NCBI RefSeq assembly: GCF_007859765.1
Contig: NZ_SIHJ01000002.1
Coordinates: forward strand, 434,001 to 498,000
Direction: 5' to 3'
Length of the DNA stretch: 64,000 nucleotides
DNA from: Posidoniimonas corsicana
GTDB lineage: Bacteria; Planctomycetota; Planctomycetia; Pirellulales; Lacipirellulaceae
Under the pieces are notes generated by a model. That model was not told the origin of the DNA. It made no database searches and saw only the letters and a list, made by a program, of their open reading frames with translations. The translations under genes were made by a program, and so were the position numbers. Shown one piece after another: positions 1-64,000 of this stretch. Every line of letters starts with the position of its first letter. Within the stretch, counting starts at the first letter, position 1.

Positions 1-1187
1 ATTTCGAATGACAGGTATCCCTTCAACACGTCAATGTTAGTCGCCCCATCCCCTAGCCACACATCTACTTCGTAGGCCCCTTGCAGAAATGGGAGCTTTG
101 GGATGCGGCAACTGAACTTGCCACTCGCGCGAGGTTTCGCATTGGCAGAGAACCCGGTCATCCGTGTATTAACACCAGCCACCACACCTTTCGTAATGTG
201 ACTGAACACGAGTCCCATGACTGGAGAACGCAGCGGGACCTCCGGGTTGGAGAATTCCATCTCGACCTCAATACCACCCCCGAGCGGGACTTGGTGGTAC
301 CTGCCACCTGAATCAATAATACGAGCAGATTGGATCGAAGGTCGGCACCACGCTTCGCGACAGTCACTCATACTGGTTATCGAAGCTCGATTTCCGGTGC
401 TCACGGCGGTGTGTGATTCGATCGCTTCGTCAGGACGGCCGTCGAATGACAGTGAACCGTTGTGCATGACCAGCGCGCGAGAACAGAGGTTCAAGACCGA
501 CGCCATGTTGTGACTGACGAAGAGCACCGTGCGACCACTTCGCGCAACATCTTGCATCTTCCCCAAGCACCGTTTCTGAAATTCCGCGTCTCCAACAGCC
601 AGCACTTCGTCTATGATCAGTATTTCCGGCTCTAAGTTTGCAGCCACTGCAAACGCTAGTCGGACCTGCATTCCAGAACTATATCGCTTCGTCGGAGTGT
701 CCAGAAACTTCTCGACTCCGCTGAATTCGACGATCTCGTCGAACTTGCGATCGATCTCTCGTTTAGTCATTCCGAGGATCGTTCCGTTCATATAGATGTT
801 TTCGCGCCCCGTCAGTTCAGGGTGGAATCCGGTGCCTACTTCCAGCAGGCTCGACACACGGCCGCGGATCATCGCGCGGCCGCTGGTCGGCTCGGTGATT
901 CGGCTAAGGATTTTCAGGAGCGTGCTCTTGCCCGCACCGTTGCGGCCAATGATGCCGACCACCTCTCCTTCCTTGACATCGAACGACACGTTCTTGAGCG
1001 CCCATAGCACGTCGTCGCCCCTGTCGTCGTCACGAAAGCTGGTCAACTGTCTGAGCCGAACGAGATTGCGCCAAGGGTAGCGGATGGCGCCGGCAACAGC
1101 CCCAGTGAGTGTGTCTGGCACTTCCTCCTTGGCGCCAATGCGGTAAACCTTAGAAATACTCTCGATGGCGATCGCGGGGGCTGGCAT
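1..1187 (-). CDS. Polysaccharide ABC exporter ATPase Wzt, with C-terminal cargo domain (partial)
   Basis: ATP-binding subunit of an O-antigen/teichoic-acid type exporter that moves undecaprenyl-linked glycan across the inner membrane. I translated the minus strand from the ATG at 1187 and it stays open to the left edge (395 codons in the window). It shows Walker A GRNGAGKST (residues 81-89), the ABC signature YSSGMQ (169-174), Walker B ILIIDE (189-194) and an SHN switch histidine. After about residue 260 comes a beta-rich extension typical of the Wzt C-terminal domain, which in known systems recognises the chain terminus. It starts 14 bases after the sulfotransferase gene and pairs with the permease at 2028-2927. 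The C terminus lies outside the window. Confidence 0.93.
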   Translation of the reverse strand, partial: MPAPAIAIESISKVYRIGAKEEVPDTLTGAVAGAIRYPWRNLVRLRQLTSFRDDDRGDDVLWALKNVSFDVKEGEVVGIIGRNGAGKSTLLKILSRITEPTSGRAMIRGRVSSLLEVGTGFHPELTGRENIYMNGTILGMTKREIDRKFDEIVEFSGVEKFLDTPTKRYSSGMQVRLAFAVAANLEPEILIIDEVLAVGDAEFQKRCLGKMQDVARSGRTVLFVSHNMASVLNLCSRALVMHNGSLSFDGRPDEAIESHTAVSTGNRASITSMSDCREAWCRPSIQSARIIDSGGRYHQVPLGGGIEVEMEFSNPEVPLRSPVMGLVFSHITKGVVAGVNTRMTGFSANAKPRASGKFSCRIPKLPFLQGAYEVDVWLGDGATNIDVLKGYLSFE

Positions 1188-1201
1188 CTAGCTATTTCGT
1201 G

Positions 1202-2023
1202 CTACGACTTCCACGAGGAAAGGTCTCTGTTTATTAGTTTCTCGGTCTCTTCGATGTCGCCGAGAAAGTTGGCGACTAGTCTGTGGCGGATCTGCCTACC
1301 CGCTCCACCGATCGATCGGATATGGCGTTGACGGATCCAATCTCCGATAGGCGTGCGTTTTACGATCTCTTTGGCCCATCCCAATCGCAGCGTGTCGAGC
1401 CTGCTCTGGAGGCCTGGATAGATGATGCGGTTGATGTGTTCTTCAACGCCACTTGGCTGAAAATCGGCATCAACGCCGAGGAATTGGAAGAACTTCCTAA
1501 GCGCGTCGCGCGGCCTGTCCTGAATGTCTTCATATAGCTGTACGCAAAGATTGTCCCAGCCGAAGACATCCGCCCACAAGCGCAGCTTGTCGGCGTACAA
1601 ACTGTGGCCGAAAAAATAAGGTCGATGACAGACATCACCGAAGGACTTGCCTGGGAATCTATGCGAAACCAGGGTGAACGCTGAGAATGCTCTGTCGACC
1701 GGATCTCGGAGAACCACGATTAGTTTCAGACCAGGAAACATATCAGCCACCTCCCTCGGATCTGCCTCGTGCAGATAGGTGGGTGTGATTTCGCCTACTG
1801 CCGATTCGCGATCGGCGGAGTGGAAGTGCGACAGATACCAGGCAAGCCCCTTGGACTGGTGATCTTCGAGGTTGAAAAATTGGATCTCTTTTTCGGCCGG
1901 CACAAAGATCTCTGGGTGCTCAGCCAGGCGGTTGTGGAGCCAAGTTGTAGCGGCACGTTGAACCCCAATACCTAGAAATGTAGGCTGCACCGGGGTCGCT
2001 CGAGTGGTTCGAACTTCTGCCAT
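1202..2023 (-). CDS. PAPS-dependent sulfotransferase
   Basis: A 273-residue sulfotransferase that would transfer sulfate from PAPS to a sugar or other acceptor. The 5'-phosphosulfate loop is GVQRAATTWLH (residues 20-30) and the 3'-phosphate motif is VVLRDPVDRAFSA near residue 105. Length and motif order match the heparan-sulfate/NodH-like sulfotransferase domain. It sits between wzm and wzt, 4 bases from the former, so the likely substrate is the exported polysaccharide; that is inference from position. A sulfated envelope or extracellular glycan would fit a marine planctomycete. Confidence 0.9.
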   Translation of the reverse strand: MAEVRTTRATPVQPTFLGIGVQRAATTWLHNRLAEHPEIFVPAEKEIQFFNLEDHQSKGLAWYLSHFHSADRESAVGEITPTYLHEADPREVADMFPGLKLIVVLRDPVDRAFSAFTLVSHRFPGKSFGDVCHRPYFFGHSLYADKLRLWADVFGWDNLCVQLYEDIQDRPRDALRKFFQFLGVDADFQPSGVEEHINRIIYPGLQSRLDTLRLGWAKEIVKRTPIGDWIRQRHIRSIGGAGRQIRHRLVANFLGDIEETEKLINRDLSSWKS

Positions 2024-2027
2024 CGAT

Positions 2028-2927
2028 TTAGGCGACGTCGGCGAACACCCGTTCTTTGCTTCGGAAATACGCCAGCCCGGTGAGCAGCAGCGCCGACGCT
2101 ACGGCGGCGCCTATGGCAATCAGGCTCCATGGCATGGGCTGAGTGCCAAGCAGACCGGCACGAAATCCTTCGATCACGCCAACCATTGGATTAATGGCGT
2201 ACAGCAATCGATACTGATCGGGGATAAGGCTCGTGGGGTAGACCACCGGCGATGCGTACATTGCCAGCTGAACAACGAAAGTCATCGCGTGCTTGATGTC
2301 GCGGTACTGGATCGCCAGTGCGGTGAGCCAAATGCTGACCGCGGCGGCAGTCACGACCATGAGCACTACCAATAGTGGTACGAATACGCACTGCCACGGA
2401 GGCAGATGTTGAAAGGCCGCCATAAGGAGAGCCAGGCAAACCATAGCAATGGTGAAGTCGACCAGCTTGGCCGCTACAGCCGAAAGTGGCATGAGGATCC
2501 GCGGAAAATACACCTTTCTGAGCATATTGGCTTCACTTACTAGGCTGTTGACGCCATCTGTGAGCGCGTTAGAGAAGTAAGTCCAGGGGACCAGCGCGGC
2601 AAAGCTGAACAGCGCATACGGCACGCCATCGCTGCTAACCTTCGCGAGTTTACCGAAGACAACCGTGAAGAGGAGCATGGAGAAGACCGGCTGGATGATC
2701 GCCCAACCGATGCCGATAGCGCTCTGTGCGTAGCGGACCTTCACCTGGCGCCAGACAAGAAACCGAAAGAGGTCACGATAGGCGTGCAATTCCTTCCAGT
2801 CGAGAAGCCGCCATCCGGAGCGTCGCTCGATTACCGTCACGAATTCGGAAACGGCCACGAGATCGCCGGCGGGTGCGGGGGGCTCGGATTCCAAATCGGT
2901 GGCGGCAGCTAGGACGTCGGTGGACAT
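2028..2927 (-). CDS. Polysaccharide ABC exporter permease Wzm
   Basis: ABC-2 type membrane subunit of the glycan exporter, 299 residues, starting at the ATG at 2927. About 65 soluble residues precede the membrane part, including the motif YRDLFRFLVWRQVKVRYAQS that is characteristic of Wzm/TagG permeases. Six hydrophobic segments follow and the protein ends shortly after the last. It forms a functional pair with the Wzt ATPase at the left edge although a sulfotransferase gene is inserted between them. The wider operon also encodes a Wzc-type kinase, which is more often paired with Wzx/Wzy systems. Confidence 0.93.
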   Translation of the reverse strand: MSTDVLAAATDLESEPPAPAGDLVAVSEFVTVIERRSGWRLLDWKELHAYRDLFRFLVWRQVKVRYAQSAIGIGWAIIQPVFSMLLFTVVFGKLAKVSSDGVPYALFSFAALVPWTYFSNALTDGVNSLVSEANMLRKVYFPRILMPLSAVAAKLVDFTIAMVCLALLMAAFQHLPPWQCVFVPLLVVLMVVTAAAVSIWLTALAIQYRDIKHAMTFVVQLAMYASPVVYPTSLIPDQYRLLYAINPMVGVIEGFRAGLLGTQPMPWSLIAIGAAVASALLLTGLAYFRSKERVFADVA

Positions 2928-2933
2928 GCGTTC

Positions 2934-3575
2934 TTAGTTGGCCTCGATCAAACGGTCATGAAAACTTGACGGGCGTTTTGCTGTATCAGGATCCTGGCTG
3001 CGACTGCGGATTACGCGCGCGGGAACCCCGGCTGCAACTGCTAACGCGGGGATCGGACGGGCCACCACTGCTCCCGCGCCGACCACCGCGCCGGCCCCCA
3101 CGTCTGCCATGATAATCGCGCCGGCACCAATCCAGGCGCCCGCACCGATCGTCACGCGCTGACTGTCGCCTGGCTGGTTCCTAATAGGCTGATCGAGCCG
3201 GTCAAAACGATGCGACAGTGGCCCACTAGTCACTTGCACAGCCGGCCCTAACAACACATCATCTTCGAGCGTCACAAGCCCGAGGTGGCAGCGAGGGCCG
3301 ACGTAGACATGGCTACCAATTGCGATACCCGGCTTGCTTAAGAGGGCGCCGAAGCCGATCACGGCGTTGTGGTCACAGCGAGAAGCGGTGTAGCTAAGAA
3401 ATACGTTCCTCACCAAGACGCCGCTCGACCCAGGCCATAGCGATAACCACTCGCAGGTTGACTCAAAGGCCCTTTGTTTACCACGCATCAACCGACAAAG
3501 AGTGTATTGAAGCAGGGCAACCGTGACCGGCACGAGAGCTATTGCCCTGCAGAGATGTTGGGCGAGGGCTTTCAA
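2934..3575 (-). CDS. Left-handed beta-helix (hexapeptide) acetyltransferase, colanic-acid type
   Basis: A 213-residue O-acetyltransferase. The second half consists of hexapeptide repeats (IAIGSH, VYVGPR, VTIGAG, AWIGAG, AVVGAG) ending in the usual AGVPARVIR tail, and the N-terminal part resembles the membrane-proximal lead of WcaB/WcaF-like enzymes. The apparent start is a TTG whose last two bases overlap the TGA stop of the upstream glycosyltransferase (TTGA), which suggests translational coupling. The likely role is acetylation of a sugar in the repeat unit. The exact acceptor cannot be read from sequence. Confidence 0.85.
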   Translation of the reverse strand: MKALAQHLCRAIALVPVTVALLQYTLCRLMRGKQRAFESTCEWLSLWPGSSGVLVRNVFLSYTASRCDHNAVIGFGALLSKPGIAIGSHVYVGPRCHLGLVTLEDDVLLGPAVQVTSGPLSHRFDRLDQPIRNQPGDSQRVTIGAGAWIGAGAIIMADVGAGAVVGAGAVVARPIPALAVAAGVPARVIRSRSQDPDTAKRPSSFHDRLIEAN

Positions 3576-4750
3576 GCGTGTCGCCCCAGTACTTGTTCGT
3601 AGAGTGCGACGTACCGCTGGAGGCTAATGGCCAAGTCATACTCCTCGGCTACGCGTCGGCGGGCAGCGACGCCCATCTCTCGACGCCGTTCAGGATCGCG
3701 CAGCAACTGGATTATAGCATTCGCCATTCGCCCGGAATCTCCCCTCGGGATGAGCAGCCCATCTTGTCCGTATCGGACGATCTCTGGGTTGCCACCGACA
3801 TCGGTCACGACAACCGGCGTGCCGCACGCCATTGCTTCTAGCAGCGTAAGCGACGCCGCTTCGCTTACGCTCGACAGAACGAACAAGTCGCTGGCGGAGA
3901 GGATTGCGGCTACGTCGCTTCGAACGCCAGTAAACTCGACTCGGTCTGACAAGCCGAACTCGGCGACCAGGGAATCGATCCGCTGGCGTTCAGGGCCCTC
4001 TCCAACCAAGAGCAGGCGGGCGGAAGGTTCAGCCTTCGAAACCTTGTCGAACGCTCGGACTAGCGTCTCGTGGTCCTTTACTGGATGAAACCGAGCGACC
4101 ATGGACAGATATAGCAGATCGGGATCGAGGCCTAGTCTTTGACGAGCAAGATCCTGTGGGACAGCAAGTGCTGAGAACTCGTTGAGGTCGATGCCATTCG
4201 GCACGACCCGGACGCTCCGGCTAGCGAATCCATCCTTCTTCTCTACCGCTTCCGCGGCAAACTGGCAGCAGGCAGTAGTCAGATCAGAGAAGCGGCTCAG
4301 CAACAACCTATTCGCCCACCTCCGCTTCCAACTCACTACATCGGGATAATGGCGACCGTGCTCGGTGAAAATCACCTTCGCCTTGGCGCCTCGCAGCTTG
4401 GCTAGCGCGGCGTAGAAGAATGGGGTGTACTGGTGAGCGTGCAAGATCCGCAGACCGCGCTCTCGGACGATCCTCGATATTAGGCCAGGCATACGCAAGT
4501 CAATGCCAGGTCGTCGCCCCAAGGCTATAACATCGATGCCCTCATCCTGTAGCAGTGCACCAAGTCGTCCGAGTTCGTCCAGACATATAATCGTCGCTTC
4601 GATCGACGGGGCAAGCCTCCGAGCCATCTCGGCGACTAGCACTTCAGCCCCGGCAACCTGCATCGTGTGCATCACGAAACCGATCTGCAAGGGCGTTTCC
4701 GGCTGCACGCGGCCATCTCGCAATCTCGGTTCTTCGAGGGCGGTTGTCAT
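3572..4750 (-). CDS. GT4-family glycosyltransferase
   Basis: A 392-residue retaining glycosyltransferase with the two-Rossmann GT-B fold. The N-terminal domain carries the glycine-rich start of an acceptor domain (IGFVMHTMQVAGAE). The C-terminal domain has LLLVGEGPERQ and the E-x7-E signature SEAASLTLLEAMACG that contacts the nucleotide sugar. The start ATG at 4750 overlaps the TAA of the upstream gene by one base (TAATG). It would add one sugar to the lipid-linked repeat unit in the cytoplasm; donor and acceptor are unknown. Confidence 0.9.
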   Translation of the reverse strand: MTTALEEPRLRDGRVQPETPLQIGFVMHTMQVAGAEVLVAEMARRLAPSIEATIICLDELGRLGALLQDEGIDVIALGRRPGIDLRMPGLISRIVRERGLRILHAHQYTPFFYAALAKLRGAKAKVIFTEHGRHYPDVVSWKRRWANRLLLSRFSDLTTACCQFAAEAVEKKDGFASRSVRVVPNGIDLNEFSALAVPQDLARQRLGLDPDLLYLSMVARFHPVKDHETLVRAFDKVSKAEPSARLLLVGEGPERQRIDSLVAEFGLSDRVEFTGVRSDVAAILSASDLFVLSSVSEAASLTLLEAMACGTPVVVTDVGGNPEIVRYGQDGLLIPRGDSGRMANAIIQLLRDPERRREMGVAARRRVAEEYDLAISLQRYVALYEQVLGRHA

Positions 4751-5994
4751 TATGATGATGCGCTGAGCGGATGCCGCGTCTTGGGTGATGAGTCTTTCAG
4801 CACAACGTCGCTAGACTCCGTCAGTTCCTCAAACGGCAAGAGGCATGTCGACCAATCATGGTTAGATTCGACGAAGCGCCGCGCTCTGCGCGATAGAGTC
4901 TGCATAGACTCCGGATTCGTGAACAAGTAGTCGACCTGTTGCACCCACTCTGATGCGTGAGACGCGACCAGCAGATCACAACCCGGCTCCGCTTCGATGC
5001 CGGTTAGGGCTTCCGGGCTGGCCACCACGGGCTTCCCCATAGCCATCGCCTCAAGGACCTTGTTTTGAATGCCACGGGCGATACGTAGCGGGGCTACTGC
5101 AACCGTGCTCTCCCTCAAATAGGGCCGCACGTCAGGGACATCTGGGCAAATGCTCACGCCTGGCGCAGAAGCGAGCCGCAGTATTGCCTGCGACGGGCTC
5201 CGTCCAATCACTTTAAACTCCGCGGTGGGATGCCTCTCTCTAATGAGCCCCCAAACCTCGTTGGCAAACCAGACGACCGCTTCGACATTTGGCAGATAAT
5301 CAAGCACGCCAACAAAGCAGCAACTCAAACGGCAACTCTCTTGCACAAAATCTGTGGTAAAGTACCCCAGATCAACGCCATTAGAAGCCACCCGGGCATT
5401 CTCAAACCCGACCGCTTGTTGCAGCAGTTGCTTCTCGTCCCGGCTTATGATGTACACTCGATCGGCGTGGCGTGTGATCTCACGCTCCAGCTTCTGCACT
5501 CGGGTCGATTCCCAACGGTAGAGCCAGGACCGGGGAAACGCAGCGCCGATCGCACAATCTGCCCACTTCAAACTGTCCACGTCAACCAAGTCGACTGCCG
5601 TAGGAACATCCCTCAGCTTGGGCAGCCGGGCATAGCGATACATCCCTGAGCAGAAACATAGGATGAAGTCAAATCTATCGACCTGCGCCCAGTCACTAAG
5701 AATCCTCGCAAGTCGGTGACTCCAGAAGTGCCCCTCGGTAGCAGAGCGTCCGGTCAGCAAGCATATGGCGTCCTGCACAACCCGGCTGTTAGGTGATGTT
5801 GGCTCAACCGCAACACGCGTACAGAGCTTCTGCAATTCACCGATGACCCCTCCAGCGACTGGATGTTCCGCTACGCAACCAAGCGACACTTCAGCGCGGC
5901 CGGCGAGAAACCGCAGCAGGTGGTGCGATCGGATTCGATCTCCGCGATCTGGAGGGTAAGGAACGCGGTGTGTCAAAAACAGGATCTTCTTCAA
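4750..5994 (-). CDS. XrtA/PEP-CTERM-associated glycosyltransferase (TIGR03087-like)
   Basis: A 414-residue GT4 enzyme. Its opening (KKILFLTHRVPYPPDRGDRI) closely matches the family described as sugar transferase associated with the PEP-CTERM/EpsH1 system, recognised from memory rather than by search. The donor-site motif is seen as GIQNKVLEAMAMGKPVVASPEA, split here between the loop and the E-x7-E region. Translation appears to start at a TTG (5994). Its presence next to the XrtA-type deacetylase supports a classical exosortase-linked EPS locus rather than a random set of glycosyltransferases. Confidence 0.88.
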   Translation of the reverse strand: MKKILFLTHRVPYPPDRGDRIRSHHLLRFLAGRAEVSLGCVAEHPVAGGVIGELQKLCTRVAVEPTSPNSRVVQDAICLLTGRSATEGHFWSHRLARILSDWAQVDRFDFILCFCSGMYRYARLPKLRDVPTAVDLVDVDSLKWADCAIGAAFPRSWLYRWESTRVQKLEREITRHADRVYIISRDEKQLLQQAVGFENARVASNGVDLGYFTTDFVQESCRLSCCFVGVLDYLPNVEAVVWFANEVWGLIRERHPTAEFKVIGRSPSQAILRLASAPGVSICPDVPDVRPYLRESTVAVAPLRIARGIQNKVLEAMAMGKPVVASPEALTGIEAEPGCDLLVASHASEWVQQVDYLFTNPESMQTLSRRARRFVESNHDWSTCLLPFEELTESSDVVLKDSSPKTRHPLSASS

Positions 5995-6005
5995 CGCTCG
6001 ACTAC

Positions 6006-6893
6006 CTAGACAGCTTCTGCTTGATTGGCTGCCGACGAGCAGTCCGAAACGACGATTCTCGATATCGGCTCAGCAAAGACATTGTCCATCCTCCCGAACG
6101 GAAACTCCTGGAGTAGCCTCTCTAACCGGGTGGCCGTCTTTCCAATATTCACGTAATGTCGGAAGCGAGCCTTCCAGTGTGCTCCATGGCCGCGGGGTTG
6201 GTCCGTGTCAAACTCCCATGGATGGAGATAGATGACGGCCGAGTGACCTTCGCGATTGATGCGTCGGATAGCGCGACGCGAGATATCAAGCGGAGCTATC
6301 CGGAAGTGCCCCCCGCCAACAGCGGGCAAGTTCTTACCAAACAGCCTGACTGTGCTGGTGGGGATCTCAAGGATCCCTGGCGCGACTTCGTAGGGAAACC
6401 GGGGAGCATGATGATCTCCATAGCGATCATGGAGCGATGCGGCCGACACGCTGGAATCGTATTTGAAGCCCGCAGCGTTCAGTTCATCGAAGGCCCATGA
6501 CATCGAGCGGTCAATTGAGAATGATGGGGCTCGGTAGCCCGCAAGCTCCGCTGCTGGACATGCGGCAATGATTGCTTCTTTCGCGCGCAGCAGGTCGACC
6601 GCAAGCTGTTTAGCTGTCAGCGTGTGGACCGCGTCGTGTTCGTACCCATGGCTAGCAATTTCATGTCCTTCGCCATGGATCTCCTTGATGAGATCCGGCC
6701 ACCGCTCAGCGACCCAGCCCAGCACAAAAAAGGTCGCCTTAGTACGGTGGGTCCTGAGGATCCTGAGGATTGTCCGCGTCGACGGCACTACCCGAGACTC
6801 GTAACGATGCCAATCCCGCTTCAGTATCACGTCGCTAAATGCGTGGACGTGGAAATACTCTTCGATGTCGAAGCTGAGCGCGTTTATGTTCAA
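6006..6893 (-). CDS. XrtA-system polysaccharide deacetylase (NodB-fold)
   Basis: A 295-residue metal-dependent deacetylase, probably acting on N-acetyl groups of the EPS. The first motif SFDIEEYFHVHAF supplies the catalytic and metal aspartate, and the second motif ASHGYEHD gives the H-x3-H metal ligands. The C terminus includes the YLHPWEFD segment common to the PEP-CTERM-associated branch (TIGR03006-like). No signal peptide is visible, as is usual in that branch. The start is probably TTG at 6893 with an AAGG element just upstream. It is separated by 131 bases from the sugar transferase gene upstream, in which I see no feature. Confidence 0.92.
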   Translation of the reverse strand: MNINALSFDIEEYFHVHAFSDVILKRDWHRYESRVVPSTRTILRILRTHRTKATFFVLGWVAERWPDLIKEIHGEGHEIASHGYEHDAVHTLTAKQLAVDLLRAKEAIIAACPAAELAGYRAPSFSIDRSMSWAFDELNAAGFKYDSSVSAASLHDRYGDHHAPRFPYEVAPGILEIPTSTVRLFGKNLPAVGGGHFRIAPLDISRRAIRRINREGHSAVIYLHPWEFDTDQPRGHGAHWKARFRHYVNIGKTATRLERLLQEFPFGRMDNVFAEPISRIVVSDCSSAANQAEAV

Positions 6894-7024
6894 GTGCCTT
6901 GTAGAATGCTATCGGGGCGACAGTGGATCGTCTGCAAAGATCGCTTGGCTGACCCACCAAGTATCGACTCCATCCGTCATCTTTTGCTGCCCTGCTCACG
7001 CCGAACGTTAGGTCGCCGATTCGG

Positions 7025-7900
7025 CTAACGCGGCACCCTAACTTCGGATCTAGCCGCGATTTCGTCGTCGATTAGCGAACCGAGAGATCTATCGACAATG
7101 GTGTCGCAAAGTGCCTGAACCGCTACCGTATCATCGAGCATATCCGGACGCGACACCTCTGCGGGCTGACACTTATTCGGCTGTTGAGCACCGCCTCTAA
7201 TCGATCGCGGAAGGGTGACCCGAAGCAGCCTCGCCCCATGTTGATACCTAAGCCCCAGAACTCGGAGTATGGTGGCCGACAATAGTCGCAAATCGTAATA
7301 GAGGCTTGCATTCTCGATGTAGTGCAGGTCAGCCGCTACTTTCTTGCGTACACACTCGATCTCTTGGTCCGGCTCAAGATTAACCTGTGCCAATCCAGTT
7401 ATCCCGGGAAGTACGACATGCCGATTCTGGTAGCCATCCACCAACGGTACTAGGTCCTCAACGATCTCAGGGCGTTCTGGACGCGGCCCGACGAAGTCCA
7501 TGTCACCACGGATGACGTTGAGTATTTGGGGAAGTTCGTCCAAGTGCGAGTACCGCAAGAACCGGCCAAGAGGTGTTACGCGAGCGTCCTTCTTTGCCGC
7601 CCAGACGGGCCCGGAAAGCGTCTCGGCGTCTTGGCGCATCGATCGGATCTTGTAGATAGTGAATTCTTCACCGTGCAAACCGACACGGCGCTGCCGATAC
7701 AGCCCTGGTCCCGACGAGGTGAGGCGGACCAGCAATACAAGGAGCAGAACTATCGGGGCAAGGGGCACGCCGATGACAACTCCGATGACACGTACAAACG
7801 GCCGCTTTCTGAGAGCGTATGGAGTAGCACATACCTCCTTGGAGCAGGCCTCTCCCTCTCTAACCGCGCTCAACGTAACCGCTTCCGTTGTAGCTGACAT
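7025..7900 (-). CDS. Priming undecaprenyl-phosphate sugar-1-phosphate transferase
   Basis: A 291-residue bacterial sugar transferase of the WcaJ/PssY (monotopic) type that would start repeat-unit assembly by moving a sugar-1-phosphate onto undecaprenyl phosphate. Visible motifs are one hydrophobic stretch (VIGVVIGVPLAPIVLLLVLLV, residues about 38-58), the basic YRQRRVGLHGEEFTIYKIRSM segment, and VGPRPERPE with the essential Arg/Glu. It lacks the extra N-terminal membrane bundle of the long forms. About 70 residues after the catalytic domain are not explained by the family. Confidence 0.92.
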   Translation of the reverse strand: MSATTEAVTLSAVREGEACSKEVCATPYALRKRPFVRVIGVVIGVPLAPIVLLLVLLVRLTSSGPGLYRQRRVGLHGEEFTIYKIRSMRQDAETLSGPVWAAKKDARVTPLGRFLRYSHLDELPQILNVIRGDMDFVGPRPERPEIVEDLVPLVDGYQNRHVVLPGITGLAQVNLEPDQEIECVRKKVAADLHYIENASLYYDLRLLSATILRVLGLRYQHGARLLRVTLPRSIRGGAQQPNKCQPAEVSRPDMLDDTVAVQALCDTIVDRSLGSLIDDEIAARSEVRVPR

Positions 7901-7934
7901 GCTTGCACCCTGTGCTTGAGTCTTCCCGACACGC

Positions 7935-8618
7935 CTAGTTACTCACCGATGTAGCCCAACCAGAATCTATAAGATCTTCAAGGAATCGATAGCAAAGATC
8001 TCGTTGCTCGCCGTTAAGATCCATAAGCGGCTCTCCAGCGAGCTGAATTTTGTACAGAAAGGGGCTCCCGCCAAACTGATACCGTGGCATTTCGGATGCC
8101 TCCCAGGCTGAGCCATCAGACCATCCGTAGTACGCGATCAATCGCGGTCCGCCTGGCTGACGCGACTTGAAGACTGTTTTCCAAAACATGTGCAAAGCTG
8201 CGTCCGATTTGATTGATTGCTTGGTGCGGCTCTGGTCGATTGCAAACGCTCTGCTTGAGTAACAGATCTCGGGGGTATGCACCGCGGTGGGCCCTGCTGG
8301 CCCCACGATTACTGCAACGCGTACTTTCTCTGACGTTTCGGAGTTCAGGTAGGTTCGGCGCACGTAGTTCGAACACTGCAGAGTATCGAGAACATCACCG
8401 TCCATCGGATCGTCCGACTCGCGCCGCCAAACACCGAACGCCTCCGGAAACCGATCCAAGACAGCCGCCGCGGCCGCAACGTCAGCCCCCCCTCCCCACC
8501 GATGGGTAAACTGACCGTGCACCACACCGCCCAGAACGATTGCGATCAAACCGGATACAGTCGCAGCGACTCGTACCCTTAGGACAGACTTGGGCGCAGC
8601 ATACTCTTGCGGTTTCAT
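7935..8618 (-). CDS. Exosortase-associated EpsI-like protein (DUF3485)
   Basis: A 227-residue protein with one N-terminal membrane anchor (about residues 14-32) and an extracytoplasmic domain. Features shared with the EpsI family are the early LDRFPEAFGVWRR segment, HTPEICY (the conserved Cys region) and a late YYGWSDG stretch. EpsI domains are found beside or fused to exosortases and are linked to exopolysaccharide production, but their chemistry is not settled. The start ATG (8618) has a good AGGAGG Shine-Dalgarno and overlaps the stop of the TPR gene by four bases (ATGA). Confidence 0.82.
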   Translation of the reverse strand: MKPQEYAAPKSVLRVRVAATVSGLIAIVLGGVVHGQFTHRWGGGADVAAAAAVLDRFPEAFGVWRRESDDPMDGDVLDTLQCSNYVRRTYLNSETSEKVRVAVIVGPAGPTAVHTPEICYSSRAFAIDQSRTKQSIKSDAALHMFWKTVFKSRQPGGPRLIAYYGWSDGSAWEASEMPRYQFGGSPFLYKIQLAGEPLMDLNGEQRDLCYRFLEDLIDSGWATSVSN

Positions 8619-11600
8619 GCGGCCTCCTTTCCCGTTCGGCGGGCTACGCCCAGACCAGCCTCGAGTTCTCGCATAAGATCTCGGTCCGCCGTAGTGAGCA
8701 CCGTCTTGTCGAGCCCGCGTCTACGAGCCTCTTCAAGTGCATCCATTGCCTTATCCGGCTTCCCGCCTCTCCAATAAGCTGCTGCGAGGTGGAAGTAATA
8801 CCGAGGATCGACATCAACTGACGCGACGGATTCTTCGAGCGACGAAATGGCATCTTCTGCTCTGCCGCTCTGAAGCTGAATTGTGCCCTGAGTGTCCAAC
8901 AGAGCAGGGCTGCGTCCGGATACTCGCATGGCGTGGCTGATGAGCCTAAGTGCCTCCTTCCTATCTGCTTCCCTCTCCCCCAGGAGAGTCGCCAGGTTGT
9001 TGAGTGCGAGCGTATTGTCTGGGTCACTACCTAATACACGTCTGAACAATCGAATTGCCTCCTGCTGATTACCTCGAGTTACTTCCAGCACAGCAACCGA
9101 AATCAATAGATCAACGTCGTCCTTGTGCTTTTCGAGCGCACCAGACACTGCTGGCCAAGCTTCTTCAAAGGCACTGGCGTCAGTGTTGGAAACACTGAGG
9201 AGGCTTGCCAATGTCGCTGCTCTGGTTGGGGACAGCACACTTTCCTGCCCATCAAGAAAGAGCTTGACAGCGTCAGAGGAACGCCCCTGCTGGAACAAAG
9301 ACTTTGAGACTAATAGCTCGGCGCCTGGCGCAGTCTTCATGAGTTCCCGGTACCAAGGTTCGGCTTCTGCGTGTGCACCGATCGACGAGTAAATCGCCCC
9401 CAGTCCTAACACAAGTCTAGCCCGAATGCTCTTATCCCCCTCGTTGCTGAGCTCTTGGCTTGCGTAGTCTTGAATGACCGACTGCGCCTCATCGAGCTTG
9501 CCCTCCGACTTCAGTAGCCTTGCCCTTAACCCCAAGAGCGTCAGTCGATCCATCGGACCAGCGGCGTCAGACGCCGCAATACTCCTTCCTCGATCCTCTA
9601 GTACGCTCCGGGCGTCACGGATGAATGCCTCGCGCACCGACTCGGCATTCTCCATCGTCTTGAGAGCATCGATCGACCGAAGGAGGAAGCCAAGATAGAG
9701 AACCGCGTACTTCTCGTTACCATCAACCCTGCTTCGCAAGTAGCTCAGTTGCGAACGAGCCAGCTCAAAGTATGTTGGGTCATCACTTAGCAGACCCTCT
9801 TGTTCGTAGGTGCCTGCGAGTAAGAGCCTGTCGATATCGTCACCGGAATAATCGCTACTCTCAACGATCTCAAGCAAGATCCGTCTTGCAAGTGCACAGT
9901 ACTCCGCCCGCTCTTCCGTTGTCTTCCCACGCTTCGAAAGCAGGATCGCCCGCAGTCGCTTATCTAGATGGCCTGACGAATCCTCTGCGGCCGCGAGTAA
10001 ACCGTCGATCCGCTGCCAGGCAGAGGGCTCACCGGTAGCGGCGAGCAATGCCGCTAGCTTGCGTCTCGCTTCGGCGTTTTCTGGATGCAGCCGGAGCACT
10101 TCTTCGAACTGCTCTTGTGCTGCTACGGCGTCGGACTTGAGAAGCAGATTCGCGTACCGCAGTCTTGCCGCTTCATTCCTCGGACTAACCTCTAGCGCCT
10201 GTTGGTAAAAAGTCCGAGCCCGGGTGAATTCGCCTAGCACCTCGTAACCGCTTGCGAGGGCCAGCGATCTCCCCAGCGTGTCTTGCTGAAGTGAACGTGG
10301 CAGGCTCTCCATGAGTTCCAGTGCTTCGTCGCGACGATTGGTTCGAGCAAGGTGAGCGAGACGCGCCTTCCATAGGATCTCGGAGTCAGGGAACTCGTCC
10401 GCCGCCTCCGCAAGTACGATCTCAGCTTCGCCGGATTCCCCATTCAACATTAAGACGTGGTGAAGCCACAGTTTTCTGGCAGGGTCATCGGGATGCTCCG
10501 CGACCGACTTGAGAGCAAGATTCTTCGCGTCCGAGAGTCTGTCCTGCTTCAACGCGGTGTTTATGGCTAGAGACTCTGTGTGGCGGGAAAGAACTCCCAT
10601 TGTCGAGCGAAGTCGGTCTATGACTTCTTGTGCCTCTTCGTACCTTCCGTTCCGAAACAGGTGAAGGGTCAGACGTTCGAGGGTCGACGTGCTGCGATTC
10701 CCTAGGGCAACGGCAAGCTGGTACGACTGTACTGCAGCCTCGTCATCTCCGCGAGATTCGGCCAGACGTGCTTCCATCACAGCGCCTTGCCCCCAATTTG
10801 GGCGTTCGGAACGTACACGGCCGATAATTCGATGCAGTTCGTCTCGCTGATCGCTCGACAACAAGTCGAAGCTTGCCAGCATCCGTTCTGCGCGATAGTA
10901 ATCTAACTCATCATGAGTGACCTCGGATGCCTTGGAGAGACTCTGCTCAATTTCCCTCGCAAGCTCCCAATCTTGTCCATCAATCGCGACTCCCCAAGCT
11001 AACTTAAGTGATTCCTTGTCGCTCGATGCGTGCGCGAGCTCCTTCGCCTTTGCGAGAGCGAGGTCGCTTTGTTCCTCGGTAGCAAGGAGCCTAATCTCAA
11101 GTCGACGCAGCAATGGCCTCTCCTCTGCGTCCGCATCTACAAGTCTAGCCGCGACCCAGTTTCTTGCTTCGAGAACCCGTCCGGCACCCACAAGAAACGC
11201 GACTCTACGCGATACGCGTAGTTCTTCCACGGGTTCTATCGTGAGATAACGGTCAACTGCCTCCTCAGCACTGAGAAGCTCACCGATCCCAAGGTAGCCG
11301 TTGACTGCAATCCACCAGACTCTCGGGCTCGAAGGAAACTGCTCAGTCAAGCGTTGGATCTCGGTCCGGACATCGCTTCCCGAGCGGACACCTTCACGGG
11401 CTTGGGCAAGACTGTGCTGGATCAACGCGAGAGCTACACGCTCACTATTGGGGAGCTCCGCCGTGGCGCGAGCGGCAAGAAACTCAAACTCCTCCCAGCT
11501 TCGGTTGGCAGGCAGTGCATCGAGTTGAACACTCAGTTCGGCGAGCAACCGAGTCTCTAAGGCTTCCCGAGGAAGGGTCTTTTCGCGGGAATCGGTGTAC

Positions 11601-13261
11601 TCCGCTATAATCTCAAGCTGCTGAACCGCGTCTGCGTACTGGCCGGCTCGTAGGTACGCTTCCGCTGCCTGAATGCGCGCGGCGCGGTGCTCGCCCTCAA
11701 GTGTGACAGGGGCGACTAGTTGACGTTTGCCGTTGCCGTTCGGAGCAATTGGCGCAATCTCTGCTTCGAGCTGATTTGCCACTTCGACGAGCTTCTGCGC
11801 GACCTGATCCCAGCGCCCGAGGCCGACCAGAAGTTGCGCCATTTCTTGACTGGCCTCTCGATTCAAGACAGCCGCCGCGTCTTCCTCCCACTGATGTTCG
11901 TTGGACAGATTCGCAACCGTACTGTAGTAAGTCAGGGCAGTAGATACGTCACCTCGACCTGAACTCAGCCTCGCTTCCAATAGCCGAAGCCGGTTGTTCA
12001 TCAGGGCTAGGCCATTGGTAGTCGCACCGGTGCCGGGTGCATGAATCGCTTCTCGAAGGCTAGCAACGAGGTCAGAAGCCTGATCTAGTTGACCTTCTGA
12101 TAATAGATAGTTGGCCAGAAGAAAACTTATCTCAAGCGAGCGGCGGTCGATGCTTCGATCTGCATCGCGGAGCAATGCAATAGCATCGCTTTGCTCTCCC
12201 ACATGCCAGTGCAGTCGAGCGAGCAGGTAGTAGGCGCCTGGAGATGAAGGAGCGCTCTCGATGGCAGTGCGGAATAGTCGTTTTGCCTCGGCAACTGAAT
12301 CCGCGTCGCTCCGATCGCCCCTTTCAATTTGCTGTAACAACTCTCCCCCCAAGAGCAAGTTTGACTCGTAGTGATCTGGGGTGATCTCAAGTGCGGCTCT
12401 AAGATCGTCAACGGCGCCGTCGATGTCATTTCGCTTTCGATACCGATAGCGAATTACATACGCGTCGGACTCCCCGGCGCGACGCGCCACCATTCGGTCG
12501 ATTCTATCGTCAGCGATCCGATTCGATTGCTCTTGGTTTTGGGCCAAGGACGGGTACTCCCGGTAGGTTTGCGCAACCGCAAGCGCGAGCGTCGCGTCGC
12601 CTGGAGCGTGATCAGAGGCCTCTTCGAGAAGCGGGAGCACTTCTCCAAGCTTCGCTTGGCGCGTTGACTCAAGCAGACTTCCCCTCGCGGGAATTAGTCC
12701 TAACGTTGCCAGGGCTTTTACGCGTCTTGCATCCGGTCCTATGGGGCCTTGCCGCTCTAGAGTGTCGATTTGGTCCAAAGCGCCGTGATACTGCTCGTTG
12801 AGAAACAATTGCTCGGCAAGCATTACCCTTAGCCTGGGACGGTCAGCCTCCAGACCTTCGTCCGGAAGCCCAATCGTTTCAGCCAACAGTCGAATGAGGT
12901 AACTACGCCCTGCCCCCTGTGCGGCTAGTCGATCGGCGATATCGATTAACTTGAGTCGCGCCTGCAGGTCATTCGGGCTGAGAGTCAAATACTTCTGCAG
13001 GTAGAAGTTGGCCTTCGACAACTCCCCTGCCTCTGCCAATCGGTCAGCCCTCTGAGCCAGCAGAGACGCGAGTTCTTCCTGCCGGTAGCGGTGGAGAACG
13101 AAGCCCACAGATGCGAGAACCATTAACACCAAGCATGAAGACACCAGCAACTTGAGATTCAGCGTCCTCGTGAGCCGGCGTTCGCCTGAACGCATCGATT
13201 GGGTCCCCGCCCGCACAGCAGTGCGTTTCGTTTCAAAGTGTTTGAGATTACCCACTTCCAT
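8615..13261 (-). CDS. Giant membrane-anchored TPR protein of the EPS/exosortase operon
   Basis: A 1548-residue protein made almost entirely of TPR-like helix pairs (repeating A-x-x-x-Y and P-D-N/D-P patterns, e.g. VLGSDPDNTLALNNLATLL near the end). One transmembrane segment lies at about residues 34-55, so most of the chain is probably on the outer side of the inner membrane. Related TPR proteins (PrsT, or the PEP-CTERM TPR lipoprotein near 900 residues) occur in exosortase loci, but this one is far longer and has no lipobox. It probably scaffolds synthesis or export of the polymer. No enzymatic domain was seen. Confidence 0.85.
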   Translation of the reverse strand: MEVGNLKHFETKRTAVRAGTQSMRSGERRLTRTLNLKLLVSSCLVLMVLASVGFVLHRYRQEELASLLAQRADRLAEAGELSKANFYLQKYLTLSPNDLQARLKLIDIADRLAAQGAGRSYLIRLLAETIGLPDEGLEADRPRLRVMLAEQLFLNEQYHGALDQIDTLERQGPIGPDARRVKALATLGLIPARGSLLESTRQAKLGEVLPLLEEASDHAPGDATLALAVAQTYREYPSLAQNQEQSNRIADDRIDRMVARRAGESDAYVIRYRYRKRNDIDGAVDDLRAALEITPDHYESNLLLGGELLQQIERGDRSDADSVAEAKRLFRTAIESAPSSPGAYYLLARLHWHVGEQSDAIALLRDADRSIDRRSLEISFLLANYLLSEGQLDQASDLVASLREAIHAPGTGATTNGLALMNNRLRLLEARLSSGRGDVSTALTYYSTVANLSNEHQWEEDAAAVLNREASQEMAQLLVGLGRWDQVAQKLVEVANQLEAEIAPIAPNGNGKRQLVAPVTLEGEHRAARIQAAEAYLRAGQYADAVQQLEIIAEYTDSREKTLPREALETRLLAELSVQLDALPANRSWEEFEFLAARATAELPNSERVALALIQHSLAQAREGVRSGSDVRTEIQRLTEQFPSSPRVWWIAVNGYLGIGELLSAEEAVDRYLTIEPVEELRVSRRVAFLVGAGRVLEARNWVAARLVDADAEERPLLRRLEIRLLATEEQSDLALAKAKELAHASSDKESLKLAWGVAIDGQDWELAREIEQSLSKASEVTHDELDYYRAERMLASFDLLSSDQRDELHRIIGRVRSERPNWGQGAVMEARLAESRGDDEAAVQSYQLAVALGNRSTSTLERLTLHLFRNGRYEEAQEVIDRLRSTMGVLSRHTESLAINTALKQDRLSDAKNLALKSVAEHPDDPARKLWLHHVLMLNGESGEAEIVLAEAADEFPDSEILWKARLAHLARTNRRDEALELMESLPRSLQQDTLGRSLALASGYEVLGEFTRARTFYQQALEVSPRNEAARLRYANLLLKSDAVAAQEQFEEVLRLHPENAEARRKLAALLAATGEPSAWQRIDGLLAAAEDSSGHLDKRLRAILLSKRGKTTEERAEYCALARRILLEIVESSDYSGDDIDRLLLAGTYEQEGLLSDDPTYFELARSQLSYLRSRVDGNEKYAVLYLGFLLRSIDALKTMENAESVREAFIRDARSVLEDRGRSIAASDAAGPMDRLTLLGLRARLLKSEGKLDEAQSVIQDYASQELSNEGDKSIRARLVLGLGAIYSSIGAHAEAEPWYRELMKTAPGAELLVSKSLFQQGRSSDAVKLFLDGQESVLSPTRAATLASLLSVSNTDASAFEEAWPAVSGALEKHKDDVDLLISVAVLEVTRGNQQEAIRLFRRVLGSDPDNTLALNNLATLLGEREADRKEALRLISHAMRVSGRSPALLDTQGTIQLQSGRAEDAISSLEESVASVDVDPRYYFHLAAAYWRGGKPDKAMDALEEARRRGLDKTVLTTADRDLMRELEAGLGVARRTGKEAA

Positions 13262-13304
13262 TTTATCCGCGGCTCTTCTTCAGTTGGTCGCCCAACATAC
13301 TGGC

Positions 13305-15587
13305 TTAGCGACTCACCTCGATTCCGCCCGAATGCTCAGTTGGATTCCGAAAGCCGTAGCCGTAGGCATAGGAGTAGCTGTAGCTCGGCACCCCACTTAG
13401 AATAGAACCGGACACAGACGCGCCAGCCGATTCGAGCTGATCTAGGGCAAGTCTGATCTGGCGTCCACGGCTCTTCCCACGCAAAGTGCACATTGCCGTC
13501 ATGTCCGCAGAACGACAAAATGAGAGTGCCTCGCTCGCGCCTAGCACTGGTGGAGTATCGATCACGACAGTGCTGAACTCGTTTCTTAGTCGAGAGACCA
13601 ACGCAGCGATCCGCGCGGGCTGAGCAACTCGATGCGGGGAATCGTCACAATCACCCGCCCGCAGGACGTAGAGATTATCAGTCCCTTTCGCGGGCCTTAT
13701 AGCGTCCGAGATACTACATCTCGAGGAGAGAACCTCGTATAGACCTGGTCCCGGCTCTGCATCGACAAGGTCGTTAATACTCGGATCTCGCATGTCGCCA
13801 TCTACTAGCAGAGTCTTAGCACCGGTAGCATTGGCAAAACTCATGGCCAAAGCCACCGAAACGCTGGTCTTGCCTTCTCCAGAGACGGCGCTAGTAAGGG
13901 CGATAACCCTGTTCCGTTCCGAAGGGGCGCAAAAAGTTAGGCTCATGCGCAATGAGTCAATCGACTCGGCAAATGAGTACATCTCTTTCTGAATTCTCCT
14001 TGGAAGACGCCGAGGGTTGGCGGCAACTCGGCGAGAGGGAAACACCGAAATCTCGCCCAGAACCCGGAGCCTGGTGTCCTCGTACAGTTGCTCGGCGTCC
14101 GCGACGCGTCGAAGTGTAACCTCTCGAAGGAGGACGAGCCCAAAAGGCGCCAGCATGCCGACGCCACAGGCCAGGAAAATCTTCTTCCAAGGGGCGGACT
14201 CAACAGGTGTGGGAGACGCAACAATCGGCCCCATAACTCGCACCCGCGCGGGAGCATTCGTCTCCGTCTGCAAAGCTAGCTTGCGAGCCGCGATCATTTC
14301 GAAGACCTTCTCTTCCCTAGCAAGCTCCGCTTTTGCGAACTCTAATTCGGCGCCCTTGCCGCCGCTATCCTGCACACTCTTTAGCTCTGCCTGGAATCGA
14401 GTCTTTAGAGATCGCTGCTGAATCTGAAGCGCTGCCAACTCTTTGCGCTTCTCATCGACCACCGTCGAACCACCGAAGGGGCGTTCTGACCTCGTTGAGA
14501 GCAGTAGTTTTCGACGCAAGTTCGCCTTGTAACCCGCCAACTCATCCTTGAATCGCTGATACTGCTCGGCAAGCGCTTTGTAGTTGGCATTCTGCTCATA
14601 GCGTTTAGAAACCCGCTGGTAGTGTCGCATCTGATCCGCAATCCCAGTAAGGGCGCGTTCGCGCTGCACAACTTCTGGCGCCATATTCACCTCCAAGTCA
14701 ATCGCGCCTGCGCGGTCAGCGTGGGGTGCAATTGTAACCTCCGATTCCTCAAGCGACTGAATCTCGGCATGGAGTATCTCGATCCGCACCTCGACGTCAG
14801 TCAGTTGGCTATGGAGCGAAGCGAGTGGGCTGATCGCCTTATCCACGTCCATAAGCGTATTGTGCCCGAAGGGGTCTTTGCCGGTCACTTCTTTCGACAG
14901 CTCAACCACATACTGCTGCAAGCGATCGACCTCCAACTTCCGTCGAACACGCTCCTTCTCCAACAAGTCGACGACCCTTTGCACTTGCTTATACTGCTCA
15001 TCTGATTGCAACACGAAGTACTTCTTGATGACGGCGGCGACGATATCCTGCGACTCCTGCGCAGATGGTGAAGTGTAAGAAACGTCGTAAAGCTCCGAGC
15101 CGCCGATCTGTCTTATGGAGAGATTCTCCTTGATATGCTTGAGCTTGTCGGGCTTCGCTACAAGATGCTCCGCCTTGCCCACGCTCGCCTCTGACAAGAC
15201 TTCCCGGATCACAAGCGGGCTCCGCATAAGCTCAATCTGGGTGCGAACAAACGCAGAGTTGGCGCTGCCAACAGACGCCTTTTCGAAAGCAATGTAAGGC
15301 TGGGTGTCTTCGATGCGCACCAAACCAGTCGCGAGGTAATCGGGCTGGTACGTCCAGAGAAGCGCAGAGACTGCCGCCGCGGCCAAGACGAGCCCAGAAG
15401 GGACAACCAACTTCCAATGCCTGAGGAAGACCCAGACGAGGAACTTTGGCGTAAACTGCTGAGGCGCATTCTGGGGAGCGGACCAGTGGCGAGAGTTCGA
15501 TTGCGTCGCTATGGGCTGAGGTGATCCAGACTGGTCAACTCGCTGGAGCATAAAATTGGGCTCAGTAGGATGCTCGTGCTTGCTCAT
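13305..15587 (-). CDS. Wzz-domain BY-kinase (Wzc-like tyrosine autokinase)
   Basis: A 760-residue polysaccharide co-polymerase with a cytoplasmic bacterial tyrosine kinase. The N-terminal Wzz part has a transmembrane helix around residue 55, a long coiled-coil stalk (about 190-410) and a second membrane helix near 480. The kinase has Walker A TSAVSGEGKTS, Walker A' LLVDGDMRDPS and Walker B VVIDTPPVLGAS. The autophosphorylation tail is a Tyr/Ser cluster (SYSYSYAYGYG) near the C terminus. It would set chain length and couple synthesis to export by phosphorylation cycling. No cognate phosphatase or Wza gene is visible in the operon. Confidence 0.92.
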   Translation of the reverse strand: MSKHEHPTEPNFMLQRVDQSGSPQPIATQSNSRHWSAPQNAPQQFTPKFLVWVFLRHWKLVVPSGLVLAAAAVSALLWTYQPDYLATGLVRIEDTQPYIAFEKASVGSANSAFVRTQIELMRSPLVIREVLSEASVGKAEHLVAKPDKLKHIKENLSIRQIGGSELYDVSYTSPSAQESQDIVAAVIKKYFVLQSDEQYKQVQRVVDLLEKERVRRKLEVDRLQQYVVELSKEVTGKDPFGHNTLMDVDKAISPLASLHSQLTDVEVRIEILHAEIQSLEESEVTIAPHADRAGAIDLEVNMAPEVVQRERALTGIADQMRHYQRVSKRYEQNANYKALAEQYQRFKDELAGYKANLRRKLLLSTRSERPFGGSTVVDEKRKELAALQIQQRSLKTRFQAELKSVQDSGGKGAELEFAKAELAREEKVFEMIAARKLALQTETNAPARVRVMGPIVASPTPVESAPWKKIFLACGVGMLAPFGLVLLREVTLRRVADAEQLYEDTRLRVLGEISVFPSRRVAANPRRLPRRIQKEMYSFAESIDSLRMSLTFCAPSERNRVIALTSAVSGEGKTSVSVALAMSFANATGAKTLLVDGDMRDPSINDLVDAEPGPGLYEVLSSRCSISDAIRPAKGTDNLYVLRAGDCDDSPHRVAQPARIAALVSRLRNEFSTVVIDTPPVLGASEALSFCRSADMTAMCTLRGKSRGRQIRLALDQLESAGASVSGSILSGVPSYSYSYAYGYGFRNPTEHSGGIEVSR

Positions 15588-15632
15588 AGAGTTTCTCGAA
15601 AGCTTCTTGGATTACTTTGCAAAGCGACGGAA

Positions 15633-16547
15633 CTACCTTCCTTTACGAGAGGCTTTCACCACCGCAGCTGAAGTCATCACTTCATGAACCGGGAACAATC
15701 GATCCAGATAGGCTAGAACGGCCCAAAAAAGGAATCCGGCCAAGGGAATCATGACAAACCCTGCTAAGTCATGGCTGAACCGGTGAGCCACTTCGCCGGA
15801 TACCATCTCCTGCAGCAAGGCGGTCACTACGATCCGGAGTGAGTTTGCCAAAATGGCAACTGGCACCGCAGCAAGCACCACAGCCACCTTCTGCCACCAT
15901 GCCCAACCAGAAAACAAGACGAATGCGAAGGCCAGAGCGAAGATCCCCACCAAAATACGAAGCCCAGAGCAGGCCTCTGCGACCATGAGCGGTCGCTCGC
16001 CTATCCAGATCACGTTGCCCTCCGCAAGCGCCGGTATCCCAATCAATTGCAGCATCTCGGTGCTCAGCCCAGTCGCGATCCTCTGCAACGGAACGCTCAG
16101 CCATGTTTCCGCGGAATAGGGCAGAGGTATCATAAAGTATAAGAATGCAACGCTCGGCAAACACCACCTGAAGCATTGGCGCCCAAAACAAAGCAATACG
16201 ATTCCACCTAGCGCCAATGGAATCGACCAGGCGTCAACGGGGCCCAGGTAAAACTTGCCGGAGTAATAGCGCACCACGGCGACCAGCGAGAGCAGCACGA
16301 CCCCACCCCAACTTGGCGCCAGTCGCTCAACCTGCAGTTGCTCGCGCCGGGACCACAAGAAATACAACGCAATGGGCATTACGATGTAACCATGCGAGTA
16401 GTCTGGGTCTCGATTCCAGGCAGCTACAATCTCAGCCAGGCCAGGCCAGTAGGCCCAAACGAGGGCGGCGGCAAGCAAAGCGAAAAGCGTCGACGAAACT
16501 GCTAACGACAGACTAGAAACTCTGCTTTCAAGATCGGTGGGCTTCAT
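15633..16547 (-). CDS. Exosortase (Xrt family)
   Basis: A multispanning cysteine protease/transpeptidase that recognises C-terminal PEP-CTERM signals. I place the start at the ATG at 16547 (304 residues), because the frame continues upstream to 16802 only by overlapping the NusG gene with non-membrane sequence. The catalytic triad is visible: Cys in EACSGLRILVG, Arg in LANSLRIVV and His in AHRFSHDLAGF. About eight hydrophobic segments are seen. At least six probable substrates with PEP-CTERM tails are encoded in this same window. Which exosortase subfamily it belongs to cannot be decided by eye. Confidence 0.93.
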   Translation of the reverse strand: MKPTDLESRVSSLSLAVSSTLFALLAAALVWAYWPGLAEIVAAWNRDPDYSHGYIVMPIALYFLWSRREQLQVERLAPSWGGVVLLSLVAVVRYYSGKFYLGPVDAWSIPLALGGIVLLCFGRQCFRWCLPSVAFLYFMIPLPYSAETWLSVPLQRIATGLSTEMLQLIGIPALAEGNVIWIGERPLMVAEACSGLRILVGIFALAFAFVLFSGWAWWQKVAVVLAAVPVAILANSLRIVVTALLQEMVSGEVAHRFSHDLAGFVMIPLAGFLFWAVLAYLDRLFPVHEVMTSAAVVKASRKGR

Positions 16548-16789
16548 CGTGTCAGATATACGTACTGCGTCGGACTTTGGATGCATCCCGCGCGCACTCC
16601 GTTCTCTTCGATTGCGCGCTGCGTCGCAAACGTTCCGCGATGACAGCGGCGTTGCCCTCCTTCCCTGAGAGGCGAGTGGTTCAGTCGGGAATGCCCCAAC
16701 TGACTGCGCATCCTGCTCGTAACACGAACCTAACGCTTGTTGAACAGTCACAGAGCCGACGCATGCATGGCTCAGGACACACACGTGGC

Positions 16790-17479
16790 TCAGCGGCCAC
16801 ACCTCCTCAAGATTTCGACGGACGAACGAGCACTCCGATCGGGCGGGGCAACCTTCTCCAAGAGGCTCTCGTGAACCTCCAACGACGCGCCCTGTTTCAG
16901 GAAATTGACGGCCAGCAATAGCCTCGCCTGTTTCTTGCGACGGATCACGACACCCTCTAGCCCCTCGTGAATGCCGCTCTTCACCCTGACCCAGTCTCCT
17001 GGCTCAAGCTTCGCCTCTAGAGATAGCCTCGCACCGGCCGCGATAGCACTGGCTAGCCGCAGCAAGTCACTGCGCAAGCGATCTCCGTCGCCCACGGGGC
17101 AAGCGGTACTGATCCGATTTGTTGTAAGCGCGGCAGTCTTTAGATCAGGGTCCGCAAAGATAAAGAGATATCCCGAGAAAAGCGGCTCCTCGACGACACG
17201 GGACCGCCCGCGTGTAACGACCTCGCGATTGTGAACCGGCAGGTAGTGCGGCACTCCTAGACCGAAGAGGTCACGCGACAAGGCCTTCTCTTGACGGCTC
17301 CTCGTGTACACAAGCCACCACCGCGCACTCCCTTCGCCTGCAGGCTCGCTAGCCGACTCCGGCGGTGCTGAGGCTAGAAGGTCGTGCGGAAACAAGTAGG
17401 GCAATCGGGATGTCGACAAGCCAGCACCGGCGCAATCCGCCGCTGGAGCGACGTTCGGTAGGTCACCCAATTCAGCCAT
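16790..17479 (-). CDS. Specialised NusG paralogue (RfaH/LoaP/UpxY-like antiterminator)
   Basis: A 229-residue protein with a roughly 50-residue leader, then an NGN domain (WWLVYTRSRQEKALSRDL, then PLFSGYLFIFAD) and a C-terminal KOW domain (WVRVKSGIHEGLEGVVI). Paralogues of this kind bind RNA polymerase at the head of long surface-polysaccharide operons and suppress termination. Here it is the first gene of a run of 13 minus-strand genes spanning at least 16 kb, the expected place for an operon-specific factor. The housekeeping NusG is normally next to rplK/secE, which are absent here. Confidence 0.88.
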   Translation of the reverse strand: MAELGDLPNVAPAADCAGAGLSTSRLPYLFPHDLLASAPPESASEPAGEGSARWWLVYTRSRQEKALSRDLFGLGVPHYLPVHNREVVTRGRSRVVEEPLFSGYLFIFADPDLKTAALTTNRISTACPVGDGDRLRSDLLRLASAIAAGARLSLEAKLEPGDWVRVKSGIHEGLEGVVIRRKKQARLLLAVNFLKQGASLEVHESLLEKVAPPDRSARSSVEILRRCGR

Positions 17480-17939
17480 GCCATTCAGCTATCTGATGGT
17501 GGTTCAACAAGCTGCAGATCTAGAGGAGACGCGACTCACCAAACATTGCGACCACTCCCGACGCGGCGGGTCGGTAGAAGCAGAGAACAGCCGGAGCAGG
17601 AAGGCGAATCAGCGAAACCTGTCGGCAAGGCCCATCTGTACGGCCAGCCGCGTCCTCATCTTATCAAGCACCAAGCAGTTCGCAAGCAGTATCGAAAAGG
17701 TTTTCTCCACTTGCGACATGTCGAATTGATTGATCGTCGCCTAGGGATTGAGGGAACACTGGCGTCATCGCCCAGCGGTTCCCCAGCTTGCCGCAGTGCT
17801 GGGGAGACTAGCTCTCGCTACAACCGGCCTCCTATATTCGATAGGGAGTACTTCAAGAATTTGTGCGGGAAACTGCTTGCATTCGGTCACAGAATTGAGG
17901 ACAATCCGCAGTGAAGTTGTCTGCCCCGAATATGCTCGA
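17480..17939. other. Divergent intergenic region upstream of the EPS operon
   Basis: 460 bases between the NusG paralogue (minus) and the small secreted protein (plus). It must contain the promoter of the EPS/exosortase operon and possibly a target for the antiterminator. I see no convincing promoter box, hairpin or operator by eye. Open frames here lack family resemblance. Confidence 0.5.
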
Positions 17940-18431
17940 ATGTATCCGATGCTTCAACGAATACACAAAATGGATGTTGCTCTCCTGAGCATGCTCCTCG
18001 TTGTGTTCCTAGCATGTCCGGGCAAACTCCGCGCCAGCATTCTTTGGGATGGCCCGGCCGCAGGAAGTTTTCCCTCAGGCTTCAGCGCACGCGATCTGGA
18101 GAAGGATTTCGCCCAGCTGCAGGGCGACGTTGAGCCGAAGCAGAATCCTAGGCCAAGCACAGCGTCAGCAAGTTCCGAACCTTTGCATCCATCGGTTCCG
18201 TCCGACCGCGACCGCAGCTCGCCTAAGCATGCGAATTTCGCTCCAAGTTCGGGCAGCTCAAGCTCTACAGGCTCATCATCGGGCGGCCCTATCGCCATCC
18301 CCACGGCCGCACTAGCTGCACAGTCCCCACTAATCGTGGACGACCAGCGGGCTGAGCGGTATGCCGCTGAGCGCGTACTTCTCTTGCCAGAGGCTCCTGG
18401 CTTAGAGCTGCTGAGACCGCCCCAAAGCTGA
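17940..18431 (+). CDS. Small secreted Ser/Gly-rich protein of unknown function
   Basis: I do not recognise this gene. The best reading starts at ATG 17940 (163 residues) or ATG 17970 (153 residues). A signal peptide follows at once (DVALLSMLLVVFLACPG... then an A-S cleavage-like site). The mature part begins with an Asp/Trp motif (ILWDGP), and the middle is low complexity, rich in Ser, Gly and Pro, with SSGSSSSTGSSSGGP. The end is charged and lacks a PEP-CTERM helix. A longer frame runs upstream to 17748 but adds unconvincing sequence. It is divergent from the EPS operon and may encode an accessory exported factor. Confidence 0.5.
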   Translation: MYPMLQRIHKMDVALLSMLLVVFLACPGKLRASILWDGPAAGSFPSGFSARDLEKDFAQLQGDVEPKQNPRPSTASASSEPLHPSVPSDRDRSSPKHANFAPSSGSSSSTGSSSGGPIAIPTAALAAQSPLIVDDQRAERYAAERVLLLPEAPGLELLRPPQS

Positions 18432-18432
18432 T

Positions 18433-18449
18433 CCGCCCTGCGAGGGCGG
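18433..18449 (+). terminator. Short GC hairpin after the small secreted protein
   Basis: A perfect 7-bp stem CCGCCCT/AGGGCGG with a GCG loop begins one base after the TGA of the preceding gene. No U-run follows, so intrinsic termination would be weak; it may be an mRNA 3'-end stabiliser or an attenuator before the PEP-CTERM gene. Confidence 0.3.
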
Positions 18450-18565
18450 CGTGTCGCCGCGGCAAAAGAAAGTTTCTTTGGATGTTAGGTCCAAGAATTC
18501 AGCACGCCGCGGCGGAGAAGCTTGGCTTTCTTACAACTTCAGTCTCTCAGCTCAAGAGGACTTCG

Positions 18566-19549
18566 ATGAAAGTAATCTCGACACTATGTGTCACTTTACT
18601 CGCTTCTAGCATTTGCCTTCAGTCTGAAGGTGCCATTGAACTTAACAACTACACTCTCAATTTTACGGCCGCCGCAGTAGCCGACGGCGTTGCCCCAGGT
18701 GATCTGGCAAGCCTAGGCATTAGTAACCTGACTAATGTTGATGAGTGGGGATTCGAGGCCAGGTCATTCATTGGCTTCACGGACGGTGGCGTAGGTGGTG
18801 CCGGCGTGATCAGTGCTGGAGACACCTTTAAGGACTACATTGCAGTCCAGGTTACAGGCTTTGAACCTGCAGGAGGAGGCAACATCACCCCGCTAAGATA
18901 CGGCGGCGGGGTTGCCGGAAAGACCCATGAACTGACGGCACTGGTGGAGATTTCTGGCGTACAGCTTACGAATAACACTTACGCCATAACCGGCCTATCT
19001 CGGTTCGACATCTACTTCGATGCTGGAGACAGCACGGACCCATCCCTTGGTCCGACGGGTGGAGTCGACTACGCCTATACGCCCGCTGATTTTTCTAACC
19101 TCAACACGTTTGATGACGGGACTTTGGTCGAATCGGCCGGCCTGGTTGCGGGGGGAGGCAACAACTCCGGCCCCGTGCTGCCCAACGGCACCATTAGTTT
19201 AGTTCTGACTCTGATCGACCAAATTGTCGGCGACACGTTTGAGATCGATTTCCTTGATCAGAATGGCAGCCCTCTGGCCATTGGAGGTCTGCACCTGGGA
19301 TTGGCTGACGCGAACAATCTACTGGATAACACCACTTTGGTGTCGGCAATCGCAACCAAGTTTGGGTTCAATCCCGGCGTGGCCAACAGCCCACCTCCTG
19401 GGCTGTACGTAGGTGGCGACTTCGATTTTGGTTTCGCATCAAGTTCGGAAGGTTCGTTGAACAAGGTTCTAATCCCCGAGCCTACGACTTTCCTAGTTTG
19501 GAGCGTGTTGGCCATGACCGCTTTGAGTGCTCGCAGGCACCGCGTGTGA
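18566..19549 (+). CDS. PEP-CTERM sorting domain protein
   Basis: A 327-residue exported protein. I choose ATG 18566 because an AAGAGGA ribosome-binding site lies five bases upstream and a signal peptide starts immediately (KVISTLCVTLLASSICLQS, cleaved near EGA). The body is a beta-rich, Asn/Asp/Gly-rich domain without a family I can name. The C terminus is a standard tripartite sorting signal: PEP motif (IPEPTT), hydrophobic helix and a basic end (ARRHRV). It is a probable substrate of the exosortase encoded 2 kb away and the closest substrate gene to that operon. Confidence 0.9.
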   Translation: MKVISTLCVTLLASSICLQSEGAIELNNYTLNFTAAAVADGVAPGDLASLGISNLTNVDEWGFEARSFIGFTDGGVGGAGVISAGDTFKDYIAVQVTGFEPAGGGNITPLRYGGGVAGKTHELTALVEISGVQLTNNTYAITGLSRFDIYFDAGDSTDPSLGPTGGVDYAYTPADFSNLNTFDDGTLVESAGLVAGGGNNSGPVLPNGTISLVLTLIDQIVGDTFEIDFLDQNGSPLAIGGLHLGLADANNLLDNTTLVSAIATKFGFNPGVANSPPPGLYVGGDFDFGFASSSEGSLNKVLIPEPTTFLVWSVLAMTALSARRHRV

Positions 19550-19583
19550 TCCTTGCGGTTAGATTCTTAGAGTGCTTGATTTC

Positions 19584-19619
19584 GGCCGGGGCTTGCATCT
19601 AGCAGGCCCCGGCCTTTTT
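19584..19619 (+). terminator. Rho-independent terminator of the PEP-CTERM gene
   Basis: GGCCGGGGC pairs perfectly with GCCCCGGCC, extended by three more pairs including one wobble, around a 7-base loop. A TTTTT run follows at once. It lies 35 bases after the stop codon at 19549. Confidence 0.85.
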
Positions 19620-20049
19620 GTTTGGAACATCGCAAGGCTCCCCACATCTGAACAAGGCTCCATCGGCTAAGCCCTCGAGCCCGATACCCTAAATTCAGAG
19701 AAGTTCCTAGTAGGGGCCTACCGTTTGCCGAGGAGACTAGAACAGAGTCGGTCCAATCTGCTGGCTTTCGGCGAGGTGGCCATTCCCTAGCGTCGAACGG
19801 GAATGCTGCGTCCACGGTACGCACAAGCACAATACTCATGGCCATGCTCTCTCTGGCAGAACGCTGGCTGATGTAGGGGCGATGTTCAACCTCAAACCAG
19901 GTTCTTTGCCGATTGCTATTCACCCCTCTTTCCTGGACCAGAAAAATCTAGACACGGCCCCCCCGATCTTGCCAGGTTGGCCTGCTATCAAGAACTTGAT
20001 CCGCACGTTGTGAGGGTCTCCCCCGCCGACTAGGCCAGGAGACCGAACG
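19620..20049. other. Non-coding stretch left of the decayed insertion sequence
   Basis: About 430 bases. A minus-strand frame (19567-19923) runs through it, but it spans the terminator and shows no signal, domain or codon preference like its neighbours, so I do not call it. The right part presumably includes the left end of the IS3 remnant; no clear terminal inverted repeat could be matched by eye. Confidence 0.4.
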
Positions 20050-21213
20050 ATGAGTTCAAAGCTTAGAAGACGACGCAGCCTAGAGCAGATCGTGAAGAAG
20101 CAGCGGGACGCAGACGCGATGCTGAATGCGGGCAAGGGTTTGCGGCCGTGCGGCAGTCGTTGGAGGTGAGTAAGTCGTCGCTGGAGCGTTGGCGCAAGCA
20201 GTATGGCGGGACAAAGTCGGGGGAGGCGATTCGGCTGAAGAAGTAGGAAGACGAAAACCGCTGGCTGAAGCATCTGGTGTCGGACCTCCTGCTCGACAAT
20301 CAGGTGCTGAAGATCTTCGCGGAGGGAGATTTCTGAGCCCATCTCGGAAGCGAGCGGCGGTGGTCGAGCTGCGCAAGCAGCTTGACCTATGCGAGCGGAG
20401 GGCGTGCCGAGCGATTGGCCAGCCGCGGTCGAGTCAGCGTTACGAGCCGAAGCAACGGGGCTACGAGCCCCGTCTGCTGAAGCCGATACCGCAACTGGCG
20501 CGGAGGCGGACGGCGTTCGTCTACCGCCGCATCGCGGCATTGTTGCGTTCGGACGGCTTCCGGACGAGCAAATCGTGGGTACTCCGCTGTAGCGTCGCGA
20601 GGTGCTGAAAATGCCGCAGAAGATGCATAAACGCCGCCAACCAGGCATTGCGGAGGACGGCTGCAACCGCCAACGGGCGATGCATATAGGAAACACGTTT
20701 GGGCATTGGGACTTTACGTTTGACAAAGACCTAGCCTGGGACACAACTGAAGTGGCTATCGATCGTCGATGAGCACACGCACGAGTTCCTGGCGCTTAAT
20801 TGCGCCCGGAGCATCACGAGCGATGACGCAGTCGACTCGCTGGCAGAGTTGTTCGCGATGCCGGACGTGCCCAAACGCATCCGCTCTGACAACAGGTTGG
20901 AGTTCACCGCTAAAGCGATCCAGCGATGGCTTATGCAGATGGAAGTTGGCGTGCTGTACATCGAGCCGGGCAGCCCGTCGCAGAACTGCTACGCCGAGGG
21001 CTTCCACAGCCGCTTGCATGATGAGTTCCTGACAATCGAAGAGTTCGGGATCGTGGCGTAGGCGAGGATGCTCACGGCCGCATGGCGGGACGACTACGAC
21101 CACGAACGCCCGCACGGCTCACTTGGGTATCGGACTCCCGACGTGTTCGCGCGTGCAGCCCCCACTCCGCTCCGGAGCTTGATTTGGCCACGCCTCAACA
21201 AGCCACTCCGCTA
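20050..21213 (+). pseudogene. Decayed IS3-family insertion sequence (orfA and orfB remnants)
   Basis: The OrfA part opens as MSSKLRRRRSLEQIVKKQRD, continues after a frameshift near 20139 as SLEVSKSSLERWRKQYGG, and is cut by an in-frame TAG near 20243. OrfB starts with a recognisable SRKRAAVVELRKQL/ERRACRAIGQPRS section, then degenerates. The DDE core survives in pieces: LSIVDEHTHEFLAL, IRSDNRLEF (the usual SDNG has lost its glycine) and NCYAEGFHSRLHDEF, with a stop near 21059 before the HERPHGSLGY end. The element cannot produce an active transposase. It lies inside the accessory region. Confidence 0.85.
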
Positions 21214-21318
21214 AGCGGGGGCTGCCAGGTTAACTACACTGAATTCTTACCACGGGTGGTACAGGAAATCGATGCTGGTCGGAATCACTGGCATTCGGAC
21301 TTCCCAGGACAGTCAAAC

Positions 21319-22308
21319 CTAGACCAAGCACATGCGCCCCGCCTGAATCGATGCTGACGGAGCGATCCCGAACCTCAGGACCGCCCGGATGGTTTCGGCT
21401 TCCTCGGTTACGGAAATGCATCGAACTGCCCCTTGCCGTCGAGCATTAGTGAGGACGGGAATCGACATCATTGGCTGTGACTGAAACCCGAGCGCTGTGA
21501 GCACTAGCCAGACCCGCTGCATGATTCTGCCGATCAATACATCGTCCGAACTTTCCTCCCGAGATGTTCTGACAATAGCCAAACCGCTGGCACTTAGTAC
21601 CAGATTCCTTGCCTTCGTGAAGAACACGCGCTGCAAGACGCCAGCCGTCAACAGAGCGTTAGGCACTAGATGCAGGTAAGGCAGTAGCATTCGGTCGCCA
21701 AGTGACGCCTCCAGACTTCCGATCGGCAAGCCCGACTCCGTCGCTTCCATTGCAGGCCGATCGAAGCGCACATTGTCGAGGAAGGCCCGCAGCATCGCTG
21801 GCTGGCTGAACATCTCCGCGTCAGCTCGACCAATCGTGTCGGCAAGAGACTCAAGCTCCTGACGGTCAGTCACCCACTCGATCGCTACCCCGGCCTCGTT
21901 TGCGACTGAGCTTCGCAAATCAGCCGCCTCTTCGTTTGATAGAATGCGGCCATCATACAGCCTTCGGTTTGTATGCCTGTCTTGTATGGGTTGCGGCACC
22001 GCCAAGACTTCGACGCGTTCCCTTTCGATGTTGATAATGGCCACGTTATTCGGCCCGCTACCTAGCGTCACCTCGCAGTCCAAGCCGTTGAACGCGGCGG
22101 TCTGGGCGATGTTCTCAACCGCAGCGCCGCACGCGATTCTCGCCATACGCTGCCCCGCGTTCATCGGTGAACGGTCGCGAGTTTCATCGACGCTTACCGC
22201 GATCCTCGCCAGTGACGGCTCAACATCAAAGCGCCAGGGCTGTGTATTGTCGCCAGACGGCGCGAGAACGGCGGCTTCGATAAGGGATCTAAACGGCTCC
22301 TGGATCAT
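21319..22308 (-). CDS. Nitroreductase-like flavoprotein (Acg/Rv3131 type)
   Basis: A 329-residue protein of the atypical nitroreductase branch represented by mycobacterial Acg. The FMN-binding opening is LIEAAVLAPSGDNTQPWRF, followed by an internal duplication of the fold typical of the group and RHTNRRLYDG. I choose ATG 22308, which has GGAGGG upstream; a TTG at 22323 is possible. It overlaps the end of the ThiF-like gene by 20 bases, so the two are probably co-translated. In mycobacteria a ThiF domain and this domain occur fused in one protein (Rv1355c/MoeY-like), which supports a joint function. The substrate is unknown. Confidence 0.8.
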   Translation of the reverse strand: MIQEPFRSLIEAAVLAPSGDNTQPWRFDVEPSLARIAVSVDETRDRSPMNAGQRMARIACGAAVENIAQTAAFNGLDCEVTLGSGPNNVAIINIERERVEVLAVPQPIQDRHTNRRLYDGRILSNEEAADLRSSVANEAGVAIEWVTDRQELESLADTIGRADAEMFSQPAMLRAFLDNVRFDRPAMEATESGLPIGSLEASLGDRMLLPYLHLVPNALLTAGVLQRVFFTKARNLVLSASGLAIVRTSREESSDDVLIGRIMQRVWLVLTALGFQSQPMMSIPVLTNARRQGAVRCISVTEEAETIRAVLRFGIAPSASIQAGRMCLV

Positions 22309-23224
22309 CGGCAAACCCTCCAAGAATGCGCCGCTTCAGGACAGCACGTTTGATCCTCTGAAGAACGCCGCGGTTCCCGAACGCGAGACGGCCTCGGCTC
22401 AACTTCCTTCGGTAGGCGTCGAACTGAAAGAAATGCGGCGCGGGCTTGGTTTCATGCGGCCTTAGTAACACTGCAATCGCCTCGGCGGCGAGCACGCCGC
22501 TCGCAAGTCGACACGCGAGCGAAGCGGATGGCCCTCGCTGTTCTGCGATGCTTGCCTTGGAAAGATCGGTGTACGGCAGATGGGTGGCGCGCGGGGTCAG
22601 GCCGATGACAAACGCCACCAGCCGGTCCAGTTCGTCCATGTCGTCCCGCATGTCAAAATAATCGTCGAAGCTCATTCCCTTGGGATCAAACGTGATCCAA
22701 GCGGTGCTGAACCCGATGGGGCCGGCCGTGATCGACCAGACACCCTGGCGCGCCGCTTGCCCGAACACTAAGCGCCGGGCGTCGGTTGCGAAGAAATCAA
22801 GACCGTCGACGTAGAGATCAGCGTCCGAGAGAAATTCGTCTATGTTCTGCGGTCCCACCTTCGAGGGCATCACCCGGATGTCCAACTCCGGATTGACGCC
22901 CAGGGCCGCTTCGGCCATGGCCTCGGCCTTGTTGCGTCCCAGGTTGGGCACGGTGGCGCCGTACTGCCGGTTGAAATTGGCGACCGTGAACACATCTGGG
23001 TCCGCAATGGTGAAGCGTCCGATCCCTAGACGCGCTAGGGTCATAAGGTGCACGCCCCCTACCCCACCCATTCCGGCGATTGCGACCCGGCTATTCCGCA
23101 GCCTTAGCTGCTCTTCTTCATCGATCAGCCCAATGTTGCGTTCGAAAGCTCGCTGGTAGTTCCACACGGTCTCTTGCTCCCGCCCCATTGGGGCCGTCGG
23201 CGCGACTGCGGAATCACAGACCAT
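22289..23224 (-). CDS. ThiF/E1-like adenylyltransferase
   Basis: A 311-residue E1-superfamily enzyme that would activate a carboxylate with ATP. The nucleotide-binding loop is VAIAGMGGVGGVH, followed by IADPDVFTVANFNRQ with the conserved Asp and Arg, and a VDGLDFF Asp motif. I see no Cys-x-x-Cys zinc pair and no obvious catalytic thiol like that of full E1 enzymes, so it probably forms an acyl-adenylate only. The opening WNYQRAFERNIGLIDEEEQ is characteristic of a ThiF group found with FeeM-like and nitroreductase-like genes. No ubiquitin-like or ThiS-like partner is encoded nearby. Confidence 0.9.
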   Translation of the reverse strand: MVCDSAVAPTAPMGREQETVWNYQRAFERNIGLIDEEEQLRLRNSRVAIAGMGGVGGVHLMTLARLGIGRFTIADPDVFTVANFNRQYGATVPNLGRNKAEAMAEAALGVNPELDIRVMPSKVGPQNIDEFLSDADLYVDGLDFFATDARRLVFGQAARQGVWSITAGPIGFSTAWITFDPKGMSFDDYFDMRDDMDELDRLVAFVIGLTPRATHLPYTDLSKASIAEQRGPSASLACRLASGVLAAEAIAVLLRPHETKPAPHFFQFDAYRRKLSRGRLAFGNRGVLQRIKRAVLKRRILGGFADDPGAV

Positions 23225-23676
23225 ATCTGACTCTCTGGGCGGGTTTGTGCAAGAAGGTGGGTTGGAAAGATAGGTAAATATAGGGCGCGGGAACCGACGA
23301 CCCTGCGAGTCCGGCTAAGAGGTCGACAGTTCAGCAGCACCACAATGGGAGGGTTGGTAAGCAAGCTGCCCTTTGTGGTTATGGGTAATTTCGCGTGATG
23401 CTACTTACCGAAAAACGACCCACCTACTCTCTACAAATTCCGGCAATTTGGTATAAGCCTCATATTGAGCAAACGGAACTCTTCTCTTAACCCCCCCGTT
23501 CAACTCCAACTTTGACTGTGCACCTGTGGGGCAGAGCAGTCGAGCTTGTGGGCAGCGTCAGCACGCCGGTTAAAGCGCACAAGAAAAGTGTGCTTTACTA
23601 GGCCGGACTGTGTGGCTTTGTATTCTCGAGCGAAGGACTCGCCGCTACCGCTACCCGTGCACAACGAGGAGCAGGT
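23225..23676. other. Divergent promoter region between thiF-like and feeM-like genes
   Basis: 452 bases between two divergently read genes, so it should carry both promoters. A TATAAG at about 23452-23457 could be a -10 element for the plus strand, with no clear -35. GAGGAG at about 23667-23672 is the ribosome-binding site of the FeeM-like gene. Nothing else recognised. Confidence 0.4.
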
Positions 23677-24462
23677 ATGCGCGCGACAACTGCAGCCCCG
23701 GGCCTTCGCCAGTCTGATACGATCAAGATCGCCACGTCGATGGCCAATTTGAGGGCCTCCCTAGGCCTTGCCTACGACGCGTACCGCAAGGGTGGTCTGA
23801 CGACCCCCAACTCCAGTAGGATGCGGATCACCCCATACCATTTGCTGCCAACCACCGAGGTATTCCTCGGCGTCGATGAGAGTGGGCCGGTATGCACACT
23901 GTCGATGGTTCACGACGGCAAACTTGGGCTACCGATGGAGAACACGTTCTCGGGTGAGATTGCGGAGTTGCGAAAAGCAGGTTTCCGATGTGCAGAGGGG
24001 TCGTGCCTTGCCTACCGGCTTGGCGGTTCGGAGACGAGCTTCGCAACGGTTGCGAAGCTGATGAGTTTTGCAATCCAGTGTGCTGCTCACCGAGAATTCG
24101 ACTACATCCTCCTGGCGGTCCACCCTCGGCACGCACCGTTCTACTGCCGCTTCTATGGCGCGGAGTACTTGGCGGACGGCGCGCAGCCCCACGAAGCGGT
24201 GCATGGCAGCCCGGCGGTCGCGCTGAAGTTCAATCTCAAGCAACTGCCGCCAGCCGGTTCGCGGTCATACAAGCGGATTTTTGCGGTCCGCCACTCCGCG
24301 ACGGAATTGAAGTACCGCCCGCTGCGGCCGGCAGTCTTGGCGGAACTCGAACGGCTGTACGTCCAAGACAATGCACGTGAAACCGTGCCCTTTACGGAAG
24401 GCCGTGAACGAAGTGTCGAGGCTAACCGCTTCGACCGCCGTGAAAACCGCATCGCGGTTTAG
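23677..24462 (+). CDS. FeeM-like N-acyl amino acid synthase (exosortase-associated acyltransferase group)
   Basis: A 261-residue GNAT-fold protein of the group that joins a fatty acyl chain from acyl-ACP to an amino acid. The family features I recognise are the start ATSMANLRASLGLAYDAYRKGGL, the LSMVHDGKLGLPMENTFSGEI segment, and LLAVHPRHAPFYCRFYGAEYL, which lies over the acyl-carrier-binding part of the fold. Relatives also occur as PEP-CTERM/exosortase-associated acyltransferases. The start ATG 23677 has GAGGAG upstream. The gene is divergent from thiF/nitroreductase and convergent with the exporter genes. The amino acid and acyl chain used cannot be inferred. Confidence 0.82.
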   Translation: MRATTAAPGLRQSDTIKIATSMANLRASLGLAYDAYRKGGLTTPNSSRMRITPYHLLPTTEVFLGVDESGPVCTLSMVHDGKLGLPMENTFSGEIAELRKAGFRCAEGSCLAYRLGGSETSFATVAKLMSFAIQCAAHREFDYILLAVHPRHAPFYCRFYGAEYLADGAQPHEAVHGSPAVALKFNLKQLPPAGSRSYKRIFAVRHSATELKYRPLRPAVLAELERLYVQDNARETVPFTEGRERSVEANRFDRRENRIAV

Positions 24463-24475
24463 TTCGTCCGACCGA

Positions 24476-25525
24476 TCAGCGTGGCAGAGCCCCTGCCAAC
24501 TGAAGGGTTACGTCGACCCTCAGCCCGATCAGTAGTCCTTCGCCGTCCTCGACGTTAACCAAGACCTCGCGGGTCTTCGTGTCGTAGATCTCGTTCGGGG
24601 CGCCTGAGAACAGCTGCTTGGCGGCCATACGTGGACTTAGCGATGCGACGACCCCTTCGAAGGTCCGACCCGGAAGGCCGTCAGCGATGAAGGTGACCTT
24701 CGAGCCAACCGTCACACGCGGGGCGTCTAGCTCCTCGACAAACGCTCGCACTCGCAATCGACGGGTGTCGGACAGCACGGCAACTGACGTCGCTGAAGCT
24801 GGCGTTAGCAGCTCTCCGATCTCGGCGTCGATGTCCAGCACCTGAGCATCGCAGGGCGCGGTAAGCGTCGTCTTGTCGAATGCTACCCTCGCGGCCTCAA
24901 CGGCCGCATTGGCGGCGGCAACCCGAGCGTCGGCGAGCCGCAGCTCATCCTCTCGTGCCGGCGCCTCGATCAACGCGACGCGAGCGTTGGCCGCGGCGAG
25001 ATCGGCGCGCAGCGTCTCGACGCCCGACCGGGCGTCGTCGGCTTCCTGCTCGGGCACCGCTCGGTGGCTCTCGAGCTGCTCAATCCGTGTCAGTGAGGTC
25101 ATCGCTAACGCGAGTCGTGAAGCGGCGGCCCGCTGCAAGGCACGAGCTTCTTCCCTCTCTTGAGGGCGAGCGCCGTTAACCAGGCGATCGCGTTGTGCAA
25201 TCGCCGAAGCGAGCTCGGCCTCGGCGGCTTTGACGTTGAGTCGTGCGGTGCGGTCGTCCAACCGCAGCAGCGGCTGGCCCTTCTGAACGTGGTCACCAAC
25301 GGAGACCAGCCGCTCGACCAGGGTCCCGCTCACCTCTGGAGAGAGAGCAATCTCTTCTGTTGCGCCCTCCACGATTCCGGGCGCCGACACCGCCTGGGTG
25401 ACGCCAATATCGTGGGAAGTCGGCATCTCGTCCGCGTTTGAGCGGTAGTCGACCAACGCCGCGGCGGCGGCGATGGCGGTGAACATCACTGCGGGGAAGA
25501 TGATCCGAGACATATTGACGAGCAT
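24476..25525 (-). CDS. HlyD/DevB-type periplasmic adaptor
   Basis: A 349-residue membrane-fusion protein. One N-terminal membrane anchor (about residues 6-24) is followed by a lipoyl/barrel-sandwich half (GTLVERLVSVGDHVQKGQPLLRLD), a long Ala/Arg/Glu-rich helical hairpin (about 70-205) and the second lipoyl half (LTAPCDAQVLDIDAEIGEL) with beta-barrel. It is the last gene of a permease-ATPase-adaptor set like cyanobacterial DevBCA or MacAB. It would link the inner-membrane pump to an outer-membrane channel, which is not encoded here. Confidence 0.9.
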   Translation of the reverse strand: MLVNMSRIIFPAVMFTAIAAAAALVDYRSNADEMPTSHDIGVTQAVSAPGIVEGATEEIALSPEVSGTLVERLVSVGDHVQKGQPLLRLDDRTARLNVKAAEAELASAIAQRDRLVNGARPQEREEARALQRAAASRLALAMTSLTRIEQLESHRAVPEQEADDARSGVETLRADLAAANARVALIEAPAREDELRLADARVAAANAAVEAARVAFDKTTLTAPCDAQVLDIDAEIGELLTPASATSVAVLSDTRRLRVRAFVEELDAPRVTVGSKVTFIADGLPGRTFEGVVASLSPRMAAKQLFSGAPNEIYDTKTREVLVNVEDGEGLLIGLRVDVTLQLAGALPR

Positions 25526-25554
25526 TGGGGTAGCATCCGTGCTGGCTAAGGCGC

Positions 25555-26295
25555 TTAGGCTGTCGAATGCACTAAGCGGCCACTGTCCATAGAAACGATA
25601 CGATCCGCGGCGCCGCCCGATGGAAGAATCCTGTGGTCGTGTGTGACAATTATCAGCGTTTTTCCCTCTTCAACCGTCAACTCCCTAAGCAGCCGCATCG
25701 CCTGCTTACCGGATTCCGCATCGAGCGACGCCGTCGGCTCGTCGGCTAGGACGAGTTGGGGGTCGGCGGCGACTGCGCGGGCGACCGCGATCCGCTGGCA
25801 CTGACCAACACTGAGCCGCTGCGGGGCCTCGCGCGCTTTGTCGGCAATGCCCACTCGCTCCAGGAGCCACAAAGCCTTCTCCTCAGCGTCACGACTGTTC
25901 TGCCCGTCTAAGCGCAGCGGGGTGGCGACGTTCTCAATTGCTGTGAGGCCTCGGATCAGATGGAAGCGTTGGAAGATGAATCCTAGGCTTCTTCGTCTCA
26001 GCCTGGCTCGTTGTTCCAAGGACAGGCCGAGCACGTCCTGCCCAAGTACCCGCACGTCACCCGCATCCGGCGTCAGTAGGCAGCCGATGATCGACATGAG
26101 CGTCGTCTTGCCGCTGCCCGACGGCCCAAGCAGGTAGACGCACTCGCCTGGTTCGATCCGAAGGTCGATCGACCGCAGGACTTGGGTTGTGGCAGAGCCG
26201 CGCGTGAACGATTTGGCGACTCCCGACAGCACGACCGCCGCGTCCGCGAGGCGATCAGGTTGTTCGCGTTCGATGACCTGTGTGGAACGGCTCAT
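25555..26295 (-). CDS. DevA/LolD-type ABC transporter ATPase
   Basis: A 246-residue nucleotide-binding subunit of the MacB/LolD class. Walker A is LLGPSGSGKTTLM (about residues 56-68), the signature is LSVGQCQRIAVARA with the usual LSGGQ changed to LSVGQ, and Walker B is LVLADEPTASLD. It lies 15 bases after the permease gene and 29 before the adaptor, so the three genes form an operon. Transporters of this class do not move cargo through a channel but transmit force to the periplasm to extract or expel lipids, peptides or glycolipids. Confidence 0.95.
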   Translation of the reverse strand: MSRSTQVIEREQPDRLADAAVVLSGVAKSFTRGSATTQVLRSIDLRIEPGECVYLLGPSGSGKTTLMSIIGCLLTPDAGDVRVLGQDVLGLSLEQRARLRRRSLGFIFQRFHLIRGLTAIENVATPLRLDGQNSRDAEEKALWLLERVGIADKAREAPQRLSVGQCQRIAVARAVAADPQLVLADEPTASLDAESGKQAMRLLRELTVEEGKTLIIVTHDHRILPSGGAADRIVSMDSGRLVHSTA

Positions 26296-26310
26296 TGCGA
26301 CTTCTGCGGG

Positions 26311-27432
26311 CTACTGGAGGACGATGGCCGGATCGACTCGCCGGAGCTTAAAGTATGGGGCGAGCGACGCTAACAGGCAGATGAGCGTCACGAGCACGCA
26401 ACTGGTAATGCTTATCCACCACGGTACGGTAATCGGGGCACGGGGCGTACTGCACAGCGTCTGAACCACCGCCACTGCCAAGAGGCCCGCGGCCGACCCT
26501 GCGAGGGCAAGTAACATCGCCTGGCTGAACACAACCGCGCGCAACTGCGGCTCAGTGGCGCCGATCGCCTTGAGAGTGGCGTACTCATGCACCCGATCGA
26601 GCACCGACGCGTAGAGCGTTTGGGCAACGACGATCAGACCCACAATTAGCCCCAGACCGGTCGCGGCCCCGAAGCTAACTCCGATCCCCGTGCGACGCAG
26701 CCAATAGTCGACCGAGACCCACGCGTACTGATCACACGTCATTACTTCCGCATCAGGAAGACGGGCTTTGATTTCTTGCTGCACTTTTCCCGTGTCCGCC
26801 GTTGGGCTCAGCGCCACCAAAAAGTACGAAGCCTGATCGGTCGGCTTCCGCAGATACTCCGCGGCACGGTCTATCGTCGTGAAGACGTACGGGGTCACAA
26901 GGAACCCCAGGACTCCCTCGGTATAGCCGACAACGCGGGCGCGGCGGCGTCCGATCTCGCGCAGCTCACCGACTTGCGGGTTCTCGACCTTGTCGAGATC
27001 GCCGACGTCCAGAAACACCGCATCGGGCTCGCGGATGCTGCGCGGGTCGCCAACGGCAACCTGCCCCGCCGCACCGAGCAATGACCGGCTGTCACTGCCC
27101 ACGACCAGCACCTGCTCGAACCCTCCGCTCGGCAACGTCATCACAGAATGACCTACAAGGTAAGGCTCCGCCTGCTGCACGCCAGGAATCGAACGGATGC
27201 GGTGCACCCACCTGCGGGGTATGTCGTGGGGGAAGTCGACGTTGTTCATCTTGCGATGACCGACCCAGATCTCGGCGCCCCCCTGGTCCACCAGCAAGCT
27301 CGCCTTGCTGATCAGCCCGATGAAGAGCCCCCCCTGCACGTTGACCAGTACGACAGCGAACACGACCCCTACCAAGGCGGTCGCGAGCTTGCCGCGGTCG
27401 GCCAGCAGCATTTTGGTTGCCAACTCGTCCAT
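26311..27432 (-). CDS. DevC/FtsX-type ABC permease
   Basis: A 373-residue permease with four membrane segments: one near residues 16-40 and three at the C-terminal end, separated by a large periplasmic domain (about 45-255). The layout and the LKAIGATEPQLRAVVFSQAML coupling helix are diagnostic for FtsX/MacB permeases, and the overall sequence is closest in feel to DevC of heterocyst glycolipid export. It is first in the permease-ATPase-adaptor operon. Together with the nearby FeeM-like enzyme this suggests export of an acylated product, which is an inference. Confidence 0.92.
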   Translation of the reverse strand: MDELATKMLLADRGKLATALVGVVFAVVLVNVQGGLFIGLISKASLLVDQGGAEIWVGHRKMNNVDFPHDIPRRWVHRIRSIPGVQQAEPYLVGHSVMTLPSGGFEQVLVVGSDSRSLLGAAGQVAVGDPRSIREPDAVFLDVGDLDKVENPQVGELREIGRRRARVVGYTEGVLGFLVTPYVFTTIDRAAEYLRKPTDQASYFLVALSPTADTGKVQQEIKARLPDAEVMTCDQYAWVSVDYWLRRTGIGVSFGAATGLGLIVGLIVVAQTLYASVLDRVHEYATLKAIGATEPQLRAVVFSQAMLLALAGSAAGLLAVAVVQTLCSTPRAPITVPWWISITSCVLVTLICLLASLAPYFKLRRVDPAIVLQ

Positions 27433-27739
27433 CTAAGACTCAAGGGAAAGTGCACACGATGCCCGCACAACCCTACGTCACACGGGTAGGAAGGCGGTCC
27501 GTTCATAGCAGATGATTGGGCGGGGGTCAGCACTAGTTCCGTTGCAGGCAAGCTAGCCCTACTTTTGGGGGCGATTTGGCCGGACTAGGCAGTCCTACTG
27601 GGGGGAAGGCGGCGGCGGTCTGCCGAGAATCGCCTGGCCGACCGAAGAGTGGCGCCGGAAGCGCCGATCTAGGTAAGGTGGGAAATCGGACCGCACTTTG
27701 GCCGGTCTAGCCGACGGCGCCGAGACGGAGCACATCCGG
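27433..27739. other. Divergent intergenic region upstream of the exporter operon
   Basis: 307 bases between the exporter permease gene (minus) and a small membrane protein (plus). Presumably holds the exporter promoter. No repeat, hairpin or operator was recognised. Confidence 0.4.
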
Positions 27740-28351
27740 ATGACACGACCTTCTATTGAGTGGGGCAACTGCTTCTTGCTGCTTTGCTACCTCGTGATTC
27801 GAGGCCGAGTAGCACGACTCGCCGCGGTGAGCACACTCGACTCTTGGTTCCCCTGGCACCTAGTCGCCCTTACTCACTGCGGGCACGCAATCCACTTCCA
27901 GGCCGAGTACCCACATGAGTGGAACACTCTCGCGCCGTGGTGGTTCGTTGGGCGCGTCCAGGGCGTTAGGCGCAGCTCCTTGTCAGAAGCACTTGAAGAG
28001 TCAGGTCGAACTCTCTCGTGGAGCATTAACTCGAGAGCAGCCGTGTACGGCGTCACGTTGATCACGGCGGCCGTGCTCGTGCTGCCATGGGTCGTTGCAT
28101 GGGCCATCTGGCCAATCTACTGGTTGGCCTACAGCGTCTCGCATGCGACCTCTCGCCGTCGACGCGTTTCTGCCATTGCGGCTGCGTCGCGTCTCTCGGC
28201 AGCCGACGCGAGATCGACTGGCCCTAGCGACGAGCAGCAGGTCGTGGGGGTACGACTCCACCGCCCCAATGCGACAGAACCTAGCAGCTGGGACGGGGTC
28301 CCGGCGAAGAGCTCCCTCGCCTCAAAGTTGCTCGATCGGTCGGCGGCTTAG
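27740..28351 (+). CDS. Hypothetical small membrane protein
   Basis: I do not recognise this 203-residue protein. The best start is ATG 27740 (beginning MTRPSIEW). It has a weakly hydrophobic segment at about residues 10-20, a Trp/His-rich middle (DSWFPWHLVALTHCGHAIHF) and a strong transmembrane segment at about 100-130 (VTLITAAVLVLPWVVAWAIW), followed by a basic cluster RRRR that would stay in the cytoplasm. The last 60 residues look disordered. Its end overlaps the convergent PEP-CTERM gene by four bases. Codon use is like its neighbours, which is the main reason for calling it. Confidence 0.5.
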   Translation: MTRPSIEWGNCFLLLCYLVIRGRVARLAAVSTLDSWFPWHLVALTHCGHAIHFQAEYPHEWNTLAPWWFVGRVQGVRRSSLSEALEESGRTLSWSINSRAAVYGVTLITAAVLVLPWVVAWAIWPIYWLAYSVSHATSRRRRVSAIAAASRLSAADARSTGPSDEQQVVGVRLHRPNATEPSSWDGVPAKSSLASKLLDRSAA

Positions 28352-29439
28352 ATGCTCGACTTGCTCACGGGATATCGAGTATCCGCAATCCCGCCTCTGA
28401 CAAGAACGCCCCAGCTGAACGTGAGCCCCGCAATGCAAAGGAACGCGCTTGGCTCGGGCGATGGACTCGCGGCAGTCCCTGGTCCGTACTGCTCGGAGAA
28501 GCCGTAGTTCGCCCGCCACACTAAGTAGTCGGCTTGATCAACACCTCCGGCGGTAGGGTCGCCCGGCAAGACAACGGCGTGACCGTGGGCGTCCCGCCAA
28601 ACGGTGTAGTCTGCTGCGTCAACAACGCTGTCGTCGTTGAAGTCGCCTGCTATGAACGGTCGGTGGTAGACGGCCATGACATCGTTGATTTGACCTTGAG
28701 GCCCACCCCCAACTGCGCTGAAATCTCCACGCAGCGCGACTCGGGTACGCGGGTTCGCTTCATCGGCGACAGAGGCGAGCTGCCCTTGGCTCCACGATAT
28801 CGCCTCGACCGCTTCAGCAGCACCGCCCTCAAATGTATCGATGGCAATCTCATCGATCGATCCTTGGGACCCACCGAACCAGGCATCTCCTAAATAGAGT
28901 CCGAACTGCCCCAGGAATGGCGCCCACGCCTGTGCCTCGTCCATTGCGGCGCCAAACTCTCCACTTCCGCCCATCACCAGCACGCCACCACCGGCCATCA
29001 CATACTGGGTAAGTACCTCGCTTGCCGCGGGCGTGGTCCCCAGGGTTCCCGTCAGGAAGACCGCGTCATAATGCAGCAGATTGGCGAGGGTGAACTCAAC
29101 TTCGGGGTCCGCGGTCCAGCTGTGGCCGAGCGCCCTCATTGCATCTGCAACCTCAATTCCGCTTACTCCTCGGCGTCCAAACGGGATGACTGGAGGCGCA
29201 TCGGAGATGGCCAGGAATTCGCCGCCAACGTTTGGGGAGAAGAATGTGGCGATGGACTCGGTCAGGTCGTACCCGGCGCCCGATTCTGAATCGAACGCGA
29301 AGTCCGATAGGGCCCAGTCATCCCCCATCAAGACGACCTTGCCGGCACAACACCTACCGCAGGTGACTAGAGTTATTGCAGCAGCGCCAAAGAGTATCGC
29401 GGTAGAGAACGGCAGACCTTTTGTCCACGAACTCGTCAT
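28348..29439 (-). CDS. PEP-CTERM protein with amidotransferase-like fold and dockerin repeats
   Basis: A 363-residue exported protein with an N-terminal signal segment (STAILFGAAAITLVTCG). Residues about 35-190 look like a class I amidotransferase/ThuA-type Rossmann fold (YDAVFLTGTLG, then YVMAGGGVLVMGGSGEFG), without an obvious catalytic triad. Two dockerin-like repeats follow (DFNDDSVVDAADYTVWRD and VDQADYLVWRANYG). The sorting signal is PEP (SPEPSAF) plus a hydrophobic helix, but the basic end is followed by about 15 extra residues, longer than usual. It is a likely exosortase substrate; the extension may affect sorting. Confidence 0.88.
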   Translation of the reverse strand: MTSSWTKGLPFSTAILFGAAAITLVTCGRCCAGKVVLMGDDWALSDFAFDSESGAGYDLTESIATFFSPNVGGEFLAISDAPPVIPFGRRGVSGIEVADAMRALGHSWTADPEVEFTLANLLHYDAVFLTGTLGTTPAASEVLTQYVMAGGGVLVMGGSGEFGAAMDEAQAWAPFLGQFGLYLGDAWFGGSQGSIDEIAIDTFEGGAAEAVEAISWSQGQLASVADEANPRTRVALRGDFSAVGGGPQGQINDVMAVYHRPFIAGDFNDDSVVDAADYTVWRDAHGHAVVLPGDPTAGGVDQADYLVWRANYGFSEQYGPGTAASPSPEPSAFLCIAGLTFSWGVLVRGGIADTRYPVSKSSI

Positions 29440-29802
29440 CTCGTCATCTCATTCCAGGTTACGGCAACCCAGCCGCAGCGGCCGCGCCCAGCACGTTCTC
29501 GCCACTCAGAATTGGGCACCTGCACTGAGTCGAGGGGTCTCGACCGGCTCTGAACGAGCAGCACACCGGTAAACCGCAGCACCCCCATCATAAAGACGCC
29601 CCTCAGGGAAAACTAGGAAAAACAGCCGGTTTGCGAGTCTTTCGAGCCTCTTCGCCCAGGATTCAAAGCTCCGCAGGTCGAAGGTGCCCCCTGGGATCGC
29701 GGCAAACCGTGTTCAAATACGTTGACTAGGAACTTTGCGTTTGGCTACTCTGAAAGTGCATTTTTGCAGAAGATGGCTAATATCGCGGTTGAAAGACCTC
29801 CA
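29440..29802. other. Divergent promoter region between two PEP-CTERM genes
   Basis: About 360 bases separating two divergent sorting-signal genes, so it probably carries two promoters. No sigma-54-like GG-N10-GC pair or other operator convinced me. In-frame upstream ATG codons at 29773 and a weak start at 29722 of the right-hand gene fall inside it. Confidence 0.4.
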
Positions 29803-30624
29803 ATGCCCCTCCGATTCGCAGCGCTTACCTTCGTACTATCGCTGGCAACCGGACCGATCGCGGTCGCGAGCATCGAGATGAAGTTCGATGAGGTGGGGCC
29901 CAATGGCGGCGTCAGCGCCAATCTCGCCTTCAACGGCGACTCGGTGGCCGCACGGATCGGTCAGATGTTCTTCCACGCGAGAAACCAAAGTGGGGCTCCC
30001 GTACTGGATCTGATCGACGGGCCGGACAGCGACACAGCCCTCAACGACCTCGTGTCGTTTTGCATCGAACCCGCGCAGTACGTTTCCGGAAGCTGGAAGA
30101 CCTACAGCAAGACGCCCGTCGCTAACGCGCCCGATCCCTTTATCTCCGGCGCCCCAGGCGGCTACCACATAGGACAGCACCGCGCGAGCGCGCTGGACTT
30201 GCTCGCCGACAACTTCTGGGGCAGGGCCACAGGAAGCAATGTTGTTGACGCTGTCGCCTTTCAACTGAGCGTCTGGGAGATCGTACACGAGGGCCTATCA
30301 GGCAGCCTCAGTGATCCGCCTCTCGCGGGATCATGGAGTGTGAGCGACAACCAGGGCACCTTCTTCGTCAGCAACGACAACCCTGGGAGCTCTCTCGCGG
30401 GAGCAATCCAGACCGCTAACGATTGGCTGGCCGAAGTCTCCGCCTTCTACGACAACGATGTCAACACAACCTCCAGCCTCTCTCATAACGATCAACTCTC
30501 GCTCGTTGCATTGACTAACCCCGACTGGCAAGACCAGATAGTCCAGTATCACCTGCCGGAACCGGTATCGGCGGTTGTCTGGGGCGGCCTGATGGCGTTC
30601 TGCGTGTGCCGTCGCCAGCGGTAG
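29803..30624 (+). CDS. PEP-CTERM protein with thioester-domain (TQXA-like) motifs
   Basis: A 273-residue exported protein starting at ATG 29803, where the signal peptide begins (PLRFAALTFVLSLATGPIAVAS). The central domain has the two signatures of Gram-positive thioester adhesin domains: an aromatic-Cys motif SFCIEP (Cys87) and an F-Q-x-x-V-W motif AFQLSVWEI (Gln154). In characterised domains these two side chains form an internal thioester that reacts covalently with host or matrix amines. The C terminus is LPEP plus a hydrophobic helix and CRRQR, a clear PEP-CTERM signal. ATG 29773 is an alternative start. Whether the bond forms here is untested. Confidence 0.88.
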   Translation: MPLRFAALTFVLSLATGPIAVASIEMKFDEVGPNGGVSANLAFNGDSVAARIGQMFFHARNQSGAPVLDLIDGPDSDTALNDLVSFCIEPAQYVSGSWKTYSKTPVANAPDPFISGAPGGYHIGQHRASALDLLADNFWGRATGSNVVDAVAFQLSVWEIVHEGLSGSLSDPPLAGSWSVSDNQGTFFVSNDNPGSSLAGAIQTANDWLAEVSAFYDNDVNTTSSLSHNDQLSLVALTNPDWQDQIVQYHLPEPVSAVVWGGLMAFCVCRRQR

Positions 30625-31138
30625 TCATTCGTAATCTGCTATTCTCCCATTGCCTCCGACCTTTGACGCATAGGTTACGTAGCCCGATGCGCTCAAGGCG
30701 TCTTGGGGCCAGCAAACTCGGCGACGCCTTCTCATCGTTGCCTTCGTCAGGGCGGTGACCGCCCGTGCAACGTGAATGGTGATCCTGGGATACCATTGCG
30801 CCCGACTCAATCAACCGGCAGCGCCAATCTCGTTGCATCCATGTGCGGCCGCCAAGTACCACCGGTGGCCCCATGGGCGCCCCGGGGTCCATCTACAAAG
30901 ACCGCAAACCGATGGGGCCCCCGACAAGACTTCTGAAGCGGCTCCAAGGCAAGGCTCAAGAGACCGACGCCTGAAGCAGCATCGCCGCCAGGCGGATGCA
31001 TTCTTGCTCCGACAGCTGCACCTTGAGCTCGAGCGTAAGACGCCTAAGGTCAGCGTCGCTGGTGCAACCCTCATGGCAACCGAAGGTGGGCGTCAACTCG
31101 ATGTCCGGTCTGTCATTGGACTTGGAGTCCTCCACGTC
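30625..31138. other. Non-coding accessory DNA left of the tRNA-Cys fragment
   Basis: About 510 bases with several short overlapping frames on both strands, none with a recognised domain. A minus-strand segment at about 30959-31131 could encode a 55-60 residue protein from a GTG start (VEDSKSNDRPDIELTP...), rich in Leu and charged residues. I do not call it because nothing identifies it. The stretch lies immediately inside the proposed island end. Confidence 0.4.
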
Positions 31139-31183
31139 CAGATTGCAAATCCGACATCCCCGGTTCGAATCCGGGCGGCGCCT
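31139..31183 (+). other. 3' fragment of a tRNA-Cys(GCA) gene, candidate attachment site (attR)
   Basis: The segment reads as the tRNA-Cys 3' half: anticodon loop TTGCAAA with the 3' stem TCCGA, variable loop, T arm CCCGG-TTCGAAT-CCGGG and the acceptor strand CGGCGCC plus discriminator T. The 5' half is missing: no GGCGCCG acceptor strand or D arm lies in the 60 bases upstream, and the 5' anticodon stem (CCAGA) pairs only partly. This is the usual footprint of an element that integrated into a tRNA-Cys gene and left a copy of its 3' end at the far junction. An intact tRNA-Cys would be expected to the left, outside the window. Confidence 0.75.
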
Positions 31184-31191
31184 CTCCGAAG

Positions 31192-31229
31192 AACCCCACG
31201 AACCGCCTTGTTTCGTGGGGTTTTCTTTT
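31192..31229 (+). terminator. Intrinsic terminator following the tRNA-Cys fragment
   Basis: AACCCCACGAA pairs with TTCGTGGGGTT (11 perfect pairs, 9-base loop), followed by TTCTTTT. It starts 8 bases after the tRNA fragment and is oriented as the native terminator of the tRNA gene, which places the original chromosome on the right side of the junction. Confidence 0.8.
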
Positions 31230-31235
31230 GGGCGA

Positions 31236-32549
31236 TCAGCGGGCCGGTGATGGGACGAGACGTCGCGGTTCGTCATCCTTGATACGATCGGCCTGTCGGC
31301 GGAAGTAGATGAAGGCCGCTAGGGCGAGCACCAGGCACGATACGCTTACCGTCAGGGAGGTGAGTATCGTCGCGCGGAGGAAGTCCATCTCACCGCTCCA
31401 CGAGTTGCGGAGCAGCAGCACCGCGACGTAGCCCAGGTAGCCAAACGCGTCGGCCAGGTACATCAGGTAGCCAAGGTTGGCCTTGTCGCGGAACAGGGCG
31501 ATCATCCGCTCGAACAGCGTTGTGTGAAAGGCGACGTACGGAGCGTAGGTGCCTACGCCCAACGTAACCATGTATAAAAAACCGCCGACCGCCTGCTGCT
31601 GGAACAGCAGCGTCGACGCCCCGACCAGCAGGAATCCCGCCGTGATGGTTTGGATCGCGGTGAAGAACGCCGCTCGATTCGACGGTATCAGGAACGCCGC
31701 GGCGTTCACCAGGATCACTACCGCCATTACGATCGTTTCGGAAAGGGTAAAGATGCTGGGCGTCTGGCTGTACCCGATGGCCGCCCAGATCTCGACGGCA
31801 AAGTCGTCGCGGAGGCTCCGCAGCACGGTCAGCATGGTGTAGGTCGCGACCAGCAGCAGGATGCCGATCCCGTGCCGCCGCAGCAACGCCTGCCGGTCGG
31901 AGGCGCCAATCGGCGTGCGTTCCGACCGCTGCTCGACGTCGAGCCGTGACGGTGGCGGGATCTGAGTCAGCATCCAGACACACACCAGCAGCACCGGCCA
32001 GAACAGCAGGCCGGTGACAAAGGGCATCCAGTACTCGTTTACCGGCGTGTCCAGGATCAGCGTCTGGCCAACCGACTTTATGAACCCCGACGACACAATG
32101 AAGCTGGCGCACAAACCAGCGTTTAGCAGCTCGGTCAGCCGGCGGCCCTCCAGGAACGACAACACCAGCCCAAAGACCATCCCCAGCGGCAGGCCGTTGA
32201 TAAATAGGAAAACGAAGTTGTAGGGGCGCGGCGTCATGCCGAACAGCAAGAGCGCGGCGTGAGCGACCGCGATCAACCCCAGGATCCCGGTCGCCCGGCG
32301 GCTCGGCGGCAGCTCGGCGATCACGCGGATGCCGACAAACTTCGAAACCGTGTAGCCGAGCACCTGGCTCACTACCAGGACGGTCTTGTAATCGACGCCG
32401 TACAGGCTCTCCCCGTCAAACGTCCCGGCGGTAAACGGCTTGCGGAACGCGTACATACAGAAGTACGTGCCGAACGCCGCTGCGATGCAGTAGGCGGAGA
32501 ACACCTGCGGGCTGGCGTTCTCAAGTCGGCGGGCAACCCATGAGTTCAC
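31236..32549 (-). CDS. DUF5690/MFS-like transporter of the phosphonate locus
   Basis: A 437-residue polytopic protein with about twelve hydrophobic segments and a cytoplasmic loop near residues 200-225. The start is GTG at 32549. The sequence GTYFCMYAFRKPFTAGTF resembles the opening of DUF5690 proteins and, more loosely, of organophosphate:phosphate antiporters (UhpT/GlpT), which have an MYAFRK-like signature. It is divergent from the phosphonate-type alcohol dehydrogenase. I infer uptake or exchange of a phosphonate or phosphorylated metabolite; no transport data are implied by sequence alone. Confidence 0.85.
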   Translation of the reverse strand: MNSWVARRLENASPQVFSAYCIAAAFGTYFCMYAFRKPFTAGTFDGESLYGVDYKTVLVVSQVLGYTVSKFVGIRVIAELPPSRRATGILGLIAVAHAALLLFGMTPRPYNFVFLFINGLPLGMVFGLVLSFLEGRRLTELLNAGLCASFIVSSGFIKSVGQTLILDTPVNEYWMPFVTGLLFWPVLLVCVWMLTQIPPPSRLDVEQRSERTPIGASDRQALLRRHGIGILLLVATYTMLTVLRSLRDDFAVEIWAAIGYSQTPSIFTLSETIVMAVVILVNAAAFLIPSNRAAFFTAIQTITAGFLLVGASTLLFQQQAVGGFLYMVTLGVGTYAPYVAFHTTLFERMIALFRDKANLGYLMYLADAFGYLGYVAVLLLRNSWSGEMDFLRATILTSLTVSVSCLVLALAAFIYFRRQADRIKDDEPRRLVPSPAR

Positions 32550-32737
32550 TGCTTAGCGCCCTTTCTCGCGTGCTTCCAGGATCTCTTCTCGTCGGGTGCG
32601 CCGGTATGTCGCCAAACCAGCGAACGCCGTGCGCTCTGCGACCGGTTGTGGTTGCCACTCAGGCAGCCTACGATTCCGGACGCCGGTCGCCGGCAAGTGA
32701 CGGCGACGCTTTCAGTCTGGATTGACACCTTCCCACC

Positions 32738-33943
32738 ATGACCAGCGACGCGTTCCCCGTAACCTTCCGCGACCTCGCTCCGCAGACGCAGCAGTTGCTG
32801 GCGGCGTCGGGACAACGGGTGGCCGACTCGTTGGGATCGCTTGCGACGATGCTTCGCTGCCTTGGCGCGCGGAGCGTGCTGCTCGTCGTCGACGAAACCG
32901 CCGCGCGGGCCGCGGGCGCCGAGACTCTGCTTCGGCAAGGGTTCTCGACCGTCGACTGCCTGACCTTCAATCGGTTCAGTCCCAACCCCAAGCTGACCGA
33001 CGCCACCGCGGCGGTGGAGGCGGCGCGGCAGTCTGGCGCCGATGCGGTGGTCGCTGTGGGCGGCGGGTCCTGCATCGACGTGGCAAAGTTGGCCGCCCTG
33101 GGCGCGAGACTGCCAGCCGAGGTCGGGCTGCTGCAGGCCGGCGATTGCCCAACGGACGTGCGGCCGCTGCCTCTGATTGCGTGCCCGACCACCTCCGGCT
33201 CTGGAAGCGAGGCAACCCACTTCGCGGTCGCGTACGCGGAGGGGCGGAAGCGGTCGATCGCCCACCCGGGCGTGCGTCCCTCTAACGTGATCCTCGACGC
33301 TCGACTGGTGCAGGCGATGCCAGCCCGACTGGCCGCCACCAGTGGGCTGGACGCGCTGTCGCAGTCGCTTGAAGCGATGTGGGCCGCTGGAAGCACCCCG
33401 GCATCGGACGCGTACGCCAGCGAGGCCGCCCGGCTGATTGTAGGCGCGATCGAGCCGAGCGTGCGGGAAGGCCGCCCCGACGCGCGTCGCGCCATGATGC
33501 TCGGCGCCCACCTGGCGGGCCAGGCCATCAATCTCAGCAAGACAACCGCGGCCCACGCGATGTCGTACCCGCTGACCTCGCTGCACGGCGTGCCCCACGG
33601 CCACGCGGTGGCGTTGTTCCTGGGTTGGGTCGGCGCGGCGAACGGCGCCCTCGACGAAGCCGACTGCCAGCACCCGCTCGGCGCCGAGCATGTGCGGCGT
33701 GCGGTGGCCGCCGCTGCCGCGCAGCTGGGGAGCAGCGTCGAGAGGTTCCCGCTGGCGGTGGCCGATCTGCTGAAGCGGCTCGGCCTCGCCAGCAGCCTGC
33801 AGGAGGCGGGCGTGCCGGCCCACGGCCTTGCAACACTGCTCGACCTCATCGACCCGGTGCGGCTGGGCAACAACCCCCGCCGGCTCAGCCGTGAGCGGCT
33901 GGGGGAGATCCTTGAGCTGGCGCACCGGGGCGCGGCGGGCTAG
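32738..33943 (+). CDS. Phosphonate-associated iron-containing alcohol dehydrogenase
   Basis: A 401-residue group III alcohol dehydrogenase. The NAD-binding part has VVAVGGGSCIDVAK. The conserved CPTTSGSGSEAT follows. The metal site includes the Asp of GLDALSQSLEAMW and the histidines in AAHAMSYPLT and HGVPHGHAVAL. The branch is the one that interconverts phosphonoacetaldehyde and 2-hydroxyethylphosphonate (phosphonoacetaldehyde reductase, TIGR03405-like), recognised from memory. With PhnX 13 kb away it could feed hydroxyethylphosphonate into the phosphonatase route. The reverse, biosynthetic direction is possible, but no PEP mutase gene is in the window. Confidence 0.9.
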   Translation: MTSDAFPVTFRDLAPQTQQLLAASGQRVADSLGSLATMLRCLGARSVLLVVDETAARAAGAETLLRQGFSTVDCLTFNRFSPNPKLTDATAAVEAARQSGADAVVAVGGGSCIDVAKLAALGARLPAEVGLLQAGDCPTDVRPLPLIACPTTSGSGSEATHFAVAYAEGRKRSIAHPGVRPSNVILDARLVQAMPARLAATSGLDALSQSLEAMWAAGSTPASDAYASEAARLIVGAIEPSVREGRPDARRAMMLGAHLAGQAINLSKTTAAHAMSYPLTSLHGVPHGHAVALFLGWVGAANGALDEADCQHPLGAEHVRRAVAAAAAQLGSSVERFPLAVADLLKRLGLASSLQEAGVPAHGLATLLDLIDPVRLGNNPRRLSRERLGEILELAHRGAAG

Positions 33944-33954
33944 TTCCGGCGTGA

Positions 33955-35868
33955 TCATTCGTCGCCGCCTGACGAGGACGCGACGCCGGAGCTCTTCTGG
34001 ATGGTAAGCGTGTCGAACAGCCGGTCATCGATGTCAAACGAGCGGAGCTCGAGCGTGTCGCCGTTGACGTGCACCATCACGTAGTGGTGCCCCCGGCGGA
34101 CCACGTTCTGGAAAAACGGTCGCGTGGGGCCCGGGGTCTCGAGGCCACCACCGGCGCCGCCGGTTATCATGTAGATCGGGCCCTGCCCCGTGTTGACCGC
34201 CCTGCCCTGGTTGACGGGCCAGGTGCGCTCGTAGGAGTGGATGTGGCCGTTCCAGACGATGTCTACGCCATGCTTATCGTACAACTCGGTCAGCGGGCGG
34301 ATTCGGACGTGGCCGCGGGTGCTCTCGTTGGTCTTCCAGAGGTCGCCGAAGTCGTTCTCGTCGGAAGAGTACGGCGGGTGGTGGTGGCAGACGACCTTCC
34401 ACTTGGCGTCTGACTCGGCGAGCTTCTCTTGCAGCCACGCGAACTGCTCTGAGTCGGGGCCCACGTTGCGGTTGGTGTCGATCATGAAGAACTCTGCGCA
34501 GCCGTAGCGGAACGCGTAGTAGTACTCTGGGTCGGGCAGCGACATGTACTGGTAGTAGTTCCGCGCGTTCTGCTCGTGGTTGCCCAGCACGGGGAACATG
34601 GGGACGCGCGAGATCAGCTCGTGCATGCTCGGGAAAAAGTGCTGTGTCCAGTGCGAGTTGTCCACGCCGGTGTCGACCAGGTCGCCGGCGTGCAGCAGGA
34701 AGCTGGGACGCTGCGCCCAAGCGTGAGCGGCTATGCGCGAGGCCACGACTGCGTTCCACTGGGTGTCGCTCAGCACGGCGAAGGCGAACGGCGTGTCCTC
34801 GTTGACGGCTGTGGCGAAGGTCGACACGCCGCTCTTGATCGACTCGCCGTGGTCAGAGCGGGACTCAACGCGGTAGAAGTACTGCGTCTCGGGCTCGAGG
34901 TCCTCGATGGTGACTTCCTGAATCTCGCTGGCGGCGTCGCTCGACGCTTGCAGATCGCAATCGGCATTCGGGCCGTAGTGGACGATGGTGGTCCCGGGCT
35001 CGGACGTTTGGCACATGACGGTCATCGAGTGCTTCGTGCCGTACTGCAGGTAGGGCCGCACGACAAACGTGAACGCGTCCGCCCGTCCTGCTGCCGCGTT
35101 GCGCTCCGGCCGTAGCGCGACCAGTTCCCGGTTGTGCTCAAACTCGTGCTTCACCCAGGTTCCGCGGGCGGCGGAGTCGTACAACCGCACCTCACGGATC
35201 CGGCCGTTGTGGGGGTAGTTCTCGTTGGCGTCGCGGTAGCCACCGATGGTTACCGGCGCCGACTCGGGGTACAGGATCGCGCCGGACTGTTCCTCGGTTT
35301 GGGCGTCGAGCTGACCGTTCACGTACAGCTCCATCCGCTTCCCGTCGTACACGCCCACCACGTGGGCCCACCGGCCGGGCTCGTGCTTCGTCTTTCCCCG
35401 TAGATAGGTCATATGGCCGTTGCCGTCGTCGGCGCCTTGGGTGGCGAGGGCGAAGTAGAAGTGCTCTCGGTCGTAGCCCAACTGCCAACCAGACTCCGCA
35501 TCGCCGTTGTCCTGGATGACGCCCATCAGGCCGCCGTACTCTTGTGGGTCGTCAACCGTAACCCAGGCCGCTACGGTGATCGCCTGCTGAGGCAGATCGT
35601 TGCGGACGGACACGACATCTTCGGCGACCACCGCGACCGATCCCCGTCCGCTAAACCGCAGAGCCTGGCCCAGCTTATCGACCACCACCTCGGTCCGACC
35701 TTCAATGCGGGCGTCGGGGCCGATTACGGCGCGGCAGACCCCGTCGCTAACCGACGGCGTGTCGAACACCCACCGGCCAACCGGGTCGGGCCCCTTGTGG
35801 GCGATGGCGAGCGGGGGCGTCAAAGCTAATGCGGCGGCGATCGTGAGGTAACTAGTTCTATTGGACAC
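33955..35868 (-). CDS. Secreted purple-acid-phosphatase-like metallophosphoesterase with LamG domain
   Basis: A 637-residue exported enzyme starting at GTG 35868 with AAGGAA upstream and a signal peptide (residues about 7-23). Order: LamG/concanavalin-like beta-sandwich (about 45-230), a fibronectin-like purple acid phosphatase N domain (FVVRPYLQYG... FYRVES), then the phosphoesterase core with FAVLSDTQ, LHAGDLVD, PVLGNHEQN, VVCHHHPPYS and WNGHIHSYERT, all dimetal ligands in order. It would release phosphate from organic phosphoesters outside the cell. It is convergent with the alcohol dehydrogenase, 11 bases apart. There is no PEP-CTERM tail. Confidence 0.9.
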   Translation of the reverse strand: MSNRTSYLTIAAALALTPPLAIAHKGPDPVGRWVFDTPSVSDGVCRAVIGPDARIEGRTEVVVDKLGQALRFSGRGSVAVVAEDVVSVRNDLPQQAITVAAWVTVDDPQEYGGLMGVIQDNGDAESGWQLGYDREHFYFALATQGADDGNGHMTYLRGKTKHEPGRWAHVVGVYDGKRMELYVNGQLDAQTEEQSGAILYPESAPVTIGGYRDANENYPHNGRIREVRLYDSAARGTWVKHEFEHNRELVALRPERNAAAGRADAFTFVVRPYLQYGTKHSMTVMCQTSEPGTTIVHYGPNADCDLQASSDAASEIQEVTIEDLEPETQYFYRVESRSDHGESIKSGVSTFATAVNEDTPFAFAVLSDTQWNAVVASRIAAHAWAQRPSFLLHAGDLVDTGVDNSHWTQHFFPSMHELISRVPMFPVLGNHEQNARNYYQYMSLPDPEYYYAFRYGCAEFFMIDTNRNVGPDSEQFAWLQEKLAESDAKWKVVCHHHPPYSSDENDFGDLWKTNESTRGHVRIRPLTELYDKHGVDIVWNGHIHSYERTWPVNQGRAVNTGQGPIYMITGGAGGGLETPGPTRPFFQNVVRRGHHYVMVHVNGDTLELRSFDIDDRLFDTLTIQKSSGVASSSGGDE

Positions 35869-35881
35869 GTCGATCGTTTCC

Positions 35882-37162
35882 TTAGGTCCAATCTTGAGTC
35901 AGCTGGAATCGTGCGCGGCGGGGCGAGGCGGCCGCCAGGAGTAGCAGCAGCGTCGCCGCGGCGTGCTCGGGCACGCCAACACCGGCGAGCCCGTGAGCAA
36001 CGGCGGCGCCCATCGCCGGGTCGAGCCGGTTTAGCACCGCCCAGTCGGAAAGGTCGGTGAGGCCGTCGAAGTTGAGGTCGCCGCGGGAGTAGCGGTCCGC
36101 CACGCCGCCACCGCCCCGGACGAGCCAGTTGTCGAGGAACGCGGTCACGTCGTCGGTGGCCGCGGGACCGGCGCCGTCTCCCGCCACTACGCCATCCTGA
36201 TTGACATCGCCCAGCACGCCGTTGGGAGGCGGCACCTCCAGCCCCCGCACCGTGCCGTCGAGCCCCGCTTCAAATGGGTCGACGCCGAGGTGCCACAGCG
36301 CCGTGGCGGCAACATCGCGCAGCGTGCCCTGGCCGAGGCTTACGCCGTCGGCGACGCTGGGCCCACTCACAATGAACGGGACCTCCCAGTTCGGCAGGCC
36401 TTGGTCGGCGGTGTGCGCGAACGATCCGGGCGCGGCGCCGTGGTCGGCGGTGACGATCACTAACCAATCTTCCTCTCCGTTGACCACGCCCGGGCGCGCG
36501 CTGACCGTGGCCATGACATCGCCGATCAGTCCGTCAACCACCTCGATTGCAGCAAGGTGCGCCTCGCTGCCCCACGAGTGGCTGTGCCCCGCGGAGTCGA
36601 CCTGATCGAAGTGCAGAAAGACGGCATCTGGATCGCCGTTTTGGATCAGCGCAACCGCGTCGTTGCGGACGGCGATGTCCTGGTGATCAATAGGACCCGA
36701 GTCGTAGCCGAACTCTAGGTCCGCGTACGCGTCCGGCGAGATAAAGGTGTTGATCGGCGTCCAGTTGACCAGCGAGGCTGTGTAGAGGCTGGCGTCAGCC
36801 TGCTTCGCGTGCTGGAAGAAGTGCGGGTAGGATTCGAAGTCCGACCCCGCGAAGCTGTTGTCGGAGACGCCGTGGTGCGTGGCTGAAACACCGGTGAGGA
36901 TTGTGGACCAGTTCACACCGCTGGCGCCGTAGGGCGCTGGCGGGTTGTCAACCAATGCCCCTTCGTTGAGGAAGTCGTACCGCACGCCGCCCAGCGACGC
37001 TAACGCGTCCATCGCGGGCGTGTCCGCCTGGGTGATGTACTGCCCGCCCGCGCCGTCGACTCCGATCACCAGCACCTTGTTCGTCGCCCCCAAGGAGCAC
37101 GCGGCGCCAGCCAAGACCACCAGCGAGGCGTAAATCGCAGATCGCATCCAGGTAACTTTCAT
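35882..37162 (-). CDS. Secreted alkaline-phosphatase-superfamily phosphodiesterase with dockerin and degenerate PEP-CTERM
   Basis: A 426-residue exported hydrolase. ATG 37162 has AAGAGG seven bases upstream and begins a signal peptide ending near SLGA. The NPP/phosphopentomutase-type metal sites are visible: VLVIGVDGAGG, the nucleophile region SGVNWSTILTGVSATHHGV, FDQVDSAGHSHSW and VTADHGAAPG. Then come dockerin-like repeats (GDVNQDGVVAGD, RGDLNFDGLTDLSDW). The tail has VPEH instead of PEP, an Ala/Leu helix and PRRAR, plus an extra 9 residues. It probably cleaves phosphodiesters or phosphonate esters. It lies 13 bases downstream of nothing conserved and reads towards the metallophosphoesterase gene. 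Confidence 0.87.
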   Translation of the reverse strand: MKVTWMRSAIYASLVVLAGAACSLGATNKVLVIGVDGAGGQYITQADTPAMDALASLGGVRYDFLNEGALVDNPPAPYGASGVNWSTILTGVSATHHGVSDNSFAGSDFESYPHFFQHAKQADASLYTASLVNWTPINTFISPDAYADLEFGYDSGPIDHQDIAVRNDAVALIQNGDPDAVFLHFDQVDSAGHSHSWGSEAHLAAIEVVDGLIGDVMATVSARPGVVNGEEDWLVIVTADHGAAPGSFAHTADQGLPNWEVPFIVSGPSVADGVSLGQGTLRDVAATALWHLGVDPFEAGLDGTVRGLEVPPPNGVLGDVNQDGVVAGDGAGPAATDDVTAFLDNWLVRGGGGVADRYSRGDLNFDGLTDLSDWAVLNRLDPAMGAAVAHGLAGVGVPEHAAATLLLLLAAASPRRARFQLTQDWT

Positions 37163-37199
37163 CAAGCCTCTTCACACTGCGTCGGGCCGTCGACGGGGT

Positions 37200-38324
37200 C
37201 TAACGGCGATCGGCGCCGCCCGTGGTGATGACCTGGCCGGCCCGGCTCCCCATGTCGCTCCACACCTGCGGGTCGGTGCTCTCGACAACGGCCTGGACGT
37301 GACCGTCCACAAACACCATCTGCACAACGCCGCTGTGTTCGCTCCCGAAGCTCAGCTGCAGAGACTGGCACTCGGTCGAGGCGGCTGTGCGGCAGATGCG
37401 TTGGTTGTCCGCCGAACTTGACTGCAGGTTCATGCCAACCCCAGTGGAGCCGAGGAACTCAGAGGGGTCGCTAAAGTCGTTTGCACTGCCGCTGATCGTG
37501 GTGTCGATGTCGTCGCTGCCGCCGTACCAGTGATCTTTCCGGTCGCCCTCGCGGGCTTCCTTCGCCTGCCCCAACTGCTCAACGGTGGTGAAGTCGGACA
37601 CCGCCTCGCCGGCCAGCGCCGTCTTGGAGGTGCCGTCGATGACCTTCCGTAGCGCGATCGAGCCGCCCTTGCGGTCCTCCTGGTGGTGCACGCCGACCAG
37701 CACGCCATCGGCCCCTTCGTAGAGCGGCGGCGCATCGGGAGAGCGTTTGCCGCGGATCCAGTAGGTCGGGTACTGCGACTGGATCAGGCCAGACGCGACG
37801 CCGATGTACGAACCCGGCACGCGGTTGTTGACAACCCAGCTAACCGCCGAGAGGTCGTACAGGTGCTCGGGAAGACCCATCGATGGACAGCGGTAGACCG
37901 GGATGACGGTCTCGCAAAGAACCATGTTCTGGTACTTCTCACCGAGCGACGCGACATCTTCGTAGGCGCCGGGGTGGGCCCACTGGAAGTTGCCGTTGTC
38001 GTCCTCGCCGATCTGGAGGTAGCTGAACATCGACCCCTCCTCGAGGTACGGCAGGATGAACGCGCTCCACGCGCTCCCCTCGCCCAGGTAGGTGCCGGGC
38101 GGAAGAACGCCACGGCTGGACTCATAGTTCAGGCAGGCGAGGCCGATCTGCTTCAGGTTGTTGCTGCACTGCGACCGGCGAGCGGCCTCCCGCGCGGCCT
38201 GCACCGCCGGGAGCAGCAGCGCGATCAGCACTCCAATAATCGCGATTACCACCAACAACTCGACCAGCGTGAACGCGGCCCGTTCTCTGTGCGTCGCTCC
38301 CCGCTTGGCGTTTGACAGCTGCAT
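37200..38324 (-). CDS. DUF1559 type II pseudopilin-like protein
   Basis: A 374-residue planctomycete-type protein with a prepilin methylation site, [22 protein letters not shown], here residues about 17-38, cleaved by a prepilin peptidase before the Phe. I choose ATG 38324 because an AAGGAG ribosome-binding site lies upstream; the frame runs further to 38390 without support. The DUF1559 body contains [17 protein letters not shown] and the C-terminal H-x9-DG motif ([12 protein letters not shown]). Such proteins exist in many copies per planctomycete genome; the substrate or assembly is unknown. Confidence 0.93.
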
Positions 38325-38481
38325 CTCTCTGCTCCTTGATTTCCAACGCCCGTTGCTGGGCGTTGTTGCGAGGTTTCCCGTGTGGAACAAGTCCCTGCGG
38401 GGGTGGCGTGACTCGCGTATTGTCCGCCGCGCCCACTACCGCCGTGAGGACTTGCTGCGCATCCCTGTTGACGCCGCTGAG

Positions 38482-41400
38482 CTAGCCCCGGCGACGGCAT
38501 TGCCCAGCCGTAACCAGCGCCAGCGTCAGCAACCCGGTGGTGGCCGGCTCCGGCGCTGTGCCGCCGCTGATCAGCCGCAGAGCGGCCACGCCGGCGGCGG
38601 GGTTGGCGTTGTTCAAGATCGCCCAGTCTTCCAAGTCGACCACGCCGTTGTAGTTGAAGTCGCCCAGAGCACGGGTCTCCAGGTCGCCTACCAGGCGGCC
38701 CGAGACAACGCCGTCGAACGGGTCAACCGACTCTAGCCGTTTCTCGGACAGCCAGTTCTCGGCGAACAGGCTGGCGTCGGAGGTGGTCACCAGGCCGTCG
38801 CCATCCAGGTCGCCGTCAACCGCGGGCGCGAACGCCTGCGCGTATCCGTTGTCGCGCGGCAGGTGCCACTCACCCCAGTCATTGAGCGAGTTGTCGCCGC
38901 CGCCGGCGACGTTGTCGTTGTCGTTCAGCCCCATGACGAACATCTCCAGGTCGTCCACGACGCCACGGAAGTAGGCGTCCTCGCCGGGGGTGCTGCTGGA
39001 GAAGTTGCGGTCGAGGGTCTCGGGGTCGGTGCGGGCGCCGACGAACAGCGGGCTGTCGTCGAGCGCGGCGATGTTGGTGAACAGGTCGCCCTCGCCGATG
39101 TTCACGACCGTCTCGATCTCGTAGTTGCCGAAGCCGACCGCCTCCGCGACTCCGTTCACGTAGAAGATCGACCCGTTGCCCGGCCCGGCCGGCCGCACGA
39201 CCGCCAGGTGGTACCACTCGTTGTTCACGGGGGCGATGTCGGTCTCGTAGTCGGCGGGCGTCACCATCGGCTCGCCGATCTCCAGCACATCGTCTTCGGT
39301 GCCTTCAACGCCGTCGTCGCCCGGGAGCACTGTGATCTCGATGTCGAACTCACTCGCGTACCGCATCGCGAACTTTCCGTCCTCGTTGATCAGCACGCCG
39401 TGCTGCTGGCTGTCCATGACAATGTGCTGCTCGCCGGCGGCCACATCGGTCGGCTTGACCCACAACTCGAAGCCGCGGTCGTTGATGCGGAAGTAGTTGA
39501 GGGTGCCGCCCGGGTTGACCAGCGACGCCAACGAAGAGGGCGACTGCTCGGGGTAGTTGAGCGCCTCTCCAAAGCCGGTCCGAAGGTACTGGCGGTCGAA
39601 CGCCGTCTGGTTCAGCGCGATGCCCACGCCGCCGTTCCCGTCGGGGCGGTCGGTGGTGTCGGCGTACCGGGGGTAGGAGTTGAAGCGGGCCTTGGCGACC
39701 AGGTCGATCAGTTGGTTCGCGTTCAGCTCTCCTGCGGCGTCGTACGTAACCACGTTGCCCTGGGAATCGGTATTGCTCATTGCTTGACCAACAACAGCGC
39801 CGGGGTCGTCGTCGCCAAAGCCGTAGTCCCGGTCGACAAACGGCGCCGGCCCGGCCGGTTGGGCGTGGCTGACGCTCACCAACGTGAGCGGCGCGAGCAG
39901 TATCATGCACACCGCAACGCCGACGGAAGCCCTCCGCCGAACGGCGCTGGCGGCGAGCCCCAGCAGGGCCAGCAGCCCAGCCCTGGGCTCGGGCGCCGCG
40001 GCGGCTGCCTCGACTCCAGCGCCAAGGCCGTAGTTGCTCCGCCACAGCGCGTAGTCGGCGGCGTCGACCACACCGGCGCTCCCGCCGGACTCATCGCCGT
40101 TGCCGCCCAGGTCCGCGTCGGTGCCCAGGTTGTCCCGCCAGACGGTGTAGTCGGCGGCGTCCACGACTCCATTACCGTTGAAGTCGCCGGGCAGTGAGAC
40201 CGTCAGGTAGCTGACCACCGCGGGGGCAAAGACATCCTCCGAGGACTGATCAAGCACCTGCCCGAATTGATCCTCCTGCACGAACGAGTAGGTCAGCAGC
40301 AGGTCCTCGATCGAACCTGGGCCACCGTACAGCCGCCCTACCGAGAGCGCCTCGCCAGGCCCGATCACGCTCTCGCCGTTGAGAAAAGCCTCAAAGACAA
40401 TCTCGGAGGTGGCCACGATGGTGTCCCACGCGTCGCCAACCCCCGGCCCGCCGGCGTCCACGGCGCGGGCGTCAAGGTTGGTGGCAGCCCAGTCTGCCGG
40501 GTCCAGGCTGCCGCTTTCGCTGGTCACCGAGTAGCCGGTCAGCACCACAGGCTCGTCGCTCACCGAGACAAGCATCGCCTCGCCGGTCGTTGCGTTCACG
40601 CGCAGCTCGAGCGTGGCAGGGGGCGGCGGCGGGATGAAGCGGGTGATCGTACCAACGTGCCGCTCCCGGAAGGGCGTCACTGGGGGGATGTAGTTGTCGG
40701 TATTGACCACCCAGCCCTCAGGGCCGTCCTGAGAGTAGACGGCTTCGCCGGAGTCGGGATCTTCGTCGATCGGCGGCCCCAGCGTGACACTCTCAAAGTC
40801 TTCGAAGAAGAGCGAGCCTGTATTGCCGGCGACGCCGACGTTGTCGATGGCCCACCACCAGTCATTGGTGGCGTTGAACAGGTTGAAGCCAAGCTGCATC
40901 GTGGTCGCCGCCCCCGCGTCCGGCAGGCTGATGCTGATCATCTCGTTGGGCGCATCGTCCTTAAAGTCCGGACTGGTCTGATCGGAGCTCCAACGGAACA
41001 CCTCGGTCGGCACGCCGTCGTAGAACACCTGCAGGCTGGCGCCCTGAGTGTCTTCGTCACGCCAGCTCGACGCGAACGACAAGCTGAGCGATGTCGAGTC
41101 CACGCCGGAAATATTTATCGCCGGGCTGCGGAGCTGGCTGTTGAAGGTGGTCGTGCCGCCGGGACCGCCGATGTCGTCCCACTCGTCCGGGTCGGCGATC
41201 GCCACGACGCCGGTCCCCAGCGTGAACAGCTGGCGTTCCTGGCCGCCGGCGACCTCGGACCACCACTCCCGATCGGCGAAGGACCACTCCTCCCACTCGG
41301 TGACGCCAACCCCGTCGCTGAGGCGTTGCGCCTGGGCGGTCGGCGCTGACGACCCGACGGCCGCCAGCACGATCAACGCCGCGAGCAGCCTGCCCGCACC

Positions 41401-42864
41401 GCGGCGGCGGACGAGCACTCCGGCGACCGCCAGTGACAGCACCGCGGCGGCGCCCGGCTCCGGGGCCGCGGTCCCGGAAAGCATCTGCACGAATGCGCCG
41501 GCGCCGAGGGCGGCGTCGAACTCGCGGCGGAACGTGACGAAGTCCGTGGCGTTCAGCCTGCCGTCATCGTTGAGGTCGCCCTTCAGGTAGGCCTGGGCGG
41601 TGGTCAGGTCCGAAAGGTCGGCCTGATCGGTGATCGAAGTAAACTCGGTCCAGTCGCCGGAGTCGACCTGACCGTCGAAATTCAGATCAAGGAACGCGAA
41701 CGCCTGGCCGCCATTGCCGACGAACTCGACCAGCCCAGCTATCTGGTCATCGTTGCCCTCTAGGAGGTAAATGAAGCTGATATCGCTGTTCTCTTCGAAG
41801 TACCGCAGCCAGACGTCGGCGCCAAAACTGATGCTGCCGCCGTTGGCGAGGGTGGCGTTGTCCAGGTGGACCTCGCTGAGGTCGTTGATCTGCCCGCCGA
41901 CCTGCGTCGCCTGGATCCAGTCCGGGTCGGTAGCCGACAGGAACGTCGCTTGCCCCTCGTCGAACGCGCCCTCGTCCGAGGTCAGCGAGTAGCCCCGCAG
42001 CTGCACTGCCGAGCCGGTGTTGTTGACGATCGTTACCTCGCCGGTGTCGCGGTCCAGCACCGCCCGCAACACGCCGTCGGCGCCCGGGTTGTCGCCTGTG
42101 TAGACACGCACGTTGTCAACTGCCCACCACCAGTCGTTGTTGCCCTGCAGGCGGAACTCGAACTGCACGCCGGACGCGCCGGCGGGGACCGACTGCAGCG
42201 TGTAGGTCAGGCTCTCGTCGAAAGCCTCGTTCTTGAAGTTCACGTCGGTCGGGACGGAGGTCCAGGTGTCCAGGATCTCGACGTCGCCGGTGTTGTAGCG
42301 GGCGGTGAGTGTTGCGGTCTGCTGGTCTTCGTCGAACCACGACGAGCTGAAGTTGAGCCGCACCGGCTCACTGACGCCGCCGATCGACACCGACGGGGTC
42401 ACCAAGGTTGAGTCAAGAACGCCGTTCTCGGGAAGCAAGTTGTCTTCGATACCTTGATCCGGGTTGCCGAAGTCGTCCCACTCGTCGGGATCGGCGACCG
42501 CAATCGTTCCCACCCCGCTGATAAAGCCGGAGCGTCCCTGGTCGCCGGCGGTTTCAATCCACCACTGCTTGTCGACAAACCGCCAGCCCTCGAACTCCAG
42601 CACGCCGCTCTCGGTGTCGCCTACGGAGGTGGTCAGGTTGACCTCGGTCCACCCAACGGGCCCGCTCGGGCCAACCTCCTGCCACGCCTCGCGGCTGCGT
42701 AGCTCAGACTCGAAGGTCACGGTTGGTTGGAGCGTGACGCCCTCGAAGTCCTCCGACAAGAGATCGACTGCGCCGGCATGGCTGCAGGCCAACCCGGCCG
42801 CCGCGCAGGCCGCCGATCGCAGAAGATTCTTTACGCGCTGCGGAAACATGGGGGCGATGTTCAT
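38482..42864 (-). CDS. Three PEP-CTERM proteins fused in one frame (LamG, dockerin, lamin-tail-like domains)
   Basis: A 1460-residue frame from ATG 42864 (a longer start at 42933 is unsupported). Unit A (to about 41395): signal peptide, beta-sandwich with NDWWWAVDNV, lamin-tail-like segment, dockerins, then APEP (41455-41463), helix and VRRR. Unit B (about 41395-39930) opens with a signal-like LLAALIVLAAVGSS..AQAQ, has NDWWWAIDNV, dockerins and a second APEP (39985-39993) with VRRR. Unit C opens with an internal ATG at 39906 (MILLAPLTLVSVSHAQ), carries a LamG domain, dockerins and a terminal APEP helix RRRG. Internal sorting signals followed by new signal peptides, all without stops, are very unusual. 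Unit B lacks the first part of its sandwich domain, which hints at fusion by deletion. Confidence 0.85.
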   Translation of the reverse strand: MNIAPMFPQRVKNLLRSAACAAAGLACSHAGAVDLLSEDFEGVTLQPTVTFESELRSREAWQEVGPSGPVGWTEVNLTTSVGDTESGVLEFEGWRFVDKQWWIETAGDQGRSGFISGVGTIAVADPDEWDDFGNPDQGIEDNLLPENGVLDSTLVTPSVSIGGVSEPVRLNFSSSWFDEDQQTATLTARYNTGDVEILDTWTSVPTDVNFKNEAFDESLTYTLQSVPAGASGVQFEFRLQGNNDWWWAVDNVRVYTGDNPGADGVLRAVLDRDTGEVTIVNNTGSAVQLRGYSLTSDEGAFDEGQATFLSATDPDWIQATQVGGQINDLSEVHLDNATLANGGSISFGADVWLRYFEENSDISFIYLLEGNDDQIAGLVEFVGNGGQAFAFLDLNFDGQVDSGDWTEFTSITDQADLSDLTTAQAYLKGDLNDDGRLNATDFVTFRREFDAALGAGAFVQMLSGTAAPEPGAAAVLSLAVAGVLVRRRGAGRLLAALIVLAAVGSSAPTAQAQRLSDGVGVTEWEEWSFADREWWSEVAGGQERQLFTLGTGVVAIADPDEWDDIGGPGGTTTFNSQLRSPAINISGVDSTSLSLSFASSWRDEDTQGASLQVFYDGVPTEVFRWSSDQTSPDFKDDAPNEMISISLPDAGAATTMQLGFNLFNATNDWWWAIDNVGVAGNTGSLFFEDFESVTLGPPIDEDPDSGEAVYSQDGPEGWVVNTDNYIPPVTPFRERHVGTITRFIPPPPPATLELRVNATTGEAMLVSVSDEPVVLTGYSVTSESGSLDPADWAATNLDARAVDAGGPGVGDAWDTIVATSEIVFEAFLNGESVIGPGEALSVGRLYGGPGSIEDLLLTYSFVQEDQFGQVLDQSSEDVFAPAVVSYLTVSLPGDFNGNGVVDAADYTVWRDNLGTDADLGGNGDESGGSAGVVDAADYALWRSNYGLGAGVEAAAAAPEPRAGLLALLGLAASAVRRRASVGVAVCMILLAPLTLVSVSHAQPAGPAPFVDRDYGFGDDDPGAVVGQAMSNTDSQGNVVTYDAAGELNANQLIDLVAKARFNSYPRYADTTDRPDGNGGVGIALNQTAFDRQYLRTGFGEALNYPEQSPSSLASLVNPGGTLNYFRINDRGFELWVKPTDVAAGEQHIVMDSQQHGVLINEDGKFAMRYASEFDIEITVLPGDDGVEGTEDDVLEIGEPMVTPADYETDIAPVNNEWYHLAVVRPAGPGNGSIFYVNGVAEAVGFGNYEIETVVNIGEGDLFTNIAALDDSPLFVGARTDPETLDRNFSSSTPGEDAYFRGVVDDLEMFVMGLNDNDNVAGGGDNSLNDWGEWHLPRDNGYAQAFAPAVDGDLDGDGLVTTSDASLFAENWLSEKRLESVDPFDGVVSGRLVGDLETRALGDFNYNGVVDLEDWAILNNANPAAGVAALRLISGGTAPEPATTGLLTLALVTAGQCRRRG

Positions 42865-42994
42865 GATGGCTGTGATGGAGCGTCTGGTGGGATGAATAGC
42901 GGTCAAGCAACAGGCTCGCGATACGCCGTGCATCGTGCGGTGCCTACGACACGGTGGTCCGTCTCACACGTGACTTGCTTGGGGAATCTAAACA

Positions 42995-43028
42995 GGGCCC
43001 CGCCGCCAACCGGCTGGCGGCGGGGCCC
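42995..43028 (-). terminator. Strong hairpin terminator after the 43-44.7 kb PEP-CTERM gene
   Basis: A perfect 14-bp stem (GGGCCCCGCCGCCA with its complement) around a 6-base loop, 19 bases downstream of the stop codon. On the minus strand it is followed by TGTTTA, only a modest U-run. Confidence 0.75.
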
Positions 43029-43047
43029 GTAAGCTAGGCGCCTCGAC

Positions 43048-44700
43048 CTAAGCCATGCGGCGGGTGAACACGCCCGCAGCAGTCAGGGCAGCGACAATCA
43101 GAGCAGCCGACGCGGGCTCGGGGATGACGCCGGAGCGGACCTGGACGTTGTCGATGGCCCACCACCAGTCGTCGTTGCCGATGTAGCTGAACTCGAATTC
43201 AACGCTCGAGTAGCCGGTCGTATCGACAACCAGCAGCACGTCCTCGTTGACAGCACTGGCGTGGTAGTCGTCCGACGAGCTGTCGCTGACCCAGCGGAGC
43301 AGCTCCAGCGGAGTGCCGTCCAGGTAGGCCGTAAGGGCAACCTCCTGGTTGTCCTCTGGTCGCCAGCTGGAGTCAAAGTCGAGCGAGATGAAGGTCTCGC
43401 CGGACACGTCGATCGCCGGGGTTCGCATCACAGTGGTCAGGTCGCCGGAGTCGCCGGGGTCGCCGATGTCGTCCCACTCGTCGCCGTCGGCGACGGCTAC
43501 CGCGCCGGAGGCCTTGGTGAACTCGCTGCGGGTCGAGCCGCCGACCTCAGCCCAGAAGTCCTTATCCGTGACGCTCCACTGCTCCCACTCTAGGACGCCG
43601 TAGGCGTCGTCGCCGCCGCCGGCGCCGGGTGTGCCCGTGTTGTCGGTGCTCCAGCCCGCGGGGAAGCTGTGCGAGTACGCGTTCTCCACGCCCTGGGTGG
43701 CGTAATCAACGCCCAGGATGCTGGTGACGCCCGTCGACTCGGTCGTGACGTTGGCGCCGGGCGCAAGCCGCTCGTTGACGCTGTCGCCAAGCGCGACGCC
43801 CTCAAAGTCTTCAAACAACACCTGACCCTGACCGCCGGTGAGGTCGTTGACCTCAACATTGTCGATCGCCCACCACCAGTCATTGGCGCCGTTGGCCAGC
43901 TTGAAGGTCAGCGTGGCGCTGGTGACGCCCGCCGGGGCGACGAATGCCGGGCCCGACCCGTCGGCCGGCAGGTTCTCGTCCGGGGCGTCGGCCTTGAAGC
44001 CGCCGCTGGCGCTGTCGGAGTTCCAGTCGATCACCGGCCCGGTGACGCCGTTGTCGTAGGTGACAAACACCTCGACGGCCTGGTTATTGAGGTTGACGTA
44101 GGTGTCGCCCAACGCGGCGTCGTCGAATGCCTCCGGGCGCCAGCTCGAGTCGAATCCAACGCCGTGCACGGCGCCGGCGCTGACCGGGAATGAAGCGGTC
44201 GTCAGCGCAGTGCTGTAGTAGCCGCCGTTCACTGCGTCGTTCTGGCTGCCGAGGTCGAAATACTCGTCCGGGTCGGCCACGGCGACCGTGCCCGAGGCGT
44301 TGCTCGTGGCGCCGAACATTGAGCGATCCTGGTCGCCGGCCGCGGTCGACCAGAAGTCAAGATTGGCAAAATTCCAGCCGTCCCACTCGTCCACGCCGTA
44401 GTCGGCCAGGCCGGTGCCGGCCACGCCGGTCGTGACGGTCGGGGCGCCCAGGTAGGTGCTGACCGCGTTGTCACGCGTCCAGCCTGCGGGGCCGACGCTG
44501 CTCCACACGCCGGGGATCGACGAGGTGCCGGGCTCCGTCGCGACGTTCTCGGAGATCGACGTGCCGATCCGCTCATTGGTGCTCTCCCCAAGGGTCACGC
44601 CCTCAAAATCTTCGAAGAACAGCACCTTACCATACTGGGCGCCTGCGCTGCCGGCTAGCAACAGGCCGCCCAACAAGCCGCCCGCGACAATTCTCAACAT
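43048..44700 (-). CDS. PEP-CTERM protein with two tandem beta-sandwich domains
   Basis: A 550-residue exported protein; ATG 44700 has GGGGGAG upstream and begins a signal peptide (RIVAGGLLGGLLLAGSAGA). It holds two copies of one domain, each opening with LFFEDFEGV(T/A)LG, containing a DE-x-x-DLG/DEWDDIG motif and closing with (N/D)DWWWAIDNV. The same domain recurs in the large gene immediately downstream. The fold is probably a concanavalin/MAM-like jelly roll, judged from the final aromatic motif. The C terminus is IPEP, a hydrophobic helix and FTRRMA. It is not a dockerin protein. Likely an exosortase substrate on the cell surface. Confidence 0.88.
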   Translation of the reverse strand: MLRIVAGGLLGGLLLAGSAGAQYGKVLFFEDFEGVTLGESTNERIGTSISENVATEPGTSSIPGVWSSVGPAGWTRDNAVSTYLGAPTVTTGVAGTGLADYGVDEWDGWNFANLDFWSTAAGDQDRSMFGATSNASGTVAVADPDEYFDLGSQNDAVNGGYYSTALTTASFPVSAGAVHGVGFDSSWRPEAFDDAALGDTYVNLNNQAVEVFVTYDNGVTGPVIDWNSDSASGGFKADAPDENLPADGSGPAFVAPAGVTSATLTFKLANGANDWWWAIDNVEVNDLTGGQGQVLFEDFEGVALGDSVNERLAPGANVTTESTGVTSILGVDYATQGVENAYSHSFPAGWSTDNTGTPGAGGGDDAYGVLEWEQWSVTDKDFWAEVGGSTRSEFTKASGAVAVADGDEWDDIGDPGDSGDLTTVMRTPAIDVSGETFISLDFDSSWRPEDNQEVALTAYLDGTPLELLRWVSDSSSDDYHASAVNEDVLLVVDTTGYSSVEFEFSYIGNDDWWWAIDNVQVRSGVIPEPASAALIVAALTAAGVFTRRMA

Positions 44701-45073
44701 GACTCGTCTCCCCCAAAGATGCGGAACCAACGGGAATCAAGAAATCGCGGCGCGACCAACACGCCGCTCGACTGAGCTGAACGAGCCGAGATCTTCAGCG
44801 GCAAGTGTGAAGAATTGGTGTTGGTCAATGCACGAAATCAGTTAATCGCGGGTCGCGGCGCCCCGCGCAACCCATTCGCTTGACCCCCTGCGCACGGACG
44901 CCGATGTTTTGACCTCACGCGGCGCGGCGCCCACTTCGGACCGAGCGCCTCCGCTAACTCGAGCGGTCGAGCTTTCGTCAAGCCTTTTGCGCACCGAACC
45001 TTTTCTTCACGCGGCGATCGTGTTTAAGATTCGTGCTTTCGTGGCAGCAACGGCTCCATCAGGGGATTCACGA
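44701..45073. other. Divergent intergenic region upstream of the phosphonate degradation genes
   Basis: 373 bases between the PEP-CTERM gene (minus) and the PhnZ-like gene (plus). Should contain the phosphonate operon promoter. A plus-strand frame continues from 44909 into the PhnZ-like gene, but residues before the GTG at 45074 do not look like the family. I found no clear Pho box or regulator palindrome. Confidence 0.4.
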
Positions 45074-45649
45074 GTGAACGACTGCGCGACCGCCGACCAG
45101 GTGCGGCGACTATTCACCAAACGGGGCGACTCGCAGTACGGCGGCGAGGCGGTGTCGCAGCTCGAGCACGGACTGCAGGCCGCGGCCATGGCCGAGCAAG
45201 AGCAGGCATCGGCCCAGCTGATCGCCGCGGCCCTGCTGCACGACGTCGGCCACCTGCTCCACGTGCTGCCGGACGACGCGCCGGACCGTGGCGTCGACGA
45301 CATGCACGAAGAACTTGGCGCCGACTGGCTGGCGTCGCGGTTTCCACCAGCGGTGCTCGAGCCGGTGCGGATGCACGTGGCCGCCAAGCGTTACCTGTGC
45401 GCCGCCGAACCGGCCTACCGCCAGTCCCTCAGCCCGCCGTCGGAGCTAAGCCTGCAGTTGCAGGGCGGCCCGATGAGCGACAAAGAGTGCGACTCCTTCC
45501 GGGCGAGCCCCTTCTTCGACGACGCGATCCGCCTGCGGCGGTGGGACGACCTCGCTAAGGACCCCGAGATGCAGACGCCGCCCCTCGAGCACTTCCTCGA
45601 GTACGTCCGCGACGCGATGGCGCCCTCCCCCAGCACGACCACCCTGTGA
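45074..45649 (+). CDS. phnZ: PhnZ-like HD-domain diiron oxygenase for amino-hydroxyphosphonate
   Basis: A 191-residue HD-fold protein. The GTG at 45074, with AGGGG nine bases upstream, gives the family length. PhnZ oxidatively cleaves the C-P bond of 2-amino-1-hydroxyethylphosphonate to glycine and phosphate. Every key residue of PhnZ has a counterpart at nearly constant offset: Tyr22 and Glu25 (Y24/E27), His32 (H34), His56-Asp57 (H58/D59), His78 (H80), His101 (H104), Lys105 (K108) and Asp158 (D161). The Tyr and Glu distinguish it from phosphatase HD proteins. It is 9 bases before the FAD oxidoreductase, in one operon with phnX. The PhnY hydroxylase that normally makes its substrate is not in the window. 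Confidence 0.86.
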   Translation: MNDCATADQVRRLFTKRGDSQYGGEAVSQLEHGLQAAAMAEQEQASAQLIAAALLHDVGHLLHVLPDDAPDRGVDDMHEELGADWLASRFPPAVLEPVRMHVAAKRYLCAAEPAYRQSLSPPSELSLQLQGGPMSDKECDSFRASPFFDDAIRLRRWDDLAKDPEMQTPPLEHFLEYVRDAMAPSPSTTTL

Positions 45650-45658
45650 GCCTATGAC

Positions 45659-46816
45659 ATGACCGACCGCGTAGCGGTAATAGGAGGCGGCATCGTTGGA
45701 GTCGCACACGCCTGGCAGCAGGCTAAGCGCGGCGCCAACGTAACGCTTTTTGAACGCGGCCGCCTGGCCGCGGGGGCGTCCGTGCGAAACTTCGGCATGG
45801 TGTGGCCTGTCGGCCAACCCAATGGGCCCCTCCACGCAACCGCCCTACGCAGCCGCCAGCTGTGGACCGAGTTCCTCTCGGACGCCAAGCTGTGGTGCGA
45901 CCCCTGCGGGTCGCTCCACGTCGCCACGCGTCAGGATGAGCTCGACGTGCTCGGCGAGTTCGCCCACAACAGCCGGGAGCTCGGCTACGAGTGCCAACTG
46001 ATCAGCGGCGAGCAGGCCGCCGAGAAGAGCCCGGCCTTGCGGGCCGACGAGCTTAAGGGCGCGCTCTGGAGCCCGACCGAGATGACCGTCGACCCCCGCC
46101 AGGTGATCCAGCGGGCGCCGCTCTGGCTGCACGAGAAGTACGGAGTCGACCTGCAGTACGGCGTCCGCGTTCGTGAGGTGAGCCCCACACGGCTGGTTGA
46201 CGCACACGACCGGGCGTGGTCGTTCGACCGGATTATCGTCGCCAGCGGCGTGGAGATCGCCGAGCTGTTTCCCGAGGTGCATCGCGAAGCGGGTCTTGGC
46301 GCGTGCAAGCTGCAGATGATGCGGACGATCCCTCAGCCCAATGGCTGGCGCCTGGGCGCGCTGATCGCCAGCGGGCTCACGCTGCGGCACTACGCCACGT
46401 TCCGGGTCTGCCGCACCCTGGACGCGTTGAAGAAGCGCGTCGCTCGCGAGACCCCCGAGCTGGACGAGTACGGCGTGCACGTTATGGCCTCGCAGAACGG
46501 CGACGGAAACGTGGTGCTGGGCGACTCGCACGAGTACGGCGACGCCATCACGCCGTTCGACAAGGAGCGGATCGACGAGCTCATGCTGCGCGAGCTGCGC
46601 CGGTTCCTGCACCTGCCCGAGTGGACCATCGCCCAGCGCTGGCACGGCGTGTACGCTACACTGCCGTCCGAGGTGCAGTTTGTCCACCAGCCAATGCCGG
46701 GCGTCACGATCGTGATCGCCACCGGCGGCGCCGGCATGACGATGTCCTTCGGCCTGGCCGAGAAGCTTGCCGCCGCGGGCGAGGCGCCCGTCGACGCCCG
46801 CCGCTTGGCCGTTTAG
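45659..46816 (+). CDS. FAD-dependent amino-phosphonate-type oxidoreductase (TIGR03364-like)
   Basis: A 385-residue flavoprotein of the D-amino acid/glycine oxidase fold. The FAD-binding loop is VAVIGGGIVGVAHAW at the N terminus, followed by GASVRNFGMVWPVGQP, typical for the TIGR03364 group that is found next to phosphonatase genes. The C-terminal GGAGMTMSFGLAEKL closes the FAD site. Flavoenzymes of this context have been reported to oxidise 2-aminoethylphosphonate or its N-methyl form to phosphonoacetaldehyde, which would feed directly into PhnX downstream. That assignment is inference from family and neighbours. Confidence 0.88.
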   Translation: MTDRVAVIGGGIVGVAHAWQQAKRGANVTLFERGRLAAGASVRNFGMVWPVGQPNGPLHATALRSRQLWTEFLSDAKLWCDPCGSLHVATRQDELDVLGEFAHNSRELGYECQLISGEQAAEKSPALRADELKGALWSPTEMTVDPRQVIQRAPLWLHEKYGVDLQYGVRVREVSPTRLVDAHDRAWSFDRIIVASGVEIAELFPEVHREAGLGACKLQMMRTIPQPNGWRLGALIASGLTLRHYATFRVCRTLDALKKRVARETPELDEYGVHVMASQNGDGNVVLGDSHEYGDAITPFDKERIDELMLRELRRFLHLPEWTIAQRWHGVYATLPSEVQFVHQPMPGVTIVIATGGAGMTMSFGLAEKLAAAGEAPVDARRLAV

Positions 46817-46841
46817 TCCCCCACCACGCACAGCACGCAGA

Positions 46842-47663
46842 ATGCCGTTCCGCCCCCCCAACCAACTCTCCGCCGTCATCTTCGACTGGGCCGGCGTCAC
46901 CGTCGACTTCGGCAGCCGCGCGCCGGTGCTCGCCATGCTGGCCGCGTTCGAGGGCCAGGGCGTCGCGGTGAGCGAGCAAGAGGTCCGCGCCCACATGGGC
47001 AAGGCGAAACGCGAACACCTGAACGCGGTGCTGGCCATGCCACGGGTGAAGCAGGCCTGGACAGACAAGCATGGCGCCGAGTCAACCGATGCCGACCTCG
47101 ACCGGATCTACGAGTCCTTCCTCGGGCTCCAGGAGGAGTGCATCACGTCGCACTCCGACCTGATTGAGGGCTGCGTCGACTCGGTAGAACACTGCCGCTC
47201 GCTCGGCATGCGGATCGGCTCGAGCACCGGCTACACCCAGCAGCTCCTCAAGCCGGTCGCCGCCAAAGCAGCCGAGCTCGGCTACCGGCCCGACGCCATC
47301 GTGTGCGCCGGGGATGTATCTCCCGGGCGGCCCGAACCATGGCTATGCTTCGAGAACGCCCGCCAGCTGGGCGTATTCCCAATGTCCGGGGTGCTGAAGG
47401 TAGACGACACGCCGGCCGGAGTGACCGCCGGCCGGAACGCCGGCGCGTGGGCGGTTGGCGTGGTGACCAGCGGCAACGAGGTTGGTCTGGGCCGCAATCA
47501 ATGGGACGCGCTCAGCCCTGACGAGCAGCGTCAACGGCACGGCGCCGCGTCGCAACGCCTGCTCGACGCCGGCGCTCACCTGCTGATCGACTCGATCGCG
47601 GAACTGCCGCGCGTCGTGCAAGAGCTCAACCAGCGTCTGGCGAGCGGCCAAACGCCGGGCTAG
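46842..47663 (+). CDS. phnX: Phosphonoacetaldehyde hydrolase (phosphonatase)
   Basis: A 273-residue HAD-superfamily enzyme that splits phosphonoacetaldehyde into acetaldehyde and phosphate through a Schiff base. ATG 46842 gives the standard length. The nucleophile is Asp15 in VIFDWAGVTVD, and the lysine that forms the imine is Lys56 in HMGKAKREH; with His59 the spacing equals that of the characterised Bacillus enzyme (D12, K53, H56) plus three. The third and fourth HAD motifs are GSSTGY and KVDDTPAGVTAG. It is the last gene of the plus-strand operon and converges on the class III PLP enzyme, 32 bases away. Confidence 0.94.
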   Translation: MPFRPPNQLSAVIFDWAGVTVDFGSRAPVLAMLAAFEGQGVAVSEQEVRAHMGKAKREHLNAVLAMPRVKQAWTDKHGAESTDADLDRIYESFLGLQEECITSHSDLIEGCVDSVEHCRSLGMRIGSSTGYTQQLLKPVAAKAAELGYRPDAIVCAGDVSPGRPEPWLCFENARQLGVFPMSGVLKVDDTPAGVTAGRNAGAWAVGVVTSGNEVGLGRNQWDALSPDEQRQRHGAASQRLLDAGAHLLIDSIAELPRVVQELNQRLASGQTPG

Positions 47664-47695
47664 TTGCTGGTCGTGGCGCCGTCGGAACGCTGCCG

Positions 47696-48997
47696 CTAGC
47701 CAGCCGTCACTGCATCTCTGCCTGCCGCCTCCGCGAGCGCGTCGGTCAGCCGTTCCAGCATCTGGTCGCAGACCGCCTCGTCGTGCGCCAAAGATAGGTA
47801 CAGCTTGGTGCCCATCGGATTGAGGAACACGCCGCGTTTGAACAGCGCGAGCATGAAGCGTCGGGCCAGCGGCTTGTCTTGGTGCCGGCACGATCGGTAG
47901 TCCCTCGGCCGGGCGGTGGTGAACGCGAACTGCGCCAGCGGCCCATCTCCGACGACCTGGGCTTTGACGCCGACGTCACGCAGCGCCTGCTGCATCCCGT
48001 CGCGAAGGTAGCGCCCCAGCCCGTGCAGGCGCTCGTAGACGCCGTCCTCGGCGAGTGTGTCCAGCGTGGCTAACGCGGCGGTGGAGGAGATCGGATTGCC
48101 CCCCAGCGTCGACGCGGTCCAGACGTACGAATCGACGCCCAGGCGGTCCTCGGCCGCGAGCTCCATCACCTCGGCCGTCCCGCCGAACACGCCGATGGGG
48201 AAGCCCCCGCCAAGCGCTTTGCCGTAGGCGACCAGGTCCGGGGTGACGCCGTAGTACTCCTGGGCGCCACCGTAGGCCAGCCGGAATCCGGTCACGACCT
48301 CATCGAAGATCAGCAGCACACCGCACTCGCGCGTCACCTCGCGGAGCCCGGCCAGGAAGCCCTCCTCGGGGGCCAGGCACCGCTGCAGCGGCTCGATGAT
48401 CACACCCGCCAACCGGCTGGCGTTCTCCCGGATGATCCGGCTGGTGGTCGCGAGGTCGTTGAACGGGGCGACCAGCACGTCGTGTTCGATACCAGCGGGC
48501 AGCCCGTCGCACGAGGGGTCGGCCGCGGGGAACTCGCGGTCGGCGTCCGGGAACAGGCTGGTGACACCGACATCGTGAGCGCCATGATAGGCGCCCTCGA
48601 ACCGCACCACCGCCGGCCGCCCCGTAGCGGCCCGGGCCAGCCGCAGGCAGTACATGGTCGCCTCGGTGCCCGAGGCGCAGAAGCGGACCTGGTCCGCCGC
48701 CGGGGAGAGCGCGATCAGCCGCTCGGCCAGTTCGAGCGACGCGTCCGTGATGCTCGCAAAGTTGGTCCCCTGAGTGAGCCGCCGCGCAACCGGCCCGCAG
48801 ACCCGGGGGTCGGAGTGCCCGACCAGGACCGACCCCCAGCCCATCGAGAAGTCGAGCATCTCGTCGCCTGCGGCAGTCCACAGCCGGCACCCCTCGCCCC
48901 GCGCGACAACGGTGGTCAACTCTGCGGGAAGGTTAAACTCGCCGTTGCTGCCGGCCGGGAAGGCCGCGCGGGCGCGTGAGCTGCTCGGGTGATTCAC
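47696..48997 (-). CDS. Class III PLP-dependent aminotransferase or lyase of the phosphonate locus
   Basis: A 433-residue fold-type I PLP enzyme starting at GTG 48997. It resembles glutamate-1-semialdehyde aminomutase: VRFCASGTEATMYCLRLARA for phosphate binding, FEGAYHGAHD, IFDEVVTGFR with the ring-nitrogen Asp, and the PLP lysine in VAYGKALGGGFPIG. A true heme-pathway HemL is possible, but the position next to phnX and phnZ suggests a phosphonate role. In other bacteria a class III enzyme (PbfA) acts as an ammonia-lyase on (R)-1-hydroxy-2-aminoethylphosphonate. No class V PhnW transaminase is present in the window. Confidence 0.87.
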   Translation of the reverse strand: MNHPSSSRARAAFPAGSNGEFNLPAELTTVVARGEGCRLWTAAGDEMLDFSMGWGSVLVGHSDPRVCGPVARRLTQGTNFASITDASLELAERLIALSPAADQVRFCASGTEATMYCLRLARAATGRPAVVRFEGAYHGAHDVGVTSLFPDADREFPAADPSCDGLPAGIEHDVLVAPFNDLATTSRIIRENASRLAGVIIEPLQRCLAPEEGFLAGLREVTRECGVLLIFDEVVTGFRLAYGGAQEYYGVTPDLVAYGKALGGGFPIGVFGGTAEVMELAAEDRLGVDSYVWTASTLGGNPISSTAALATLDTLAEDGVYERLHGLGRYLRDGMQQALRDVGVKAQVVGDGPLAQFAFTTARPRDYRSCRHQDKPLARRFMLALFKRGVFLNPMGTKLYLSLAHDEAVCDQMLERLTDALAEAAGRDAVTAG

Positions 48998-49189
48998 GAT
49001 AACTTAACACTCGAGGGGAGGATTCGTGCGAAACTCTGGGCCCCCTAACGTTACCGCTCGCGGGCGGGCCCAGCCACCTTGCCGCGGCGACCGTCAGAAG
49101 GTTTGCGCAGGGCGTGTTGGCACGACAGGATAGAACACAGGTCCGCGAAGGCTCCGCCACGTCGTCGGCCACGGGCTGACTAGTCAAGC

Positions 49190-50356
49190 ATGGATCAGGC
49201 AAGACGCATCGCCCTGCTGATCGACACCGCCACCACTTGGGGGCAGGGTCTGATTGAGGGCATCGCCAACTACGCCCGCGACAACGCGCGCAACTGGCTG
49301 TTCTCCATCGAGCCGCGCGGCAAGTACGACCGCATGATGCTGGCGCCCACCTGGCGGGGCCACGGCGTGATCGCCAGGATCACGCACGCCGACCTGGCCG
49401 AGCAGCTGATGTCGCTGCGGTTCCCGGCGGTAAACGTGTCCTGGTATTCGCTGGCTGAGGGCGTGATCCCACGGTGCACGTGCGACGAGCGGGCGGCCGC
49501 GCGGCTGGCGGCCGAGTACTTCCTCGGGAAGGGGTACCGGCAGTTCGCCTACTGCGGATCCACCCTCCGCCCCAACTACCACGACCGCTTCGGCGACGAG
49601 TTCCGCCAGACCATCGCCGCGGAAGGCTACCCCTGCCCGGCGTTCCAGCCCGAGCCGAAGGAGTTCGCGGCGCTCGACAGCGAGGAGCAGTTGCAGCAGC
49701 TATCTCGGTGGCTGTCCGACCTGCCCCACCCGACGGCCGTGCTGGCGTTCGACGATGTCCAGGGCCGCCAGGTCACCGAGGCCTGTGCGCAGGCCGGCCT
49801 GCTGGCGCCGCAGGACATCGCGGTGCTCGGCGGCGAGCACGACGAGCTCAGCTCGCGGATCTCATCGCCGCCCCTGTCGGGCATCGACCAGAACCCGCTG
49901 GAGGTGGGATTCTGCGCCGCTGAGATGCTGGACGACATGCTCTCCGGCCGCGACCTGGTCGAGTTCAACCGCATGATCCCGCCCCGGCGGATCGTGACCC
50001 GCCACTCGACGGACAAGGTCGCCATGCAGGACGACCTGCTGGCGATGGCCGTCCGCTATATTCGGGACCACGCCGGCGAGAACTTCCGCATCGAAGACCT
50101 GCTGGCCGAGGTGCCCATCAGCCGCAGGGCGATGGAGATCGGCTTCCGCAAGCACCTGGGCCGCACCCCCCGCGAGGAGATCCGCCGCGCGCGGATCGAG
50201 CGGGCCGTCTGCCTGCTGTGCGACACCGACTGGCCGGTCACACGGATTGCGGCCGCCTGCGGCTTCGACCGGCCGGAGCTGCTGACGCGCGCGTTCCGCA
50301 AGGAACTGAAGACCACGCCGTCAGACTTCCGCAAGCGGGGCGCCCGACCGGCCTGA
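49190..50356 (+). CDS. XylR-like transcriptional regulator (LacI-type sensor plus AraC HTH)
   Basis: A 388-residue regulator with a periplasmic-binding-protein-like sensor (residues about 5-270; IALLIDTATTWGQGLIEGIANYA at the start) and a C-terminal AraC-type double helix-turn-helix (about 285-385; FRIEDLLAEVPISRRAMEIGFRKHLG, then VTRIAAACGFDRPELLTRAFRKEL). The layout is the planctomycete/enterobacterial XylR type, which usually senses a sugar. It is divergent from the class III PLP gene, with 192 bases between them containing an 8-bp inverted repeat CTGGGCCC/GGGCCCAG at 49036-49073. What it regulates here is uncertain. Confidence 0.92.
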   Translation: MDQARRIALLIDTATTWGQGLIEGIANYARDNARNWLFSIEPRGKYDRMMLAPTWRGHGVIARITHADLAEQLMSLRFPAVNVSWYSLAEGVIPRCTCDERAAARLAAEYFLGKGYRQFAYCGSTLRPNYHDRFGDEFRQTIAAEGYPCPAFQPEPKEFAALDSEEQLQQLSRWLSDLPHPTAVLAFDDVQGRQVTEACAQAGLLAPQDIAVLGGEHDELSSRISSPPLSGIDQNPLEVGFCAAEMLDDMLSGRDLVEFNRMIPPRRIVTRHSTDKVAMQDDLLAMAVRYIRDHAGENFRIEDLLAEVPISRRAMEIGFRKHLGRTPREEIRRARIERAVCLLCDTDWPVTRIAAACGFDRPELLTRAFRKELKTTPSDFRKRGARPA

Positions 50357-50611
50357 TCGCGTCCGCCGCAGGCGGAGCTAGCGGGCGCACGAAACCTCTC
50401 TTTTCTTTCGATTTCCCCCCGCGCCTCGCGACGCGGGCGCCGCGTTGTGGACGGCGTTCCGCTGCCCACGTTAGAGAAATAATGGAGTCACCGCGGCGGC
50501 AAAGCGCTATAATCTCGTCGAACGCATGAAACCGATCCGCTCCGCGACGGTATTGCACAGCGCCTGATCCGCCGCCCTCCCCTCTCGCCCCACCAAGCCA
50601 GGTAGTTGAGG

Positions 50612-52606
50612 ATGCCCCTCCAAGCTCTCCGTCTGCTGCTCTCGGTAGTCGTCTTCCTCTCTATTTTCACGCCAGCCGTCAAAGCGGCAGAAGGCGCGGC
50701 GGCTAGCGTTCTGGCCGGGGCCCGGTTGGACACCGAACTGTCCGACATCCACGGCAAGCCCCACACGCTGACGGAATTCGCCAGCAGCCGCCTGCTGGTG
50801 GTGGCGTTCCTGGGAACCGAGTGCCCGCTCGCCAAGCTGTACGGGCCCAGGCTGCAGGAGCTGGCGGACGAGTTTGAATCGCAGGGCGTGACGGTCATTG
50901 GCGTCGACGCCAACAGCCAGGACACGCTGGCCGACCTGACCGCCTACGCCCGCCGGCACAAGATCGAGTTCCCGCTGCTCAAGGACCTGACCGGCGACAC
51001 GGCCGAGTCGCTCGGCGCCACGCGGACGCCCGAGGTGTTCGTGCTCGACGAGCAGCGCCGCGTCCGCTACCAGGGACGCGTCGATGATCAGTACGGCGTC
51101 GGCTATGCCCGCAGCAAGCCGGAGCGTCGGGACCTGCGGGACGCGATCGCCAGCCTGCTGACCGACGAGCCGGTCGCCGTGGCCAAGACCGAGGCCGTCG
51201 GCTGCCTGATCGGCCGCCGCCGCGACGCCGACGAAACCAGCCACGTCACCTTCAGCAACCAGGTGTCGCGCGTGCTGCAGACCCACTGCGTGGAGTGCCA
51301 CCGGGAGGGCGAGATCGGCCCGTTCGCGCTGGAGAACTACGACCAGGCCTCGGGGTGGGCCGAGATGATTGAGGAAGTGGTCCGCACCCAGCGGATGCCG
51401 CCGTGGGACGCCCACTCCGACAACCTGGAGTTCGCCAACGCGCGGGTCATGCCAGAGTCGGACCGCCAGGTTCTGTACGACTGGGTCGCCGCCGGCGCCC
51501 CGCAGGGCGACCCAGCCATGCTGCCGCCGCCACGCGAGTTCGTCGAGGGCTGGCGGCTGCCCCGCGACCCGGACGTGGTGATCCCGATGAGCGACAAGCC
51601 GTTCCAGGTCCCCGCAGAGGGGGTTGTGGAATACCAGTACTTCGCGGTCGACCCCGGCTTCACCGAGGACAAGTGGATTGCCGCGTCGGACATCGTGCCG
51701 GGCAACCGCGGCGTGGTCCACCACGTGATCGCGTTCATCAGTCCCCCCGAGGGCGAGGGTCGCCGCGGGCTGGGCTGGCTGTCGGCCTACGTGCCGGGGC
51801 AGAGCTCGATGCTGCTGGCGGACGGCCGCGCACGGCTCATCCCAGCGGGGTCGAAGCTGATCTTCCAGATGCACTACACACCGACCGGCTCGCCCCAGGA
51901 AGACCTGACCCGCATCGGGCTGGTGTTCGCCGACCCAGATGCCGTGACCGAGGAGGTCGTGACGCTCGCCGCGCTCGAAGAAAAGTTCGAGATCCCGCCC
52001 GGCGCGAGGGACTACGTGGTGCAGACCACCAAGAAGCACTGGCCGGCGGGCGGCAAGCTGCTGGGAATGTCGCCGCACATGCACGTGCGCGGCAAGTCGT
52101 TCCGGTTCGACGCGGTGTGGCCCGACGGCCGCCGCGAGGTGCTGTTGGACATCCCCAACTACGACTTCAACTGGCAGAACGCGTATGCGCTGGCCGAACC
52201 GCTCGAACTCCCCCCCGGTTTCCAGCTCGAGTGCACAGCCCATTTCGACAACTCCAAGCACAACCTGGCCAACCCGGACCCGACCGCCGCGGTCCGCTGG
52301 GGCGACCAGACCTGGGAAGAGATGATGATCGGCTTCTTCGAGGTCGCCGTGCCGCGGGGCAGCTACCGCGCCCACCGCGCCGAAGCGCCCGCCGGCCCTA
52401 CCGACGAGGACCGGGCCCGCGCCGAGCGGATCGCCAAATCGCTCTTCGAGCGGTTCGACGCCAACCTGGACGGCGTCATCGACCGCGACGAGCTCCCCTC
52501 CACGTTCCGCGTGTTCGCCTTTGGCCGCTACGACCGCGACAACGACCGCATCCTCACCAAGGACGAGGTGTACGAGTTCGCACTCCACTCAGATGGTGAC
52601 GTGTAG
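50612..52606 (+). CDS. Redoxin, cytochrome c, copper-monooxygenase-like and EF-hand fusion protein
   Basis: A 664-residue exported protein from ATG 50612 (a TTG lies two codons before). Signal peptide at residues 1-25. A thioredoxin-fold redoxin domain (about 30-185) contains FLGTECPLAKLYGP with one Cys and RTPEVFVLD. A c-type haem motif CVECH lies at about 226-230. The next 300 residues have the spaced ligands of copper type II monooxygenases (VVHHVI near 370, QMHYTPT near 420, HMHVRG near 489), like the dopamine beta-hydroxylase/PHM fold. Two EF-hands close it (DANLDGVIDRDE, DRDNDRILTKDE). It is read with the transporter that follows. The substrate is unknown. Confidence 0.87.
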   Translation: MPLQALRLLLSVVVFLSIFTPAVKAAEGAAASVLAGARLDTELSDIHGKPHTLTEFASSRLLVVAFLGTECPLAKLYGPRLQELADEFESQGVTVIGVDANSQDTLADLTAYARRHKIEFPLLKDLTGDTAESLGATRTPEVFVLDEQRRVRYQGRVDDQYGVGYARSKPERRDLRDAIASLLTDEPVAVAKTEAVGCLIGRRRDADETSHVTFSNQVSRVLQTHCVECHREGEIGPFALENYDQASGWAEMIEEVVRTQRMPPWDAHSDNLEFANARVMPESDRQVLYDWVAAGAPQGDPAMLPPPREFVEGWRLPRDPDVVIPMSDKPFQVPAEGVVEYQYFAVDPGFTEDKWIAASDIVPGNRGVVHHVIAFISPPEGEGRRGLGWLSAYVPGQSSMLLADGRARLIPAGSKLIFQMHYTPTGSPQEDLTRIGLVFADPDAVTEEVVTLAALEEKFEIPPGARDYVVQTTKKHWPAGGKLLGMSPHMHVRGKSFRFDAVWPDGRREVLLDIPNYDFNWQNAYALAEPLELPPGFQLECTAHFDNSKHNLANPDPTAAVRWGDQTWEEMMIGFFEVAVPRGSYRAHRAEAPAGPTDEDRARAERIAKSLFERFDANLDGVIDRDELPSTFRVFAFGRYDRDNDRILTKDEVYEFALHSDGDV

Positions 52607-52686
52607 GAAAACAACCCGCCTGCCGCAAGTCTAGTAGCCACCTCCCCCGCTCCGCCTCTCCGGACTTCCTCCTCTCCCCCGCTCGC

Positions 52687-55053
52687 ATGACCTGGTTCGC
52701 CAACCTCTTCGCCCGCGCCCGCTGGCTGTTTGCTCTGTTCCTGGTGGTCGTGACCGGCCTGGCGATCGAGGGCTACCGCCCCAAGTCGGTCGACCGGTCG
52801 AACGTCCGCAGCCTGGCAGACCTCATCGAGGAAGCGCGCGACGAGGGCGATCAGCCGCGGGAGACCGACCTGCTGGATTCCGACGAGGTGACCGACGCCT
52901 TCAACCTCGGCCGCAGCGACGCCTTCCTGGTCGTGGAGTGCGACGACCTCTTCCGCCCCGAGTCTGCCCGCGCGCTGCGGGCAATGGTCGCCGCGGTCGA
53001 GGACCTGCCGATCGTCGACACCGTGTTCAGCCTGGACGACGTGCCGACGCTCAACGTGTTCGGCTTCGCCGAGCCGCTGCTCCCCGTCAACGAGGCCTCG
53101 CCCGAGAGCTTCCGGCAGTCCAAGGAGCGGGTGGTGAACCACGCCCTGGCCCGCGGCCAGCTGATCTCACCCGACGGCCGCACGCTGATGATGCCGATCG
53201 TGTACGACTGGCTGTTCCTCGAGGGCAACGAGGACCTCACCGACGGCGTGCTGCAGGCCGCGCGGGAGTCGATCCAGCAGTCGCTGGCCGCCCTGCCGGC
53301 CGACGGGCGCCCCGACTTCAAGGTGCGCATCACCGGCCAGATCCCGCTGTTCATCGCGCAGGAGCGGGCGTTCGACCGCAACCAGACACTGTTCCGCATG
53401 ATCGGCTACGGGCTGGCGTTTGTGCTGTCGGTGATTATGTTCCGCGGGCTGACGGCGGTGGTGCTGATGTCGGCGGCGCCGATGCTGGCCATCTTCTGGA
53501 GCTTCGGCATCCTGAAGCTGACCGGCGTGTACGTGAACGAGCTGTCGAACGTGGTGATGCCGCTGCTGGTGTCGATGATCGCGCTGACCGACGGCGTGCA
53601 CCTGCTGGTCAACATCCGCCGCCGCCGCACCGCGGGCGACTCGCCGGTCGAGGCGTCGCGGTGGGCGATCGAGCACGTCGGCGTGGCGTGCCTGCTCACC
53701 TCGCTCACCACGGCGATCGGCTTCGGCTCGCTGATGCTGGCCGAGAGCGCCTACGTCCGCGAGTTCGGCGAGGTCTGCATGTATGGGGTGCTGATCGCGT
53801 TCCTGGCGGTCATGACGTTCATCCCGTTTGTCGCCAGCACGCCGCTGGGCGCCCGCATCCACCACGGCGAAGAGCGCGACCTGGTGGGGCCGCTGGTGGC
53901 GAGGTTCGCGCCCTTCCTGGAGTGGATCCTGCGGCACAAGAAGGCGGTCAGCCGCGCGTCGATCGCCCTGACCGTGGCGCTGCTGGGCGTGTCGTTCGCG
54001 CTGCGGCCCGACAACCGGGTCGCCAACCAGCTGCCCGCCGACACCGAGGTCTACCAAGCCCTGGCGCACTGCGACGAGCAGTTCGGCGGCATCCAGTTCC
54101 TGGAGCTGTGGGTCGACTGGCCAGAGCAGCTCGACGCCCAAGACCCGACCATCCTGCAGGCCATCAAGGACGCTGAGGCGTTGATCGACTCCGAGCCTCT
54201 GATCAGCCACCCGCTGTCGATCCGCAACATGCTGGCCTCGTTCCCCGGCGACGAGAACGACCAACGCACCCAGATGACGTTCCTGTCGCTGCTGCCCCGT
54301 GACCTCCGCGGCTACTTCTACCGCCCCAGCGAGAGCCGTGCGCTCATCGTGACCCGCATCCAGGACCAGGGGATCGCGCAGTACGTCCCCGTGTTCGACC
54401 GGGTCGAGAGTGAGCTGGCCGCGCTGTCCGCCACGCACCCCGGGTTCACCTTCCGGCTCCGCGGCGGGCCGATCTTCCGCGCGCGGGACCTCTACCAGAT
54501 TGTGATCGACCTCACGACCAGCCTCGGCGTGGCGTCCCTCATCATCCTGGTGGTGCTGGCGCTGGCCTACCGATCGCTGACCATCGGGCTGATCTCGGTG
54601 ATACCCAACATGTTCCCGCTGGTCGCCACCGGCGCGCTGCTGGTGGCGATGGGGCAGCCGCTGTTCATGTCGAGCGTGTGCGCGTTCACGGTCTGCCTGG
54701 GCATCGCCGTGGACGACACCATCCACTTCCTGTCGCGGTTTCAGCAGGAGGTCGCCCGCACCGGCGACATCGACGACGCCATCCGCAATACGTTCCAGAG
54801 CGTGGGCACGGCGATGGTGATGACCACCATCATCCTGGTGGCCGGCTTCTTCGCGATGCTGCTGTCCGACCTGCCCGCCCACCGCATCTTCGCCGCCATG
54901 GCGTGCGTGACGATCGGGTCGGCCATCCTCGGCGACATGGTCGCACTGCCGGCGCTGCTCTCCCGCTACGCCCGCAACGTGTGGAAGGAACAAGCCCCGG
55001 CCGCCGACCCCGACCCCGACCCCGACCTCAGCGGCGCCCTCCCCACCGGCTAA
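52687..55053 (+). CDS. MMPL/RND-superfamily transporter (sterol-sensing-domain-like)
   Basis: A 788-residue protein with twelve probable membrane segments in the RND arrangement: TM1 near residue 15, a periplasmic domain (about 35-235), TM2-6 (about 240-410), TM7 near 430, a second periplasmic domain and TM8-12 (about 615-770). Conserved pieces are NELSNVVMPLLVSMIALTDGVHLL and VCAFTVCLGIAVDDTIHFLSRF, with the Asp pair of the proton path. The tail repeats Asp-Pro (DPDPDPD). HpnN and MmpL relatives export lipids or hopanoids. It sits 80 bases after the multidomain redox protein. Confidence 0.92.
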   Translation: MTWFANLFARARWLFALFLVVVTGLAIEGYRPKSVDRSNVRSLADLIEEARDEGDQPRETDLLDSDEVTDAFNLGRSDAFLVVECDDLFRPESARALRAMVAAVEDLPIVDTVFSLDDVPTLNVFGFAEPLLPVNEASPESFRQSKERVVNHALARGQLISPDGRTLMMPIVYDWLFLEGNEDLTDGVLQAARESIQQSLAALPADGRPDFKVRITGQIPLFIAQERAFDRNQTLFRMIGYGLAFVLSVIMFRGLTAVVLMSAAPMLAIFWSFGILKLTGVYVNELSNVVMPLLVSMIALTDGVHLLVNIRRRRTAGDSPVEASRWAIEHVGVACLLTSLTTAIGFGSLMLAESAYVREFGEVCMYGVLIAFLAVMTFIPFVASTPLGARIHHGEERDLVGPLVARFAPFLEWILRHKKAVSRASIALTVALLGVSFALRPDNRVANQLPADTEVYQALAHCDEQFGGIQFLELWVDWPEQLDAQDPTILQAIKDAEALIDSEPLISHPLSIRNMLASFPGDENDQRTQMTFLSLLPRDLRGYFYRPSESRALIVTRIQDQGIAQYVPVFDRVESELAALSATHPGFTFRLRGGPIFRARDLYQIVIDLTTSLGVASLIILVVLALAYRSLTIGLISVIPNMFPLVATGALLVAMGQPLFMSSVCAFTVCLGIAVDDTIHFLSRFQQEVARTGDIDDAIRNTFQSVGTAMVMTTIILVAGFFAMLLSDLPAHRIFAAMACVTIGSAILGDMVALPALLSRYARNVWKEQAPAADPDPDPDLSGALPTG

Positions 55054-55501
55054 CGCCAGCACTCGGCGTCGACCCAGCACACGCTTCCGGCAGGGTATTG
55101 TCCGCATCGTTTTGTCCGAAAACACGAGCGGAGGGGACAAAACTCGGGGCACACCTCCGCCCCGGTTGCTCGTAAGTGCTTTTGAATTAAGGCATTGCGA
55201 CAACCTCCTTCAGTAGGGTCGATAGGGGTTTTGTCCGATTGTGGTCGCGCAAATCGGACACCACGACACCGCCCGCTCAACTGATTTATAGCGGCACGAC
55301 GCACCCCACCTCCGCCGGTCCGCGACCGGCAGTCGTCAGGGGGGACAAGCAGCGCGCAGTGTCCCGCCAACGGCAGGGCGGCACGCCAGCGTCCCTCCAT
55401 TGGACCACGCCGGGTGGCCGGTTTCAGCAACAAACTGGCGGCGGCGCGCCGGCGGGGCCATCGTGGTACGCGAACCGCTGCGCGGCTGCTAAACTGCCGG
55501 C
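55054..55501. other. Intergenic region with clustered TTGTCCG-type repeats
   Basis: 448 bases. Five TTGTCCG/CGGACA-like words occur within 160 bases (about 55099, 55112, 55135 inverted, 55231, 55254 inverted). A minus-strand frame crosses it but looks like a shadow. No promoter for the DUF2891 gene was recognised. Confidence 0.5.
55109..55143. repeat. Inverted repeat GTTTTGTCC / GGACAAAAC
   Basis: A perfect 9-bp inverted repeat with a 17-base spacer. A third direct copy, GTTTTGTCCGA, is at 55228-55238. It could be an operator or part of a dispersed intergenic repeat. Confidence 0.5.
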
Positions 55502-56656
55502 ATGAAGGCCCCGATACTCCGCCGTTCTCTGATCCTCGCCCCGTGGTTCGCCCTCGCCCTGGTCGCGACCCTCCCCCGCCCACTCGCGGCGCAGCCCCCA
55601 GGAGGCGGCCCGATGCTCCCCGGCCAGCAGCTCAGCGACGACCAGGTCGCCCAGTTCGCCCAACTGGCGATCGAGGGCATCCCACGCGAGTTCCCCAACA
55701 AGCCCTCGAACGTGATCACCGGACCCGACAACGTGCTCGGCCCGCGTGAGATGCACCCGGTGTTCTACGGCTGTTTCGACTGGCACTCGTCCGTGCACGG
55801 GCACTGGATGCTCGTGCGACTGGCGAAGGCGGCGCCCCAGGCGCCGGTCGTCGCCAAAGCCCGCGGCCTGCTCGACCAGCAGCTCACCGCCGAGGGCCTC
55901 GCCGCCGAGGCGGCCTACTTCGATGAAAAAATGAACCACAGCTTCGAGCGGATGTACGGCTGGGCGTGGACGCTGCGGCTGGCTGCCGAACTCCGCACCT
56001 GGGACGACCCGGCCGCCCAGCGCTGGGCCAAGAACCTCCGCCCGCTCGAGGAGAGGATCGTTGAGCTCACCCGCGGCTACCTGCCGCGGCTCACCTACCC
56101 GGTCCGCACCGGCGTGCACCCGGACACGGCGTTCGCGCTGGCGCAGATCCTCGACTACGCCCGCGCGGTCGGCGATGCGGGGCTCGAGCAGCAGATCGTC
56201 GAGTTCGCCAAGGCGAAGTACCAGTCGGACCGCGATTACCCCGGACGCTTCGAGCCCTCCGGCGAGGACTTCTTCTCGCCGGCGTGGAACGAGGCCGACC
56301 TGATGCGGCGGGTGCTGAGCCAGGTGGAGTTCGCCGACTGGCTCGAGCGGTTCCTGCCGGGGATCGAGAGCGCTGACTCGGCGGCCGCGTCGCTCCTCAC
56401 GCCGGCCGTGGTGTCAGACGTGACCGACCCTAAGATTGTCCACCTGGCCGGGCTGAACCTGTCGCGGGCGTGGACACAGAACGGTGTGCTGGCCAGCCTG
56501 CCGGCGGACGACCCGCGCCGCGAAGCGTTGCGGGCGTCGATCGTCGCACACACCAAGTCCGGTCTCGACTACGTCTTCAGCGGGCACTACGAGGGCGAGC
56601 ACTGGCTCGCGACGTTCGCCGTGTACCTGCTGACCGAAAGCGGCCTGCCCCAATGA
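55502..56656 (+). CDS. DUF2891 family secreted protein
   Basis: A 384-residue protein with a signal peptide (residues about 8-30, cleaved after LAAQP). The body matches the all-helical DUF2891 family, recognised by HPVFYGCFDWHSSVHGHWMLVRL and by the late DYVFSGHYEGEHWLATFAVYL segment; the conserved His, Asp and Trp residues suggest an (alpha/alpha) toroid like glycan-active enzymes. No activity has been established to my knowledge. Its TGA overlaps the ATG of the metal transporter (ATGA), so the two are co-translated. Confidence 0.88.
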   Translation: MKAPILRRSLILAPWFALALVATLPRPLAAQPPGGGPMLPGQQLSDDQVAQFAQLAIEGIPREFPNKPSNVITGPDNVLGPREMHPVFYGCFDWHSSVHGHWMLVRLAKAAPQAPVVAKARGLLDQQLTAEGLAAEAAYFDEKMNHSFERMYGWAWTLRLAAELRTWDDPAAQRWAKNLRPLEERIVELTRGYLPRLTYPVRTGVHPDTAFALAQILDYARAVGDAGLEQQIVEFAKAKYQSDRDYPGRFEPSGEDFFSPAWNEADLMRRVLSQVEFADWLERFLPGIESADSAAASLLTPAVVSDVTDPKIVHLAGLNLSRAWTQNGVLASLPADDPRREALRASIVAHTKSGLDYVFSGHYEGEHWLATFAVYLLTESGLPQ

Positions 56657-57885
56657 GCGACCCCGCCCGCGGCTGGCGACCCGGGCCTGGCCTGCTGGTC
56701 GCCGCCGCGTTCATCGGCCCCGGCACGGTCGCCACGGCGAGCCGGGCTGGCGCGCAGTTCGGTTTCCAACTGCTGTGGGCGCTGCTGTTGGCGGTTGCGG
56801 CGACCATCGCGCTGCAGGAGATGGCCGCGCGGCTCGGACTGGTCACCCGCCGCGGCCTGGCCGAGGCGATACGCGACTCGATCCAACCGGCGTGGCTCCG
56901 CTGGGCGTCGGTTGGGCTGGTGCTTACTGCGATCGTGCTCGGCAACACCGCGTACCAGACCGGCAACCTGATTGGCGCCGGCGCGGGCGTCTCGGTGCTG
57001 ACGGGGGCGGCGACTCAACCGGCCGCAGCGGCGCTCGGCGTGGGCGTCGGAATCCTGATCGCGGTCGGTGGGTCGGGGCGGATCGTGATCGGCGGGCTGA
57101 TGGCCATTGTGCTCGCGATGAGCACGGCGTTCCTGCTCACCGCCGCGGCCGCCGCACCCAACCCCGCGGGCATCGCCCGCGGCGCGCTGGTTCCATCGTT
57201 GCCACAAGGCTCGACGCTGACCGCGCTCGCGCTGATCGGCACCACCGTCGTGCCGTACAACCTGTTCCTGCACGCCTCGGCGGTCCAACGCCGCTGGCCC
57301 GCCAGTGAGGACCTGCGGCGGGCGCTGCGGTCGGCCAGGCTCGACTCAGCCGCAGCGATTGGGCTGGGCGGCGTGGTCACCATGGCGATCGTTGTGACCG
57401 CTGCCGCTGCTTTCTTCACGGCCGACGCCCGGCCGAACAGCCCGAGCGAGTTCGCCGAGCAGCTTACCGGCGTCTTCGGCGCGTGGGGCCGACGGCTGTT
57501 CGCGGCGGGCCTGGCGGCGGCCGGGCTGACCAGCGCGGTCACGGCGCCGCTGGCCGCCGGCTTCACCGCGGCCGGCGCGCTCCCCGCGTCGGCCAGCCAA
57601 GCAGCGCGCGAGCGGCTCACCCGGGGCACGGCGGTGGCGGTCGCGTTAGTCGGCGCGGGGCTCGCGTACACCCTCGGCAAGAGCCCCACCGAAACAATCG
57701 TCGCGGCCCAGGCGGCGAATGGCCTGCTGCTGCCGCTGGTGGCGGCGTTCCTGCTGGCGGCCATGAACCGCCGCGACCTGCTGGGCGAGCACCGTAACGG
57801 CCCGCTGCTCAACGCGATCGGCGTGGCGGTGGTGCTGACCGCGTTCGCGCTAGGCGCCAAGACGCTCGCGCCGCTGCTCGGTTGA
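56653..57885 (+). CDS. NRAMP-related transporter with variant metal-site motif
   Basis: A 410-residue membrane protein with about eleven hydrophobic segments. I use ATG 56653, which overlaps the stop of the DUF2891 gene; the frame extends further upstream only as a shadow. The fold is NRAMP-like: TM1 FIGPGTVATASRAGAQFG and TM6 GTTVVPYNLFLHAS. In canonical manganese/iron transporters TM1 has DPGN, whose Asp and Asn bind the metal; here residues 22-25 are GPGT, so both are missing. Substrate is therefore doubtful; it may be another cation or not a metal at all. Confidence 0.88.
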   Translation: MSDPARGWRPGPGLLVAAAFIGPGTVATASRAGAQFGFQLLWALLLAVAATIALQEMAARLGLVTRRGLAEAIRDSIQPAWLRWASVGLVLTAIVLGNTAYQTGNLIGAGAGVSVLTGAATQPAAAALGVGVGILIAVGGSGRIVIGGLMAIVLAMSTAFLLTAAAAAPNPAGIARGALVPSLPQGSTLTALALIGTTVVPYNLFLHASAVQRRWPASEDLRRALRSARLDSAAAIGLGGVVTMAIVVTAAAAFFTADARPNSPSEFAEQLTGVFGAWGRRLFAAGLAAAGLTSAVTAPLAAGFTAAGALPASASQAARERLTRGTAVAVALVGAGLAYTLGKSPTETIVAAQAANGLLLPLVAAFLLAAMNRRDLLGEHRNGPLLNAIGVAVVLTAFALGAKTLAPLLG

Positions 57886-57982
57886 TGCCGCGACCCGTGG
57901 GAGACTCCGATTCCCGCGCTCGCCGATCCATGCGAGAATCGCATCCCCCATCCTCCCAGGCGGCAGGAACCCGATCAGACGC

Positions 57983-59299
57983 ATGCGAGAGCAACTCGGC
58001 TACCTCCTCAAGGACAACCTCGGCCGCCCGACCACCGTCGGCTCCGAGCTGCGTGGCGCCGGCGCAACGTTCCTCACCATGGCCTACATCTTGCCGGTAA
58101 ACGCCGGCATCCTGGCGGCTGTGGTCGGCGAGCAGGCGACCGGCTCGCTGGTCGCCTGCACCGCACTTGCCGCCGGCGTCTGCTGCCTGCTGATGGGCCT
58201 AACGGCCAACGTGCCGATCGCGCTGGCCAGCGGCATGGGGCTCAACGCGTTGATTGCGTTCAACGTCGCGTCCGCGGCCGGCGGCTGGCAGGCGGCGATG
58301 GGGCTGGTGGTGATTGAGGGGCTCGTGATCCTGGCGCTGGTGCTGCTCGGCCTGCGCGAGGCGGTGCTGGCCGCCATCCCCCGCTCGCTGCGGCTGGCGA
58401 TCGGCGCCGGCATCGGGTTGTTCATCGCCCTGATCGGCCTGTCGAACGCCGGGATCGTCGTGCAGGGCGTGCCCGCTCCGCCGGCCGGCCCGCTGCTGGC
58501 CCCCGGCGTCGTGCACCAGCCAACCACCGCCGTCGCCCTCGCCGGGCTCGTGATCACCGCCGCGTTGATGGCCTGGCGAGTGAAAGGGTCGCTGCTGCTG
58601 GGCATTGTCGCTGCAACCGCCATCGCCGCGGCGGCTGGGCAGGTCGCCTGGCCCACGGGCTGGAGCTGGCCCTCGTTCGAAGTAGCCCTGCAGGCCGACG
58701 TTCTAGCCGCGTTGAAGTGGGAGCTGGTCCCGCTGCTGTTTGCGGTGATGATGGTCGACTTCTTCGACACGCTCGGCACCGCCACCGCGATCGCCGAGGA
58801 GGGCGGACTGATCGACGACCAAGACCGCATCCCCGGCGCGCGGCGGCTGCTGATTGTCGACTCGCTGAGTGCGTCGATCGGCGGCCTGCTGGGCGTCAGC
58901 AGCGTGACCTGCTACATCGAGTCCGCCGCCGGCGTGGCCGAGGGCGCCCGCACCGGCCTTCACTCGGTGTTCGTCGGGCTGTTGTTCCTGCTGGCGGTAT
59001 TCCTCGCTCCGCTGGCGGCGGTGGTCCCCGCCTGCGCGACGGCGCCCGCGCTGATCCTGGTCGGCTTCCTGATGCTGCGTCAGCTGTCCGAGCTGGACTT
59101 CGACCGCCTGGACGAAGCGATCCCCGCCTTCCTGACGCTGCTGACCATCCCCATGACGTTTTCCATCGCCCACGGCATCGGCTACGGGTTCCTGTCGTAC
59201 GTGCTGATCAAGCTACTGACCGGCCGCGTCGGCGACCTGAGCCTGCTGATGGTCGGCGTCGCCGCGGCGTTCGGGGCTTACTTCTGGCTTGCCGGTTGA
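57983..59299 (+). CDS. NCS2-family purine permease (AzgA-like)
   Basis: A 438-residue permease with about thirteen hydrophobic segments. Family motifs of the AzgA (adenine/guanine/hypoxanthine) branch are GAGATFLTMAYILPVNAGIL at the start, ALASGMGLNALIAFNV, FAVMMVDFFDTLGTATAIAEEGGL and GVSSVTCYIESAAGVAEGARTGL. Uptake of purines by proton symport is the expected role. It lies 97 bases after the NRAMP-like gene, perhaps in the same transcript. Nothing in the sequence narrows the purine. Confidence 0.92.
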   Translation: MREQLGYLLKDNLGRPTTVGSELRGAGATFLTMAYILPVNAGILAAVVGEQATGSLVACTALAAGVCCLLMGLTANVPIALASGMGLNALIAFNVASAAGGWQAAMGLVVIEGLVILALVLLGLREAVLAAIPRSLRLAIGAGIGLFIALIGLSNAGIVVQGVPAPPAGPLLAPGVVHQPTTAVALAGLVITAALMAWRVKGSLLLGIVAATAIAAAAGQVAWPTGWSWPSFEVALQADVLAALKWELVPLLFAVMMVDFFDTLGTATAIAEEGGLIDDQDRIPGARRLLIVDSLSASIGGLLGVSSVTCYIESAAGVAEGARTGLHSVFVGLLFLLAVFLAPLAAVVPACATAPALILVGFLMLRQLSELDFDRLDEAIPAFLTLLTIPMTFSIAHGIGYGFLSYVLIKLLTGRVGDLSLLMVGVAAAFGAYFWLAG

Positions 59300-59440
59300 G
59301 GTGGCGGAGGGAAGCACGTTTGCCTGACTGGCTGCTCACCAGAACCGGTGAGTCGTCGATCCGACAAACCGCCCCGCCGCCTCCGCACGCCGCTCTGGAT
59401 TCGCAGCAGCAAAATCCTTATCGAACATCTCTCTTGCAAT

Positions 59441-59458
59441 TTACTACACATGTAGTAA
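59441..59458. promoter_or_regulatory. BlaI/MecI-type operator
   Basis: TTACTACACATGTAGTAA is a near-perfect dyad built on TACTACA/TGTAGTA, the consensus recognised by BlaI/MecI/CopY repressors. It lies 34 bases upstream of the BlaI-like start, in an AT-rich patch (CAATTTACTACACATGTAG), so repression of its own operon is expected. Confidence 0.77.
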
Positions 59459-59492
59459 TACTGCACGCCGTCAACCACTCAAGGACGCAGCG

Positions 59493-59906
59493 ATGGCGAA
59501 ACGACGCGGAAAGGTTCCCCGCCTGCCGGAGGGGGAGATCCAGATCCTCGAGATGCTCTGGCGTGAATCGTCCGTCACGATCCAGGCGGCGCAAAAGGCG
59601 CTCGGGCAGCCGATCGGCTACACCACGGTGCAGACGCGTCTGAACCGATTGGTGGATAAAGGCTTGGTGTCGCGTTCCGCTGAACGCCCCGCCCAGTACT
59701 CTGCCGCGGTCACGCCCGAAGAGGTGCGGGAGCGTGAGCTAGAGACGCTGGTGGAGCGCGTGAGCAGCGGTCGGGTGGCGCCGTTGGTGGCGCACCTGAT
59801 CAACAGCCGCGACATCTCTCCCGACGAGATCGCGGAGCTAAAGGCCTTGATCGAACAGGCCGAGCAGCGGTCGCGCGAGTCCAAACCCAAGGGAGGCAAG
59901 CGATGA
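59493..59906 (+). CDS. BlaI/MecI-family winged-helix repressor
   Basis: A 137-residue repressor. The N-terminal winged helix (about residues 8-80) contains PEGEIQILEMLWRESSVT, IGYTTVQTRLNRLVDKGL and SAAVTPEE; the C-terminal helices dimerise. ATG 59493 follows AAGGA by seven bases. In the known systems the paired membrane peptidase triggers cleavage of the repressor when a ligand is sensed. The typical cleavage region lies near residues 100-106 (SSGRVAPLVAHL here). Its stop overlaps the start of the M56 gene (ATGA). Confidence 0.92.
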   Translation: MAKRRGKVPRLPEGEIQILEMLWRESSVTIQAAQKALGQPIGYTTVQTRLNRLVDKGLVSRSAERPAQYSAAVTPEEVRERELETLVERVSSGRVAPLVAHLINSRDISPDEIAELKALIEQAEQRSRESKPKGGKR

Positions 59907-62293
59907 ACACGTTGCTGGAAACGCTCGCCAGTGGCATCCTCCGAGCGACGCTCGTCACCAGCGTGTCCGCGGTCTTGGCAATAATGCTGCTCGCCGTGCT
60001 GCGGGTCCGCAGCCCCAAGCTGCATCGGCTGGCGTGGGCGCTGGTCGTGGCGCAGGGGTGCCTGCTGGCGCCGTTCACGTGGCGGGTTGAGGTCGACAAG
60101 CCACAAGTCGCCCCGCCACCCTTGGCGCCGGTAGAAGCGGTCGCCTCGGATCTCTCGATCCCCGACTTCCCCACGAGACCGACCACGCCCTCGCCGCGGC
60201 CTTTTGACCTGTTCGGCGCCGCCATGAAAGCAGCCCTAGCTGCCTGGGCCTTGGGCGTCGCGGCGTTGGCGACCATTGGCCTGGCCCGCTACGTCGGCCT
60301 GTTTGTGCACGGCAAGCCGGGCGGGTCGCCCGACAACCAGCAGTGGCTGGCTGAGTGGCGCGAGGTGCGGGCCGCAAGCCCGCTCGCCGCCTCCGCCGAA
60401 TTCCGCACCACCGATGACCTGGGGCCGCTGGTCTGCTGGGCGCCCTGGGAGTACCTGGTGCTGGCGCCAACAGAGCTTTGGTCGCGGCTCACGTCGGCCG
60501 ACCGGGTCTCCATACTCCGTCACGAGCTGGCGCACTGCGAGCGTGGCGACCTGTGGAAGAACCTGGCGGTGCGGGTCCTCGCGTTGCCGCAATGGTTCAA
60601 CCCGCTCGTGTGGCTCGCGGTGCGGCGGTTCGACGAAGCCGGCGAGTGGGCCTGCGACGACCGGGTTGCCGGCGCGCAGGCCGAGCCCTCGACCGACTAC
60701 GCTGGGACGCTGCTGCGGGTCGCTGACTTCGCCACACGGGTCCCGGGCGGCGCCGTCGGAGCAGCCGGCGGAGAGCTGTCCCGGCGCGTTACACGCCTGC
60801 TTCAATCCCCCAAGAAGGAAACCAGCGAGATGAAAGCAATCATGTTGCCGTTGCTGCTGACGATCGTTGGCCTGATGCAGATCGTCCGCATCGAACGCGT
60901 GGCCGCCGTCGAGCAGCCACCCCAGATTGCTCCGACCGCCGCCGCGCCGCCCGCGGCCGATCCCCCCGAGCCACAATGGAGCTTCGACGAGCCCTATGTT
61001 ATCGAGCCGCCGGACGTGCTGCTGGTCAACCTCCTCAAGATCGTCCCCAAACCGCCCCACAAGATCGAGCCGTTCGACGGCCTGCTGATCCGCGTAACCA
61101 ACGCGAACGAGCCGATCGGCGACGCCTTCGCCGTCAGCCCCGAGGGCACGGTCGACCTCGGTCCCACGTACGGCAAGGTGAAGGTGATCGGGCTGCGGAT
61201 CGAGGAGGCCCAGGAAGCCGTGCACGACCATCTGAGCGAGATGTTTGAGGACCCGCGGGTCAGCGTGTCGCTTGGGTTCTCCTCCGGCGCCCAGCAGATT
61301 GTTGGCGAGCACCTCGTCGCCCCCGACGGGCGGGTCAACCTGGGAGCGTATGGATCGGTCTACGTGACCGGCCTGACGATCGAACAGGCCAAAAAGGCTA
61401 TCGAGGAGAAGCTATCGGAGCTGCTGGTCACCCCCGAAGTGGCGGTGGACGTCTTTGCCTACAATAGCAAGAAGTATTTCATCATCAACGAATCGCCGTC
61501 CGGCGATACCGTTACCGCGATGCCGGTCACGGGCAACGAGACCGTGCTCGACGCCCTCGCGTCAATCGGCGGGCTCAGGCGGGACGCCAAGATCTGGGTC
61601 GACCGTGCCACGGACAATCAAGGGAAGAGAAGACTCGTTAAACCGGTGGACTACCAGGCGATCAAGCAAGGCGATAGCTCCACTAACTATCGGCTGTGGC
61701 CTGGGGATCGGCTGTTCATTGACTACCCATCGCCACCGGCGGCTAAACCGCAAGCCGCCCCACCGGCGCGGGCGCCGGAGGCGTACGGCGCCCGTTTGCC
61801 ACGCATGCTCCCCCCATCGACCCACGACACCGCCCCGCCGACCACTGAGGGCGACAACCGGGTTATCAATGCCAAGCTCCGGGTAGTGACCGACCCTCAC
61901 AAGAACCTCCGCGGGGTGGGCGGGCTCGCGGCTGACGACCTGGTCGTCAGCGACTCAACGCTGGTCGAGGGCCTTGTCGATGTGCTCACTAAGAACGGCC
62001 TGGTAAAGGTGCTCGCCCGGCCTCGAATCATGGCTCTCAATGGTCAGACGGGGCAATTCGCTATCCAAACCGACGAGGCGCCGATCAAGCAAATAAGCGT
62101 GGAGCTACAGAACCGCCACAGCGGCGCCCAGGTGATCTTTCGGGCGCACGCGACTGTGGAAATTGATGAGCGCAAGCAGCAGCTCGACACGGCGTTCGCC
62201 CTCGCGGAGGGTCAGTCGTGCTTGATGCGTCTTCGTCAGGAGGAGCCCGAGTCCGACGCTGATGACCTCTACCTGCTCGTGACGCGGGAGTAG
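59903..62293 (+). CDS. M56 (BlaR1-like) peptidase fused to polysaccharide-export and secretin-like domains
   Basis: A 796-residue protein. The N-terminal third is a BlaR1/MecR1 membrane peptidase: several transmembrane helices and the zinc motif RHELAHCERGD (HELAH at 207-211), with GEWACDD around 250. Then a further hydrophobic helix follows an internal Met near 310 (MKAIMLPLLLTIVGLMQIV). Residues about 345-640 read as polysaccharide biosynthesis/export (Wza-like) repeats: AVSPEGTVDLGPTYGKVKV and VAPDGRVNLGAYGSVYV. The last 130 residues resemble a secretin segment (VKVLARPRIMALNGQTGQF). The usual penicillin-binding sensor is absent, so the signal sensed is probably not a beta-lactam. Confidence 0.88.
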   Translation: MNTLLETLASGILRATLVTSVSAVLAIMLLAVLRVRSPKLHRLAWALVVAQGCLLAPFTWRVEVDKPQVAPPPLAPVEAVASDLSIPDFPTRPTTPSPRPFDLFGAAMKAALAAWALGVAALATIGLARYVGLFVHGKPGGSPDNQQWLAEWREVRAASPLAASAEFRTTDDLGPLVCWAPWEYLVLAPTELWSRLTSADRVSILRHELAHCERGDLWKNLAVRVLALPQWFNPLVWLAVRRFDEAGEWACDDRVAGAQAEPSTDYAGTLLRVADFATRVPGGAVGAAGGELSRRVTRLLQSPKKETSEMKAIMLPLLLTIVGLMQIVRIERVAAVEQPPQIAPTAAAPPAADPPEPQWSFDEPYVIEPPDVLLVNLLKIVPKPPHKIEPFDGLLIRVTNANEPIGDAFAVSPEGTVDLGPTYGKVKVIGLRIEEAQEAVHDHLSEMFEDPRVSVSLGFSSGAQQIVGEHLVAPDGRVNLGAYGSVYVTGLTIEQAKKAIEEKLSELLVTPEVAVDVFAYNSKKYFIINESPSGDTVTAMPVTGNETVLDALASIGGLRRDAKIWVDRATDNQGKRRLVKPVDYQAIKQGDSSTNYRLWPGDRLFIDYPSPPAAKPQAAPPARAPEAYGARLPRMLPPSTHDTAPPTTEGDNRVINAKLRVVTDPHKNLRGVGGLAADDLVVSDSTLVEGLVDVLTKNGLVKVLARPRIMALNGQTGQFAIQTDEAPIKQISVELQNRHSGAQVIFRAHATVEIDERKQQLDTAFALAEGQSCLMRLRQEEPESDADDLYLLVTRE

Positions 62294-62542
62294 AGAGCCG
62301 CCGGTCGATGGCGACGATCCTCAGCACACCGCATGCCGAGACGTCCACGGCGCCAGGCCTGGCGCGTGCGGATCGGAAGTTTCCCGTCGTTCACGTTGGC
62401 GAACCGGGTGTCATGAGACTTGCTTGTGGTTCGCGCCGTATATTCCCACGGCCGCGGCAAGAAGCACGCGCGGGCAACGAATAAGCGAGCGTCCCCACCG
62501 GGTTGCGAACAACCCGGCGCCTCCAACCGGAAAGCAACGTTC

Positions 62543-62737
62543 ATGAAGTGTGCGATCTGCAACACCGACGCCCAGGCGGTATGCAAGTTCTGCGGGCGCG
62601 CCGTGTGCGGCGAGTGCGCCTCGCAGCGTGAGTACCGCAGCGGCGCGGCGCCCAAGTACTTCACCCAAACCGCCAAGAGCGCGATCATCGTTTCCAACGC
62701 GATCTGGTGCCGCCAATGCCATGTTGAGACCGCCTAA
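62543..62737 (+). CDS. Small zinc-ribbon protein of unknown function
   Basis: A 64-residue protein from ATG 62543 (the frame is open upstream to 62420, but the Cys pattern starts here). It has C-x2-C at residues 3-6, CKFCGRAVCGEC with three further Cys pairs, and a final CRQCH, enough for two zinc sites like a B-box or FYVE-type fold. No signal or membrane segment. Function unknown; it could be part of protein or nucleic acid contacts. It stands alone, convergent with the DUF998 gene seven bases away. Confidence 0.57.
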   Translation: MKCAICNTDAQAVCKFCGRAVCGECASQREYRSGAAPKYFTQTAKSAIIVSNAIWCRQCHVETA

Positions 62738-62743
62738 GTGGGC

Positions 62744-63322
62744 CTAGATGGCGCCGCGGCCGGCCACTACGGCGATGGAAGTGACGGCCACCCAGCCAAA
62801 CACCACCGCGAACACCAGCCGGTGGGCCACCGGCATCGACCACACCCCAACCGCGCCGCCCAGCATCGCCGCCACCATCAGCACTGCGGCCAGGTTGGCG
62901 CGACGGAGGGTCAAGTGGTCGAGGCTCCGATTCCCCGCTATCCGAGCCAGCCCCAACGACCACCCTGCCAGCGACAGGCAGATCGCTACGATGTGCGTCT
63001 TGGTCAGCGGCGTCTGCGAGTCGGTCGACTCGATCGGCAACGCCGCCACCGCGAAACCGACGCCGAACGTCGCCAGCAGCGACGAAACCCACCGGTCGCC
63101 CAGCAGCCGGCCGTAGCACCAGCCGAAAATCGTCAACGCGAGCCCCACGCCCAGGAAGCCAATAACGTTCCAGCATACGGCGTAAGGCTGGCCGTCGGCG
63201 CCCAACTCGCTGACATAGCTCTGCCAGGCGTCAAACCCAGGCGTCAGGCTAGCGATGACCAGCAGCGCCGCCACGAAGACGACAACCGAAGCAAGACCGG
63301 ACGCGGCGCAGGTGAGTCGCAT
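62744..63322 (-). CDS. DUF998 family membrane protein
   Basis: A 192-residue polytopic protein with about six hydrophobic segments. The DUF998 hallmark is the first loop, PGFDAWQSYVSELGA, which follows TM1, and GFLGVGLALTIFGWCYG in TM2. ATG 63322 begins directly with the first membrane segment. The family is widespread and uncharacterised. No operon partner is evident. Confidence 0.82.
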   Translation of the reverse strand: MRLTCAASGLASVVVFVAALLVIASLTPGFDAWQSYVSELGADGQPYAVCWNVIGFLGVGLALTIFGWCYGRLLGDRWVSSLLATFGVGFAVAALPIESTDSQTPLTKTHIVAICLSLAGWSLGLARIAGNRSLDHLTLRRANLAAVLMVAAMLGGAVGVWSMPVAHRLVFAVVFGWVAVTSIAVVAGRGAI

Positions 63323-63417
63323 TAGCTGTCTGTGAGCAGAGCGTGGAGGAGAGAGAAGGGCTGGCGCCGCAAACGCTGTTAGGGCGAGATCAAAGGCCTC
63401 TTGCTGCCCTGAGCCCC

Positions 63418-64000
63418 CTACCGATCGTCGTCTAGTCTATCCGCCCTGTCGGTCAGTTCCGAGAGCGTGAGCCTGACGAACCGCAGGCCCTGGGCACCGC
63501 GCTCGTAGAGGACGCCGATACCGCCGTCCGGGCAGACGGTCATGCTGGAGTACGCCGCAGGGCCGGGGTCGATGACCTTGCCGTCGCTCCAGGTCTGGCC
63601 ATCGTCGTAGCTGATCCGCAGCGTGAGGTTCTTCCGGCCACGCGGCGAGTTCGCGTTGCAGAATAGTAGCCGCTCCGGCTTTCGCCCGTCAGATCTGGAC
63701 CGGTAGCGGAGGAGGCTGGCGTTGCACGCGGGGTCCACCAACCGCGGATCCGCCGCCGACGCCCACGTCCGCCCGTTGTCGTGCGAGCGGTGGACCCACC
63801 GCACAGACTTGCCGTTGACCCGCGAGTTCACCATCAGAGCGCCGTCGGACAACTCGACCACCTTCGACTCGTCGCCGGGCGAGATGGCTGCGTCGTTGAG
63901 GAACCAAGTCTCGCCATGGTCGCGACTGCCGAACAGCCGCACTCCGCGTTTCAGGTTGACCAGCGTGTGCAGCAGGTCGCCGTTGCTCCGCTGGATGCCG
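63418..64000 (-). CDS. Sialidase-like BNR-repeat glycosidase (partial)
   Basis: The C-terminal 193 codons of a gene that enters from the right edge. Three Asp-box (BNR) motifs are visible: SRDHGETW, SHDNGRTW and SYDDGQTW, spaced as in six-bladed propeller sialidases (GH33-like). Near the end SSMTVCPDGGIGVLYERG is the conserved last-blade motif with the Tyr-Glu region. A GTG near 63942 is not the real start, because the frame and the fold continue upstream. It would cleave terminal sugars, possibly sialic acids, from glycans. The signal peptide and catalytic Arg lie outside the window. Confidence 0.86.
   Translation of the reverse strand, partial: GIQRSNGDLLHTLVNLKRGVRLFGSRDHGETWFLNDAAISPGDESKVVELSDGALMVNSRVNGKSVRWVHRSHDNGRTWASAADPRLVDPACNASLLRYRSRSDGRKPERLLFCNANSPRGRKNLTLRISYDDGQTWSDGKVIDPGPAAYSSMTVCPDGGIGVLYERGAQGLRFVRLTLSELTDRADRLDDDR

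Follow-up and report, generated by a model that had tools for sequence, protein, structure and literature searches.

The window analyzed here, a 64,000-nucleotide stretch of the Posidoniimonas corsicana genome, carries on its minus strand an open reading frame of 1460 codons (38482..42864) in which three protein units, A, B, and C, follow one another with no internal stop before the terminal TAG at 38484-38482. Residues are numbered from the ATG at 42864 adopted in an earlier note on this DNA; the first ATG of the frame lies at 42933. That note had described three units in one frame, each closed by a PEP-CTERM-type sorting signal, and the open frame and its residues bear this out. The signals occupy residues 468-488 (41463-41401), 958-978 (39993-39931), and 1438-1460 (38553-38485), in agreement with the positions first proposed (about 41400-41463, about 39930-39993, and the C terminus). 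Units A and B end in APEP-helix-RRR, and unit C ends in the terminal PEP-CTERM signal, which reaches 23.2 bits with PF07589 (cut-off, 20.7) and 22.5 bits with TIGR02595 (cut-off, 16).

Unit A opens with a signal peptide (residues 1-32; 42769..42864) that has an Arg/Lys n-region, a hydrophobic core, and an AGA|V site, as judged by eye without a signal-peptide program. Its mature part (residues 33-467; 41464..42768) comprises a choice-of-anchor-J-like sandwich, an LTD-like region, and dockerin-like Ca-binding repeats; the match to NF038128 falls below its cut-off, that to PF00404 lies above its own, and the LTD match is weak. Junction 1 (residues 468-512; 41329..41463) consists of the PEP motif, a helix, RRR, a second helix, and AQA|, and it leads into the mature part of unit B (residues 513-957; 39994..41328), which has a permuted sandwich, an LTD-like region, and dockerin-like repeats. 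Junction 2 (residues 958-1001; 39862..39993) is built in the same way, ends in SHA|, and is followed by the mature part of unit C (residues 1002-1437; 38554..39861), with a beta-rich domain, taken from a low-confidence model, and dockerin-like repeats. Sequence searches of the PDB returned EF-hand and dockerin matches only, and the structure models are of low confidence throughout (mean pLDDT of 50 for unit A with junction 1 and of 48 for unit C).

The sandwich domain of unit B had been thought to lack its first half. That half is indeed absent from the N terminus of the unit, but a copy of it is found after the second half, at about residues 685-717 (LFFEDFESVTLGPP...), so the order in this part of the unit (window about 40650-41328) is second half, then first half. 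To judge from this order, the domain appears to have undergone permutation, not mere truncation. The permuted arrangement is common to the window frame and its counterparts in genomes G001 and G022 (Aeoliella).

Upstream of the three-unit frame and conserved next to it is a gene for another PEP-CTERM protein with two sandwich domains (43048..44730, minus strand). A strong GC-rich hairpin followed by TGTTT lies between the two genes (42995-43028) and is likely a terminator. The downstream neighbor, a DUF1559/N-methylation protein (37200..38390, minus strand; PF07596, 145.9 bits), belongs to the conserved synteny. Beyond it, the phosphodiesterase at 35882-37165 has the tail VPEH-helix-PRRAR, a variant of the PEP signal, and the frame of its counterpart in genome G012 (L057, 14100-18173) runs far past the PEP signal without a stop or a signal peptide. 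A phosphonate-degradation cluster at 44909-48997, also conserved beside the three-unit gene in relatives, encodes an HD oxygenase (TIGR03276), an FAD oxidoreductase (TIGR03364), a phosphonatase (TIGR01422), and a glutamate-semialdehyde-aminomutase-like aminotransferase. The nearby phosphonatase and phosphonate oxygenase genes, together with those for the phosphodiesterase and a purple-acid-phosphatase-like protein, suggest a role for the surface proteins in organophosphorus scavenging, although this is a weak inference.

A candidate processing enzyme is encoded in the same window. The stop-to-stop frame at 15636..17003 on the minus strand matches the exosortase model TIGR02602 at 155.9 bits (cut-off, 105.55) and PF09721 with an E value of 7e-62, one of three PF09721 loci in the genome. 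With its C-terminal signal, its N-terminal signal peptide, and an exosortase in the genome, the whole frame thus qualifies as a PEP-CTERM protein. PEP-CTERM signals have been described as extreme C-terminal, with fewer than 10 residues following in 87% of cases and a median of three, and long-tailed cases were suspected to be nonfunctional (Haft 2006, PMC1569441). The two internal copies are not at the extreme C terminus, as 972 and 482 residues come after them, yet both have the PEP motif, hydrophobic helix, and Arg cluster. In three other frames (L055, L020, and L060), an internal junction is the best PF07589 stretch; the copy in L055, an orthologue of the window frame, lies at residues 518-540 of a protein scoring 33.8.

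The earlier note had claimed that each internal PEP signal passes without a stop into a signal-peptide-like segment, and this is what we find: both run into a hydrophobic helix and an [AS]xA site, with predicted cleavage at AQA|Q (512/513) and SHA|Q (1001/1002). A junction profile built from 28 rows matches junction 1 over profile positions 1-48 (E value, 6e-11) and junction 2 with an E value of 3.6e-9, both stop-free. For comparison, we assembled 60 nonredundant junctions from 40 frames. An [ASVTCL]xA site is present in 60/60 and a strict AxA in 43/60, with Gln at +1 in 22/60, and every junction meets the substrate pattern of signal peptidase I, in which a hydrophobic helix with a positive n-region precedes small residues at -3 and -1. 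Since the site picker favored small residues at these positions, the fair comparison is that of strict [AVS]xA within the expected range, found in 51/60 junctions versus a frequency of 0.33 at random positions. A second helix of junction quality within 47 amino acids occurs at 11.6% of random body positions.

Could the units instead be translated separately from internal start codons, as tandem genes that incidentally lost their stops? A few junctions with long linkers leave room for this, as about six retain Met or Val codons that resemble starts and are accompanied by ribosome-site-like sequence, among them L020, L022, L065, and L070 with ATG or GTG; these may be recent fusions or dual-use starts, and some long-linker members may also be translated separately. 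The bulk of the junctions argues otherwise. Three-quarters of the set (45/60) are tight, with no more than 15 residues from the first Arg to the second helix, and an ATG is present in 10 of these and absent from the other 35; junction 2 has no ATG, GTG, or TTG between its PEP motif and second helix. Ribosome-site-plus-start combinations occur at start-like codons in junctions at a rate of 0.119, close to the background of 0.092. If the bases of the 45 tight junctions were shuffled, the probability that none would contain a stop is ~10^-17, a figure that ignores relatedness, as the sequences are not independent. Moreover, one Arg cluster serves both signals: that of the upstream unit is the positive n-region of the downstream unit, with no start codon, implying that translation runs through. 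With most junctions lacking a usable start, the codon evidence indicates that only fusion translation can yield the downstream units. We regard separate translation as very unlikely here, and as a general rule internal starts are ruled out by the start-codon and ribosome-site rates, the question staying open for the few long-linker members.

The arrangement is shared with relatives. The three-unit frame is open in at least 10 planctomycetes of several genera, down to about 42-43% identity in whole-protein alignment, with both junctions in frame and no stop at either in the aligned orthologues. It forms one open frame of 1422-1570 amino acids in seven genomes (G001, G002, G005, G012, G016, G020, and G022). 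Aeoliella straminimaris ICT_H6.2 and the chromosome of Lacipirellula limnantheis I41 are among the named orthologue records; G012 and G016 are single-contig genomes, and the orthologue in G003 spans contig ends. Gene order around the locus is kept in most orthologues, with varying completeness: downstream lie genes for DUF1559, phosphodiesterase, and phosphatase proteins, and upstream those for the HD oxygenase, the FAD oxidoreductase, the phosphonatase, and the aminotransferase. The 10 fused orthologues all have P468, E469, P470, and A512 (position -1 relative to the predicted cut), and conservation of A510 (position -3) is 90% or higher. A tree built from unit A places these orthologues in the same order as one built from unit C, a few inner branches being weak, so the units are inherited together. 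Single-protein orthologues without an internal PEP motif, named beforehand as the refuting result, were not found among the orthologues examined.

At the syntenic locus of two relatives, the units are found in separate genes. G019 has a free-standing gene for unit A, whose TAA overlaps the GTG that begins a B-C fusion, and that GTG is preceded seven bases upstream by AAGGAG. In G014, a unit-A-like gene and a unit-C-like gene are separate, and both encode a signal peptide. The two separate unit-A genes group in a single clade next to the fused orthologues, with more distant three-unit paralogues outside, a placement that fits an older fused state later split, although the root is uncertain. Separate genes at the same locus also fit units that act as independent proteins, and they show the units to be exchangeable with stand-alone secreted proteins.

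The build is not confined to one locus. From the junction-profile search and inspection of genome stretches, we count about 15 frames of this kind in the P. corsicana genome. The profile yields 15 full-length stop-free junctions in 13 frames, most other matches stopping at the Arg cluster or meeting a stop codon, and the inspected stretches add two further frames (L019 and L022). These stretches hold 12 frames with internal PEP signals, each then followed by a signal-peptide-like helix, and in a protein search of the genome several long frames span a first-unit C-terminal module, a PEP signal, and a second-unit module in frame. One frame of this build (L019, 8325-11384, on G000:C1) encodes a pectinesterase that ends in a PEP signal and is linked by a signal-peptide junction to a GH28 enzyme; pectinesterase and a polygalacturonase-type GH28 enzyme would fit as partners in one pathway. 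An 888-amino-acid frame (G000:C1:1945397-1947148), whose three PEP signals are spaced at about 240-280 codons, is apparently a three-unit polyprotein of small units.

This recurrence bears on the origin of the frame, for which the earlier note had left the choice between a natural polyprotein and a recent fusion or assembly error. Stop-free orthologues in several genera and the roughly 15 frames in this genome support the former. For the loss of stops through assembly or base-call error we found no supporting evidence. Many assemblies made independently have the frame open, among them G012, G016, and the L. limnantheis chromosome, as do the paralogues of the same build; we consider such an error wholly implausible. 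A recent deletion fusion is ruled out, as is assembly error, by the same frame being open in orthologues and paralogues.

Units also keep their place across paralogous polyproteins: first units of three have a first unit of three as best hit in 14/18 cases and third units a third unit in 15/17, and second units resemble second units at other loci. At locus L068, a stand-alone PEP-CTERM gene (12465-13424) shares 83% identity across 198 residues with internal unit 2 of the polyprotein next to it (8038-12291); this marks a recent copy out of or into the polyprotein, a sign of recent traffic. In Aeoliella straminimaris, one search gave at least 11 full-length stop-free junction matches. Within the Lacipirellulaceae, the profile matches 17 of 44 genomes in 10 of 15 genera (E ≤ 1e-8), one of these matches (G047) having stops and not being a true junction. 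Outside the family, junctions are rare: a phylum-wide search of 392 genomes gave 1 other genome with a junction, but it scored only 17 candidates per genome and therefore undercounts rare cases there. A search centered on genome G135 revealed more, in about four genomes of its class, with tight junctions of the same type between other units, for instance after a sulfatase-like protein in G135. These cases in another class of the phylum are independent. Among distant relatives with the sandwich domain, 20 genomes, mostly of Verrucomicrobiota, yielded no complete junction free of stops.

A single frame, paired signals, their conservation, and the presence of an exosortase are thus established. 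We consider it probable that the locus encodes a natural polyprotein of three surface proteins cut by signal peptidase and exosortase, cleavage being inferred without protein data. Units A-B-C are made as one translated chain, a step shown by sequence logic, and unit A would be exported by Sec. In the inferred topology, the first PEP helix would act as a stop-transfer segment and leave its Arg cluster in the cytoplasm, where the cluster would provide the positive n-region for the next helix; this helix would re-enter as a signal peptide and start export of unit B, and the cycle would be repeated for unit C. Signal peptidase would cut after each AxA-type site, freeing the following unit, and exosortase would act at each PEP motif, handing the unit to a surface acceptor. 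The predicted products are three separate surface proteins and two two-helix remnants of about 45 residues, the likely gain being partner proteins in equal amounts. Cutting by exosortase, already suggested in the earlier note, remains an inference with no cleavage data, and signal peptidase, left implicit there, is an equally needed actor. Against this explanation stands the terminal position of published PEP-CTERM signals, and the proposal presupposes that an exosortase would accept a site followed by a helical hairpin.

Two other readings of the junctions dispense with internal exosortase cuts. Signal peptidase alone may cut them, with units A and B remaining anchored by a two-helix tail, as the universal AxA-type sites and the terminal position of known exosortase signals would allow; but the internal PEP is as invariant across the 10 orthologues as that at the C terminus, which makes little sense if it goes unread, and we give this possibility little weight. 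Alternatively, the frame may specify an uncut multidomain membrane protein, its PEP-Arg-helix segments being plain transmembrane hairpins that keep three extracytoplasmic domains on a single chain and only its last PEP being processed. Two consecutive helices are predicted at both junctions, albeit in low-confidence models, and positive-inside topology fits. A hairpin, however, has no need of PEP motifs or AxA-type sites, and both are retained, with the helices and Arg cluster, while the rest of the junction drifts rapidly; relatives, too, encode units at this locus as individual secreted PEP-CTERM proteins. We therefore view an uncut protein as improbable and retain the doubly cleaved polyprotein as our preferred reading.

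Viruses commonly make polyproteins that are cut into separate products, whereas bacteria rarely do. A bacterial fused precursor is the Bradyrhizobium FbcH cytochrome b-c1 precursor, which is separated at an internal signal sequence; it differs from the window polyprotein in having no sorting signal, one junction, and respiratory proteins as its products. In viral glycoprotein polyproteins, a stop-transfer helix is followed by a signal helix, and signal peptidase separates the ectodomains. These are viral and processed in the eukaryotic endoplasmic reticulum without exosortase, and we claim analogy only, not homology. One example with an internal signal peptide is PMC5113920.

The PEP-CTERM/exosortase system (EpsH; PF07589, TIGR02595, and TIGR02602) shares with the window frame the PEP motif, transmembrane helix, Arg cluster, signal peptide, and exosortase, but here only the last of the three signals is terminal, the other two lying inside the chain and leading directly into a further signal peptide. 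LPXTG/sortase, MYXO-CTERM/myxosortase (PMC11980579), GlyGly-CTERM/rhombosortase (PMC3237569), and PGF-CTERM/archaeosortase likewise pair a tripartite C-terminal sorting tag with a membrane enzyme that cuts it, yet all of these are described as terminal tags of single proteins, with other motifs and enzymes. The earlier note knew of no described PEP-CTERM polyprotein, and we found no paper combining PEP-CTERM or exosortase with polyprotein, or PEP-CTERM with internal signal peptide, in the literature searched, which excluded most subscription papers. The enzyme system is known, and its internal, signal-peptide-coupled form appears to be undescribed.

The conserved and recurrent internal form suggests that a PEP-CTERM signal can work midchain; if so, exosortase would not need a free C terminus, and the internal form offers a natural substrate for testing what exosortase can cleave and whether its tag must be C-terminal. 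Such frames would appear in annotation as single giant proteins. For the Lacipirellulaceae, we lean toward a polyprotein strategy in which exosortase and signal peptidase cut internal PEP/signal-peptide fusions to give equimolar sets of surface proteins. A whole family with about 15 members in a single genome would amount to a new fixed-ratio route to such proteins.
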